Position numbers and translations under genes: made by a program. Below are positions 1 through 64,000 of a stretch of 64,000 nucleotides of DNA, one piece after another. The DNA is taken from assembly GCA_008933995.1 (NCBI GenBank), contig WARS01000008.1:14533648-14597647 (forward strand), in the 5' to 3' direction. The notes below the pieces were generated by a model. The model worked only from the letters and a program-made list of their open reading frames with translations. It ran no database searches and was not told the DNA's origin. Every line of letters begins with the position of its first letter. Within the stretch, counting starts at the first letter, position 1. This DNA is from Datnioides undecimradiatus. Its lineage: Eukaryota > Chordata > Actinopteri > Lobotiformes > Datnioididae.

Positions 1-3000
1 GATGCAGTCTCTTCCACATACAAGCGCACACAAACACACAGATACACACGCACATGTTGGCACAGAGACATTACATCTGTCTCAAGATGCTCATATGCAC
101 GCAAACAAAGTCCCTTCCTTCGATATTTTTGCAGTCCAACGCAGTCATATCAGTGTGCGCGATAGCGAGGCGTCACCCGAGGATGTTTCCTTGCCCTTGG
201 TGCCTGTCTGGGCTCGGCTAGGCTCTGACGAGGGCCGCAGATGGGGACTGAAAGGGGAGGTGGGGAGGAGAGACAGAGATGGGGGTGAGTGAGGAAGGAC
301 TGGGGGAGAGAAAGAGAGGCGAATGAAGGAGACGACGGGAGAAATGAAAGTGGAAAGAGTGAGGAGGCAGGGCAGGGAGGGAAAAGTACAAACAGAGGAA
401 CGAGGAAGGAGTAAGACGGAAAGGGAGTGGAGAGAAGCACAGACGAGGAAGACAGTGCAAGGAATAAGAGGATGGAAAGAGAAGACCAAGATCGTGTGTG
501 TGTGTGTGTGTGTGTTAGCAGTGTTTGTGTGTGCATGCACGTGCAGAGGAAGCCTCCCTGGAAAAATACCAGCCTTCTTTCCCACTTCCTTCACTGATTC
601 GTCTCATCAGAGTCCATTTGGCCGCCGTGCTGCACGCCCATGCACCACCGCCACCCTGGTGGTGGCACCCTGCCCTTCTCCTCTGCCCCCACCCCCCCCA
701 CACACACCCAGCATTTCATTCCTCTCATTCCTCGTCTCCCTCCAGGTTCCCCTTCTTCTCTTTCACACGACAGCCATCTGGGTGTAAGAAAGTAGCGCGG
801 CCTCAAGATGTCACTGTTCTTAATTTGCATTCATGTGATTTTCGGCTCTGAGTGTAAACTATCAGTGCACAGCATCTGAAACTTGCAAAACTTTAAATGT
901 AATCAGTTTTGAGAGCAAAGCATTGTCTATTTATGTCCATAAAAACACCCGTTATTAATAAGAATATTACTGATAAGGGCTAGAAAGACAAGACAGAGAC
1001 ATTTGAACTTAACTTACAGTAAGTTTAAAAAGAAGAAACAAAGCTTTGACTTATAGAAGGCTTAAAAATACCTAAATAAATAAATAAACAGTCAAGAGTG
1101 AGAATTTACTCAATAAAGCTTTAGACTGAAAAACTTTTCCTTCAAACTTTACATCCAGCCTTCACTTGCATGTTTAAAAAGCTCTTACTCGCTTTAAATA
1201 CTGCATTGGAGAAGTACAAACCTCTCCTCTGTTTGATAAGAGAGAAAGAAGCCATAGACGGTTATTTAGGTTTATTATAAAACAAGAATAAAAGACGTGG
1301 TTCTGCAGTCTGATTGGTACCTCATGTGCAAGCTAGTGAATAACGGGCTATTTATAGAAGCAGGAAGCGAGCTTCTGATGAGTCACTGCTACTTCCTAAA
1401 GAACCAAACGCAGGCCCTGTGCAACTCACAGTCCTCTAATTACCCGCATACTGTAACCAAGTAGATGAATGACAGAAAAAAAGAATTGGAGTTATGGGTA
1501 TGTTTTTGTATACCCAGCTTATGGAGACCACTCAAGAGGAGTCATGATTAGTGCTGAGAGCTTTGAGTGTTATGTTGCCTCAGTAAAGCTCAAAATGTAT
1601 CCAGTACTTTAGTTGTTGCGGACCTTTTAGGCCACATTATGGGACAGTATCCAGTGGAGGCGAAGCAGTACGCGTCAGTATCCTCCCAAAATATTAAGCT
1701 CTACGCTGCTGAGAACTGATGATATATGAAATAAAGAGGTCTTTTACTTAACTGCGAGAAAGGTGTTGCAGTGATCTTTGTATTAATTTCACATTAAATA
1801 AATCTGCTGGCTCATACCGATGTTGCATTAAGACATGATATGACATGATGCGTATTTAAGGCAAAATGCACACATTTATCAACACTACCTGGCAGCGACG
1901 GTTGTCCAACTATCAGCCAGACTGCAGCTGCTAGCCAGGAGTAGCATACATATGCTAACAGGCTAACTGGCACCGAGTGTCTGACCGTCTCAATATAGTT
2001 CGAAACAGTCACTAAACTGATCACTAAAAGGTATAGTTCACTCAGTTTTGGCCCGCACTAGTCATGATATGCAGAGAAATGTCGTAACTGGCAGGAGAAG
2101 CTTTTTTTCAGTAGAGACCACTCGTCACTCAGCTGCCCAGGTTAACCTGACTCACAAGATTCACAGGCTCTTGTGTGGAGGAAGTTTTAGTGAAACAAAC
2201 ACTTAAATAGGACACCTGTGGCGGCTTAATCAGCTTACTGTAATACGAAGTCAGACAGGTTAATGTTGCAGGAAACCAGGATGGGGTTCACCGCACTGAA
2301 GCTTAGTCTCATACTGTAATACTGTCTGATTGTTCGCTCCGAGAACATCGCAGAACATTGCCGATACAATGCAGCGGGCGTCCTGCTGCTTCTACTGTAG
2401 GTCTGCATGTGTGTGAGTGTGTGTTGTCCACACTCACACACACACACACGCAGGCTCACTCTCGCACACTCAAATGGTCTGATCTCCCTTCTCTACTGAA
2501 GGCACAACAAGGTTATGTTGTGTATTGAAACACCGCTTAGTCACCCATCATCTTGAACACGGCTTTAGAAAACTGGACAAACAACAGACAGAAAAAGCAT
2601 CACGTTCATCAAAATATTATATATCATACATATAATATGTATGTATGTATCAGATCATGTTCTACCCTTGATCAAGTCCCTGTTAAGAGAGCACATGCTG
2701 TGATTTAGCAAGCAGCCAGTTATGCTCAGGAGGTATTTACTGACCATAAATGGGTAACATTGACTTAAGTCCTGTGAATGCAAGCTAATACTGCATTCAT
2801 GTCAAATCAGGCTGTAATTATGGACATCAGCGTGAGAAGAAAAACCCTTCACATCAGCCTCTGAGTTGTTAATTTGAGCTGGAGATATCGGGGATTTGTG
2901 ACAGCTACAATATCTTCCACTTGGTGGAAAGACTTATGGAGGTGTCAGCAGTACTGCAGCAAGACATCTGCCACCAAACACACGCTAAATCAAGTCGACT

Positions 3001-5575
3001 GCCTAAAATGAGCTTTACATAGCTCATTCCCGCTTCGCGTGTTGACAGATTCCTCCAGATACAGAACACAAAGAAAATTACTTTAAGCAATATAAATGGT
3101 GTGACTACAGGGCTAGCAGTGGGAGTATAACTCGCGGTTTTCTTGTTCTTTGCATTCAGATTGCATAAATGTAGCATAATTGCCTCCCCACATCCCCCAA
3201 ATCTTGCAACTAGCTAACACATCTTGCAGCAGTCTGTCTTGATCGATGCCAAAAACTAGCATTGGAAGTTTGATGTAATTACCAAATGCTAGCGGCCACA
3301 GTACAGGCCCCTGAAAAAAGAAATCCCGTGACTGTAACATGTCGCTAAGTAATGCACTGCTGCCTGACACTGATTATTAGCAGTCGGAGAAACACATAAA
3401 AACTCTGCCAAGGCATCAAGCCTTAACACTGTATCTGTCTGGAATACCATACAAAGTCAAACACTGTCCGTGACCACCCCTGTACGTGTTATGTCATTTG
3501 CCCGAGTAAAAACTGCAGCTCAGCCACCAGCTATTCCCCCTGTGTGTCATTCGTTCTGTCTGGGTGCATGTCTGGGCATGTCGCAGAAAGGCCTGAAGCC
3601 TGATTTATACTAACTGTGTAGTATAAAGACCCACCCAAGTCTGGATCTGACTGCCTGCAAGACTGCTTTCCTGAAGGGTGTGAAGGGGTAGTGAGGGGTT
3701 TGGGCTAATGGAGGGACTCGGTGGGAAGAGGAGACGGACGGCAGGAGAGGAGGGGAGGGGAGGGATCTCGGGAGGAAGGGAAAATGTGGGTCAACACAGT
3801 CAAAGCCCTGTCACATGTTCCAGTCAGCTGGAATCTCGCCTCTAGTCCAAACCAGAATGTTATGTAAGAGGTTATTGATCCGTGAGAGTGCACGTCGGAA
3901 AACGGAGTGCCAGTTGGGGCTGAGGCATCTCGCTGGTCTGTCTGCCGCAATGCTGTCACATGGTGTCACAGCATGGAAAGCAGACGTGCTAGAGTATTGC
4001 TGGAGGTGCTGACGGACTGGCGCGAACTGATCCGATGAGTATCAGATTTTGAGTTTAAATGAAACAAAAGATTTGGCAGGATTTTAATATTTAACCTGCC
4101 GGTGTGAAAAAGCGCGGCCCTGGCACTTTGATACCGAGAAAAAGAAAATGCCTGAGAGTGGCCTGTCAGCTCTAATAGCTACCACTTGTCACTAACACGT
4201 CTTCTCACAAAGTCTCCCTATCAGAGTGATGTCATCACTTGCAGCAGCCACGGTTCTGCCTGCCTGTCTCCATCTATTAGCTTCAACAGCTCTCACCGTC
4301 ACTTTTTTTTTTCCTCTCTTTTTAAGAAGAGAGGTACATTTCATACACTATCATCATTAGTAGTTCCAAGCATCAGACAAATAAGGGTGTTTGGAAAGAG
4401 TGGAGGTTGGATCAGACTGTCTGAGGATAATGTGTTCCTTTTTCCACGAGCAAGGCTAATCATATCAGTAAGTAGGCCTTGGCCCTGCATGTGGCAACCA
4501 AGATAAACCTTATGGAAATGCTGTTCTCTGAGAATTCGGGCACGACCGCGCATTGCCGTGGCCTCCTCGTCCTCACATGCAAAGGGATCAGAGTTCCCTT
4601 TCTGCTGTGGGGAAAAGTGGGTAATGAGTAGGGGAATGATATAACAGAGAGGCACACGGACCAAAGTAACCCTTTACACTGAAAACAGGCTGCTACACCT
4701 GCAGTTCAGAGGTTAATGTCAACTGTGACTGCATAAAAAAAAACTCCTCTCTCAGTTAATCCTGGCAACAGTTACATGAAAGACCGCGGTTGACATCACA
4801 GCCACAACAAGATTATGAAACAGCTGGTTGTGGATCACATGAATCAATGAGGAAACAGCTGATTCCCTTTTCTGTCGAACGGTGAAGAAAGTAGGTGATT
4901 TCTTAAAGGGTTCAGGGTTCAAGTGGGAACATTTCCTGGAACAAACAAACTCAACGTGGAGAGGTGACGGAGACCGAGGGCAGCGGTTACAGTTCACTGA
5001 CAGCAGAAGAGTGCAACGGCACAGAAAGGAGAGCACAAGGAGTACAGCACTTTGGACCAATGTCTAATCTGCTGGGAGACGAATTATTCCTTTAATTGTC
5101 ATGCTTGTTATGCAAACGGACCCTTAGATTCACCTTGTGGCATGAATAGAAAAGACTTTAACATTCAAAACCCCTCCAGCTTTCCTCGAGTCGCCCAACA
5201 AACCGGCACGCCTGTACAACGCAACTAAACATTGTTTTCAGGAAAATTCCCTCTCGAAATCACTTCACTGGCAAAAACTCTCACACTTGTTTGTGAAGCT
5301 GCAGAGCTGTCAGTTATAAACTGAATGTGCTGAAGCGACACAAAGTTGCAAACGGTGGCAAGTGTCAGCAAGAATAAGAAAATTAGCCTATAAAACTGGT
5401 ATTTGCAAAATGTTAGCAATTGATTTATTTGCATAAATGTATGTATTTTGAATATCCTCACCACTGGTGTTTTGCCACTAGTGGAAAATATATTTTATTT
5501 TATTGTTTGTTTGTTGTTGTTTTTTTCAAGAGTTTGATAGCACCATTAGACTGAACACATATGTTTAATATAAAA
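1..5575. other. Gene-free stretch, no supported feature except low-complexity DNA
   Basis: I read both strands and found no exon with convincing splice borders or recognisable protein similarity. Contents: purine-rich DNA at about 230-480 (long GA/GGA runs), a (GT)n tract at 494-515, short CA runs near 20-60 and 2,435-2,450, and TAGC-rich DNA around 1,890-1,970 that resembles decayed fish repeat material. The open frames here are produced by the purine/pyrimidine bias and the microsatellites. Most likely intergenic. Confidence 0.6.
494..515. repeat. (GT)11 microsatellite
   Basis: Perfect dinucleotide run directly visible. Overlapping open frames with Cys-Val repeats are artefacts of this tract. 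Confidence 0.95.
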
Positions 5576-5579
5576 CTAC

Positions 5580-6145
5580 AGCCGGGAGCTGGTTAGCTTA
5601 GCTTAGCATAAAGACAGGAAACAGGCAAAGATGCAAGGGGAACAAGACGCGTTCTGTGCAAATGAGCTTTGGCGCTGCTGCTGGGACAGAGCCTGGATAG
5701 CTGTTTCTTCAAGCTAAGCTAACTAGAGGGCGGGCGTCTCAACCCGCATTTAGCTAAACCAGACAATCTGCTAAGCTAAGGCACTGAGTTTGCTATATGT
5801 TACTCACACAATCCATTACATAAATTACACATTGGTGGCCACCTTTCACATGACCATCAAAAAGAATAGTTTCGTATATGCTCTCGGTAGATTGTTTGAA
5901 CTCAGACACACATTAGGCAACACAATGTCACTGGCACTTGTAATATGGTACGATGCAACCAAACCCAACAGAAACAAAAGGACCCTTCAGCTGTTGCCAT
6001 CATGCTTTAGATGGATAGCTAAGTGAAAAACTAACTGTCTCCTTGCTCCAGTATCATTTTAAAGCGACAGACAGTGATGGTATTGATATTTTCACCTAAC
6101 TCAGCAATGAGGAATGAAAAATGAAACCTATAACTTCCCAAATTA
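5580..6145 (+). repeat. Decayed fold-back (MITE-like) repeat, copy A of the GGTTAGCTTAGCTTAGC family
   Basis: The left part contains GGTTAGCTTAGCTTAGC followed by ATAAAGACAGGAAACAGG at about 5,590-5,625. Complementary segments AGCTAAGCTAAC and GCTAAGCTAAGG follow at about 5,713-5,780. The right part (about 6,060-6,140) has ACAGACAGTGATGGTATTGAT, then TTTTCACCTAACTCAGCAATG, the inverted counterpart of the ends of this family. I recognise the pattern as a very common repeat in spiny-rayed fishes, whose two ends are inverted repeats of each other. No coding capacity is left. Boundaries are approximate; related fragments occur at 34,477-34,627 and 49,985-50,165. Confidence 0.65.
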
Positions 6146-9100
6146 TCTGTTGTTTTAAAGACATTGTTGTGAGCTATGTCTTTAAGAGGCCCCTTCTTCT
6201 CTTGCAGTGGTAGCTGGGATGCTGAAGATGGCTGCAGTTGCGGAATTACTGCTAGCTACAGTATATATATATAGCCCCTGTCTTGTCACTGAGGTGTGCT
6301 GTGCTATGCTGACTGTTGCAGGCCTGACCAGAACAATACTCAGGAGTATACTTCTCCTGTGGCCGAATGGAAGTTTCCACTGCTGCTCACAGACCTGACT
6401 TCTTCACAATACTGCTCAGTGTTACAGTATAGAGAGGAAGGAGGAACAGTGCCAGACCAGATTATAATGTGGGTCATTCAATCTATAACAGAGCCGAAAG
6501 GGCCAACTCATTATCAACTGCAAATCTGTGTACCAGCGTGAGGATGACTCGGCCGGTCATATTTGAGGAAACACATTTAAAGAGGGGGAGGATGGAAAAG
6601 ATTCTCATTGTGAGAAATGAAGGCCATCTTTAGACTGACGATCTCCAGAGACTGACTTAAAATACAAACCAGGTCAAAACTAAACTTTCATGACATGGTC
6701 CAATCATAGTAATCATCATTAAAAGTGTATCAAACTAAAGTTCGCTGAAGATTGAGCCCCCTAAGCCGAAGCCTGAAGCCTCATCCTATATTCCCCTCAT
6801 TCAGTGAGAAAAGCTAATGAGCAATTGAGTTTTCAGAGACTTGTTCATAATCTTTGCTTTTGCACCATTACTAACAGGTATAGTCTAGCGTAATGGTAGT
6901 TTATGCAGGACAAGTCGCACAGGTGAATCAGTGCATTGCATTGTTTTGGGCTGTGAGGTCTGATCAACCCTGGATAGGTTGCCTGGGTGATGTTTAAAGA
7001 CCCAAAATACCCAGTAACCCCATCAATGGCATTGTGTCCCAGAGCGCAATGAGGTGTAATCATTATCCTTTCTGTTATGTTTTTAATGTCCTTGCATGTG
7101 TCTTTTCATGTGGGTTTATGTCTTGAGAAGCTCTCTGTGTTTTATTGTTTTGCATTAAATGTGAAACACCGAATAACCGTAGTTAGAGCGTGGTTGTCTG
7201 ACAGTGACCTCTGGATCTGCAGTAGGCGACCTTGGAAAGATATTACAATATATTCTCTCACTCTTGCAGAACTTCCTGTTTCAGACAATATGTTATGAAA
7301 CATTTAGGAATCAGTTCTGTCAAGAGGCATTTTGTTTCAGCTTATGCTTCTAATATCATCTAAAGAACCAACCTACATTTATTACTCTCTCTTTACCACT
7401 CAGCTGCTATTCTCAATGCTAATTGAGATGAGGACTCGTTTAAAAGCACTACAGTCCCTCAGTCAACGGCTCTCTGATCACCCAAAATTGTACGGTTTGA
7501 ACCATTTTCATCTCCACTTTTCAAGCAAAATGTTAATCTAACACAGTGTCAATGGGTAACCACAGTGCCCCTCACAGATAGCTGCCCATAGATCATTTGC
7601 TGGCTAAAATCGGCTGTGATACACTTGTTAAAGCATTGTACTTTAATGCACATGGATGTCACCCAACTTCCCAACAGCCAACACTTACTCAGAGAGTGTC
7701 CTCTGAGTGAAAAAGATAGTTGTAACCCTCTAATGGACACAAGGTCTTTACCTACAACTGTGCAGAACAACCTGGGCCACATACGTTCGTGATCTGCACA
7801 AGAGAGGGGGAGTGAACACTTGGCCTGATTTTGAAAGTGCATTTTTCAGCTTCCTTCAGAAGGCTGCAAAGCTGGCCCTTTAAATCGCTGCAAAGTGTCA
7901 TCTCACACGCACCCAACTTTGCTGAGTCATTGGGTTCAGACTGCTTTTGTAACCTCCACCCAGCAGGGCTTCTCATTGGCTTCGCTCTCCACACTGCACT
8001 CCACGTGGTTGGCTGCCAGCACTACTAATCAGTTTCTTTTCGCCAGAGGCATTTCTTAAAGTGACAGAGGTGCTCCCCTTACTCCCCCGTGACTGATGTC
8101 TAACTGACAGTCTGTTATCAGAACCAAGAAACCCATAGTAGTTTAGTTGTGGGGATTTTGGAAAGTGTGATGCTGTGTGGGACAAAGCTGCAAAGGGAAA
8201 GACAGGACGGGTGGTGGAGTGGCGAGACAGGCAGACACTTCGCGGTGGTAAAATCAGAGACTGAGGAGGAGTCAGCATTCTGGAGTGAAGACAGTGGCAG
8301 AGGAATAGGTGTATGTGAGACCTCTGGCATCCAACAGGCCAAGAAGGAGGTCACTGGATGTCAGCAATTCAAAGTTGCTTTACTGAGTCAGCAAATAAAA
8401 CCGAAAGAGCAAAGTAACTGCCTATTTAAGGGTGCACCTGATGGTATTGACAGTTTTATTTAAAGAAATACCACAATGTTTTGATGCTCATGTCTCATTT
8501 TAAGTGAATTTAACTAGGTAAGCTATGTGACTATTCAGCATGAACACTGACATGTATAAATACTAGCAGTGTAATTGACAGCCTGTCCACCAATTCAAGT
8601 CTGAACACTGAATACAGTACCTTAACAATCAATAAATGGATAAACATGTGCACTGCTCATGTTTCCCTGAGGATGATGTCTCCATGGGGTCAATATATTT
8701 GATTTTTAATACATTTCTCAATAGATTTGCATTTAAAAACTATATAATGCTCATGTAACAGCATGGTAATATTGGAGATTTAGTTTGCCTTATGTTGGAT
8801 TGAATAGCTTTATAATGTTTTATAGATAGCTACATAGACAGTTCATTCATTCATGGGAGTTTCCAGCTGAATCCCCTGAATAACTATAGGCCTGAGTATA
8901 TACACAATATCCATGTTTCCTCCTCTATTTCAACATCTCAAGTCTTGTTGTTGACAGATTAAAGCTTTACTTTTCTCCTCTTTAATGGCGGCGTCTCACA
9001 TTTAACACAGTATGTGTGGTGGGGGGGATACCTTGATTAAGGAATCAGTTCACAAAATTCTCTTTTGCAACATGAGTCAAAACTTAATTGAAGACTAGAC

Positions 9101-9780
9101 TGCTTTGCTCACCAATCTGAATTGCTAATCCGTGGCCTTTGAGCGGCATTACATCTGCAGTGGCTGCTTCTTCTTAGCGTGGCTTGAATTTAGTTAAACA
9201 ATTAGTTTGGACCGTAACGCGGTGGGTTTTGGTTTAAAAGGCTAAAAGCAGATAACGGCAAAAGAATGATCCAGCACATAAATTCATTTAAGAAACTAAC
9301 AGCGTGCCTCAGTGTGCCTCCCTCTGTCTTTGTGTGACTAAAAGAAAAATGTACGGTCACATGATTAATTTTCCTATGCTACCAAGTTGTGACTCTACTT
9401 CCCCACCAGCTCATAGGGGACAAGTAGTAAAACACTTTTTATTGTCATCACTAAAAGCATATTGAGTTACAGAATGTATGTGTGCATTACTAAAAATACT
9501 CCATACTGATACTGAGATCTGAAGAGGGTGAGGTAGCGTTTTACTTCCTGAGTGAATCAGTGTTACTACCAACAAAAGACCTGCATCACAGAGTAAGCTA
9601 GCCCTGTGTTCAGCCTCTGGTGTGACGTATTTAAGTGTTAGCACAGTGTTCAGTGGAAACACTATGCTGCTGCTGCTTCCTGTGTCTACCACACAGCACG
9701 GACACGTGAACAATGCTGTGATTTAAGTGCAGCAAACCGTTAGTTAGAGCCACACGTCTCCCTTCAATAGATGCTACCCT

Positions 9781-9822
<42 letters not shown>

Positions 9823-10480
9823 TGTGTCCAGTGTCTGCTCTTCCTTTGTTTCTCCTCTTCCCACAGATGCAATCTTGCTTGTTCACTGCATAAATCCCTC
9901 TCTTAAATAGATTCCAAGGAGCAATCAGCACCTTTGCCAGACAAGGAGCAATCTGGAAACTATTCAAGCCAGGTAATGGCTCACCAAAGCCGAACAGAGA
10001 GAACACATTGCATAGCCGCACACTACAAAAGGTGGGGGACTTTCTGCTTCGAGTGAGCGAGACGGAGTCTCACAGATGAAATTGAGAGCCTGGAGCCATA
10101 AGTCAGTGGGTTCAACACTGACAGACTGCAGAGGATATTACCAAAACCATCGTGGACATTCAGGATCAAGGTATTATGGCCCAAGACAGAGCGGCTCAGT
10201 AATAGAGAGGTTTTAGTGAAGAACTTTGGTAGCATGACTTTCAGTCATTCTGCTGAGCGAACACAACAGCAAACTGTAGCACGGTAATATTTATTGGCTG
10301 ATTTACTCACTTATCTTGATTATTGAATTTTGGGAGTTGCAACTAAACTATTGCTAGTCCAAACAGTGAAACGATGTTGTGCCATACACAGCAACATACA
10401 TTAGCTAATTAGAACTACACCGACAGCCAACGGTAATAGAAACATAATTATTTTTTCAGCTATTTGGTCTTGAACCAAAG
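6146..10480. other. Gene-free stretch
   Basis: No exon with both splice borders and coding-like base composition was found on either strand. The sequence is AT-rich, with scattered short repeats and a (CT)n tract at 9,783-9,817. Open frames of up to about 105 codons (for example at 8,149-8,463) have no recognisable protein features. Likely intergenic. Confidence 0.55.
9783..9817. repeat. (TC)n microsatellite
   Basis: About 17 uninterrupted CT units. They create spurious Arg-Glu repeats in minus-strand frames. Confidence 0.95.
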
Positions 10481-10484
10481 TATT

Positions 10485-10566
10485 GAATAAATGGAAATTT
10501 TGACCACATGATGGCTAGACGAAAAGTCAGAGGATCACCAGCGTTATTGAAAATGTCTCAAGTACA
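10485..10566. repeat. Fragment of an interspersed fish repeat
   Basis: The segment reads AAATTTTGACCACATGATGG, then a GCTAGACGAAAAGTCAGAGG and GATCACCA block. This block order (TTTGACC, GATGGcgCTAGA, AAAAGTCAgGGGATCACCA) is one I recognise from a widespread TAGC-rich repeat of percomorph genomes. Another part of the same family is at 58,465-58,630. Decayed and non-coding. Confidence 0.55.
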
Positions 10567-13500
10567 AAGCGCTTCACCCACACTCCGCTATCCTTCACCC
10601 TCATATCTGTTTTAGCAGCTTTTACACAAGTGCTCGTCTGCTCTGTGCAGGTGAAGGTACAGAAAATATAAAGGTCTTGAATCACTGCGGAAAAATAAAT
10701 CCACAAGGATGCAGACTTCAGCTATGTTGCATTGCAGTTTATTACGGGCTATCATTTCTAGAGAAAACTACTGCAAACCAATCAATTTCTGCAACAGTGT
10801 TTGGAAAAATAAAAGACCAAACAAGACTTGGGTCCTGAAAGATAATGGACATGACTTTCTGCTTTCACTTTCCACACCAAATCATATAAATATAAATCAA
10901 TCATACAATTATGACACATTTCAATAATAATCTTTGGTTGAGCGAATGAAAATAGCTTTGCTCACTTCTAATACAACTTGCCAGATGTGCAGGGTTTGGT
11001 TTTTTTTACTGTTACTCGTGATTTCACTCTTCGTATGATCACTTTTATTGCTACTAATACAATAAACAAAAGGATTTACTGATATAAAATGCAGTGAAAA
11101 TTATTCATGTGTGAAGAAAAGCCACTGTCCTAACCTCAAATAATGCTTCAGACTCGTCATCTGACTCTGGTTAAATGTAAAACACCCTGAGTTAAAACTA
11201 TTCCTTTAATTTCAAGTGATGACTAAGCACAAACATATCCACCCATCTAAAGGCTCAGTCCTGTCAAACTCAGATAAACACTTGTGAAAGCGTATTATCT
11301 ATGATAAGCATGACTAGTATTTGGACATAAGGGTCAGTCATAGCAGTTCCCTCGCTGTGTGTTTACTTAAAGAATCCCAGAGCAGTTTTATTAGTTCTGC
11401 AGCAAAGATGAGTGTGTGAGAATGCTCCATCCCTGAGATATGAACTGACTGGTTCAACCTGCCCTGATGGGTTTATGTCAACAGAGACAAAGAAAGGGGG
11501 GGGGGGGGCAGTCACAGCCACCTCACGGTGATGGTTAGAAGCATGCGAGAACAGTGAAGGGAGGACGGATTGGTTTCTTGAACGATGTGTGCCTGTGGCG
11601 CATTCCTGCCCAGCTTTGTGAATGCATCAACATAAATTGAGGCGAGGAATAAAAGCTGTGTCACTGTGCTGAGGCGGCATTGTGTTACTGCCTGTTGAAA
11701 ATATGTTACAGCAGAAAGGTTGGCAGGTTGTTGCCTTTGATCTCCGTAACTTCTCTGCTCTGTGCCTCGGACGAAATGGGATGATATGGAGTCTTGTGAA
11801 CCGCATCTTCTCTTCTGACATGAACACGCACACGTGCAGCTCGTACATGGATGTGCGTTTGCTTAAATGACCAAACGCGCATCTGCGTGATCGTGCAGTA
11901 CGTGCACCGGCGTCCATCTTGACGATCTTCGCTCTCGAAATCTATGCAAACATGCATCAATATGCGTGTGCAACATGCACTCACAAATCTGCTACATTAA
12001 AAAGTCATGATGAAAATCAGGGAGGATTTGGTTCTTCTCATGCGTGCACTGCAGTGGCTTGAGAAGACTTCAGGTATCTTTAATTATGCAGCACTGTGCA
12101 CTGCTCGTCTGTATCAAAGATTCTATACACACCGCTCTGTTTCAGGAACAAACCTGCAGTTTATATACCCACGTCACATTCAGTCCTTAAACTGTGCCTG
12201 GCTAGTCCTCTCAACCAAGCTCTTGTCATGTAAATTACATCATGTGCATTTTCATTTCACCTTGAGTTCTCAGTCGAGAGTTACCTCCACAGCTGGCACA
12301 CAAATGTTTTGTGTCCCCCCCCCCCCTCCGTTTCAAAGGGAAAACGTCGCGCGCTCCATTCTCTTTACCAAATGTGGAAGCACAGTGACTTCAGCAAGCA
12401 AGCCTCCAATTGAGGTTTTCCGTCCACGAGAAGTGCAATCACTTATTTGGGAGTAGAACCCGATTCTTACTCCACTCCAAACCACAGGTATGCTGCGTTC
12501 GCTTAAAAAAGATGCAAAACTCGACGCTGAAAAACAGTTTAAGGTGCTATGGAGTTTTGATTGTTTAAGTTTCGCCGATGCACAATTTGGATTCAACGTG
12601 GAGACTTGTTAGGAGGCCACAGACGGCACAATGTACGTAATGAAGAAGAGTTTGACCAACGTCGTGCCTGCTGCGTCTCTTTGATATAGACAACAATTAC
12701 AGATCATGAAATACATCTGCATCTCAGCTTTAAACTGATTCAAATGTACTCAAGTGGCGAGGGACAGTTTATCAACACTCCAATAACTATCTAGACTTAA
12801 GACCAATAAATCCAAGCTGTAGTCCTGGTGCCTTTTGTGAATGAATAAAGTACCATACTCTGTAATAACATAATGGTAAACGTTGCATTAAACCAGTGCA
12901 AGAATGTGCCTCTAAAATCTCTTTAGCTTATATTATAGTATAGTGGTTATAATGGTTTATTTATGGTGCTTTCCAATTTTATATCAAAACAAAACACAAT
13001 GACAAGCGTCGGCATGAAAACAGATGCATGAGCTTTTAAAATGAGCTTTAAAGCAGAGACTGTGTCGGCCAACTTGATGCTAAACAAAGTGCTGCTTCGC
13101 CCTTAGTTTGTAACCCAGATGTGGGAACAGTTCAGAGACCCAAACTAGCACACCTGTGAGGCCAACCTAGGTTTAGGAGTTTGGGATTTATACTGCAGTG
13201 CTGGAGCATTCAAGGCCAGATACGTGAACTTGGCACATCACTGTCTGAAAGCAGTCAAACCGGCCTTTCCTTGCACAGCATGGAAGTGACTAGAAGTTAC
13301 TAGAATTGGTGGTTGTGCTTTCTCATAAAACCACAACTACAACTCTGCTCATTGCACTGATTGCAAAGCTTTCTGAAGCAAATTTAAGAGCTACATAAAT
13401 AAATTTAAATAAAACTGACTTTGATAGAATTTAAAACAAAAGGCATTTGACTTTGACATTTGGTTCGAAACACAAGCTGATGACCTACAGTCACAGCAGG

Positions 13501-13635
13501 GTAAAGACATTTTATTACTTCAACTACCTATAAATATTCAATTTCATTATATTCGATTTTATCTGTCGCCTGCTAGTGTAGAAAAGTTCCTAACGCTCCA
13601 CACATAATACTTCCCAACACCTAATAGGTCAGAGG
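10567..13635. other. Gene-free stretch upstream of the CpG-rich promoter
   Basis: No supported gene. It includes a G run near 11,497-11,508 and a C run near 12,317-12,327, both uninformative. The 149-codon open frame at 12,007-12,456 spans the C run, lacks recognisable motifs and was rejected. Confidence 0.55.
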
Positions 13636-13639
13636 ATGA

Positions 13640-14070
13640 AACGCCTCCCATGGGCGGATGTAATCCTGTTGGCTAGTGTGTCTAAAGCCCGCCTTGTTTC
13701 TCACAGACACCTGCAATGTCATTGGTCGACGCGCCTGATCGTCATCGTGCGTGTGCAGTGGGCGTCAGCAGGGAGTTTTCCGGTTCGCGTCCGATTGGCC
13801 GTTGGTGGGTGTTGACGTCACGGCCCTGCCAGCTGATCGGAGTGAGAAGCCGGTTTGAAGAGAGGAGTTGGACCGGAGAGAGAGACCGGGGAGGGAGCCC
13901 CGAGGAGCAGCGAGCGGCACGGGGTGGGACCGGCCAACCGGATACTCAGATTGGACCGTTTTTACAAAATCTTTTTTTAGGGGTTTAAAACGCTAACACC
14001 GGAGTGGCAGCCGCAGAAGCGACAGTCTTGTCGGGGTGAACTTGCGGGGGCTTCGCGTCTCGTCGAAACC
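13640..14070 (+). promoter_or_regulatory. CpG-rich promoter, probable start of the mir-22 host transcript
   Basis: Unlike its AT-rich surroundings, this block is GC-rich and dense in CpG. It carries inverted CCAAT boxes (ATTGG) at 13,721-13,725 and 13,794-13,798 and a perfect CRE at 13,813-13,820, followed by a purine-rich, CpG-rich leader (about 13,830-14,070) typical of a 5' UTR. The inverted CCAAT boxes and CRE just upstream of the leader suggest transcription to the right. Possible first-exon donors are GTGAAC at 14,036 and, stronger, GTAAGTG at 14,611. No long reading frame starts in the block. The next features downstream on the same strand are candidate exon 15,319-15,422 and the mir-22a hairpin, so I infer that it drives the miRNA host RNA. 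A protein-coding gene with a distant start codon remains possible. Confidence 0.65.
13813..13820. promoter_or_regulatory. Perfect cAMP-response element
   Basis: The palindrome TGACGTCA lies within the CpG-rich block, 15-95 bp downstream of two inverted CCAAT boxes. A CREB/ATF-family site in a CpG island promoter is typical of stimulus-responsive genes. That mir-22 host transcription is controlled through it is an inference. Confidence 0.65.
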
Positions 14071-14099
14071 TCTGGAGCTGTCAGAAAAAAAAAAAAATG

Positions 14100-15318
14100 A
14101 TTGAGAGTTAAGGTGTGGCTGAGGGTTTCTGTGAGGCTCCTGCTCTGAGAAAATGTCACAAAACCGACTGCTTCTACTCGAGAGAGGCCAGTCAGCTGTC
14201 AGACTCTTAAATCTACCAATGGCTTTAAAGATTCAGTTCATCAAGGAACATATTACATAACAAATGTATTGCCATCTTGATGTGCGCACCTTTTGTCTTA
14301 AATCCCTCGCTGTAGCCTAGATTAATTAGAGTATTACGCAGTTAAGAGCCAAGTCGAGTATTTCTGTTTTGGCAGCTTTTTCCAGGTCGTTTTGGTTTCT
14401 TAAGTCTGTGAAAATGAAACGGACGTGGCAACTTTACAGTAGCCAGCCCTGCTGAAAGCCACAGGCGAACTGGGCGTGGGGGAAAGAGTCCGAACAGAGC
14501 CTAATAATCCTCAAATCTGATCCAAGCACGGCACAAATTGCGCATATTTGAAATAGTGTGACCACACTGACGAGCGTCTCGGCGGAGCCCGTGGATTTAC
14601 CTGAACCAAAGTAAGTGCGACTGTCTAATGCATTTTGCAAACTTTTTAGCGGAGGTGACATTTAAAGGCCACGGGAGAGGGGCGTGCTACGGCGTTATCT
14701 AAAAGGGATTCTGCCATTTGATCGAGATGTAGAGTCAGTCTAAACGGAAGAAACGGGATGATTTGGCACTGAAGGTGGTGTGTCGGTCGGCGGAGGCCTT
14801 AGAAAATCCTCATTCTCTGTATTTGCCGATGAGACAGTACAGGGATATTACCAGAATAGGATGGGGCGGGTGTGTCTTTACCAAGGCGAACGTCTGGTGC
14901 GTTCATGGAGCCTAAATCCAGAGCCGAGAAGGAGCGGAATCTAAGAGTTGGGTCTATATTACTTCACAGTAGTCTGCTCGACTTGTCAAAGAAGATCGAG
15001 GAGTCGTCCCTCACTCTTGCGATGCGTTTAAGGCACAATAACTCAATCATAATTGAGTGCATGGGCAGACTGACCCTGTACACGTAGTCTAATTAAGATA
15101 AGCTTTAAGTCGAGAGGAAAGCAGATAGAGTGAATTCCTCAAGGCCCCACCCTTTGTAGCGCAACATGGATGTGAAGAGTTGCCCCCACCTCCTCCTCCT
15201 CCTCTTCCTCCTCCTCCTCCTCCTTCTCCTCCTCTTCTCTCTCCCTCTGTCTCACCCTCCGAGTCATTCATTTCCCCTTTCAAGCTTGTCTTATGCTCTT
15301 CTCTCTCCCCCCCCCCAG
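14100..15318 (+). other. Region between CpG-rich promoter and candidate exon 2; strong donor and pyrimidine tract
   Basis: No gene was found. A strong splice donor GTAAGTG is at 14,611. At 15,188-15,316 a (CCT/CTT)n pyrimidine tract ends in a run of C followed by AG at 15,317-15,318, which makes a strong acceptor. The open frame with a poly-Leu stretch over this tract is an artefact of the CTC/CTT repeat. Confidence 0.5.
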
Positions 15319-15422
15319 TATCTCCAGGTGCCTACAGTTAGATCTCCTCGTCTTTCAACCAACTTTGGATCATGGCATCGGGATGTACTTCCAGGACTCC
15401 ACAGAGGTGTTAATTGGTGGAG
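15319..15422 (+). other. Candidate internal exon (104 bp), function unrecognised
   Basis: The acceptor is a long pyrimidine tract ending CCCCAG; the donor is GGAG/GTAAGT, close to the optimum. Two of three frames are open throughout. One contains MYFQDSTEVLIGG (ATG at 15,383) and leaves phase 1. Another runs from YLQVPTVRSP and leaves phase 2. The phase-2 frame joins in frame to the GC3-rich frame of candidate exon 28,380-28,486, but the joined product has no features I know and its GC3 here is unremarkable. A non-coding exon of the mir-22 host RNA is therefore the simplest reading. Confidence 0.45.
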
Positions 15423-16059
15423 GTAAGTTGCATTTGATTCAACCTGTGGAATGCCTGCAGCCCTGCTGTAACCTAATTAAGCGAAAAGAGATTTGCCTAC
15501 ATCACCAACGATAATCAAGTACTGTATTCATTTGACATATTGGTGCATTTTGCAGCGTTTACACCCAATTTTCAATTAGCTTTGTTTAAAAAAACAAAAA
15601 CAAAAAACTGGCACCCTGTTATGTTATGTGCTGTGCTCATCAACCTGTTGCACGTTCGGGCAGTCGCTGCACTCTGCCCCCCCCTGTTTTCTGTGAATTC
15701 TAGTGGCAGGGATTATGTAATTTAATAGGCGGCGTTCAGGGGCCTTTTGCTTATGCAACCTCAGTTTAAAGATTTCAACATTAAGGAAGGCAGCAGGGTG
15801 ACAACTTGTCAAAGTTCAGGATCCAAAGCTCAGATTCTCTAGTTGAAAACCGCGCTGAGTCTGGTTATAATTCAATAAGGAGCGGCTGCCCTTGCGTTCT
15901 GTCCAGCGACCACCAGCTTTTTCCACCTGCGCCCCATCAAGTCGGACAAATGACAGCTCAGACCTTGTCGTCTGAGATCTCTGCAAGGTTTTAAAAGCTC
16001 CTGATGGATAACTTGACCTTGTGCAGACCACAGCCATGTCTTTGGGCCGAGGACTCGCC

Positions 16060-16083
16060 TTTTTTTTTTTTTTTTTTTTTTTT
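16060..16083. repeat. T24 homopolymer
   Basis: Uninterrupted run of T. It may be the poly(A) tail of a minus-strand retroposed sequence, but I recognise no element beside it. Confidence 0.9.
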
Positions 16084-17165
16084 CCCCCATTGTGCTACTG
16101 AGGGATTCATAAGAGGTTCCCGCTGCTGCTTATTTTCCGAGGCCCTGCCCAGTCCCGACAAGCCTTTTTTCTTTAAATGGCAAACGTAATAATGTCCCCC
16201 TTTTCACCTCCTCTTCAAATTCTACATGATGTCGCTTAAGAAAATGCACTTTTCAAGCTGGAGATGCTCTGAAAAATGCTGCACGGAGCACACTTCGCCT
16301 ACTTTTCCTACTCTTTTCCTCAAGAGCCCAGGCCCGCCCGCAGTAATTATCCCCTCTCTGGGTATGAATAGTGAATTATACATGATGCTGCAGGCTGGTC
16401 AGAGTCTGGGCCACCGGACACATCTGGATTATCGGGATGCCACCGCTTGAAATGCCCAGGCTGTGGGCTGTTTCTAAAGAGAATTAACCTCTGTGGTGAT
16501 AATGTCCCAGCACATGTCCCTCCCACTCTCCCCACGCATGGAGCGCTGCGCCGGGACTAGTTTCACATATAGGAGCGTGATAATGCATTTACAAGGCCCC
16601 ATTGACTTTGGTTACAATGACACAGTGTGAGTGTTAAAAGACTGGTATGCAGAAAGGATGTGAAGTTGTTGTTATCGTTGGACGCGTCATAGTGAACTCG
16701 GAAAGAGTTGAGCTGCATGAAATGTGGTCCAGGTTAGGAGCGCACATTAGTGTCAAGTGCTTTAAGTAAAAAAGGAGACAAGCGAGTAATTACAAGAGTA
16801 ATTAACGCTGATTTTTGAAGGTTTTAATGACTTTATAAGTCCACAGCTGAAATGCTATCGAGATGAAATCATTATTCACCACAACAGACCTTCTGCTGTT
16901 CCATACTGTATATCATAGTGCACCACGCCGTGCCGATAAGAAGTTTACCCCCCCCCACATCCTGCTGTTTCTCTCCTTCTCCCCTTTGCCATCTTGTTTG
17001 AGTGTTTGCTTTGTCTGGGCTCTGATTGCTTAGCCACATTGTGCTGACCCATGTACATACGTATGCGTGTGTGTCAGTGGTTTGTCGGCGCAGTCGTTAT
17101 CTATGCGTGGCTAGATGTGATTAATACAGCCGTCCAGCAGTGACGTCCATTGTGCCACTCCCCAG

Positions 17166-17194
<29 letters not shown>
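17166..17194. repeat. (AC)14 microsatellite
   Basis: Perfect dinucleotide repeat, directly visible. Confidence 0.95.
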
Positions 17195-17201
<7 letters not shown>

Positions 17202-18883
17202 CACGTAAGAGGGGAGAAAGACTGGAATCTGGCGTTATTGCCAGCAATTTTGTGTCCCTGCGCCCTCTAATCTCAAGTCGAATGTCAAGCCATCATGAAA
17301 GTCGTTATTTTGAGTGCATATGAATGCATTTATCTGTGTGGGTGTGTGTATATGTGTGAGTATTTGCCATTTTTCATGCAAATGAGTGTATATTTGCGGG
17401 TCTGCAAATTGGAAAGGGTTTAGCCTGACTAACAGGCCTTTTACTTAACTTTTCCAAAACAACCACAGAAAGATCTGGAACCGTTTTGCCCCGTCAGAGT
17501 TACTGACATTGATCAGAACCATAGAATATAAAAATGTGTCATTTGATGACTCACTCTGCTGCTAACTCGAGCTTATGGAAGACCAACCCATCAAATGACC
17601 TGGTGGAGCTGAGCGGGACTGAACATTGACTGTTATTGATGGCCAATCGGAGAGGGGAGGACCTGCGGTGGAAATGCGGTAGCTGCAGTGAGGTTGCACA
17701 TTTTTATGGCCACACCCAGACTGCTTCGGGAAGCTAACTCTGACTAGCTTTGGCTAATTTTTTTACATGCTTTCGGATGAATAGCGCATTGTTAATTGGA
17801 TATTTAAATGTTGCTTCTAACATCCCCACGCAGCTGTCAGATGTTAACAAGTATAGAATTTCTTAGTGGGTCCGAAGGGTGAGTGTCTGCATCCTGTTAA
17901 GTCAACCAAGCTCCTTTTCAGGTGTTGTCATGCTGCACTTATGTATGTAGGCGTGCGTATGGCATCGTCGGATGGAGAGACACAAAACTCTGTGTCTGCA
18001 TTTGCGTGTGCACACGTGCACATCCGCGGGGGCGTGTGCATCATGGCGAAGCCTGAGATATAGTACTCGGTGATGCAATGCTGACAGTATTCCAACTGTG
18101 TCCGAGGCTATATTGTATCTGCCTCATATGGAGAGACACAGCCGCCGTTCCTCGACGGGGCTGTGTGCGGTTTTCCACGCGAGGCCCGAGCTCATATGTA
18201 TAACACATGCTATGCGCTATGTGAGCCTGCCCACTGGAAATGTCCTCTCTAGCAACAAACATGTAAACCTAACAACAAATGAACAGTATTTATCGGCTAA
18301 ATAAATGCCCGATGAGTAACCCTGTCTAGTTTCGTCTGTGGCTCAACCTCAGATCCCTGCCTGTACTTGGGGCATCGCAAGTTTTCCACATGGCACAGCC
18401 AGACTGGACAGAAAGCATTCAAGCCATTTGATGATTCCCAGAGATATTCACCCCTGATGTGTGCCTGTAGTTGCTCTAGTCGAAGAACGGGGTAATTTTG
18501 CCTCGTAGAATTTGCGCACACATGCACAGATAGAGCCAGAGCTGGTAGCCTGAGGGAATAGATATACAGAGAGAGAAACTACAGCAGCCTGTGTGCAAGG
18601 AAAGAGAGCTAAATGAAACCTCATTGTGGGCTCAGGTTGGACTCTTCTAGTTCTGGGCTTTGATTTGTGAGACTGCAGGCGCAGGCTGAGCTAAACTAAA
18701 GCTGTGTCAAGATTATTTTAGGCTGAAGCAATGCTGTAGCATGCTCAGCTTTGGGCTGCTCACTGCAGGACCAGCGGCGAGGAGCGGTGGGCCTCTCAGC
18801 AGACCGGCTGGAATGTGGACCATATGTAGCAGGCATCCCAGGAATGTAACTCGGCCTCGTTGAACTGACCAACCTAAAGACAC

Positions 18884-18907
18884 AGAGAGAGAGAGAGAGA
18901 GAGAGAG
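18884..18907. repeat. (AG)12 microsatellite
   Basis: Perfect dinucleotide repeat within a purine-rich stretch (about 18,880-19,130). Confidence 0.92.
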
Positions 18908-19774
18908 CGGCGCAGGATAAGGTGGAGAGACGGGGATCAAACCAAGGTAGAGCAAGGAAGATGATATTAAAGGACGAAGCAGATCACAGAGGGCAGAAGG
19001 CAAATGGAGGAAAATGAAAGCTCGTGAGACTGAAGACGAGAGCTTAATGAAGCGCATGAGAGAGGAGTAGCACGGCGGAGAAGGAGGGGGGTGATAGAAA
19101 GGGGCAACGGAGGAGCTGAAAGGAGACAAAGTAGTAAAGAAGTGTGACCAAATATTTTATTAAGTTGTAGCCTGTTTGAGCAAAGAGAGAAACACAGGTG
19201 GATGAAAAAAGCGTGAACTGTGCCTTTTAACACAGTGACACAGCGCTTAGGTTAGAGCTCGCTTTCAGTTTTAACCTCTTTGCACGCATTGTTGCTCTCA
19301 CCAGCAGAGTATGACTTGCACGTAGAGAACAAGGGAGTTTTTTAAAATATAAGACTAGCCTTAAAGTGTCAGGAAATAAGGAGCTTAAAATAAAGACTAT
19401 TTGTACCCAATCTGGTTGGTTTTACTTGGGCGTTTGCATCAGTAATTGCCTCACACCAGTCACGAGGTAACATTCTCCACCAGCGCAGGCTTTAACTCAA
19501 GCTGTTGGATGCTATGTTGTATATAATGTGTTCAGTAAACACCTGTACAATGCAGTAGAGGCTGCTTAATGGGGCATGACTTCTGTGGGTGAAACGTGGA
19601 TCAGTATTGCTGTGTGTCGGACCACAGCGTTCTTCCAGCTCACTAACTCGGGGTGAATGTCTCTGTCTCGTCTCTGTTAGCTTAGCACACTGTGCTCTCA
19701 GGCCATCTGGGTACAGCTGGGACCAGAACGGCAGGAAACACACTCACTCACAGATACACACACTTATACAAACA

Positions 19775-19815
19775 TTTTTTTTTTTTTTTTTTTTTCTCCC
19801 CCCAGTCCATGCCTC

Positions 19816-19851
<36 letters not shown>
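19775..19851. repeat. T21 run plus (AC)17 microsatellite
   Basis: A T homopolymer at 19,775-19,795 is followed, after a C-rich spacer, by a perfect AC repeat at 19,818-19,851. Poly-Phe and Thr-His open frames here are artefacts. Confidence 0.93.
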
Positions 19852-19853
<2 letters not shown>

Positions 19854-20734
19854 CCTGCTCAGTGGAGTGTGAGGGCAGTTGACCTCCACTTGCCACAGTT
19901 TTTTATTGACCAACCAAACTGTCATCATTTCATCTTCTGTCGGTGAGATAGGCGAGACCTCCTTAATCCTTCCCAATCTAATTAGAGATTTAGTTCACAA
20001 AACCAGGAACCAATAAACCAAATTACACTCTCGACATTTTGTCGAGACCCACCCACATCGGCGTGGTAGCCCTTTATGGGTGCTGTTGCGCAGCTGGACG
20101 TGACAGGCTGAGGACGGTTGGGTTTGGACAGCCTGAAGTGAATGCTTGTCTCCACACTTGTGTGAAAGGCAGAGGTCAGAGGTCAAATCAACTTAATATG
20201 GTTGGCTGGTGTAAATCAGACAGCCAAGAAGCTGGTGGAGACCAAAAAAGGAGCTCAAATGAGACTGAATATTAACTTTTCTTGGGGAGAACCCAGAAAT
20301 GTGTAAAGATGGTGGAGTAGAGGAGGAAACTTTCTTTTATTCTCTTTCATCCAGGTGCTCACAGTTCAGTTTTGCATTGATTCTGTCTCTTTGCTCTGCC
20401 ATTCGCAGGGCTGTGTATCTTTGATTGCTTCTAATTTAAAGTGCAGTGGTGTACAGTTTTCATTTAAATACATAAAACATGTATTAGGACTCATGAAGTC
20501 GATCAGTCGGGAGATGGCCTATAGCGTATTTCAGCCCTCTGTGTCTTTCTGTCCTTCTCCGGAGGGAGGATGGGTGGGGTGAAGGGATGATACTGAGGAG
20601 ATTCTCTGGATTCGTACCACGCATGGGCAGCTGCCACTTCTTATTCATTTACCCTACAGGCATTTCCTGTCTTTCAGCGCCCTAACTAAACTGCTAGTTA
20701 GAGGGGGAGGGTGACAAAGGATATATATACAGAC

Positions 20735-20759
20735 AGAGAGAGAGAGAGAGAGAGAGAGG
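20735..20759. repeat. (AG)n microsatellite
   Basis: About 12 perfect units, preceded by a short AT alternation. Confidence 0.92.
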
Positions 20760-21055
20760 ACGGATTCGGGGGGAATACAGGGGCATTTAGCCAGAGCAAG
20801 GGATGGACACAAACAGATACATAGAGAGAAACAATGTACTCTTTGACACACTTCTTCCCAGTGGTAGGAAGGGAGATGACAGCCGGAGGAAGCACACAAA
20901 TCTTTTCTTTATGTTGGGCCCCTTTTTACCCAGCGTTCACACCCGTACTTCCACCCCTCTGCTTCTGTATCTCACTGTCTCGGGAGCTTTCTCTCTCCCT
21001 CCTGTGCGGTTACATTTTCCAAAGGACGATTTGATGATTTGATCTGTGCGCGCGG

Positions 21056-21067
<12 letters not shown>

Positions 21068-21095
<28 letters not shown>
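21068..21095. repeat. (GT)14 microsatellite
   Basis: Perfect repeat, preceded by alternating CG/TG sequence (GCGCGCGGGCGTGCGTGTGC). The pair forms an alternating purine-pyrimidine block. Confidence 0.93.
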
Positions 21096-21098
<3 letters not shown>

Positions 21099-21289
21099 AA
21101 AAAATGACACTTTCTGTGTCCTTCACAGGGAGCTCGCATCAGACACGCACGCACGCACACGCCCGCAGTTTTAGAGTCATGCTGCGTCATTGTCTCATCT
21201 GTGCGTGATGGGAACACCAGGACCAGGTTGTCTGCTCCTCACTCCGTGACATCACTGAGGCAAATACTACCCCGCCCCTCTCTCTTCCT

Positions 21290-21315
21290 ACACACACACA
21301 CACACACACACACAC
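21290..21315. repeat. (AC)13 microsatellite
   Basis: Perfect dinucleotide repeat, in the opposite sense to the GT tract about 200 bp to the left. Confidence 0.93.
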
Positions 21316-21982
21316 TCCATACTGTTCCCATGCATTCCCGGCTCCAGATGCTCTGTATAAAGATACTCTGCAGGACTTTACTGGAAGGGCCATTTCCTCT
21401 TCCTCTTCCCCACCTGCTGACTTGACATCACCTCTTCCTTAAGCAAGTACCGTCATGCGCTGGAAGGAAATCGGTGCATTAACAAGCTGTGCTCTCTGGA
21501 TCAAAGGGGTCGCAAAACTTCACACATGTGAGGATAATGGCTTTGGCGTAATTGTTGTCAGGTTGTTGCGTTTTGGTTGTGTATTTTTGGAGCAGAAATA
21601 TCTCGTTAAGATCCATTTGTGTTGCGTGTGTCACCCTCAAAGCTCCAGCCTCGACCCCCAAATTAGAAGAAAAGCTATTATTACTGCACTTTGGGACATT
21701 ACTGGATCTTTCCTACAAGGGGAACAGCTGTACTTGACAAAACCTCTTATGAGGAACACATCAGCTCTTTACGGGGCTTCCGTCCACATTTAAAGAACGC
21801 CTCATGCATAAGTTGTTCTCCCACCTACGACTGTAACTGGTTTCACTTTGAATCATTAATTCATATGTAGATAAAGAGCAGCCGTAGGCACAAACAGAGA
21901 GCGTACCATATAGATGCACGTGGCTCATGCACATGCGTGTGCACCCACGTTCACTCATTTTCTGTCGGCAGTGTTAAGCATG

Positions 21983-21986
<4 letters not shown>

Positions 21987-22030
<44 letters not shown>
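21987..22030. repeat. (TG)22 microsatellite
   Basis: A 44-bp perfect TG repeat followed by CGCGC, one of the two longest TG arrays in the window. Confidence 0.95.
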
Positions 22031-22035
<5 letters not shown>

Positions 22036-22552
22036 TGTGAGAGAACGAGCTGCTGTTATAAAACAGGGCGTGGATCTCCCCGTGCATGCATACATTTTCT
22101 CACACCCAGGCCTAATGCACACACATTCCTCCACCTGCACAGACAACCTCGCAGCGATCAGTTCGAGCGACTCGCTTCTAGCTTGTCCCCCTATCTTGGT
22201 CATGTTGAGAGGCAAGCAGTATGAATGATGAACATACTCTGACAGAGTGCTAGTGTTAGCATGCCTTTGTGCGTGTGTGTGTGTGTACTGTATGTCTCTT
22301 GAAATTCATTCTCTTTCTTCTTGCTAATCCCATTCAAAGCTGTAGGAGGAAAGCACTGGCAAATATATTGATCCACTCTTGACTTGAAAGCAATTTGTCA
22401 TGGCCTTGGGTGGTAAAGGATTAGGGGGGTTGGGTGAACGCATATGATCTAGCGCAGACCAGTTGAAATTTGGAGAACGGCACACCATGCTATCAGCGTG
22501 AACACACGCACATAACTGACGCGAACACCGGGGGATTACAAAAATATCAAGT

Positions 22553-22586
<34 letters not shown>
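22553..22586. repeat. (TAA)11 microsatellite
   Basis: Perfect trinucleotide repeat, giving poly-Ile and poly-Tyr artefact frames. Confidence 0.93.
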
Positions 22587-25500
22587 GCTGTAACCTTTTT
22601 TCCACGTAGGTTGTTCACCTGCAAGAGGCTTAATTGTGGCGGACGTCAATAGAGTTTCTAAAATCTCAGAGCAGGATTCAATCAACAATTGATTGAACAA
22701 GCGGAAGAGAAACACGCTGATCATCATGTCGGAGCATACGTGAATGTCTGTTGTTTGAGCTGGAGATGGCTTGATTGAGAAATGGATGATTTCTTTAGCC
22801 ATATTGACGGTATCCGTTGTGTGAGAACCTCATGTCAGACAACTGGCTCCCTGCTAATAAAAGAAAATAGCTTAATAACTAATATTGATGTTGTTTTCTG
22901 TTGTATTGAAGATCAGTGTGATATGGGACACGGTGAATGTGAGCGATCGCTATGCTGTTACTGAACGCGTTACTGCCTTATAGCCGTCAGTTTGCTGTAA
23001 CAAGGCAACATTAACTGCGGTGCCAAGCTCGCGGCTTTCAAGGGAAAATATTTCAGATTGCTGGGATAACGAAAAAAGGACGAGGGCTGGTTGATGCTGC
23101 TTGTGAATTAGGCATTGCTGACGCCTGATAAGAAATGTGCCAGGGTCTGTTGCAGAGCTGCAGACTATCCTGCATGCATGGAAAACAACTATGCTGTAAT
23201 GAACTCGACATACAGCACGAATCTTACCCCAGATCTCAGGAGAATCATTTCGCTTATAATACCACCTATTCCTATGACACTGCAAATGCCACAGTACAGA
23301 CTGGATGCATTTCTTTGCAATTGATTTTGGATAAAAAATGACATTCTTGTAATGATTCGTGGGGCTTCCCATTCTTTTCGTGTTGGCCAAGTCATTCCCT
23401 GCACGGCCCTCTGGGATATTTTGTTATTGGCATGCATTCATAGATTTAATCCATTCTCCATCCTGCGTGTGTGTGTTTTAAATCATACTTTAGCAAGTAG
23501 ATATCAGTCAAATTTACTGAGAAAGACCATTACAGGTCAAACCAAAGCCCGCAGCTGCCGCCAAGCTAGTTAGGTTTCAATGGAAACAAATGAGGGTGTT
23601 TCCCATCCCCCAGAGGAAGCGCTCTGTGTGTGTGTGTGTGTGTGAAGTCAAATCACTTTCAGCAGGAGGGTTTGTTGATGCTCGGCTGTTTTGCAAAGTG
23701 TCAGTAGATCGTAATTTATTTTAAAAAGTCTTGCAGTGACTTTGCATTTTTCAAAGACTGTGGTTAAAGTGTTACTTCCAAACGCCATTTCAGTTGAACA
23801 TTTGCCCTCATTGTAACCAGGCGGCTGACTTAACCATAACCTTGTCCCTGTCACCTTCTGGCCTAGTTTTTGTTTGCGTGTCAGAGATATGTCCCCACCC
23901 CCTTTTTTCTTTCTCATTTGGTGCTCAACAGATATAAACCTGACAACACCTGAAATACAAACACAGATGGGAAGTTTCTCCAAGAACAATTCAGGGACAG
24001 TCAGCCTTGTTCTCCCTGACTGAAGTTATCACGTGCGCACAGCTTGGAGCGGTGCAATCACTCATACACACGCGCACTGTGTGCCTCTTGTGCGTTTCTT
24101 GTGCGTTTGTGTGTTTGTGCGTACACACTCGGAGAAGCCATTTTCAGCCTGTTGCTTAGGCTGGCTGTAATTGTCCTGGGAATCGTCAGCTCTGTGTAAT
24201 AAATCACTCCTCTGGTACACAGTGTTCTTCACTCCGGGATGGCCTCTGTGTGCGTGTAGTGTGCATGCTTAACATATCACGAGCAGGGAAGGAACATAGC
24301 TAAGGAATAATGGGGGTTGAAAATTACATTAAGAGAGAAAAAGCTGCGGTTCTCTGTCACAACAGGCTTTTTTTAATTCGCCAGAGGCACAACTTCATTT
24401 TTCATGCTGTGTGAAAAGACAAACATTGGCTGTAATTGGGGTATAATGAGGATGTGGACTCATTTCATATTGTCCTTTTTTGGGGGGGTTTTGCACCTTT
24501 TGGTGCTCACTCCTTTCAATTTTCTTCAGCTTTGCATGTCCAGACAGCATAGAAAACCAACGTCAGACCGTGTGAAGCTGAAATATTTAATACAATTACC
24601 ATACTGGATACAAAGTAGGGATAAGGTGGTAATGACAAAGGGTGTCAAAATGTCCTTTTCACCCTTTTTGCGCGGCTGTTTCTTATGGTTTTGTCCCCTA
24701 GAGTGTCATAAGTGCCACAGCTTTACTCATCTTCTTACTGTGGGGCAGATATTTCTCCTTGCATGGGTTGGTGAGCAGTTTGACACTAAATCTGAATGCT
24801 TCTTTTGTTGCACATCATGTCTTGAGCTGAATTTGTCAGATTGAGCCATTTGTTTCGTAGGGAAACAAAGTTGGTTTTTCAGCCTGTGTCATATTGAGGT
24901 TATTACACGGTCACCAGTTTGTTTTATTGTAGCAGCACTGATCTCTGACCTTGTTAGTGTTTGCTGTTCCCTTTTCATCATCCTTCTCTTATTCCTCTTA
25001 TCGGTTCACCTCTCACTCCCTGTCCCAGCAAGAATGTAATATTCTTCCCGGTTTGAATACAATCTGTCAGACACCAGAAGAAACGTATCTCCTCACTGGT
25101 AACAAAGGCCAACAGAGCTATCAGGTGCCTCTTTACAAAGGCCTGGATTTGACCTGGATCTCATCTCCAATAATACCCACCCACAGTGGATCCCACTGGA
25201 TGCAGCACAAGATTCAAGGCCCACTTGCCCATTCAGAATTCCCATCTCACCAGTCGGTCACATTGAGAGGGTGCGTGTCTGTGTGTGTGTGTGTGTGTGT
25301 GTCTCACCAGTCCAGAGCGTTCCACTGTTGCTCAGAGCAGCGTGGGGTTCGTTGAGTTTCCAGGGGTTGCTGGGTTCGTGGTGCTGCTGAGAGCTAGTTT
25401 GCCCAAAGTCCTGTCCTTGAACTGTGAAAGAATATGCTGCTAGGGAAAGGCTTTTCAGACCGACTGACTGCAATAGTTGAAGTCAGGCCAGCTGAATGGA

Positions 25501-26248
25501 AGCCAGGCAAGACAAATCCTGGGCAACTCGTAAGTATTAGACAGTGGCCAGCTGAGAGCGAATGTTAAAGTGGTACATCACATGGAGGGTTTTCTTGTCA
25601 CTTTTAATTTCTGACACTTGATTGGGCCATGGTTAAACTTTCAAGACCGTTTCGTAGCGAAGAAGATGATGGACCAAATTAGCCCTGTGCAGTCACTCTT
25701 AGGGGCTTCATCCTTCGACCAAAATCTCTGAAACTGACATTCACTGGGACGGAAATCTGTGGGGTTTTCTCAAGGTGAAATAACAAAATACTTGACATGT
25801 TGGTGAAGCAGTCGCACACCCAAGGGAGTGGAAGTGTCTAAACTGCAAGGAAAATTCCTTCATTCAGCCCTCAATGGCTGCTGTAAACTGAACTGCCCCA
25901 CAGGACAAGAACTGTTTTCTATCAGGAGTTCCAGGCTGTAACCAGAGGCCAAGCTATCTAGCTAGCAAAGACTTCTGTATTCAATTATAGCAAAAAAAAA
26001 AAAAAAAAGGCAGGGAGAATGCTGAAACAGTAGGCTGGCATGTCTGATGCAGGCCCGCAACGCGCCGGTGCGCACACGCAGCTTGTTTGTTTACGCGTGC
26101 ACGCACACATTTAAACGCGCTGTAAACCGCAGTATTCACAAATAAGGACAAAGGAATGTTATAAAGTTTTCCTCTCTGGTATCTTTCGCTCTGCGTCCTC
26201 ACCTCTCTCCCACAACAAGTTCCCTTTAAAGAAAGCCTAGAGAGAAAT

Positions 26249-26272
26249 GTGTGTGTGTGTGTGTGTGTGTGT
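26249..26272. repeat. (GT)12 microsatellite
   Basis: Perfect repeat about 420 bp upstream of the mir-22a hairpin. Confidence 0.93.
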
Positions 26273-26703
26273 ATTTTTGTGCCAAGCGACAACAGCCATA
26301 GCCAAAAGCTGAAGCCAATGTGGAAGCGCCTTAAGACGGAGGACAAGTAATGGTTGCTAGATGCCGGCTCCAAAAAAATCTCCCAACAGCCCAGAATTCA
26401 ATAGAAAAGCTCCCAAATTTTCTCTCATTAATTGTTTTGTCAGAAGACGTTATGGCCCGGAGAACCTATTTAACTTGCTAATTTGTGCCTTGGTGGTGAT
26501 TTTGAGAATTACTGTGGACATTAGGACTCACAGAGGAGTGTGTTGGTGGTTTTCCTCTCCTGTTAGCTTCTGGTAGCGTCACCGCTAACAGAATTCAAAG
26601 TGTCATTTTCAGGAGAAACTGTGATTGACTTCTCTCAATACATGTCCTACAGGTTAATGTGTGTATCGGGGCATCCCTGGGTGCTCATTGGCTGACCTAC
26701 AGC

Positions 26704-26725
26704 AGTTCTTCACTGGCAAGCTTTA
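26704..26725 (+). ncRNA. mir22a: mature miR-22a-5p
   Basis: This is the 22-nt 5' arm beginning AGTTCTTCAC and ending AAGCTTTA. Boundaries are set by analogy with known miR-22-5p and leave the usual offset against the 3p strand. Confidence 0.9.
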
Positions 26726-26744
26726 TGTCCTCATGTACCAGCTA

Positions 26745-26766
26745 AAGCTGCCAGCTGAAGAACTGT
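26745..26766 (+). ncRNA. mir22a: mature miR-22a-3p
   Basis: This is the 22-nt guide arm beginning AAGCTGCCAG and ending AAGAACTGT. The seed (positions 2-8) is AGCTGCC, identical to vertebrate miR-22. Confidence 0.95.
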
Positions 26767-26777
26767 TGTGGTCGGCC

Positions 26778-28379
26778 CTTTCCTGCACTGAAGACCCGTC
26801 AGTCCTCCGGAGGATAATGATCCAATCACGTCCAGCCTCCGATCGTCACGTGGTCGCAGTCCATCGCGGCACGAAAACCCTGTTACTTATGCGGCGTGTT
26901 CATGCGTTGAGATTTATGCCATGACACCTGCTGTATCATGTAACAAAAGCATTGCATCACGGGACTGCACAGCTCATCTCACTGTCATTTTGGGGTTCGT
27001 CTTCATGGTCGCTGTGCAGTTCAGCGTTTGTTTTTAATGGCATGTCATTATAATGTTGCTGCGCAGCGTCGGCACAATTGTGAGTTTGCACCTGGCTTGC
27101 ATCATTCGCCGAGCATCAGCAGTCAGATTCAACGGGGTTTATTTTATTTTTGCCCTTGTTTCAGGCTTGAAATATGAGTCCTTGCTAGAATGTAAAGAAA
27201 AAACAAACATCTGAAACCGATTCCTTAGCTTTTTTAGAAATTTTCCAATGATATTTAACCTCTGAGGCAATTAGAAGCTGTTCCACTTGAGGTCTATATT
27301 CCTATTATTTATACTAATATATATTTTTAACTGCTAGTGGTGACAGTACATAGTAATCATGCTGTTTTATAAAAGTTTGGTTTGTGTGCTTAATGACTAG
27401 TGAGGAAAACCCCCAAACTAATGACCCTTAAATAAGAAATAAATAGACGGACAGCTGAAGTCGGCTGTCATCAACATGCTTCTGCTTTTACTCCTCCGTG
27501 TCATGAAAGACACCCAGCAGCTCTCTCCTGTAACAACCCGGAGTGGCGTGAAGAGGGGCGCGCATGTAACCAGACAGACGGACATCTTGCCCGTGACCCA
27601 GGGCAGTCGTAAAATCGAACTTCAAGAGAGAGGGCGATGCCCGGAGCAGGATATGAGAGCGAACGTGTCCCTTTAAAAGCTGCCAGCCAGAGTCGAACAG
27701 AGGGAAGGAATGTTCTGAGGCCTTAACAAAACCAGATGCCCCGGCTTAGGCTACTCTCCCCTTTGCACACATGCTCTCTGTTGCCGTCTCTCACTCGTCT
27801 AGCTCTTACTTAGCACCGCAGATGGAGGCAGCCTCCTTCGCTCAGCCTGTCTAAAGTACATCTTCTTCTTTTTCGACTACCTTTCATCATGGTCTGGCTC
27901 CTAGCTCCCCGTCTGTGTCCCAATCTACTTATCTTCTTGTCTGCTCCTCTTTACCGTTCTGTCCTTTATGCTTGGCAGACCTTTTCCTCACCCCTCCTCC
28001 ACCCATACAATCCTCCATCACTCCAGTGAGAGACACACACACACACAAGGGAAACACCAATGCAGGATTATTCCCGTCTCCCTCCTGTACATCCTCTTCA
28101 GGTAGCACTGCCAGTACCTGCATTAATGCATATAAGGGTCACACCTTGACCTTGTGTGTTGTGTAGGTTAGTTTCAGGTCAGTGACTCGTCTGCCTGATC
28201 CGCTCCCAGGGAATCGGCCTGTGAGTGCATTAAGAGATTGTGGAGGCATGAGAAGCGCCTGCAGTCAGGTGAATCCACCCTGATCCAACACGACGCGGCC
28301 ATTTTGCTTTCCGCTAGCATAGATTTGAATTCATGTGTCTGCGCATGCATCCCCCTCTTCCTCCCTCTCTCCCATCCAG
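26778..28379 (+). other. Downstream of mir-22a, no gene seen
   Basis: Mixed-composition sequence without a supported exon. A 66-codon open frame at 27,476-27,676 and an 83-codon frame at 27,915-28,166 have no recognisable motif. If the host transcript model is right, this is exon tail and/or intron. Confidence 0.45.
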
Positions 28380-28486
28380 ATGCGCCACACCCGCGCCACT
28401 AGACCTGGGTGGCCCGTACCTGTGCCTGCGCCAGCTGCCGTGCCAGCTGTGCGGGGCGACGAAGCAGAACAGCATCACAGACAGAG
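28380..28486 (+). other. Candidate exon (107 bp) with coding-like base composition, unrecognised
   Basis: The acceptor is TTCCTCCCTCTCTCCCATCCAG, a long pyrimidine tract ending in AG; the donor is CAGAG/GTGAAC. The block is about 64% GC in AT-rich surroundings. One frame (codons from 28,381; CATPAPLDLGGPYLCLRQLP, then CQLCGATKQNSITDR) is open and has G or C at 29 of 35 third positions, which suggests translation. It needs a preceding exon ending in phase 2; candidate exon 15,319-15,422 read in one of its open frames satisfies this. A second frame opens with an ATG exactly at the acceptor. I recognise no protein family, and a non-coding host-RNA exon is equally possible. Confidence 0.45.
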
Positions 28487-30865
28487 GTGAACAGACAGCT
28501 GCTGCAGACGGGGAGACGGAGGGGCATCATCAAAGGAGAACCAAGTCAACCTACACGCCATCAATCATAACATATTCATTATTAGCTTATTTTACAGCAC
28601 AGGACTTATAAATCAGTTGCAGTCATTTAAAATTGAAACTAAGGTTGATTAATTTGTACAATGCTGCTGTCAAATACTATAATAATGATACAAACTGTGT
28701 ACTGTGTTATATCCAATATTAGGGTCTTCTGAAATTATATATAACATGATAGTTAAAACATTACCACAAGGATTGGCAACATTAAATCTTTTGACATTCA
28801 TAAGTCATCTCGCACACAAGTGGAGGCTCAGATTTACCTGTCGGTGGCTGAACTACAGCACTTTGGTGTTCCAGGCTCCGGGCTTATGGACTTAGCGAAC
28901 ACTATTCCTGTTTGGAGACATACATTATACTGCCAGAGGGAACATAAACAATAATCTTCTTAAGGTGTGAGCTGCTCTGTGTGCAGTTATAGCAAGCCCT
29001 TACTCAAGCAATTTACGGGTATGTGAAGATGAGGTAGTGAGCAGAACTGTGCCGTAATGTGTTATTGTGGTGCACTTACCTGCTCAGTCGGTTCAGCGCT
29101 GAAATGGCGTTTTTTGTCGATTTCTGTGTAAACCTGCACAGCAACAAACAGCCTCTTCCCAGCGCTCACTCTGACTCAGACTATAGACAAGCACGTGTGA
29201 CACTAACATTAACAGAGGCTCCTTTAGGTGTCACACATCGCACCTGTGCTTTTCAGGCTGAAATGTCTGCAGTGCAAAAGGTCTCTGACCTTAAACTGGA
29301 GATTGCTGTCGGTTAGGGAATAACTTTTACTAATAACAAACTTTTCACTGTTGCAGTCTTTTAATCAGCATCAGACAGGCATCTGCAGAGGGTTAGCTAG
29401 AGCACGAACAGCACAGCAGGCTATAAGCCGTCTTAGCTGTTATGGGGCTGCTTGAACTCGGTGAAAGCCAGAAGAAAGAAGCTAAAAACTACACGCTATA
29501 TATTTTTCAGCATTTTACAAAACAAGAATAAATCATTTTGAAAATAAGAGGTCAGCCAAAACACCATCAATCTCTAGTTCTTGGTCTTTAATGGTTTTGG
29601 TTTTTAAATACTTCCTGGTTTTAATTTTTTGGTGTTTTTTTTTATTTTTTTATTTTAACCTCAGCCTGAAAGTCAAGAAGCTCCTAAACCAATTAAAAAT
29701 GTGACTATAAGCTGGGATTTCACCGATATTTTAATTTCCAAAACCAAGGCATTTTAAATTTTGACCCGCGGTGCTATCAAATGCCAAAAGTCAGAGCGTT
29801 GCGACTCACTGATACAGATTTTCCTGTAAGGATAGAGTTCCCGGTGCCCTTTGGAATATGTAATCCCAGTCACGTCTTTGCACAGCATGTATAGACATCA
29901 GCCCGTTGACTTTGACCCCTAGCTGCTAGTAGATTAACTTCATCTGTTCGAGTTCCTCTGCCCCTCACGGAGAAGGTCACAGACGTTTCCTACAGTCTTT
30001 TTAAGAAGATAAATTGAATCTGCCGCGGAGATCTTCTCCCTCGGGACGTCTTTATAAGATGCAATCTGTGTTTCTTATCACTCAGTTTTAGTGTAATGGC
30101 TAATGGAGTGATAGGTGATGGGCTTTAGTATACTTGTAGATAGAAAGTGAGACAACAAAGTGCTGATGGACAAGATGCACGGATCCTAGGTTTGTAGATA
30201 ATTTGTAATGGTTGTGTGTGTGTGTGTGTACAGAAATGATTAAACTGCAAATGAGCTGAGGAGGGTTTTTTTTTTAGATTGAAGTATTCTCTGGTATAGT
30301 GTCTGCTGTCCAGCCCTTGTTCACCTCTTAAGTCAAAGCAGGAAGAAGCTCCAAGGCCAGGTCTGAAGAGGTTTACAAACCTCTCCTAAATTCTTCCCTG
30401 TGGGTGAAATCATGTGAAAGCTGCTTAGGCAGATTATCCCTGCCTCGACGGCAGCTGGCAGCGAGATCCTTGGGAGTGCACCTGACTCAATACTGGTGGT
30501 GACGCAACCGCAGCCTGCGGCGCAGCGTGCTCCCACAATCCTCTGTGACCTTAAACCCTGAAGGCAAAAGTGCATCTTGTGGTTTGAAGCAAGCAGGAAC
30601 TAAATCAGAGGATCATCACGCATCGTGTGAATGCACTAATCAAGATACAAGATCTGATTACGCAAAAACTGAGAAATGTTTAATCCGTTATAAATAAAGT
30701 AGGATAATCAGCTAATTTGATTGTTGAGGGATCTGCTTTAACCACTTTAGATTGTGAATAAATATTAAATTACTTGTTAAACCTTAATTCCATGAACTCA
30801 ATTTGTGTAACTGGTTGATCTGAACTATCCCTCTGCAAGCTAGCACAAACAAACTCATCAATCGA
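28487..30865. other. Gene-free stretch
   Basis: AT-rich sequence with short homopolymers and a small (TG)n tract near 30,211-30,229. No exon, RNA gene or recognisable repeat was identified. Confidence 0.5.
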
Positions 30866-30869
30866 GGCA

Positions 30870-31230
30870 GCAGTGGATCAGCAGCTCTTGTGTTCTGCAT
30901 GGTAAAATTACAGTTTTTATCAAAGGAGCCTGGTGGATCTAAAGAGACAATAGCTGGATATAACAGGTTTAGTTTTATATCAGAAAGAGCTTTCTAGGCA
31001 AGGTAAAGCAGTGAAAATAGTCTAAATATAGCGTGCACTTCAACTGATATTGATTTTTTTTTTAAGATGGTTAAAACATTTTGCTGCTGACCCCTACCAG
31101 AGCAGCACATTGCTTAGCTTCCTACACCAGTAGCTGGGGGCGTGCTGAATGCCATCTACTGCAGGTAAAAAGCTGACGGTGGATAAGCACCTCGTTCAAC
31201 CCCACTTCAAAAAAACTCAAACTAACTTAA
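30870..31230 (+). repeat. 3' half of a fold-back MITE-like element, copy B
   Basis: Block order matches the full copy at 34,733-35,473 in the same orientation: CTCTTGTGTTCTGC..GGTAAAATTAC (compare CTCTTGTGCTCTCTGAGGTAAAATCC), TATCAGAAAGAGCTTTC, GTGCACTTCAACTGATATTGAT (compare GTACACTTCAACTTATATTTAT), then GCTTAGCTTCCTACACCAG. The end, GGATAAGCACCTCGTTCAACCCCACTTCAAAAAAACTC, is the decayed terminal arm. The 5' half is missing or unrecognisable. No coding capacity. Boundaries are approximate. Confidence 0.65.
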
Positions 31231-33821
31231 CGAGCAGTTGTGGAGAACAGGAAAAAAAAAACTTAAAAATGCAAATATCAGTAAAGGAGGAGGTGAATTC
31301 CTCCATGCCCTGTCTCTTTTTGAATGCAAAGTCAGTTTCCTGATTTGGGAGGAAGTGAAAATACAACACCTTGAATGTCTGCATTACCGCAGTTGGATCC
31401 CGGGGCTGCTCCTGCTGATAAATAGCCTCATTTGGTTTCGTTATCAGGTTTCCCCTGACGTTAACTAATCCTGCAGATTTGTAGCAGTGCATGGTGATAA
31501 AGTTCGTACGCGCTGCTGTGACATCATTAACTTTCTTTGCGTTGCATCGACTCAGCTCATCGTTCAAAGTGAATGCGAGACAAAACAAGAAGATGTGAGT
31601 TTGAATTAAAAGTGGATTTAAAAGAGCCAACTGTGTATCTGCATTTTGTCCTTCGTGTAGTCTGTTTTGAAAATATCTCAGTATATCTATGGCAGCCACT
31701 TTGGGACATTTCTAATCTGAGCTAGTGGATTTTGTCCATGTGTGCTGTAATATAGTCGGGACCTGGCAGTTCAGATGGAAAGTGTCAGTTTTTCTAAATT
31801 AGGTGCAGGCATAAGTAGAAGAACGGTCTCCCTCCATATTTTAATGAGGTCCCAGGTGCATCGTCACCTCATGAAAACACAATGCTATAATAAAACCCGT
31901 GTCCTATCACAAGCAGCAACCGAGGCAAGTTTTATTAAAAATGAAGGGACTCGAGTGTCAGCGCTTCATACGGGAGTTTTAACCATGTGGAAAAAACTAT
32001 CGGCGGTAGAGCAACGGTTTGCTGAAGTGAGAAATGCTGTTTTCTTTCTTCTGGGCCGATGCGGAGGTAAACTATGGAGCTGTTGGAATACTCTCCATTC
32101 TTCTTCTTCGTTCTTCACTACAATTTCAGGGGCCATTACACAGCCCGCAAAGCTAAATATACCAAACGCGCTGTCTAGACGACAGCTGTAGCCTTTGAAT
32201 TGAAGGCTAAACAATATATACTTTCTGCAGTCAATGACATGAATTTTTAAAAAAAAACTGGAGAAATACAAAGAGGAATCACGGCCTCATTCCTGTCGTG
32301 CATCATGAGAAAGAAACAGCGGAGGCACATCTGGGCAGCCAGTTAACATGCTTAGATTTACGGGGTCCAGGTTCATCCAGGTGACTCTTTTTTTTTTTTT
32401 TTTTGCAAACTTCCTATGCATTAGTTTTTACCTTTGTTTACAAGCCTTTAAACTCACAAGCATGGTATGGTGACAAAGCTGCCTGGAAACCAAAAACACA
32501 TGAAACGTGACAAAGATGTTAATTAAATTGTACAAACCCTCAGCGACAATCCCTCAAAATATTATCCCGCTCCATTTAAAGATTGCAAAAAAAAATGTTC
32601 TTTCACACATTTAATCGCTGATAGCCTTCTTTGCTGCTGTAAATTCACAAAAAACCATTAATTATTCACTGTTTTAAATTCTTTTTAATGAAATAAATTC
32701 ATGGTCTAGAGTCATAAATGCAATCGGCGCTTCTCTAAATGATTTATAAAAAGAGTTATATTAAATAAAACAAGCTCAGGGTATCCACTGATGAATAGAC
32801 TTCAGAGGGTTTCCTCTGGTTTCTGGGTTTTTTTAAAAAACTTTTGAAATAAACACATTGATTTAAAGTGAGTATTCGCTTGCTTGATGTTGCAAAATTG
32901 GTGAAATGCACAAAAATGTCAGCAACTCGCTCATGAGAATTGATGTGTAATTGTCGAAATGTCAGCAGCTGAAAGCTGTGGTGAGGTCTGGTTTTTCTCA
33001 TGCTGCCGTTCTTCAGGGTTGCACGGTCTCGCTTTAAATGTAGGGAATTTATCACCGCGGTCCTCTGTTTTGTCTCACTGCGGCCGTGTTACGGAGGGGC
33101 CGCCCGCCTTTGATAAATGCACAATAAATAAAGCAATTTATTGAAACGGTCCATACTGTAACTGTCTTTGGAGCGTTTTGTCATACTTCACTGTCTGATG
33201 GACGTGACCATAAATCAAACGGGGACCTGCAGTATGAGGAGCACATTTCAGGCATCCATCTTCGCACAAACCTAAGGCAATGTAGTCTCATTTTAGGCTT
33301 TTTTCATGAACGTGGAAACACGCAGGTGAAAAATCCAATCAGTCCGAAAAAGAAAAGGATAAATTGGGCAGAGGTTGGATTTGCACCAAAAAGTCCTTTT
33401 TTTTTAACCCTTTAAATCAAATATGACAGTCCTCCAACGCCGAATCAAAGATGAAAATCATAAAATGTGTCGCGAAAAAAGGTTTAAAATCTGATTTGGG
33501 AAAAAGAAAGACATTGTACAGCCAGGGATTGAGAGATTATACAAAGTAGCCTACACCCACTTACCACTGTGCTTAAGCCAGAACGCATCCTGTCTCAAAG
33601 GGGCCCCTACCCGTGATGCGTTCTACACATTTGCAGCCGATGCTTGGCCGGCACCGAGCTCCCAAAATAGATGGTAGTTCCAGATAGGTGGGCTGTGAGG
33701 CGAAAGAGAGAGAAAGTGGGAACGGCAGTGAGACTAGTGTAACAAAAGGAACCAGGACTGGTATTGTGTGTTTGCAATCTGCTGCCTGCACCCTGCTCTC
33801 CTAATTCACTACGTGGGTGTC

Positions 33822-33856
<35 letters not shown>

Positions 33857-34476
33857 TGACGTCAGCAAAGGTGCTCTTGCCAGTCTGGTGCTCTTCAGTG
33901 AAGGCCCATTATGTAATACGTTGGAAAGTCTGACCAGCAGTGGCCAGCCGGTCTTGTGAAATGGCTGCGATGGGCAGACGCGCACACCGAAGCCTATAGC
34001 ATCGCACTATTTTACAAACACAAGCTCTGTGATGGGTTCCCCTTGAGTCCACATAATAAAACAGAGCACAGAGGCCCATACATGTCTGTGCACCGGAGTG
34101 GGCTGTGGAGAGTGGAGGCTTACCCAGCAGAGTTATAAATAACTGGACGGCCTGCACCTTAAGACGGTTTTGTCTGGGTGGAGGGCGCTCAGAGTTCAAT
34201 GTAACCTGACAACTTAATCCCTTGTAAGAGAGAGAGGCAGAGAGACTGACTGCTGAACGTGGGGCCGTCTAGCATTTCCAAGCTACTGTTGCTTATTAGC
34301 GCTTGGAGAGGAACAAACAGAGGTTCCTTTTTTTGGATACGGTTCAGCTTGTAACGCACGCGTGCATACCGCCACCACATTCACTTATAAACAGACTTTC
34401 CATTCACCCTCGCATTAATAGGTTACTGTAGCCCAAGTGTATGTTTAGCACTGGTAGGCGAATGCACATTAGGAGA
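31231..34476. other. Gene-free stretch
   Basis: AT-rich sequence with poly-T runs (32,388-32,404) and a (GT)n tract at 33,824-33,855. Open frames on both strands (for example 31,217-31,699 minus, 160 codons) lack splice or protein support. The minus frame partly overlaps a repeat. Confidence 0.5.
33824..33855. repeat. (GT)16 microsatellite
   Basis: Perfect dinucleotide repeat, directly visible. Confidence 0.94.
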
Positions 34477-34627
34477 TTAAAGAAATAGTTTGGGTATTTT
34501 TGGGAAATATACTTATTCATTTTCTGTTGGATGGGAAGACTGATGCCACCGTGGAGTCTCAGCTGGTTGCCTGGCAACCTCATGGCCGTGACTCCAGGAA
34601 GTCACTGTGCCCAGCCAAGAAAAAGTC
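34477..34627 (+). repeat. Internally deleted MITE-like copy of the GGTTAGCTTAGC family, carrying an X-box-like palindrome
   Basis: The left end reads TTAAAGAAATAGTTTGGGTA, TTTTTGGGAAATATACTTATTCATTTTCTG, then GGGAAGACTGATGCCACC, matching the 5' end of the family seen at 5,580-6,145 and 49,985-50,165 (GAGGAATATTGACACCACTC). The element then jumps to GGAGTCTCAGCTGGTTGCCTGGCAACCTCATGG...ACTCCAGGAAGTCACTG, which I know as another internal segment of the same repeat; the TTAGC core is absent. GGTTGCC-T-GGCAACC at 34,565-34,579 is a perfect inverted repeat. Confidence 0.6.
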
Positions 34628-34732
34628 CAACTCATGACTTCCCTGATAACTGAAACTTGGCATTTTTACACATTGGCTTTATTTAAAGATTACTGCAAAA
34701 GCATAAAATATAACGCTCACTCGTGTGCTTAT

Positions 34733-35473
34733 AAAGGGATAGTTCAGGGTTTTTTGAGCTGGCCGTGTATGATTTACCTCCACAGTGGGTGTATTACCTA
34801 CAGTAGGTCATAGTCAGCACACCCGCAGGTTGGAGAAGCAGCAGAAGTACTGATCTAGGAAGGAAACTAATGTACTGCAGTGGATAGCGTCAGAAGCAAA
34901 TGCATTCCAGGCACCTAAAACAACCAACTTCAGTTTAAGGGTATGTTTAAGGGTAATATTTTAAGCACTGTCTGCAACATTACTCTCCTCAAACCCATCA
35001 TGTTCCTTTGACAAACCCGGGGGGGGGTTTACCTTACAAAACATCGCAGCTGCTGGTCTACCGCTGGTGGGTAGTTTGTGTTACTATGTGACTTTGGTGA
35101 ATCTAAACCAACTCTTTAAAACACAGAAGTGCCACAAACAGCCAAGACAAGCAACTCTTGTGCTCTCTGAGGTAAAATCCCTTTTTTGGTCAATGAAGCT
35201 GAAGAAAGCATAGATGGGCGTGGTTTTAGTTATCTTACAGAAAGAGTTGTAGAGTGATAATATTCAGTATACTGTACACTTCAACTTATATTTATATCTA
35301 ACTTATATATATACAGATTCTTTTAGGGGGGCTAAATACGTTCCTCAGCTTCCTACAGCTGTACCCCTGCTGCTTCTCCAAACCGACCACCATCAGCTGT
35401 AGGTTAGACACTAAACATGGACAAGAAACTCATACGACTCCATTAAAAAAAAAAATCTGAATTATCCCTTTAA
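34733..35473 (+). repeat. Complete fold-back MITE-like element (about 740 bp), copy A
   Basis: The ends are inverted: AAAGGGATAGTTCAG at the left and CTGAATTATCCCTTT at the right, 14 of 15 matching after reverse complement. The inversion extends over about 120 bp. GGTTGGAGAAGCAGCAGAAGTAC at about 34,828-34,850 is mirrored by the reverse complement of GTACCCCTGCTGCTTCTCCAAACC at about 35,360-35,384, and GTATTACCTACAGTAGG by AGCTGTAGGTTAGACAC. There is no reading frame for a transposase, so it is a non-autonomous DNA element. I recognise the family as common in percomorph fish. Target-site duplication is not clear. A related half-copy is at 30,870-31,230. Confidence 0.75.
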
Positions 35474-35998
35474 ATTGTTACCTTCATACAGAAGCTAGCT
35501 GTTCCCCACTATGTCCAGTCTTAATGCTAAAATCAGGGCCAAAATAAAATATATGCAGAGAATAAAACACTTAATTTTACATTTTTATCCAGTGTCTGTA
35601 TTTCTTTGACAGTAAGATAATGAACACAAACAATATACAAACCTGAGGCCAGTGTTGCTGTATGGGAACATGCAGTGGTGTGTCTGTGGTCTTCTTCTAC
35701 TGTGGATCACAGGCGACACCGATGGTGCTGCGCTTTAGGGTTAAACATAGTGTGAGTTTGAAATGGAGATTAGTAACAGATGTGACAAATATCTCAAACA
35801 TAAAGATATCACAGTGTTGGATGCAGCAAGTTTTGGTTTTCTTACTGTAAGTGGTGAGCGTAGACCACCCCCGAGCTTCCTTTAATTTTACTGTAGTGTT
35901 AAAGTGGAAGCCAAACCCATCCTCCAGTGTCATCCATTGGATGAATGCCCAAGACCAGAGGCAGTTCTTCAGAGTGGGGAGGTTCAGAAACCAAGCTG

Positions 35999-36000
<2 letters not shown>

Positions 36001-36078
<78 letters not shown>
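36001..36078. repeat. (GATA)19 tetranucleotide array
   Basis: A 78-bp uninterrupted GATA/TAGA repeat giving Leu-Ser-Ile-Tyr repeats in minus frames. Perfect over its length, hence probably polymorphic in copy number. Confidence 0.97.
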
Positions 36079-39000
36079 GTGTGCATACGTGTGTACAGTG
36101 TGCCTGCTCACCATGTGAGAGCAGGCTGACCTTTGCTTTTAGCTGCATGCGACAACCTCTCCAGGATGGAAAAAGCGTGTGTGCATATGTGCGTGCGTGC
36201 ATCTGGGAGTGTCCCTCTCTGTGTGCATCTCACGCATACTTGAGGAAATTGTCAATAGACGACCACGACCAGCTCCTGCCCTCTGAGAGCACATGGTCCG
36301 TATTAAAGCCCGTCAGATGCTGCCGTCTCCCACAAAGGCGCGTTCGCTACCAGGTTCTCCGGTCAAACATCCGCCGTTTTCAGTGGATGTCCTTGGTTAG
36401 GAAATGACATTGCATTTGAAATAGCGCTTCTGACTGGATAATCTCTCCCGGGAGTGTTAGCAGAGACTTCCAAGTTCAATGGGTTTGTGTTCAGTCATGC
36501 AGAGTGTAACAGTGGACTGTGATACTGTAAGGCTGCAATCGATGCATTATTCACATAACTTGGTTTAGCTCCAGAGCTCCAAAGCAGTGCAGCCCTTTTA
36601 AAGATATACAGCACGCCTCAAGGTGGTGAGTTAAAATCAAACTAAAACTTTCCAAGAGTTGCACATTTCTGAAAGCACAAGCTAATGATTCCACACGTTC
36701 TCATTTATAAGTGCACATATAGTCTCTCTGTTAGTGCAACGATGGCTTAAAGATTAAAAACAAGCTTTAAAAAGTACTTTTACTTATTACTATGATTTAC
36801 TTTTTGCTGAGTGCAAAGCTCAGAGTTTAGCCAGGCTGTTGCTGCGCTTCAGGGGAGAGATTTGGTTTAACTGATAGAAAAATCTCTGTATGTATAATAA
36901 AAAATTTAAACACAGCATAACACAAACAAAAAAATCTTTTCACTGCACCCCCAACTGGGCTTTTTTTAAATTTAACATCAAACTTTTCTATCACAGAATT
37001 CCTACATCTTTAATAGTTCGATCCATCTGCTTCTAAACAGGTAGACGATTTGTCTCAAGGGCTGGGCCAGGTTAAGTGTATTGAGGTCAGACAGGATGGC
37101 CTCTGAACAGCGCCTGTTTAATCCCGTGACCTGGTCCAACCAACAGATTAGACCGGCTTGTTGGGGGAAATACTCAGGTCGATCCTGTCGCTCTCTGTTG
37201 GCTGCACTTCAATCACATTCAATATCTCTCTTCCTCTTCCACCCCTCTCTCATATCCCCACTGGCTCGGCAGAAAAGGTCAATACGGCACCGTCACATTG
37301 CTTCATCACCGCGCGGGACTACTTTAAACAATGAGTAATGACGGTAGCGCAGGCAGGATTTTGTAACAGGATGACTTCATGGCATTTACCGAACAAAAAA
37401 AACAAAAAAACAACAACATAAAAGAGCAGACAATATCGTGAGAGACAATGAAACCATAAGCCATGAGCAATTCCATTAAGCGCACTCACATCACAACAGT
37501 TAACACGTCTGCGGCAGGTTGAATAACAAGCGCAGCACACAACTATTTTAATTTAAAAGGGATGTTCCTGTGAAACACCTGCTAGGTGGGAAGACAGCAT
37601 ATTGACTAAAACATCTGAGGCAAAATTACAAGAAAGGTCACAGCAGGTGAACAAAAAAAACACCCAATAACACTTTTTAAAAAAACATTTTTAAGAGGGT
37701 CGCTAATGTCGTCAGTTTGCAAGTTGTCGAAAGAGAAGGCGCAGGATTGTTGCGGCAGCTGCTTCATTGCAGAGCAGCTGCAGGTGTTGGCAGCAACTCG
37801 TCTCTTTGTTGTTTAATAATTTGTGCAGTTGGTTAGGGAAGTGATGCTTTACGGTGAAAGGATAATAGATGAGCTCTAGAGAGGGATGGTAAAACAAAAA
37901 GTAGGGAACTTAAATGCAGCGTTAAGCCCAAAACTAATGATTTGTCAGTAATCGAAAGTGGGACTCGAGAGCCGGGTTTTGTGCTTTATTCTGTGAAAAA
38001 TACAGTAAATCTGTTACACGTCTGGTCTTAGGATCCGTTTGCTGCAAAGAATTTAGTTGGTATATAAGTCAGTTGTGTTGTTTTAAATATTTCTGCCCTT
38101 TGCATGCCACCAAATGAAAAACAGACATTAAAATCAGATTTGTGTTGACATGCTAGTGTGGCGTAAACACCACACGGCTAGAACTCAGAGTTTAAAGTGA
38201 ATTATGCTCAGATTTACATCACATGCAGCAGCATGGGCCCGATTTACATGCCGTGCGTGTATTAAAACCGTTTTTGCATTTTGTTTGTCGTGCAGGTGGT
38301 AGAGAGCCTTTGTTGAGGGTAAACAGTGAGATTAGGCCTGCGCACGGCTGCTAGGTCTATTAGGTCAATCAGCTCTATTAGCTCGCAGCATGCGCGCAGG
38401 AGGATTTGCCTTGTCTTTGTCAGCGTCTCATCAAAACTATACTGTCAATTACTGCTGACACCACCGACAACACAGAGACGGTACCGGCCACAGATATGCG
38501 TCCTCGAAATTAACCTCCCGAACCATAACCTTAAAAATCAAGAGGTTAGGGAGGCCAAAAGACGACGCCTTAAATAGGATTATTTGAAACTGGAGTGTGA
38601 GAAAGCTGTTTTTCCTAATGGGGACTGTCGATGAGTGCGGCTGCAGATTATTACTTAAGTACTTCTTTTCCCTCAGATATGTTCAGGATCTTATAGGACG
38701 TTTACTTTACTGCACTTCTACACAGACACTTAGATCTTAATCTGACATGTTATGTTCATTTACAAGTCACAGGAGGTTTAACTCAGCCTGTGAACACACT
38801 TGTACAACAACAGTAAATTCTTTGTTTGGGCTTTCAGCCTTAGTTAATAGAAATCTTTGGTTACGTGGGTACAACGAGGGACATAGAATTAAACTTATAT
38901 AGACAAATTGGCAAGTTTTATCGCTGCACTGATTTTAGTTATTTTTTACCATTATTGTGTCTTAGGTCTCCCAGTTTTTAAAAAAAGGAAAAGGAAATAT

Positions 39001-39206
39001 ATTTAAAAAAAAAGTATTGTCTTTCCCAAACAAACCAGATTTTAAATGTGATCTGCTGAGTTTGGTTTGTCATGAATCAAGTACTCTGAAACATTTTTTA
39101 AGGAGAAGATGGAATGCGATAAATATATATATAATATAAATAAGAGTATTTGTGCTCGAACTCAGAACTTCATTGGTTTGTGAATACTGTGATCTAACAC
39201 CAGTAA

Positions 39207-39208
<2 letters not shown>

Positions 39209-39252
<44 letters not shown>
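39209..39252. repeat. (TG)22 microsatellite
   Basis: A 44-bp perfect dinucleotide repeat. Confidence 0.95.
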
Positions 39253-39255
<3 letters not shown>

Positions 39256-40316
39256 CTATCATTTATCTAACAGCCCCCCAGTTTCATCCCAGAATATTCC
39301 CTTATGACCAGCTGGTAACCCTGGGTAACCCAGCTCATGTGATTGTGTGAACTGTGAAGGTGGCTGTGTCAGCGACCATGCAGTGAGAGTGTGTGTGTGT
39401 GCGTGTGTGTGTCTGTGTGAGTGAAGTGAAGTTACATGCCCCTCTTGTTGCACATCACAACACTAGAGCCAATATTTCCTGCGCCACAGAGGACACCTTT
39501 GCATCAGCGTGTGCATAAGAAAGCCGGTATGTACTGTATGAGTGTGTTTATGTGCCGTGTGCATTTGCCCTTTGTCCTGGCTGCTATGTGTTCTGGTATG
39601 TAGCTAAAGGTCGGGGCCAGGCGGAGAGCAGGACGCCAGGGGCCCGGTGAAGGGGGAAGCTGTGGCTGGGAAGAGCCACGGAAAGGCCAGCAGCTCTGAC
39701 GAGAGCCGGGATTAGGACGGAGCTGTGAATATCAGAGCAGAACAATGCAGATCCTTGTGCACAGGCTAAAAGATTACAGCCTATAGGACGCAAGAGGAAA
39801 TAATCAGTTAGGGAGCTGTGTATTTCTAATTAAGCAAAGCGCAGGGGTTATTTAAGAGCAGCGATTGATGTGCGCACCTCGGGAATCTGAGCTAATGCGC
39901 AACTCCAGAAACTTCTCGCCCGTCGTTACCCACTTCACAGGACTCCAGTGCAGGCTGTTCCTGAGAATTTTGCAAGTCAGGGCAGCTACAGCACACACTG
40001 GCACATACAAACACACACGTACACACATAATGAGCTGTCCAGCAGTCCTCCTATTGGCCGGAAGAGGTACTGCAGGGTCAAAAGGCCTTTGTCTCAGTGT
40101 TTGGGGAACGTAGACTCTGACCTCTGACCTTTTATGCTTGAGCCTGTGGCCTGCTTTCTGCATGTCAGGGCTGTGTTTTCCTGCATGAACAGACTGGATT
40201 TACACAACACAGACCGTGGATATTGGGTCTTTTCCCTGTTGGTCAGATATAAAAACACTAATATCTGTAACGTGTATTTTTGTTGTGTTTGTTCCAGCGT
40301 TAATCGAAACAAAATC

Positions 40317-40342
40317 TTTTTTTTTTTTTTTTTTTTTTTTTT
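40317..40342. repeat. T26 homopolymer
   Basis: The longest T run in the window. No flanking SINE or LINE sequence recognised. Confidence 0.9.
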
Positions 40343-41205
40343 AACTTTGCGAGACGTGTTGGGGAGGCTGCCAGCTGTTTCACAATCATTTCAGATCTGT
40401 GGCCTACAAGGAAATGTAAAGTATGTGCCAGTGGAAAAGTACAGGATTTAAACACAAAAAAACACGAACACCCGAGTGATCCTGTGATGATCATGATAGA
40501 TACAATGATGTGGCCGCATATAAATACAGACAGAAGACTCTTATACAACCGTAACTTAGCTGCAGCAGCATTGTTAGCTGCTTAGTCAACCGGGTGATTG
40601 TTCAAATTCCACAGACATCTGTAATCTATGAATGAAAGTTGTGTGCACAGCTTTCCTCCATTTTGGTCACTGTGATAAATAAGCCATACGCACAGTTTAA
40701 AAAGTTGAATAGAAGATCCAAATACAAAATCCCTTGAGCCGGGGAGGATATGACCGGCTTGATTTAACTGCTGCCATCTCGCTTATCCTTTTCAAATCTT
40801 TGGAGGAAATATGAGGGATGGACGGGAAATCTTAAGAATTTCACTTCCTGATCTGGTGCAGTAGGAGCGTAAAAAGGAGTGACTGTCATTGTTCTCGTTC
40901 ATCAGCTGTTGGGCCCTGTGAATAGCACGGTGTGGCGAAACCTGGACATCTACCATGCATAAGTAGTAAGTATCACTGATTAGTTAAATCACACACTGAC
41001 TCAGGTGATTTGGACAGGTTTCAGTGACAGACCGCGGAAGCATTGCAACAACAAAATACAAAATTGGAAATAGAAACAACTGAATCACTGACTTTTTCCT
41101 CAGTACAGGTAAAATAATGATTGCCAAATGTTCTACAGCCTACTTTGTGACGTGATGGAGGATGAATTTGTGCTTCACTTCTCCATTAAAATAAAGACGG
41201 GCACC

Positions 41206-41245
41206 ATGTTGTACAGCTTCATCCTTTGTTTCTTCACCTGCTCAG
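41206..41245 (+). CDS. Candidate signal-peptide-like first coding exon, unrecognised
   Basis: An ATG in good context (GCACCATGT) at 41,206 opens MLYSFILCFFTCSG, a short hydrophobic stretch like a signal peptide, ending at a good donor CTCAG/GTAAGC in phase 1. An upstream in-frame ATG at 41,155 would add MEDEFVLHFSIKIKTGT. Signal peptides are often carried on a first exon ending in phase 1. A phase-compatible candidate exon follows at 41,991. I recognise no family; chance occurrence in AT-rich DNA is quite possible. Confidence 0.2.
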
Positions 41246-41990
41246 GTAAGCTGTCAATAATAATAACATTGTCACAACCGGGACATATGTCAACAAACAT
41301 CGCTGGATGACTTCCAAAGTCGATAAAACACGAATGCAAGCGTGACTGATGGTAGAGTCGGAGGCGACTTGTTGTCTAAAGTCGTACAGGGAAGCACCTA
41401 TGACTGGTAATTCGTCAGTTTATGAGTACAGCGGCGGCTGGTGCGAAAGTATTGCCACACCTATTTGTTCAGCACTTTGAGCCTCTGTACTGGTATTTGT
41501 GGCCTGAAGGGAGCAGCTGAAACTCAGTAAGGATGGGCAGATAGTTTGATTCTTAAGACGAGAACAGTTTTCAGAATTTGTGTCAGTGGTTTCAGTGACG
41601 GTTTACGTCATACTGTAGCACGACTTATTCCTGTTAAAGGCTGTAGACATGAATGAAGAGACCAATGACAGTCCAGGAGGAGTTCATATTGTTGTTTAAC
41701 TGTAGGAAAAACTGCCAATCATCTGTTTCATAGAATCAAATTTCCTAACATTGTGTCAAAAACCTATTTATTATTTGCGGTGATCGAAAAAGTTCAAGCT
41801 GTATCAAAGATTTAACAAGTGAGACATGTCATCATTCCCGTCGGGAGCGCTGGAAAGCATCCGTAGGTTGTTTTTCTTCCAAATTCAAAGCAGATGAAAC
41901 CTCCGAAGTCCACTCTGAAAATGTTGGGAAACCTGCTTTTCACAAACGTGTGCATGTGTTTGTGTATTGGTCTGTGATCCATATTTGCAG

Positions 41991-42071
41991 CTGAGGGTCC
42001 AGCCTCTGGGCAGCACAGTGTGCGAACGCCTGCGCCTCTCAGGGAGCACTCCGGCAGTCTTTGTGTTCCCG
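41991..42071 (+). CDS. Candidate exon, GC-rich, unrecognised
   Basis: The acceptor is CCATATTTGCAG and the donor CCCG/GTGCGT, in an island of about 63% GC (roughly 41,990-42,145). Read from phase 0 it is open as LRVQPLGSTVCERLRLSGST... with GC-rich third positions (20 of 27). Read after the phase-1 exon ending at 41,245 it is also open (EGPASGQHSVRTPAPLREHS...), but with ordinary third positions. Two conflicting open frames and no similarity keep confidence low. Confidence 0.15.
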
Positions 42072-44840
42072 GTGCGTGTGCAGGAACAGGGCGCGGCCCA
42101 GAGTCTGCGCAAATTATCTGTGCGTTTGCGCGCAGATTAACCGTACTAATTGTGTGCCTAAGAGTGTAAGAATGTGTGTGTGTGTGTGTCTCCATGGAAG
42201 TGGCCAGCGAGGCTGTGATTCACCGTGTTGCCCTCCACCCTGTCGCTTTCTCTCAGCTTGAGAAATACACACACGTACATACACAAACACAGAGGAGATG
42301 GATACTTAGTGACATGCTGCCTCAATCTGTGTGTGTGTGTGTGTGTGTGTGTGTCATTGGTGTGGGAGGTTTTTCAGATACCTTACATGAAAATACAGCA
42401 ATTTGAAGAACAGAAGTATGTGTCTTGTTTTTAAAGGACTACTCGGTTGATAGTTAGTTAATTAATTAATTTCAGTTTTATGCAAAATATTTGTCACCGT
42501 GCCGACATTTCCCAAACATAAAAAAAAAGAAATACATGATCAGCTGAATTCACTTTAAGGCTCAGAGGCAAAAGCCCTCATCAGGCAACATTATGCTATT
42601 CATCATGTAATTGGTTATTTTCCACTACTTGTCTGTGTGTGTGCGTGACGGTGTGTGTGTGCGTGAGACCTTGCAGCCCTCCACAGTGATCCCCACACGC
42701 CTCTTATTGCATGTTCCTCTTCCTTTAAATCTGCTGGGTCAGCTCTACTTGTCAATCTGCGAGCGGGGAGAGGAAGACGGATCTCTCTCTTTCCCTCTCT
42801 CTCGCTCACGCTCCCTCACCCTCTCTCTTGTTCTCTCCCTCGCCCTCTCTGAGCCTCATTCCCACAGCGGGAGCACAAAAGGTTTACACATACATAAACA
42901 TTATGCTATGTGCGTATATGTTGTGCGTCATGGAAGGAGCCCTCCCCCGTGCGTTATGTATATGAATGAATGGCTTTTACACAGTGAACAGCTCCTCCCC
43001 AGGAAAGCCATGACTGTACTTTCCAGAAATAGTGTATGACTTGCTTAAAGTGGAACTAATGCATCAGCGACGGGTTTCCAAAGGGGCTAAATATGATGGA
43101 GACCAGGGTCTACCTCCTGCCGGCGAGACCGCTTGCAGCTGAACCTGTTCTCAAAGACGCGTGTGCATGCGGTTCAGCAGACTGGCACATTCAATTTCCC
43201 ATGCTACAATGTGCATGCTGCAAATTCAAATATGCATGCGGCTATAAACAAACACACACACACACAAATGCACCCAGACACGCATAGGCAGAGCTGTAGA
43301 GAAAGGTGTAGGCGGTGTGACGCAAGCGTTATGAGTCACTTTGACACAAAGCCTGAATTAAACACACACTATTGTCAAAGTCTTACCTCTCCAACAGGTT
43401 GGATGGATTGCTGCCCTCCCTCCCCTCGCTTGTAGGAATAATGCCCAGAGGTGAGGACACTGACACAACTTTAAATCACCAAACCAGGACCACGTTCAGC
43501 ACAACACCTCTTCTTTCAGGTTTATAGTTACAGACAGGGGTCCAACAATGAAGATTAATCACCTTTTTTTTCTTTATTGTTTTTCCTTTTAAACCCACAG
43601 ATATGATAATGATGTAAAAGGCTGTAACTATAGCAACACAAACCTGTCATCCAAGACAGGCGCCCCACTATATTCCCAGTGTTTCCACAGAGAAGGGAGG
43701 AGGAGCAAAACACCCATTTACCTGCTTTTAGCATTTTTTTTAAAGTATGCTGTCATTAATGTCACAATGACGCTGCTAATGGGTCCACTAACTACCACAT
43801 CTGCAGGGTCACAAGTGATCGTGAGTATTCGAGTATCCTACTATCACATACAAATGTCTCAAAGGGCCTTGGTCTACACGTAAGCAACTATTTCAAATCA
43901 GGCCCGATATGATCAATAGCAGAGGGACCAGCCCCCGCTGCACTGCCGGCCTCCTCCACAAGAGAGCGTACAATCTGTCCGCTGTGCTCGGAGAGACGCC
44001 AAGTACATACCAAACTGTTGCCCAATCCTGTTTGTCACATCAGTGGGAGAAAAAAGACAAAGTTGATACGTACGTTGCAGCACCTTCCAAGAATATAGAG
44101 GCCTTATTTGAATAGAGATAAGACAGCAGCCTTGCCTGATAATCCCTGATGAAACACCTATTCTTCCACGTTGCTCCACCGAGGAAACACGAAGCTGTAA
44201 AGTTATACAATTGCGACCACTGCCAAGGCGCAGTTATGGGATTTTCTATTCGTGCAATTAGTACGGAATAAGGCATTAACACCGGGTAAGGTTTGGGAAT
44301 AATTGCCCCCTCAAACTGCTTGCAGACTTTGTTAGCAAACACTACAGGAGCCTTGGATTACTCACACACTCACATACACACACACAGCCCAGATGGGAGA
44401 CAGATGTTTAATAGACAGGGTCAAGGAGTCCATACAGTAATTGTCTGCTCCACCATTTCTCAGTATTCTCAGTGTTGTTCAGATCACCACATCCACATAA
44501 ATCCAGGAAATTTCCTCTGGAATGGAAACCATGTCCTTCTCTCCTCCACCTATTTGTATTTGTTTTCTTTCTTTCTCTCTCTCTCTCTCTCTGTCGCTCA
44601 CACACGCACATTTTCATTCTGGTCTTCACGATCCGCACAGACATCAGCACGTACGCTTTAGGAAACCAAACAAACATCAGATCCACTTTTTTTTTTTTGT
44701 TTTCGTTTTTGACTCTCTGTTTCTCTGTTTCTCTTTCTTTCTGGATGTTTCTGGAGTCTGCCAGCATTCAGGGAAAGTGCTGATCACGACCGATACACGA
44801 TGCGACAGAGAGATGATGAAACACAAGCAGAGGAGGAGAA
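42072..44840. other. Gene-free stretch upstream of aipl1
   Basis: Holds a (GT)n tract at 42,329-42,354, TC-rich sequence at about 42,780-42,860 and 44,570-44,592, and short CA runs at 43,253-43,266 and 44,376-44,386. Open frames are driven by these repeats. No exon supported. Confidence 0.5.
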
Positions 44841-44845
44841 GTTTC

Positions 44846-44917
44846 TAATCTCATTATCCTTACCTAACCTAATCCCACCAGGGACAACACCTCCGAGTCA
44901 TCCATACCCTTTTATAC
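44846..44917 (+). promoter_or_regulatory. aipl1 proximal promoter: OTX/CRX-type sites and TATA-like box
   Basis: TAATCC at 44,870-44,875 is the consensus bound by the photoreceptor homeodomain factors CRX and OTX5, and TAATCT at 44,846-44,851 is a near match on the same strand. TTTATAC at 44,911-44,917 is TATA-like and lies about 100 bp before the start codon, leaving room for a short 5' UTR. AIPL1 is expressed in photoreceptors and pineal, and CRX control is known for its mammalian gene, which fits. Function of these particular sites is inferred. Confidence 0.5.
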
Positions 44918-45014
44918 ATGTTGCACTCCACGCATCACACGTACAGACAGTCCTTAGATAAACATACATGCATTTATGCTAATATAAGGTGATACCTACC
45001 AATAAAGAAACAAG

Positions 45015-45119
45015 ATGTCGGACATGCAGGACACGCTGCTGCTGGGCTCAGAGGGGATCAAGAAAACCATCCTGCACGGAGGAACAGGAGACATCCCAAA
45101 ACTCACTACTGGGGCAAAG
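45015..45119 (+). CDS. aipl1: aipl1 exon 1
   Basis: Encodes residues 1-35, starting [20 protein letters not shown] and ending TTGAK. Donor AAAG/GTAGCT, phase 0. Three residues longer at the N-terminus than human AIPL1 when aligned on the [12 protein letters not shown] motif. Confidence 0.94.
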
Positions 45120-47363
45120 GTAGCTTACTTTAGGCCTTCAGTGCTTTGTTTACACTCTGATAAATCTGAATCATCACTGATAGCTCACACCGAATCTGTC
45201 TGTGCGTTCACTTTTTGGACTTCAAGCTAACTTTGCTCTCATTCATTACAGTATACAGTATGCAGAGTCCACAGCTGCGCTTTGCAGCCCATTTACTGAG
45301 CAGCTAATACGTCTGATTACTCTATTTCAGATACTGGATGATTAAAAATGTATGTTTGTTTTAATTGTCTAAATCAAAATAGAGGCTATAATAGAAATGA
45401 ATAAAAACATAATGCACTTCACTATTCTGTGCTAAGCATCATATAACATGTTTTTTTTTTCAGTACGTGTGGTAGTAAGTTAGTAGAATAGTTGAAAAGC
45501 ATTGAAAGATTAAGAGAATATCAATACAGAGGCTCTATTTTATGTGCCTGTGTTTGAATATTATATAGATTTGACTTAAAACATGGCAGGTGTGCTATTT
45601 TCTAATGTAATATATAATGTATAATCAAATTTACAGGATAGAATATGTAACACAGGATCAATTCGACAGTGTGTTAAAGGGGCATTCAATAAGTAACAGA
45701 CTAATCACAAGATCCGTTATCTGTCCGCTGAAACATGCAGTCGTGATCTCTTCTGTCATGGTCTGAAGGGGTTTCTGTTTAACATGCGTGGCTTCATTAC
45801 TTGGGATTTGTAGATTTCATTTTCCAGCCCATCTGAGACATTTTTCAGCCTTTATGGTTGAACTTGACGGGTGAAGTGAGGCAAAATGATGTTATTCCCG
45901 CCGGCAGCCAGTAGAGGCTGACAGAGGACATGCATCAGTCACAGGCGCTTTAATGAGAACAGTATTTTCAGAGCTTACGCTTAGAATACACTTAGAATCA
46001 GCTGCGTCAGGTTTGGTGAATTCAGTCTAACCTTAACAACGCTGTTTCATAACGCGTGTTTAACCGGGAAAAGGAAAAGGATCTGCTTTTACTTTTCGAG
46101 CTCATTCTCCAGTTTGGATAAAGTTTGATTCATGAGTCAGAACTAGTCGTTTCTGGTGATCCTAGTATTTGAAATCGTCCCGTTTGTGTAAAATCTGTAT
46201 CTGCTTGTTCTCGGACTGAATATGAGGCCACAGTTATCATGAAATATGCAAGACGCTCGTGAAAGAGCAACAAAGTTCTGTTTCACTGCCTTTCAACGTT
46301 ATACAACAATGCAGCCTCAGCATGCCTGACCCTCCTCGTGTCTAACTGAGCTGTGATGTAACTGATGTTTTGTGGTATTTGTGATCTCGTGCACTTCCTG
46401 TTTGACCATTTCACGTCACAGTAGCTGCCACGTCTCTGCAGCAAGTCTCAAAAGTAGTCTATCCTCAGTTTTTATCTGCACAGCATCGTTATTAAAAAGC
46501 AAGCATCACGTTGTCTTTTCTGTCAATATGACTCATTTTTACTCCAGGTGACTTTTCACTTCCGCACCCAGTTGTGTGATGATGATCGTACGGTGATAGA
46601 CGACAGCAAAGTGGTGGGAACGCCCATGGAGATAGTGATCGGCAACATGTTCAAACTGGACATCTGGGAGACCCTTTTGTCCTCCATGAGGATCGGCGAG
46701 GTGGCCGAGTTCTGGTGTGACACCATTGTGAGTGCGGAAGAACACGTGTTGGTTTGTGATTTAATATGTTCGTGTGTTACCGCGTTTTTGTTTTGGAGCA
46801 CAGTGCATCCCGGTCCTCTTCTGTTAGGTCTGATCGCTCACTTCGCACAGGATGACGTCACACTGCAGATGTGTGGAGTTATCGACTCTGCTTTCAATAA
46901 AGAGCAGCAGGACGACACAACGAGACAGCTCATGTGCTCTAGTTATACATTTAAAGCCTGAACACACAGCGGCAAAGCCTAGAGTCCTCTCTGCCGTCCA
47001 TGAAATTGACATTAAAACCCAGCAGTTGCCAGATTATAAGAGAAAACTTACAAACACTCACATAATAATAATAATAATAATAAATAACAAAGGTGGATTA
47101 TGACAAAGATTGATTTATTAAACCCACTGACTCACTTTCAGTTTAGTTTGACTCTAGATTCCCTGTGTTGTTCTCTGTGAGCAGTGTTTTGTCTTCATGA
47201 ATGTTGTCTCTGTGTGACCTCTCCCTGTTGTGCACAGATTGCTGATATATAAACATATATACATACCGGGGACAGGTGTTATGAAGCAAACATACTTCCT
47301 CTGAGTATGTGTTGATGCATGGTGTGTGTTATGTAATCTATAATGTGTACAGTCTGCTCAGTG

Positions 47364-47395
<32 letters not shown>

Positions 47396-49569
47396 GCAGA
47401 GACAGATGGGTTGAGGCATACTGTCATTAATCTGCAGCAGCCTCACTTTTCCCTAATCGGCTCTGATTCCTGCTGAATCAGCACTACTGACTCCCCTCCA
47501 CTCTGATCAGATTTGACGGGGCTTAGCGCATTTATTCACCCGTCCCAACAACATGGCTGCGCCGCACACTCGGCCGAATGCGCTGTGCAGTATCACTCCC
47601 ATCCTGAGGAGGGCAAAGTTGGCATGTCAGGCTGGAGGGAAATAGACTGGAGATAACGTGAAACAAGTCATTTAAGTTTAAATTATAATGTATTTTTAAT
47701 CAGTTCAATGTAAAATGAATTAGACTTTTCCTGCATAGGGTAAATGTACAGAATGTGCCACCCCCGGTCTATGTCTAAGACAGGACCCAGACTTTATTCA
47801 TTTCTGCTGGGCTTGTAATGATTACACCAGTCCTAAAATCACTTTAGAAACACCAAAAAATGAGATTAGAGGTGAAACGTTTTGAAATAAAACAGTTTAC
47901 TGAAGAATTGTTTTTAAAAAAATCATTAGGTGTGTAATTTTTCTGTTTTTCATTTGGCTTTCAAGAACCTCGGTCCCAGTGGCAGGCTGCATGTAAGAAA
48001 CATGTTCAATCAACAGGGTAACAGGTTTGTGTGCAAGGTCAGGATGAGAAGGGAAAAAGCATGTACTTCATATATGTTAACGAAAGATCTGTGTGTTTGT
48101 CTTGGGCTAATTGTTATTGAATTGTAATCTGTTGTAATCTCACTGTCTTGGTCTATTCTGTGCACACGACATGTCCTGTGTCCTGTCTAATCATAATAAT
48201 AATAAGTTAGCTTAAGTCATCACTGCAGGCCATTCACAGAGAAGGATCCTTATCATCAGTCATTCCTCTCTCCTCTCTAGCACACTGGCGTTTATCCTCT
48301 TGTGTCCAAAAGTATGAGGCGTATTGCGGAGGGCAAAGATCCAGTTGAGTGGCAAATCCATACGTGTGGTATGGCCAACATGTTCGCCTACCACAGCCTT
48401 GGCTACGATGACCTGGATGAGCTGATGAAGGAGCCGAAGCCCCTTTACTTTGTCCTGGAGCTGCTCAAGGTGAGGAAGAACACAAAGGACCATGTGTAAT
48501 ACATTAGTGGGTTTAGTTTACAAAGACAATTCGATGATAAAAACATATATGCAATATGTTGAATGTATGTGAATGACAGGTGCAGCAGCCCAGTGAGTAC
48601 AACAGGGAGACGTGGGCATTGAGTGATGAGGAGAGGCTGAAAGCTGTGCCTGTGCTGCACGGCCAGGGGAACAAGCTCTACAAACAAGGAGAGTACCAAC
48701 AGGCCACACAAAAGTACAAGGAGGCCATCGTCTGCATCAAGAATGTTCAAACAAAGGTCATTACACCAAACAAGTGACCCAAAGCTGTATTTTTATAGAA
48801 ATCATCATGAATAAATGTGGATCTGACCCACTGTCCCCTTTAGGAGAAAGCATGGGACGTCCCGTGGCTGAAGCTGGAGAAGATGGCCAACACCTTAACG
48901 CTCAACTACTGCCAGTGTCTGCTGCGCATGGAGGAATACTACGAGGTCATTGAACACACCACTGACATTATCAACCAGCACCCAGGTACGTCACCGACAT
49001 AGACAGATGGAGACAGTTTTAAAGCAGAAAAAGTTTTCTTTGCTAAGTAGATTAGCACTTTCCATCCGGCTGATATATGAGGGTGAAAGGCAGCCGTGCT
49101 GTGTAAGCAGTACAGCCTCACCAGCCTTTAATAAGCTGGGTGTGTTTTCACTGTGTGTGTGTGTGTGTGTGTGCAATTTTTAATAGCATCTGTAAATGTA
49201 TGTTTCCTTTGTCTATAAAAGTCCTATTAAAAGGTCTGGTGCCTGTACTTCAGCATGCGCAGTCTGTGTTTTAAGATGCACGGGAGTGAAATACACACTC
49301 ATGTCGTCTTGATTAAGAACTATGGAACTACATAGACATATTTAAATGTGCTTGTATTATGTCCTCCAGGCTCAATGAAGGCCTTCTACCTGCGAGGCAA
49401 GGCCCACATGGAGGTGTGGAACGAGGCGGAGGCCCGGCAGGACTTCAGCAGGGTGTTGGACCTGGACCCCGGCATGAAGAAGGCAGTCAAGAAGGACCTG
49501 ACTGTGCTTAACATGCGCATGGAGGAGAAGAACCAGGAGGACAAGAACAAGTACAAGGGCATGTTTTAA
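45015..49569 (+). CDS. aipl1: aipl1, aryl-hydrocarbon-receptor-interacting-protein-like 1 (six exons, complete)
   Basis: AIPL1 is a cytosolic HSP90 co-chaperone of photoreceptors needed for folding and assembly of cGMP phosphodiesterase PDE6; human loss causes Leber congenital amaurosis type 4. Exons: 45,015-45,119; 46,548-46,727; 48,281-48,469; 48,580-48,756; 48,844-48,985; 49,370-49,569. All introns are GT-AG. Phases agree, and the join gives 330 residues ending KNKYKGMF. Motifs match the family closely: [74 protein letters not shown]. An FKBP-like domain spans about residues 25-165 and three TPRs about 180-300. The primate proline-rich tail is absent, as in other non-primates. The start has a good context (ACAAGATGT). 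It is AIPL1 rather than AIP because the N-terminus is of the AIPL1 type. Teleosts may have two paralogues (aipl1a/b), and I cannot say which this is. Confidence 0.96.
45120..46547 (+). other. aipl1: aipl1 intron 1
   Basis: A GT-AG intron of 1,428 bp, AT-rich, with no repeat or nested gene recognised. Confidence 0.9.
46548..46727 (+). CDS. aipl1: aipl1 exon 2
   Basis: Encodes residues 36-95 of the FKBP-like domain ([20 protein letters not shown] ... FWCDTI). Acceptor TTTTTACTCCAG, donor ATT/GTGAGT, phase 0 on both sides. Confidence 0.95.
46728..48280 (+). other. aipl1: aipl1 intron 2, with (ATA)n and (GT)n microsatellites
   Basis: A GT-AG intron of 1,553 bp holding an (AAT)n tract at 47,061-47,083 and a (GT)13 at 47,369-47,395. 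The open frames running out of exon 2 end within the intron. Confidence 0.9.
48281..48469 (+). CDS. aipl1: aipl1 exon 3
   Basis: Encodes residues 96-158, the end of the FKBP-like domain ([20 protein letters not shown] ... LELLK). Acceptor CTCTCCTCTCTAG, donor AAG/GTGAGG, phase 0. Confidence 0.95.
48580..48756 (+). CDS. aipl1: aipl1 exon 4
   Basis: Encodes residues 159-217: the linker ([20 protein letters not shown]) and the first TPR helix pair ([20 protein letters not shown]). Acceptor GAATGACAG, donor AAG/GTCATT, which is a weak donor but in phase 0 and supported by protein similarity across the junction. Confidence 0.93.
48844..48985 (+). CDS. aipl1: aipl1 exon 5
   Basis: Encodes residues 218-264 (second [23 protein letters not shown]) plus one base of the next codon. 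Acceptor TGTCCCCTTTAG, donor CAG/GTACGT, phase 1. Cys242 aligns with the human Cys239 position mutated in LCA4. Confidence 0.95.
48986..49369 (+). other. aipl1: aipl1 intron 5 with a (GT)n tract
   Basis: A GT-AG intron of 384 bp; a perfect (GT)n run lies at about 49,153-49,173. Introns 3 and 4 of the same gene are much smaller (110 and 87 bp). Confidence 0.9.
49370..49569 (+). CDS. aipl1: aipl1 exon 6 (last)
   Basis: Encodes the third TPR and C-terminal helix, from the split Gly265 to the stop at 49,567-49,569. The acceptor is GTCCTCCAG. Trp281 in EVWNEAEAR aligns with human Trp278, the site of the common LCA4 nonsense variant. The protein ends [10 protein letters not shown]. Confidence 0.95.
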
Positions 49570-49854
49570 CCAGGACAGACTGTGGTGGAGGTGCAGAATC
49601 AAAGAGGAGATGTCATAAGAGAATGAAGTTGTTAGATAATTAATCTATTTGTTTATATCAGCCTTTAACCCCCAAAACTAAACCTGCAGTGACTGTTACT
49701 CCCAGGAGTGTGAAGGTCCAATGAAATTATCCTGGTTTGTTAGATCAAGGAGTTAAATGAACCTTTTGACCTTTCCTTGAATCAAAATTAAGTCAAAGAC
49801 GTAAAACAAAGGTCTTTTGCCCTGATAACATTATTTAATCTGGTTAATATTTTA

Positions 49855-49875
49855 ATTTATTTATTTATTTATTTA
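49855..49875 (+). promoter_or_regulatory. aipl1: AU-rich element in the presumed aipl1 3' UTR
   Basis: Five overlapping ATTTA pentamers occur in a row, 286 bp after the stop codon and before the first AATAAA. This is the classical AU-rich element pattern tied to mRNA turnover and binding by ELAV/TTP-type proteins. It may also be just an (ATTT)n microsatellite. Confidence 0.45.
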
Positions 49876-49984
49876 GGTTAATGATTTGTTTGGATTTCAT
49901 TTATGATCATTCTTCTATTTAATAGGCCCCACGTAACTAACCGCTGACATTATGGATGCATTACACAAGGTATGATACAGTTGC

Positions 49985-50165
49985 TCACATTGTCAGTGAG
50001 GAATATTGACACCACTCCTAGCTGGAGCTAGCGGCCGGTTAGCTTAGCTTAGCAGAAAGACTGGAGATGAGAGGAAACAGCCAGTCTTGTTCTATCAAAC
50101 AAAGTCCACTGACCAGCCATATTGTAACTTGTTGATTATTGAGCTTTGAAGACACTGGTGAGGGA
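49985..50165 (+). repeat. MITE-like repeat fragment, copy of the GGTTAGCTTAGC family, in the presumed aipl1 3' UTR
   Basis: GAGGAATATTGACACCACTC (about 49,999-50,018) and GCTAGCGGCCGGTTAGCTTAGCTTAGCAG...AAAGACTGGA...GGAAACAGCCAG match the 5' terminal and core blocks of the family at 5,580-6,145. The right half of the element is truncated or decayed. It lies between the aipl1 stop and the first AATAAA. Confidence 0.65.
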
Positions 50166-50187
50166 GACCATGCTGATTCTTTTCACC

Positions 50188-50193
50188 AATAAA
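50188..50193 (+). terminator. aipl1: Candidate poly(A) signal of aipl1
   Basis: AATAAA is the first canonical signal found after the aipl1 stop (619 bp downstream), followed by a TTG/TTGT-rich stretch (TTGTTGCTTGTAAATTATGTT). A second AATAAA is at 50,472-50,477. Which is used needs transcript data. Confidence 0.5.
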
Positions 50194-50199
50194 TTGTTG

Positions 50200-51900
50200 C
50201 TTGTAAATTATGTTATGAAAGCAAATGGCACCACATTTTCACTATTTTGGCCACTTTCTTTCCTTAAACTATGTCAAAGAACTGACCTAACAGTGATTCC
50301 AAAGTGTTATTTACATTAAATTAAACCCAGGTCTTGTAAGCACATTGCCCTTCCACAAGGTGGGGCTCTGACCACAACTATTCCTCTGCTTTAACCCGAA
50401 CCCTGTTAGAAAGAAATACCCCGAGCGTCAAGCAGCTTCTCGTTTTCCTGGAGAGTCTGGGAACTCGTAAAAATAAATGATCTGGATTGTGTCTGCAGCC
50501 TCGTTCCTGTGCACATCATAAAAGATCTTACAGTTTATAGCAGAGTGTTATAAAGCTTTGACAGTGATACAGCAAAGAGATGGATGGAAACAGAAGGAGT
50601 TTGAGCGTGGGGGGTGTGACTAATACATCTGGGGAATGCAGTGAAAAACACATTTGAATGCACTTGTGTTTGTGCAATGTGATATTAGATCAATAGTCTG
50701 ACATCACACTGGGAGCTCACTTTCATTCAGGGAATCCCCACATATCACTGTCTGCACTACACCCACCCACCCATCACTACCACAGGTCACAGTGGAGTGT
50801 GGCAGTCACTCTGGGAAATGAGGCTGACGCTAATGCACCAGTCCAATGATGAGGGGAAATCAATAGGAGCAAAGCAAAGGAGGAAAAAACACGGAGAACC
50901 GCGATCATACAGTCAAACCATAGCACACAAGCCCTATAACCATCTTTGCTAATGCAGTATTGGCTGATCTGAGGCCAGTAAACAAGGGGACTAAAAACTG
51001 TGGCTTTATACAGCACCCACTGGAGACTGTATGCAATCGATCTCTTTTTAGATGCAGCAAAACATTTTATTTTATTAATCAGTATACCTAAATATCCACA
51101 ATGCGCCCAAGAAAGAGTTGATATATAATATTAAGGTGTGGCATTGCACACCTTTGCTCCCTAAACACGACGGGACTTCAGTAAATCCTGCATAGCAGCA
51201 CAATCCGCCGCCGGCTTTCCTCCATGAACCACTGGTGCTGATGTTGAGAAGAGAAAAAAGAAAGGGTGGAGGAGGAGGAGGAGGAGGAGGAGGGGGCTCC
51301 GCGCCAGACTGCCCCGCTACAACATGAGATGCGTCAAGCCCGCCAGAGAAAGCCAATTTGGCACCGGAAGCTCGAAGACCGTGTATTTAAAATAATAAAA
51401 TAATAAAAAAATGTGTCAGATTTTAGAGGAAAGGTAATAAATAAATGACATGAATATGATTTTGAGTTTCTTTACATGTCGCCCTTTGCTATTACTCCTA
51501 AACTAATTATTTTCTTTTAATTTATACCTTGAATGTCATTTAAATCTGTTTTCTTTCGCTTTCAGTAATTTGACAAAAAGCTTTTATTCAGAGAAACTTA
51601 CATTAGGAGTTATTACGGGATTCTTTGTCTTGCTTTAGGACACTTTGATATGTGGACAGAAGAACCAGCAACCCCGTAACTGCACTATTCACATTCATAG
51701 TCTATAAAAAGCAACATATATCACAATTAATAAATCAAATGATGCCTTAATACTGAGCCCAAAGGTGTGTTTTCTCAGTGAGATACTTTACTGAGCACGT
51801 GTACAAACAATCATTCACCGTAGCAATAATTATATTTTAATTTAATTTAAGTTATATGTGTTTAATGTAATGTTTTGTATCGGTTAATTGTTGTCACGTT
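50200..51900. other. Intergenic stretch between aipl1 and trarg1
   Basis: No gene found. It includes a CCAC-rich spot at 50,759-50,773, a (GGA)n tract at 51,268-51,292 flanked by GC-rich sequence, then AT-rich DNA (51,380-51,900). Confidence 0.55.
51268..51292. repeat. (GGA)8 microsatellite
   Basis: Perfect trinucleotide repeat; it gives a poly-Pro artefact frame on the minus strand. Confidence 0.92.
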
Positions 51901-51924
51901 ACCCTTGCTGGCAAATGAAGCTTT

Positions 51925-51955
51925 AATTTTGTGTTACGTCACCGGAAGTCTCCTG
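51925..51955 (+). promoter_or_regulatory. trarg1: trarg1 candidate core promoter: CRE-like and ETS sites
   Basis: TTACGTCA at 51,934-51,941 (CREB/ATF or PAR-bZIP type) abuts CCGGAAGT at 51,942-51,949 (ETS). Composition changes here from AT-rich to a GC- and purine-rich leader running to the ATG at 52,592. An AP-1-type TGAGTCA follows at 52,284-52,290. The leader contains no convincing intron, so the 5' UTR may be about 600 bp long and unspliced. Confidence 0.5.
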
Positions 51956-52582
51956 CTGTAACACAGGTAGGCTGACACTGGTCCCAAGTTGAGTACAGTC
52001 ACTGTGCTGCTGCGGCGTGGAGGGAGTGGAGGAGAGGAGGAGGAGAAAGTGGCTCATTTGGGGGGTTTGCTTGCAGAGAGACGCATCGCCTTCATCCGCC
52101 TGTCTTAAAAAAAAAAGCAAAGAGAGGCGTTCAGGGTACTTTTCAGTGAACGGACACACTTGGGGGGAAAAGTGGTGGGACTGGACCACGGCGGGCGACA
52201 GGAGCTCCGCTGACTGAATTGTTCCTCCTCGGATGTATCAGAGAGGAGGGGAGGTTTTCTGATCCGAGCCCCTTATTCGGGGATGAGTCAAGCGGCGGAT
52301 GTGAAGGAAGGTGATGGAAAGTGATTGAAGAGGAAGAATGATCTCCACAGACGCCTTTCACCTCCTCTCTGGCTTTCTTCTTTTCCTTTCCCGAGCTTTT
52401 TAAAACACATCCCCTGTGATATATTCTCATTTTGATCGAGCCACCACACCTCAGCTGGTGATCGCACTCCTGGTTATTCCTCAGTTGTAAAAACTTGTAT
52501 TCAGGTTTATTATGGGATGTTGTAGTCGGTTTTAAAGCATTAAAAATAGTTATTACGTTTTGATCAAAGTTGACACAATTGA

Positions 52583-53083
<501 letters not shown>

Positions 53084-53129
53084 TGATGGATAAACACGCT
53101 GCAAAGATGATGAATCAGACAAGATGCCT

Positions 53130-53154
53130 CCACAACAACAACAACAACAACAAA
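53130..53154. repeat. (CAA)8 microsatellite
   Basis: Perfect trinucleotide repeat just inside the presumed trarg1 intron. Confidence 0.92.
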
Positions 53155-55848
53155 CAGCTCTATAACTCTGCAATAATCTGTTATGGTTCTATTATCACCG
53201 ACACTTAGTGCTTGTTTGAGTTTTAGCTATGTGTTATTTGAAGAAAGTGGGAGTGAGTAGGACGAAAGTCAGTAAGACAGCAAATTAAACATTTGAGAAG
53301 CCAGAACTGACAAATATCACCATCAGCGTTTCATCAATCATCAAAATAGTCACTGATTCAGCTCGACGTCTTGTAAGAATATCTTAAAATACTTCAAATA
53401 TTGCATATTTCAGTGAAAGAAAATCATTTTCTTAATTTCTGTAGCTGCAAAAAGTGCTGTTGGCTCCGTGGTTCCTGATAAAGTCTGGGGTTTGATGGGA
53501 TATACGCGTGCACACACTCACACGCACACGCAGCTCTCACAGTGCTGAGGCTTTAAGTGATCCCAGGCCTGCTGCTGCCACTCAGCTTCAGGTTGTTCTG
53601 GTTTAGAGGCGCTGACACTTGATTAATCTTCTCACTGGAAAGTTTCAGGATGCAAGAAATGCCGATACAAGCTGCAGCAGAGACACTGAAGACGTATCCG
53701 GCAGCCACAGATGCCTGATAAGCTGCTGCTCTCCGGTCAATGCATGCATGAAATCAAAATGCACAAGTACATGCACCTCGTATTCGCACTTAAGTAAATG
53801 CACCACATTCAGGCACATACATTCAGTAAATCCATTCCCTCCTTGTCGCCTCTCTCCGCAGCGGCGAGGGGCCTGCAGTAAAAGTGTTGGAGTTGCTGCA
53901 GGTTTTATGTTTGATTTAGATGTGTCGAAACACAAACGTGGCATGAAGGTCAAGTGCAAGTGAAATATGTGTCACTTTTATTACTGATTAATGACAATCG
54001 GCCGTACCTTGCTGACGGTGGCCCTCGCTTCACTTTGGCACTCAAACGCTTAGAACTTATGCAATATGGCAGTGATACTGCAGCAGGGCTGAGAACATAT
54101 TAACGCTCCACGTTCTGTCTTCAGATTACACTTGTGCAAGTTGATACAGCAAAAACATCCTGTGAGGAAAGGCTGCAGGAGACACGTGATGATGGCCCAA
54201 GTATGTCCCACCGTATAGAAGGTGACACTGCTCCATCAGTGCAGACTCAGATGTGGAAAAGTTGAGTGGGAGAATCCACAAAGTCAATATGTGGAATAAA
54301 AACATGTAAAGGCCCTGTGGGATAAGAATTGCAAACGCATGTGGCTCAATATTTATTTCAGTTAGGTCATTACAGACCTGACCTCAAGCCCGCTGATCAA
54401 TAGGTTATTTGTTGTTACGTACTATTATGTACTGTAGCGTTGCACACACGCGCGCTTACACAAAGCCTTTGGCTACACAGACGCAGATTTGCATAGTTTG
54501 ACACAGGCTTTTCTCCAAGGCTGCGGGTCAGTAATCCCGCACCTTTTCACTCGTAGTTGCTTTAATCTTCAGCCAAAAAGCTCCTCAGATGACCGACACC
54601 GGTGGTGACAGAAATCGAAGGTGTGCTGACCTATTGAAACTGTACATCAAGGTCAAATCGCGTGATGAATCGTACATAAGCCCTCTGTCTTCTATCAGTA
54701 ACAAGGCCCTGTAATTGTTTGTGTCCGTCCTTAAACGCCAGTCTCTTTCAACGGGATTACGCCTAATCCCTGGTCAAAGATATAATGGATATCATTTAAG
54801 TGTTTGGCTGCTCAGGAGCAGATATTTTGGTTTATTCATAACCTCCACAAAGGTTTTCACTGGGCTAAATTAGTGTTGTGGTTTGTCTTGTATTACGAGA
54901 ACAATATTTTGTTATTTTGAGTTATTTTATTTCTTAGCCTAAGCGTAGTCAAAACAGCACTCAGACAGCGCGTAGCATCCCAACCGGACAGGCGGGCGGG
55001 ACGTTTGGAGGAATTTGATTTGACCATTGAGAAAAATTCAAAGGGCTGTGGACAATATCAGACATGGAGAGTCAGACGCTAGCCTCCATTCGGTTATAGG
55101 ATAGACGAGGAGGAGGCTGCTAGCTAGTTTGAGCTGGTTTCTTTGCCCATTGCAACAATCGTGGGGAGTTTCTACGCTGTGATCGTGACATATCTAGTTA
55201 ATTTGTTTCATTCTTTATCTGTTTTAAGCATTAAACGCCAAAAAAAGTAAAACTTGCACGGGAGTTTGTGACACAGTTTTCAGTTGTTATAGTCAATCAG
55301 TGAACCTCCACTAACCAAACCACTTTCTTTTACTTTAACTGCATAAGCAACAAAAGCTGTGAAAAGTCACAAAAACAGTGGTTCATCACATCTGAAACAA
55401 CTAAAGCAAAACCACGCAGAGTGTCCTGTTACGTGCAAGAAAGAAAGGCAATCTAATATAACTGAGCAGTACAGATAATTTAAGCTTTTACTGGCTTTTA
55501 CATTGAACACTTGGCGGCAGTCGTTCAGTGGCGTCAGTAGCAGCTCTGCTGTGTCGTGATTTTGCCTCCAGTCTTAGTAGCTACTGACACAGCCGCTGGT
55601 GTTTTTCAGCGCACTTTACTTCTGACACTGTGCAGCAGCCAACAATCCAATCTAAAGAGAAACAAGGCAAAGGCAATGCAGTAAAACCATTAGTTCTGTA
55701 ATATCACTCCTGTGGGCACTACACACCAAAGGGAATATCAGGCGGTATCCGCGAGACAGCCTGTACTTCCCCGAGCCATCATCATGAACCCACTGACATT
55801 CACAAGTCAGCTGCTCGCTAATGGCACAGGGTGTGTTTCTGTGAGTGA

Positions 55849-55879
<31 letters not shown>

Positions 55880-56365
55880 CGAGAGCGAAAGATAGGGGCT
55901 TCGACAGAGGGCAGAAGAAAGAAAATTGAAGGAGGGGGGAAACTGGAGCCGGCCACTAACTCAATAGAAGGCGAGAGGAGTCAATTTAGTTTCTCTGCAG
56001 AGGGCAGATTGCAGCAGTTAGCCAACTCCGTGGCAGCGCTCAACATCCTCTCTCTTTCCTGGGTGCACGGAAAGGGGATACGGGTTTCACAAAGAAGATC
56101 AAAACATCATTCGCTACAAGGGCAGATGGGCACGAGAGAGACAGCAAATGGCTATAAAGTTGTTCTTTTCACTGGATTAGGAAGGAATTGAATCCGATAC
56201 CACAGTAATGTCAGATAAGTGCAAGTGAGTGAGAGCAGGATACTTCTGGAACTTAAGATTTGAAACTATGCTACTAAAACCACTGCAGTGTTGCTTTACC
56301 TGACTGCATATGTGGGTTAAATGCTAGTAAGTAGGTTTCCTGAATATCCCAGGTCAAGTCTAGGT

Positions 56366-56723
56366 CAGGGTTGCCCAGTACGTCGATGGCGATCAATCGG
56401 TAGATTGCCAAGGTAGTGCGGGTAGATCACGTGCCATTCAAGCCAAATGTTTTAGATGTGAGTCTATCATCTATCCTCAGTATGGCATTTGACACTTGGT
56501 TGATGTACTACACAATGACAGATTGACGGGCGGCCAGTCTGAGATCTCTTCCCTTCTAGCATCTGGATCCCCACACATGCGCGGTCAAACGTGCGAGCTG
56601 CTACGAGCAGCAGCAGCCGTATGTATTATTTATTTATTTATTTATTTATTTAATGTAGGTAGATCATTTTGACATGGTCATTGTAAAAGTAGCTCGCAAG
56701 CCTAAAAAGTGTGGGCACCTCTG
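56366..56723. mobile_element. hAT-like MITE (non-autonomous DNA transposon)
   Basis: The left end CAGGGTTGCCCA and the right end TGGGCACCTCTG are imperfect terminal inverted repeats (reverse complement CAGAGGTGCCCA, 10 of 12 matching). Flanking 8-mers GTCTAGGT (left) and CTCTACAT (right) resemble a decayed hAT target-site duplication with the usual nTCTAnnn core. Next to the left end is GTCGATGGCGATCAATCGGT, then AGATTGCC, a pattern I know from abundant hAT repeats of vertebrates. An (ATTT)n tract sits at about 56,625-56,652. No transposase frame, so it depends on an autonomous relative. Confidence 0.65.
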
Positions 56724-58464
56724 CTCTACATGGACAGTTACTGTCAGTTAAAACCTAAGAGCACAGTAGAAATTACATCTGCTTTGATTCACTATGTTTA
56801 TGTGTATTTGTCATCAAAGTCGGCAAGTCGTGTGCCACAAACCAGAGTGTTCTTTTGTTTTTTTCAAATGGAGAACAGATCACATTACCGTCTAGTATTA
56901 AAAAGTGTTAATGTGTAGCGACAAGCAAAAAATGATCACTTGACTCTGATCCCAGGACACAAACAAGACTCAGAATGCATGCTGGCATTGCTCCATATCT
57001 GCCTGAACTATTAGCTGCTAATAAGACAATGGTCTGTGTGTTGTCATCACACCTAAACCAAATTCTCTTAGCTGTCTACTTGTACCTTCAAAATGATCTG
57101 AGCAATTCATACGGTCCCCTTTCCCTGTGGTGGTGACAAAAGGAAAACATCAAAAACATCAAACAAGGCCAGTTTCCATGTTTTAATCCTGTAAACGACC
57201 GAAATGAACTATAATTAAACACAATCTGTCGAGGCCTCATTTAGCCTTGTAAAAGAGTCAGCATCTTTTTGCAAAGGCAGATGGTGCATTGCTAACAACG
57301 GGACCGCCAAAAACCCATCATCCATCATCATCCACCACCACTTCCAGCAGCAGACCCACCTAAAAGCCAGCCTCCAGCTGGCTGCCGCCACAGATCTCTG
57401 ACAGATGCTCTGGTGGGGAAGGCTTGCGGCTGGCAAACACAGAAGATGTGCAGTCAATTATGGGGATTGGAGAGGCAGGGGTTTTTACTGCCCAGACCAG
57501 CCTATCCCAGTAATGGGAAGGCCCAAACTGCAGGAGCATTATTGCACGCTCGGCAGATTTGCCTGTGAAATATGGACTCGCAATGCTGCACTCGGTGGAT
57601 GACTGTGTATGTGTGCGTAGGTAAATGACCTCTTATTAGCAATCTAATTCTGCAGACATAGTGGGAGAGCATTTCATACTGTTGTTGCAGAGAAAGAGAC
57701 AACCAGAGACTGCTCGTATTATAACAGACAACCAGTTTCTAGATATCTTGCAATTGCAATGTTAAAACTGTCAAAGTGATGATTTTATCACTTAACAGTG
57801 GATAAAATAGTGGAAAGCTTTCGCTGGTATGGAGAGAATGGCTTTAGAGCACCACCCAGCAACATGAGGCTTGGGGGGGGAAGGGTGCTTTTAGCTACTG
57901 TATGTTGTACAGGAGGCTCTTTTTCGATACAAGCACTCAGAGCTTCTAACATCAAAGTCAAATCCAACATGAAGGAGCTTTAATATTAACACTGAGTGGA
58001 AATTCAATGGTAAATATTCATTAATCACCTCATGATGTTCACATTGTGTATTGATAAGCTTTGTCACAGTCATTGATAACCCTTAAAGAAATGGACAAAC
58101 GCAACAGATGGAGGTGCCCAATGTATATTTCTACACTAAAAGTTTATAATATATCTATTATATTGCAATATACCTGAGCTTAAAGCTCTTCTTTAGAAAT
58201 GTAATTTCCAGTAAATGCATACAAATCACACACACACTCTTGACATTTGATTTTAGCCACTTTGTTAACCACGTTGGTCCAAACTGAAATATTTAGTTAA
58301 CTATAGGATCCATTGCCCTGTGGCATGCATTGATGCCCCATTCAACTTTTTTTTAATTTCCAGTCATCATCAGGTGAAATTTGACATTGGTACAGTCCTT
58401 AAGTTTATACTAAAATAATTAAATACTGATAAAAACTGATGACAATCAACCAGTCTCAGTTGTT

Positions 58465-58630
58465 CTTTGCGTTTGGTGCTAATGAGCAAACGTCTGCGTG
58501 CTTAAACACTAATGGTAAACGTTATGCCAGCTAAACAGCAACATGTTAGCATTTCCATTGTGAGGTTGTAAGCACGCTAACATTAGCTCCCCTGTGCCTT
58601 GGTTCAGTGTTGTGCTGCTAGCTGCTGCTG
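58465..58630 (+). repeat. TAGC-rich interspersed fish repeat fragment
   Basis: Block order GCGTTTGGTGCTAATGAGCAAACGTCTGCGTG, then AATGGTAAACGTTATGCCAGCTAAAC, GCAACATGTTAGCATTTCCATTGTGAGG, GCACGCTAACATTAGCTC and CTGTGCCTTGG follows a widespread percomorph repeat. A different part of this family is at 10,485-10,566. Strongly decayed and non-coding. Confidence 0.6.
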
Positions 58631-59940
58631 CTAACATTATCCAGTTTTCTTTTCACAAACACATTACTAATGGCAGCATGCCTTAATACTGTCTGCAGTG
58701 TATTGTGCTTTGAATTAAATTGTGAAACCGACTTACCACTCGTGCGCTAAATGGAAAAATGCATTCACCGTAATGGCCTTGTGTTTTTGTGTTGCTAACA
58801 CTGAGTTAGCTTTCCGATTCACAGGCCAACCAAGATATAAATACAATTAAAATTTATGAGCTGCAGCAGGAGCAGCTAGAAACCATTTTATAGCTTCAAG
58901 AATGAGAGCTTTGCCATCATGGGTCTGACAGATCTGATCATCTGACCACATTGAGTGGTTTGCAATTTTAATGGAGATTCTACTGTAACAAGACCGCACC
59001 TAAAAGCCCTGTTAGCGGCCCCTAGAGGCTATAATGCTCCTTACACCCAACCAGGCTGAAGATCAACCAGCAACCTAGTTCTCCCTTTTTTAGGGCTTAC
59101 AAAAGTCTACAATTACTAAATTATAAATCGTCCTCAACCTTAAATCGTGAAAAACATTTTTGAATTCAGGTTTTTAAGTGAAAGAGTTAAATCCATACCA
59201 CAGTGGGGAATACGCCACATAAAACGAAAGCGTGATCACAGAAAGAACATTTTATATAGAATAATAAAATACCAGGTGTGAATACAAGTGAGCACATTTA
59301 ATTGAATGAAAATGGTCAGTCTGACATTTGACATAGACATAACTACACACCAGCTCCTGGTCAGACGCTGCCCGCCTCCACCAGGCTGCTGCTGCCCTTC
59401 CATTATTAATGACAAGAAAGAAAGAGAGCACTTAGTGACTTACTAGCCTCCACCTTCCTCTCGTGTGTGTGTGTGTGTACACGTGGAGCACAACGAAAAC
59501 TGGACGAGACACTTCCAGGGTAGAATTTCCCATTCAGAAAACAAATATGACTAGGTTTACTCTCGTTTTGAATCAATATACTGTAGACATTCATCAGGCA
59601 AGCGCAGGTGGCCTCCCACTAACCACACACACGCACAGAATCAGTCACTGCCACAGAGGCTAACATAAAAAAAGCCAGTTGTATTAAACTAAGATGCCAG
59701 TATGTCTTTTCTTCTCTTTTCTATTGAGGATGGTAAATATTACCATTTTTATTTTTTTTTTTCCAACAATGTTTTCTCTCTACGCGACTAAATGGGCAGT
59801 ATTTTCTGAAAGAGGCGTCCATTGATTTAAGGTGCTGATGCTGCTTTCCTCTGTGATGTGAGTCCAGATCAATACGGGCTCCACTGGGACTGTGTTTGTA
59901 CCATAGCTTCACATTGCAGTCCTGGAAGTGAGAAGCTGAA

Positions 59941-59941
<1 letters not shown>

Positions 59942-59978
<37 letters not shown>
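59942..59978. repeat. (TG)18 microsatellite
   Basis: A 37-bp perfect dinucleotide repeat followed by AGGGGGCGG. Confidence 0.94.
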
Positions 59979-59980
<2 letters not shown>

Positions 59981-62900
59981 GGGCGGAGGATCTCTTATTT
60001 TACTGTCGGGAGCCCAGATTGATGTGTGCATTGATTTAGCTCTTGCAGCTTAAGTCACACTGAAACTGTACTAAAGCAGACTTGAAAGTTTTAAAATTTT
60101 AATCAGCTCTTTATTTTTAGAATTACCCCTTGAATTAAATTGTTTTTTTAATAGTTGAATTAAATGTTTTATTACCGGCTTTTAAAGGCATTTTATCCTC
60201 TCTTCCAATCCACCAGACACCTTTTAACAAAAGCAGTGATTTTGACCTCGCGGAGCATGGGAGTTGTTGGTCTTCCACTGCCTTGCTTGGTTAGTTTGTT
60301 TGTGTTATTGTGTGATTTCAGTGTTTTAAAGATTTGGATTTTGGATTTAGTCTTTATTCCCATCAGAAAAGGGTGGTCTCGCAGGAAGATAAAGCAGGTA
60401 TTATATTGTAAATATAGCGTATTCTTAAAATGATTTTGATTTACAGGTGAGCCTTTTTTGGGTTCAAACCCAATCAAGCAAAAAAAAAAACCAAAAACAG
60501 AAGATCATACACATCAAACACACTCTTTTTAACGATTTGTTAAAAAGAAGCTACACGCGTAAACAGGAAGTTTACAAAGAACTTGAAATGATTTATACCG
60601 TTTTCACAAACATAAAAAGAGTTTTCCGTGTGCATAAGTTTGCTTATTTAAAAGTAGCACCCCAGGGTTGCACCGTCCCCACCCATATGCACCAAGTACA
60701 GCATGGGATCTACACCAGAGACAGCCTGGAGACAGAGGGGCTCATGGGAGAAGGAGGATGAAGTCAATAGCAGGAGCTCAGGGAAGATGGAGGGAGGGCT
60801 ACCACTCTCTCTCTGCAGCGTAATCTTATCTTACGCTGGGCAAACCCCAACTCTGCATCTTCAGCATCGACTGAGCGATTGAGGCAAGAAGGCACACGTA
60901 ACGTATGGTGATTCAAAACAGTACATTTCTGTGTTGAAGATACCACACTTCCAAAAATTAAAGATTGAATTTTCAAGCCTAGACTGAAAAAAAAAAGAAA
61001 AATTCCTGCAGAAATAACGCTTCACCTCATCTTCCCTGCATGATTCTTCTCATAATAATTGAATTAAAGTGTTATTCAGTGAGAGTAACTGTAAGAGGCA
61101 AAGCATCAGATGTCTTTGCACTGCTGAATTGGCTTTAATAGGCCATATTTTCTCCTTAATATATTAATTTCAGGATATGGGTAGTGATTATTCAATTTAA
61201 TACCATGCCGTCTTCATGGAGAAACACACCCTACAGAAATATAGCTGTGTAATTTAATATAGATGAGGGGAGCGAGAGGTCCATTTCCTGCTGAGCTGCA
61301 CGTAACGTCTTGTTTTAAAGAAGACACGTTCAGCACCGCGGACAGCTTCCAAAGTTTTCATCTGGCATAAGAGCAAATGCAGCGCAAGGCCTGATGGGAT
61401 GGGAGAGGCTTGGATTGCGAGCGTGAGCAACATTACACGTGATCTCTCCTCTCTTTGTTTGGTTTACCACCGAGAATGAGTGACATTTGTCTAATACAGT
61501 CCTCCCGCCCCGAGTCTGACCTCTGAGAAGTCTCAGTTTGCCACGGCACGGATCCAAAAGGTAGTTTAAAGCCACCTCACAGGGGTGCTGATGACACCAG
61601 ATAGATTGGAAACAGGTAAGTGAATAAGGTCACTGCATAACCTGATTTCCTGTTTTATTCATAAACAATAAGCACATCCACTGTTTGTCTGTTATTTCCG
61701 GGCGCTGCTGGCACAAAGGGACGTTCAGATGTCGCGTAGCATTCAAATATTCAATCTAAAGGCGCTCAGCGAGTGCCGCGCAAACGTAATCAACACCACC
61801 ACCAGACTGCAATGTTTTCACTCTGCGTGATGGAGGCGTCGAGTCACAAAACCAGAGCGGTGAGACAGCAGGAAGTGGGATTCACCCGAGCAGACAGCGT
61901 TTTTCTTCCAACTCTCCAGTATCCAACAGTGTTGTTCATCACCTCAGGACAACCTGTAAGTTGTTGTTTAGTGCAGAGACGCACAACTGTGCCCAGTCAT
62001 AAGCTGTTACACCACCCTGTGTCAGAACAGGTTATGCATTCTTATTGTATTCTGTCTTTTTCAATACCAATGCTGTGCTCGGTTAATCTGTAGTAGACTT
62101 AAGAAGGCTGCAGGTCTGCTGAACCAAAGTACAGACGCAGACAAAGAGGCAGGTTTGAAGTTAAAGGCGTGTGTTTAGGATGCAAAGCTCATGAGCAGAT
62201 GAGAGACAGCTACGCAGACCGGGAGAGGAGACAAAGCAATAGGTGGCAGGGTGAGCTGTGAGCGGGGTTGCCACGCCCACACCACAGGCGCCCAGACACA
62301 GAAAGAGACAGACAGGACAGGGAGAAGCATTTGGTTACTGACTCCTCTGTCGTGTCTGTTATATCATTTCTCATGTGCATCATCATTTCTGTTTAAAGAC
62401 GGTTCACGCTTCTCTTGACCTTTCATGCTTTTCACTCTTTCACAACAAGGAACACAGGAGTAAATAGTTGGGGATTCATTTCAGTCATTGATAAATACAC
62501 CTTCGATGAGTTAGTGAGTATTTTATGTCAGCCGGGATGGGATTAAATCAAAATAAACGACAGCACCCACATTCATCACTTACACCCTTTCATACACTCT
62601 TTTAATCTTTTAATAGATGATATATTTAAAAGACTACAAATCGTTATTTAACTTTGGAAAAGAAGCAGAATCGACATTTCATTGACATTGAATTGAACCC
62701 TTATTTTATGGCAAAATCAATGCCAGGACGTCAAACTGTGTGTGTGTGTGTGTGTCTGTATGCGTGTGGGTGCACTGGTTTTTCTCCACTTGTGTATGCG
62801 CCATTGGCCGTGTCACAAATTAAAAGCAGCCCAAATGAGACACAGAACGAGGTCAAGGAGGAGAAAGTGAAGCGGGCCGTGTGAGATTTGTTGTTCTGGG

Positions 62901-63481
62901 ACTCTCACATGTAAAGTCAGTGCACGAGGCTTGGTGATCCACCTGCCACGCCTCACGCGCACACACACAAATCATCCCGTCTCCGTATCTGCGGCGCACG
63001 TAAGGCAATATACATACAGCATTAAGTTGATCTACAGCCCTTTCACGTTGCTTCACTCGCCCACTCCGTCCAGTCGGCTCTGCAAGTCACAACCTTCCAT
63101 CAGTCCCCACCCGCCGATCTGAAATAGACAATCTCACTGTTCACAACTTGGAAATAAATTATTGTTATCGTTGGCGATATGGGACACTACAGCACCGAGC
63201 AGACAAGTCAACGTTACTGTACTTTACTGTATGTGTGTCTTTACAGCGTAACTCTCACAGAGCTGCTGGAGGGAGTGAGTCCTCCTCTGCTGTGGAGCGA
63301 ACTTTCAAGCTGCACGTCCCCTTTTGGTTTGCGGTGTTTCCCGTCCGTGTCGCGCTGATTGCGTCAACATGGTTACTGCTGATTTGTGCAAAGAGTTATT
63401 CAATGATATAGGTTATGGATTACCTCTTATATGTATTCCATTTGTACAGTATTTGACATATTTATCATATCTTATTCTCAG

Positions 63482-63524
63482 GGAGATCATCCAGAGCCGT
63501 GAGCTTGTCTTGGACGCTGCCCAG
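63482..63524 (+). other. Weak micro-exon candidate (43 bp)
   Basis: The acceptor TCATATCTTATTCTCAG is good; the donor CCCAG/GTATCG is acceptable. One frame reads EIIQSRELVLDAAQ with GC-rich third positions (10-11 of 14). It needs a preceding exon ending in phase 2, so it does not join the trarg1 exon (phase 0), and no such exon was found. May be chance. Confidence 0.15.
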
Positions 63525-64000
63525 GTATCGTGTGACAAAAGGGCAATGAGTGATGGTCAGCGGGCTGCGTTTTGCAATCACGTCATCTATTACTGATGCA
63601 AATAGGTTGTAGTCCGCATTCAAAGTGGATGTGGGCCCGCATGAACTTCACTCTCCCTCGTCCCTGCCCTCTGAAACCTTACTGGTCCATGGTGCGGGTG
63701 TTTGTGACCGTTTGGCTACGACACCATCAGACCATCGGGTTGTTTTGCTCACCTTCAGTGGGGTTAAATGGGATTGCCCGATTATCTCTGCACTCTGGTC
63801 TCTTATTGTGTGGAAGATCCAGAGATTTCAAGAGCTGATCAGTTACTGGCATATCAGCTTTGTCATGTTTGGTGCGTTTGTCCAGAATAATATTATTATA
63901 TTATTGCTACGCTTTAATATTTAATATTTTGAAACATATTTTAGTGCAACTTGTATCTTATTTCATCAATAATCCTGTTGCTGTTGTTTTCCTAATCTCC

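Follow-up and report, generated by a model that had tools for sequence, protein, structure and literature searches.

A hairpin at positions 26690–26777 of the plus strand overlaps an open reading frame of 87 codons, raising the question of whether this part of the window (the whole 64-kb stretch of DNA that was analysed) encodes a structured RNA or a protein. Judged from its sequence, the stretch is an intact and ordinary copy of mir-22, a well-known microRNA gene of vertebrates, in its fish 22a form. Taken as a whole, the locus is almost certainly best explained as the mir-22a gene of a fish, with a teleost the likeliest source; the gene would be transcribed within a host RNA and processed by Drosha and Dicer.

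The fold of the putative precursor is well defined. The original prediction had placed a hairpin at 26690–26777, with both arms and the loop intact and the basal stem fully paired, and had proposed folding 26680–26790 as a check. On the plus strand, this interval gives a stable hairpin of −60.3 kcal/mol, with a z-score of −9.14 against 200 dinucleotide shuffles (mean −30.7, s.d. 3.24), none of which folded as well, and the arms and basal stem are found as predicted. The energy of the shorter interval 26690–26776, −50.3 kcal/mol, was matched by 0 of 6392 segments of 87 nt taken on a 20-nt grid from both strands of the 64 kb, and the hairpin is the sole inverted repeat reported within 26400–27200. 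The basal stem consists of GGCTGACC (26690–26697) fully paired with GGTCGGCC (26770–26777), forming eight pairs, one of which is T–G; the stem positions left unpaired in the fold are 26698, 26719, 26726, and 26755. Position 26704 is predicted to pair with 26764, and 26725 with 26743; therefore, the two arms make up a duplex that leaves a 2-nt 3′ overhang at either end. The predicted fold thus combines a stable stem, opposed arms, and 2-nt 3′ overhangs, as expected of a canonical microRNA hairpin.

The family of the hairpin is established by its match to the Rfam mir-22 model (RF00653), which aligns to 26690–26776 over its entire length (positions 1–84 of 84) with a score of 96.5 bits (E = 8.9e-24), above the curated cut-off of 48 bits. 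This is the only Rfam match at gathering score in the 64-kb window. The predicted mature arms, miR-22a-5p at 26704–26725 and miR-22a-3p at 26745–26766, both on the plus strand, have the same sequences as the arms of the zebrafish precursor printed in PMC8984383, and their coordinates agree exactly with those originally proposed. Together with the Rfam score, the identity to the zebrafish arms, as printed, bears out the earlier assignment to the miR-22 family; likewise, the vertebrate miR-22 seed that had been read on the 3p arm, AGCTGCC, is present there as AGCUGCC at nucleotides 2–8. Zebrafish miR-22a and miR-22b are both placed under AGCUGC in PMC2427041. The choice of ‘22a’ over ‘22b’, also part of the original prediction, is supported by the 3p sequence, which is of the 22a form in the window and of the miR-22b form, exactly that of zebrafish miR-22b, at another locus of the same genome (C328, described below). 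Among 15 papers whose full text contains at least one of six mir-22 22-mers, the window’s 3p form appears in 13 (12 on fish, judging by title, and one on pig) and the 22b form in three.

Comparison with two published fish precursors places the hairpin close to its counterparts. Zebrafish mir-22a shares 91 of 98 bases over the portion printed in PMC8984383, with both mature arms identical; the seven substitutions comprise one in the base of the 5′ stem, two in the loop, two in the basal 3′ strand, and two in the 3′ flank. Over the printed Japanese flounder precursor, pol-mir-22a (PMC3144956), 65 of 67 bases are the same and both arms are again identical, the two substitutions (26738 and 26741) falling in the loop or at its edge. 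The mature arms are thus those of published miR-22a in both species, as far as the printed sequences extend, and the nearness to the two precursors supports the description of the hairpin as ‘fish-type’.

A search of the source assembly (581 Mb in 497 contigs) with RF00653 returned five matches, corresponding to three loci above the cut-off and, below it, the complements of two of these loci. Besides the window’s copy, these loci are a second mir-22a-type copy at C493:1718274–1718360 on the minus strand (83.6 bits) and a mir-22b copy at C328:3111102–3111188 on the plus strand (80.7 bits). The C493 copy and the window agree over the whole 5p arm, and their 3p arms differ only at the last base (T in the window, C in C493), but the loop and basal stem differ as well; the C493 3p 22-mer ending in C was found in none of the 15 papers mentioned above. 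The C328 copy shares the seed and overall hairpin with the window, and its 3p arm is that of miR-22b of zebrafish (PMC3994061) and marine medaka (PMC4211694). An alignment of the four hairpins (window, zebrafish, C493, and C328) has 36 consensus pairs, two of which, both in the basal stem, are kept through changes on both sides; four of the consensus pairs are each disrupted in a single sequence. With two further mir-22 loci in the genome, one copy could decay, and the window’s hairpin might in principle be a mir-22 pseudogene or have lost its processing. This is highly improbable, since the window’s copy has the best Rfam score of the three (96.5 versus 83.6 and 80.7 bits), its arms match exactly the printed arms of two other fish, and its sense-strand fold has the lowest energy of the three copies with 0, 12, and 25 nt of flank (without flank, −50.3 kcal/mol, compared with −45.7 for C493 and −36.1 for C328).

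The overlapping reading frame deserves separate consideration. The frame exists as originally described, at 26661–26924 on the plus strand with 87 codons. Its start codon is GTG, and its first in-frame ATG lies at 26733, so an ATG-started version would have at most 63 codons. If it were a protein-coding exon, the hairpin would be incidental. Consistent with coding, the frame stays open for 264 nt. The same frame is also open in C493, where it begins at an ATG and runs for 213 nt, and across the 96 nt of zebrafish sequence that could be read from the printed precursor, and a 31-residue stretch of it shares 77% identity with C493. That identity, however, is confined to 26688–26780, no more than 3 bases beyond a hairpin that is conserved as RNA. 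In the mir-22b copy on C328, the frame closes within the 5p arm; the ORF has no Pfam match, and its start is a GTG. Long open frames are, moreover, common in the window: counted from stop to stop, 112 reach 87 codons or more, compared with 34–47 in five base shuffles. We rejected a protein reading because the ORF lacks a Pfam match, its similarity to C493 is limited to the hairpin, and the frame is closed in C328; that the locus is a coding exon is barely credible, and a protein called from this ORF is very probably not real. The earlier judgement that the ORF is spurious is well supported by the Pfam result and the closed frame in C328, with the frame open in C493 and in the printed zebrafish sequence.

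A functional precursor on the antisense strand is scarcely conceivable and was rejected: the minus strand does score 38.5 bits against the mir-22 model, but this is below the cut-off of 48 and no more than expected when a near-perfect hairpin is read from its complement, and the known arms are on the plus strand. A search of 12000–29000 for RNA families at E values up to 1 gave ten matches, with only the sense mir-22 match above its cut-off. A match to mir-980, a fly relative of mir-22, overlaps the hairpin with 23.8 bits against a cut-off of 47 and was also rejected.

The mir-22a gene of the window lies upstream of recognizable protein-coding exons on the same strand. Those of an AIPL1-like gene (46458–49566, plus strand) match Pfam PPIase_AIP above the cut-off in two ORFs and TPR below the cut-off in two further ORFs, and in the PDB the first exon is matched best by AIPL1 (8eoa, 5.2e-30), ahead of AIP (6.2e-18). 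Farther downstream, at 52583–53083 on the plus strand, a CD225-domain exon (Pfam CD225, 2.2e-10) presumably belongs to a TRARG1 (TUSC5)-like gene; in human, AIPL1 and TRARG1 are located on 17p13. The AIPL1-like exons separate mir-22a from the CD225 exon; the genome has two more AIP/AIPL1-like loci, on C482 and C325. Pfam was applied to 20 hand-picked ORFs of the window, including the hairpin ORF 26661–26924. Fifteen gave no match, and the five that did are the CD225 exon and four AIPL1-like pieces, two of the latter scoring below the cut-off. Among ten ORFs from the C493 and C328 loci, six were matched and four unmatched. All these ORFs were picked from well over a thousand frames per locus, so that genes without a picked exon would be missed. 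Simple-repeat stretches at 21871–22305 and 35697–36107 yield long low-complexity frames in the ORF list. No tRNAs were found.

The 64-kb window was compared with 60 kb surrounding each of the other mir-22 copies, and a shared arrangement emerged at C493. There, a CD225-type exon, 41% identical to that of the window, is found on the same strand as mir-22 and ~2.4 kb downstream of it, compared with ~26 kb in the window; it scores 26.3 bits, slightly below the Pfam cut-off of 27.1. Within the 60 kb around the C328 mir-22b copy, no CD225-type match was reported, and the neighbours are RRM, claudin-family, and BTB exons. Around the hairpin, the window and C493 are 85% similar across 107 bp; outside it, once low-complexity rows are dropped, the longest same-strand match is one of 64 bp in the CD225 exon. 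Because the CD225/TRARG1-like neighbour and an upstream element are common to the window and C493, the two copies appear to represent a duplicated mir-22a block, which would be explained most simply by the teleost genome duplication.

The shared upstream element spans 39 bp (13815–13853, plus strand) and is 87% identical to its C493 counterpart. It lies on the same strand as the hairpin at both loci, ~12.9 kb upstream in the window and ~7.4 kb upstream in C493, and opens with ACGTCA in both copies. The element is contained in 13701–14000, the top-ranked 300-bp interval of the 64 kb by the product of CpG observed/expected and GC content. A pattern made from its last 28 bases (13826–13853, with one base free) has only two matches in the genome, in the window and in C493, and the same pattern written backward as a control has none. 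With up to seven substitutions allowed, no match to the element was found in the 60 kb surrounding mir-22b (C328). Beyond the 39 bp, the rest of the candidate first-exon region reaches a local score of 24, which is little above chance (29 of 500 shuffles reach it). Eleven nucleotides of the element (12 in the C493 copy, C493:1725787–1725814) also occur, in the same sense, in the middle of miR-22a-3p (CTGCCAGCTGA), possibly a coincidence around the E-box-like CAGCTG; being of the same sense, the identity provides no target site for the 3p arm.

The element is a candidate for the promoter or first exon of a host gene. With a hand-made splice-scoring matrix, candidate donors were placed at 14113 in the window and 22915 in the C493 piece, and candidate acceptors at 26567 in the window (score 9.1) and at 29854 (15.9) and 29927 (10.5) in the C328 piece. 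The window’s candidate acceptor (26549–26567, plus strand) would start an exon 123 nt upstream of the hairpin; its score compares with a 99th percentile of 9.4 among 4404 plus-strand AG sites of the window. Between this acceptor and the hairpin there is no conservation, 307 of 500 shuffles doing as well. The candidate sites would make the hairpin part of exon 2, as it is in the human gene; the sequence flanking them is unconserved between the window and C493. Human MIR22HG is described in PMC11766054 as a non-coding host gene at 17p13.3 with miR-22 in exon 2. Unlike MIR22HG, the host gene proposed here, with its candidate first exon ~12.9 kb upstream, is one that we infer, its promoter and splicing being suggested by the short conserved element and the weak splice scores. 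We give about even weight to the fuller proposal that the two mir-22a copies arose by duplication, with the teleost genome duplication as the likeliest event, and that only two conserved pieces of a non-coding host gene survive in them: the hairpin and a ~39-bp promoter or first-exon element that would drive both copies.

The motifs surrounding the hairpin were compared with the usual positions of the basal UG and CNNC motifs. A TG at 26689–26690 (plus strand), −15/−14 from the 5p start, lies one base away from where the basal UG is usually found, and a CNNC (26783–26786, plus strand), the SRSF3-type Drosha motif, starts 17 nt past the 3p end; the loop end of the 5p arm carries UGU and not the apical UGUG. 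The nearest CNNC after the 3p arm starts at 15 in C493 and 16 in C328, compared with 17 in the window. The window’s CNNC at +17 differs from zebrafish mir-22a, where the motif is absent from the 21 bases printed 3′ of the 3p arm (PMC8984383). CNNC is described as a Drosha motif present in only ~60% of hairpins in PMC6298569. Because the TG is one base off and CNNC is missing from the printed zebrafish bases, the Drosha motifs lend weak support to the mir-22a reading.

By analogy with the known family, transcription, processing, and targeting of mir-22a at this locus may be pictured as follows. Transcription by polymerase II would begin upstream, perhaps at the CpG-rich element at ~13.8 kb, and would yield an RNA, probably a spliced non-coding host transcript, that contains the hairpin 26690–26777. 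Drosha/DGCR8 would excise the pre-miRNA, and Dicer would free the duplex of 26704–26725 and 26745–26766 with its 2-nt 3′ overhangs. The 3p arm, with the seed AGCUGCC, would then be loaded into Argonaute, resulting in mRNA repression.

Roles of miR-22a are known in fish; in zebrafish, for instance, it acts in the guidance of vessels and motor axons through sema4c (PMC8984383). The miR-22a locus described here is a clean case of a non-coding gene that annotation based only on open reading frames would mislabel. Its three-copy arrangement in the genome, together with the upstream element common to two of the copies, offers a small example of microRNA gene duplication that can be tested.
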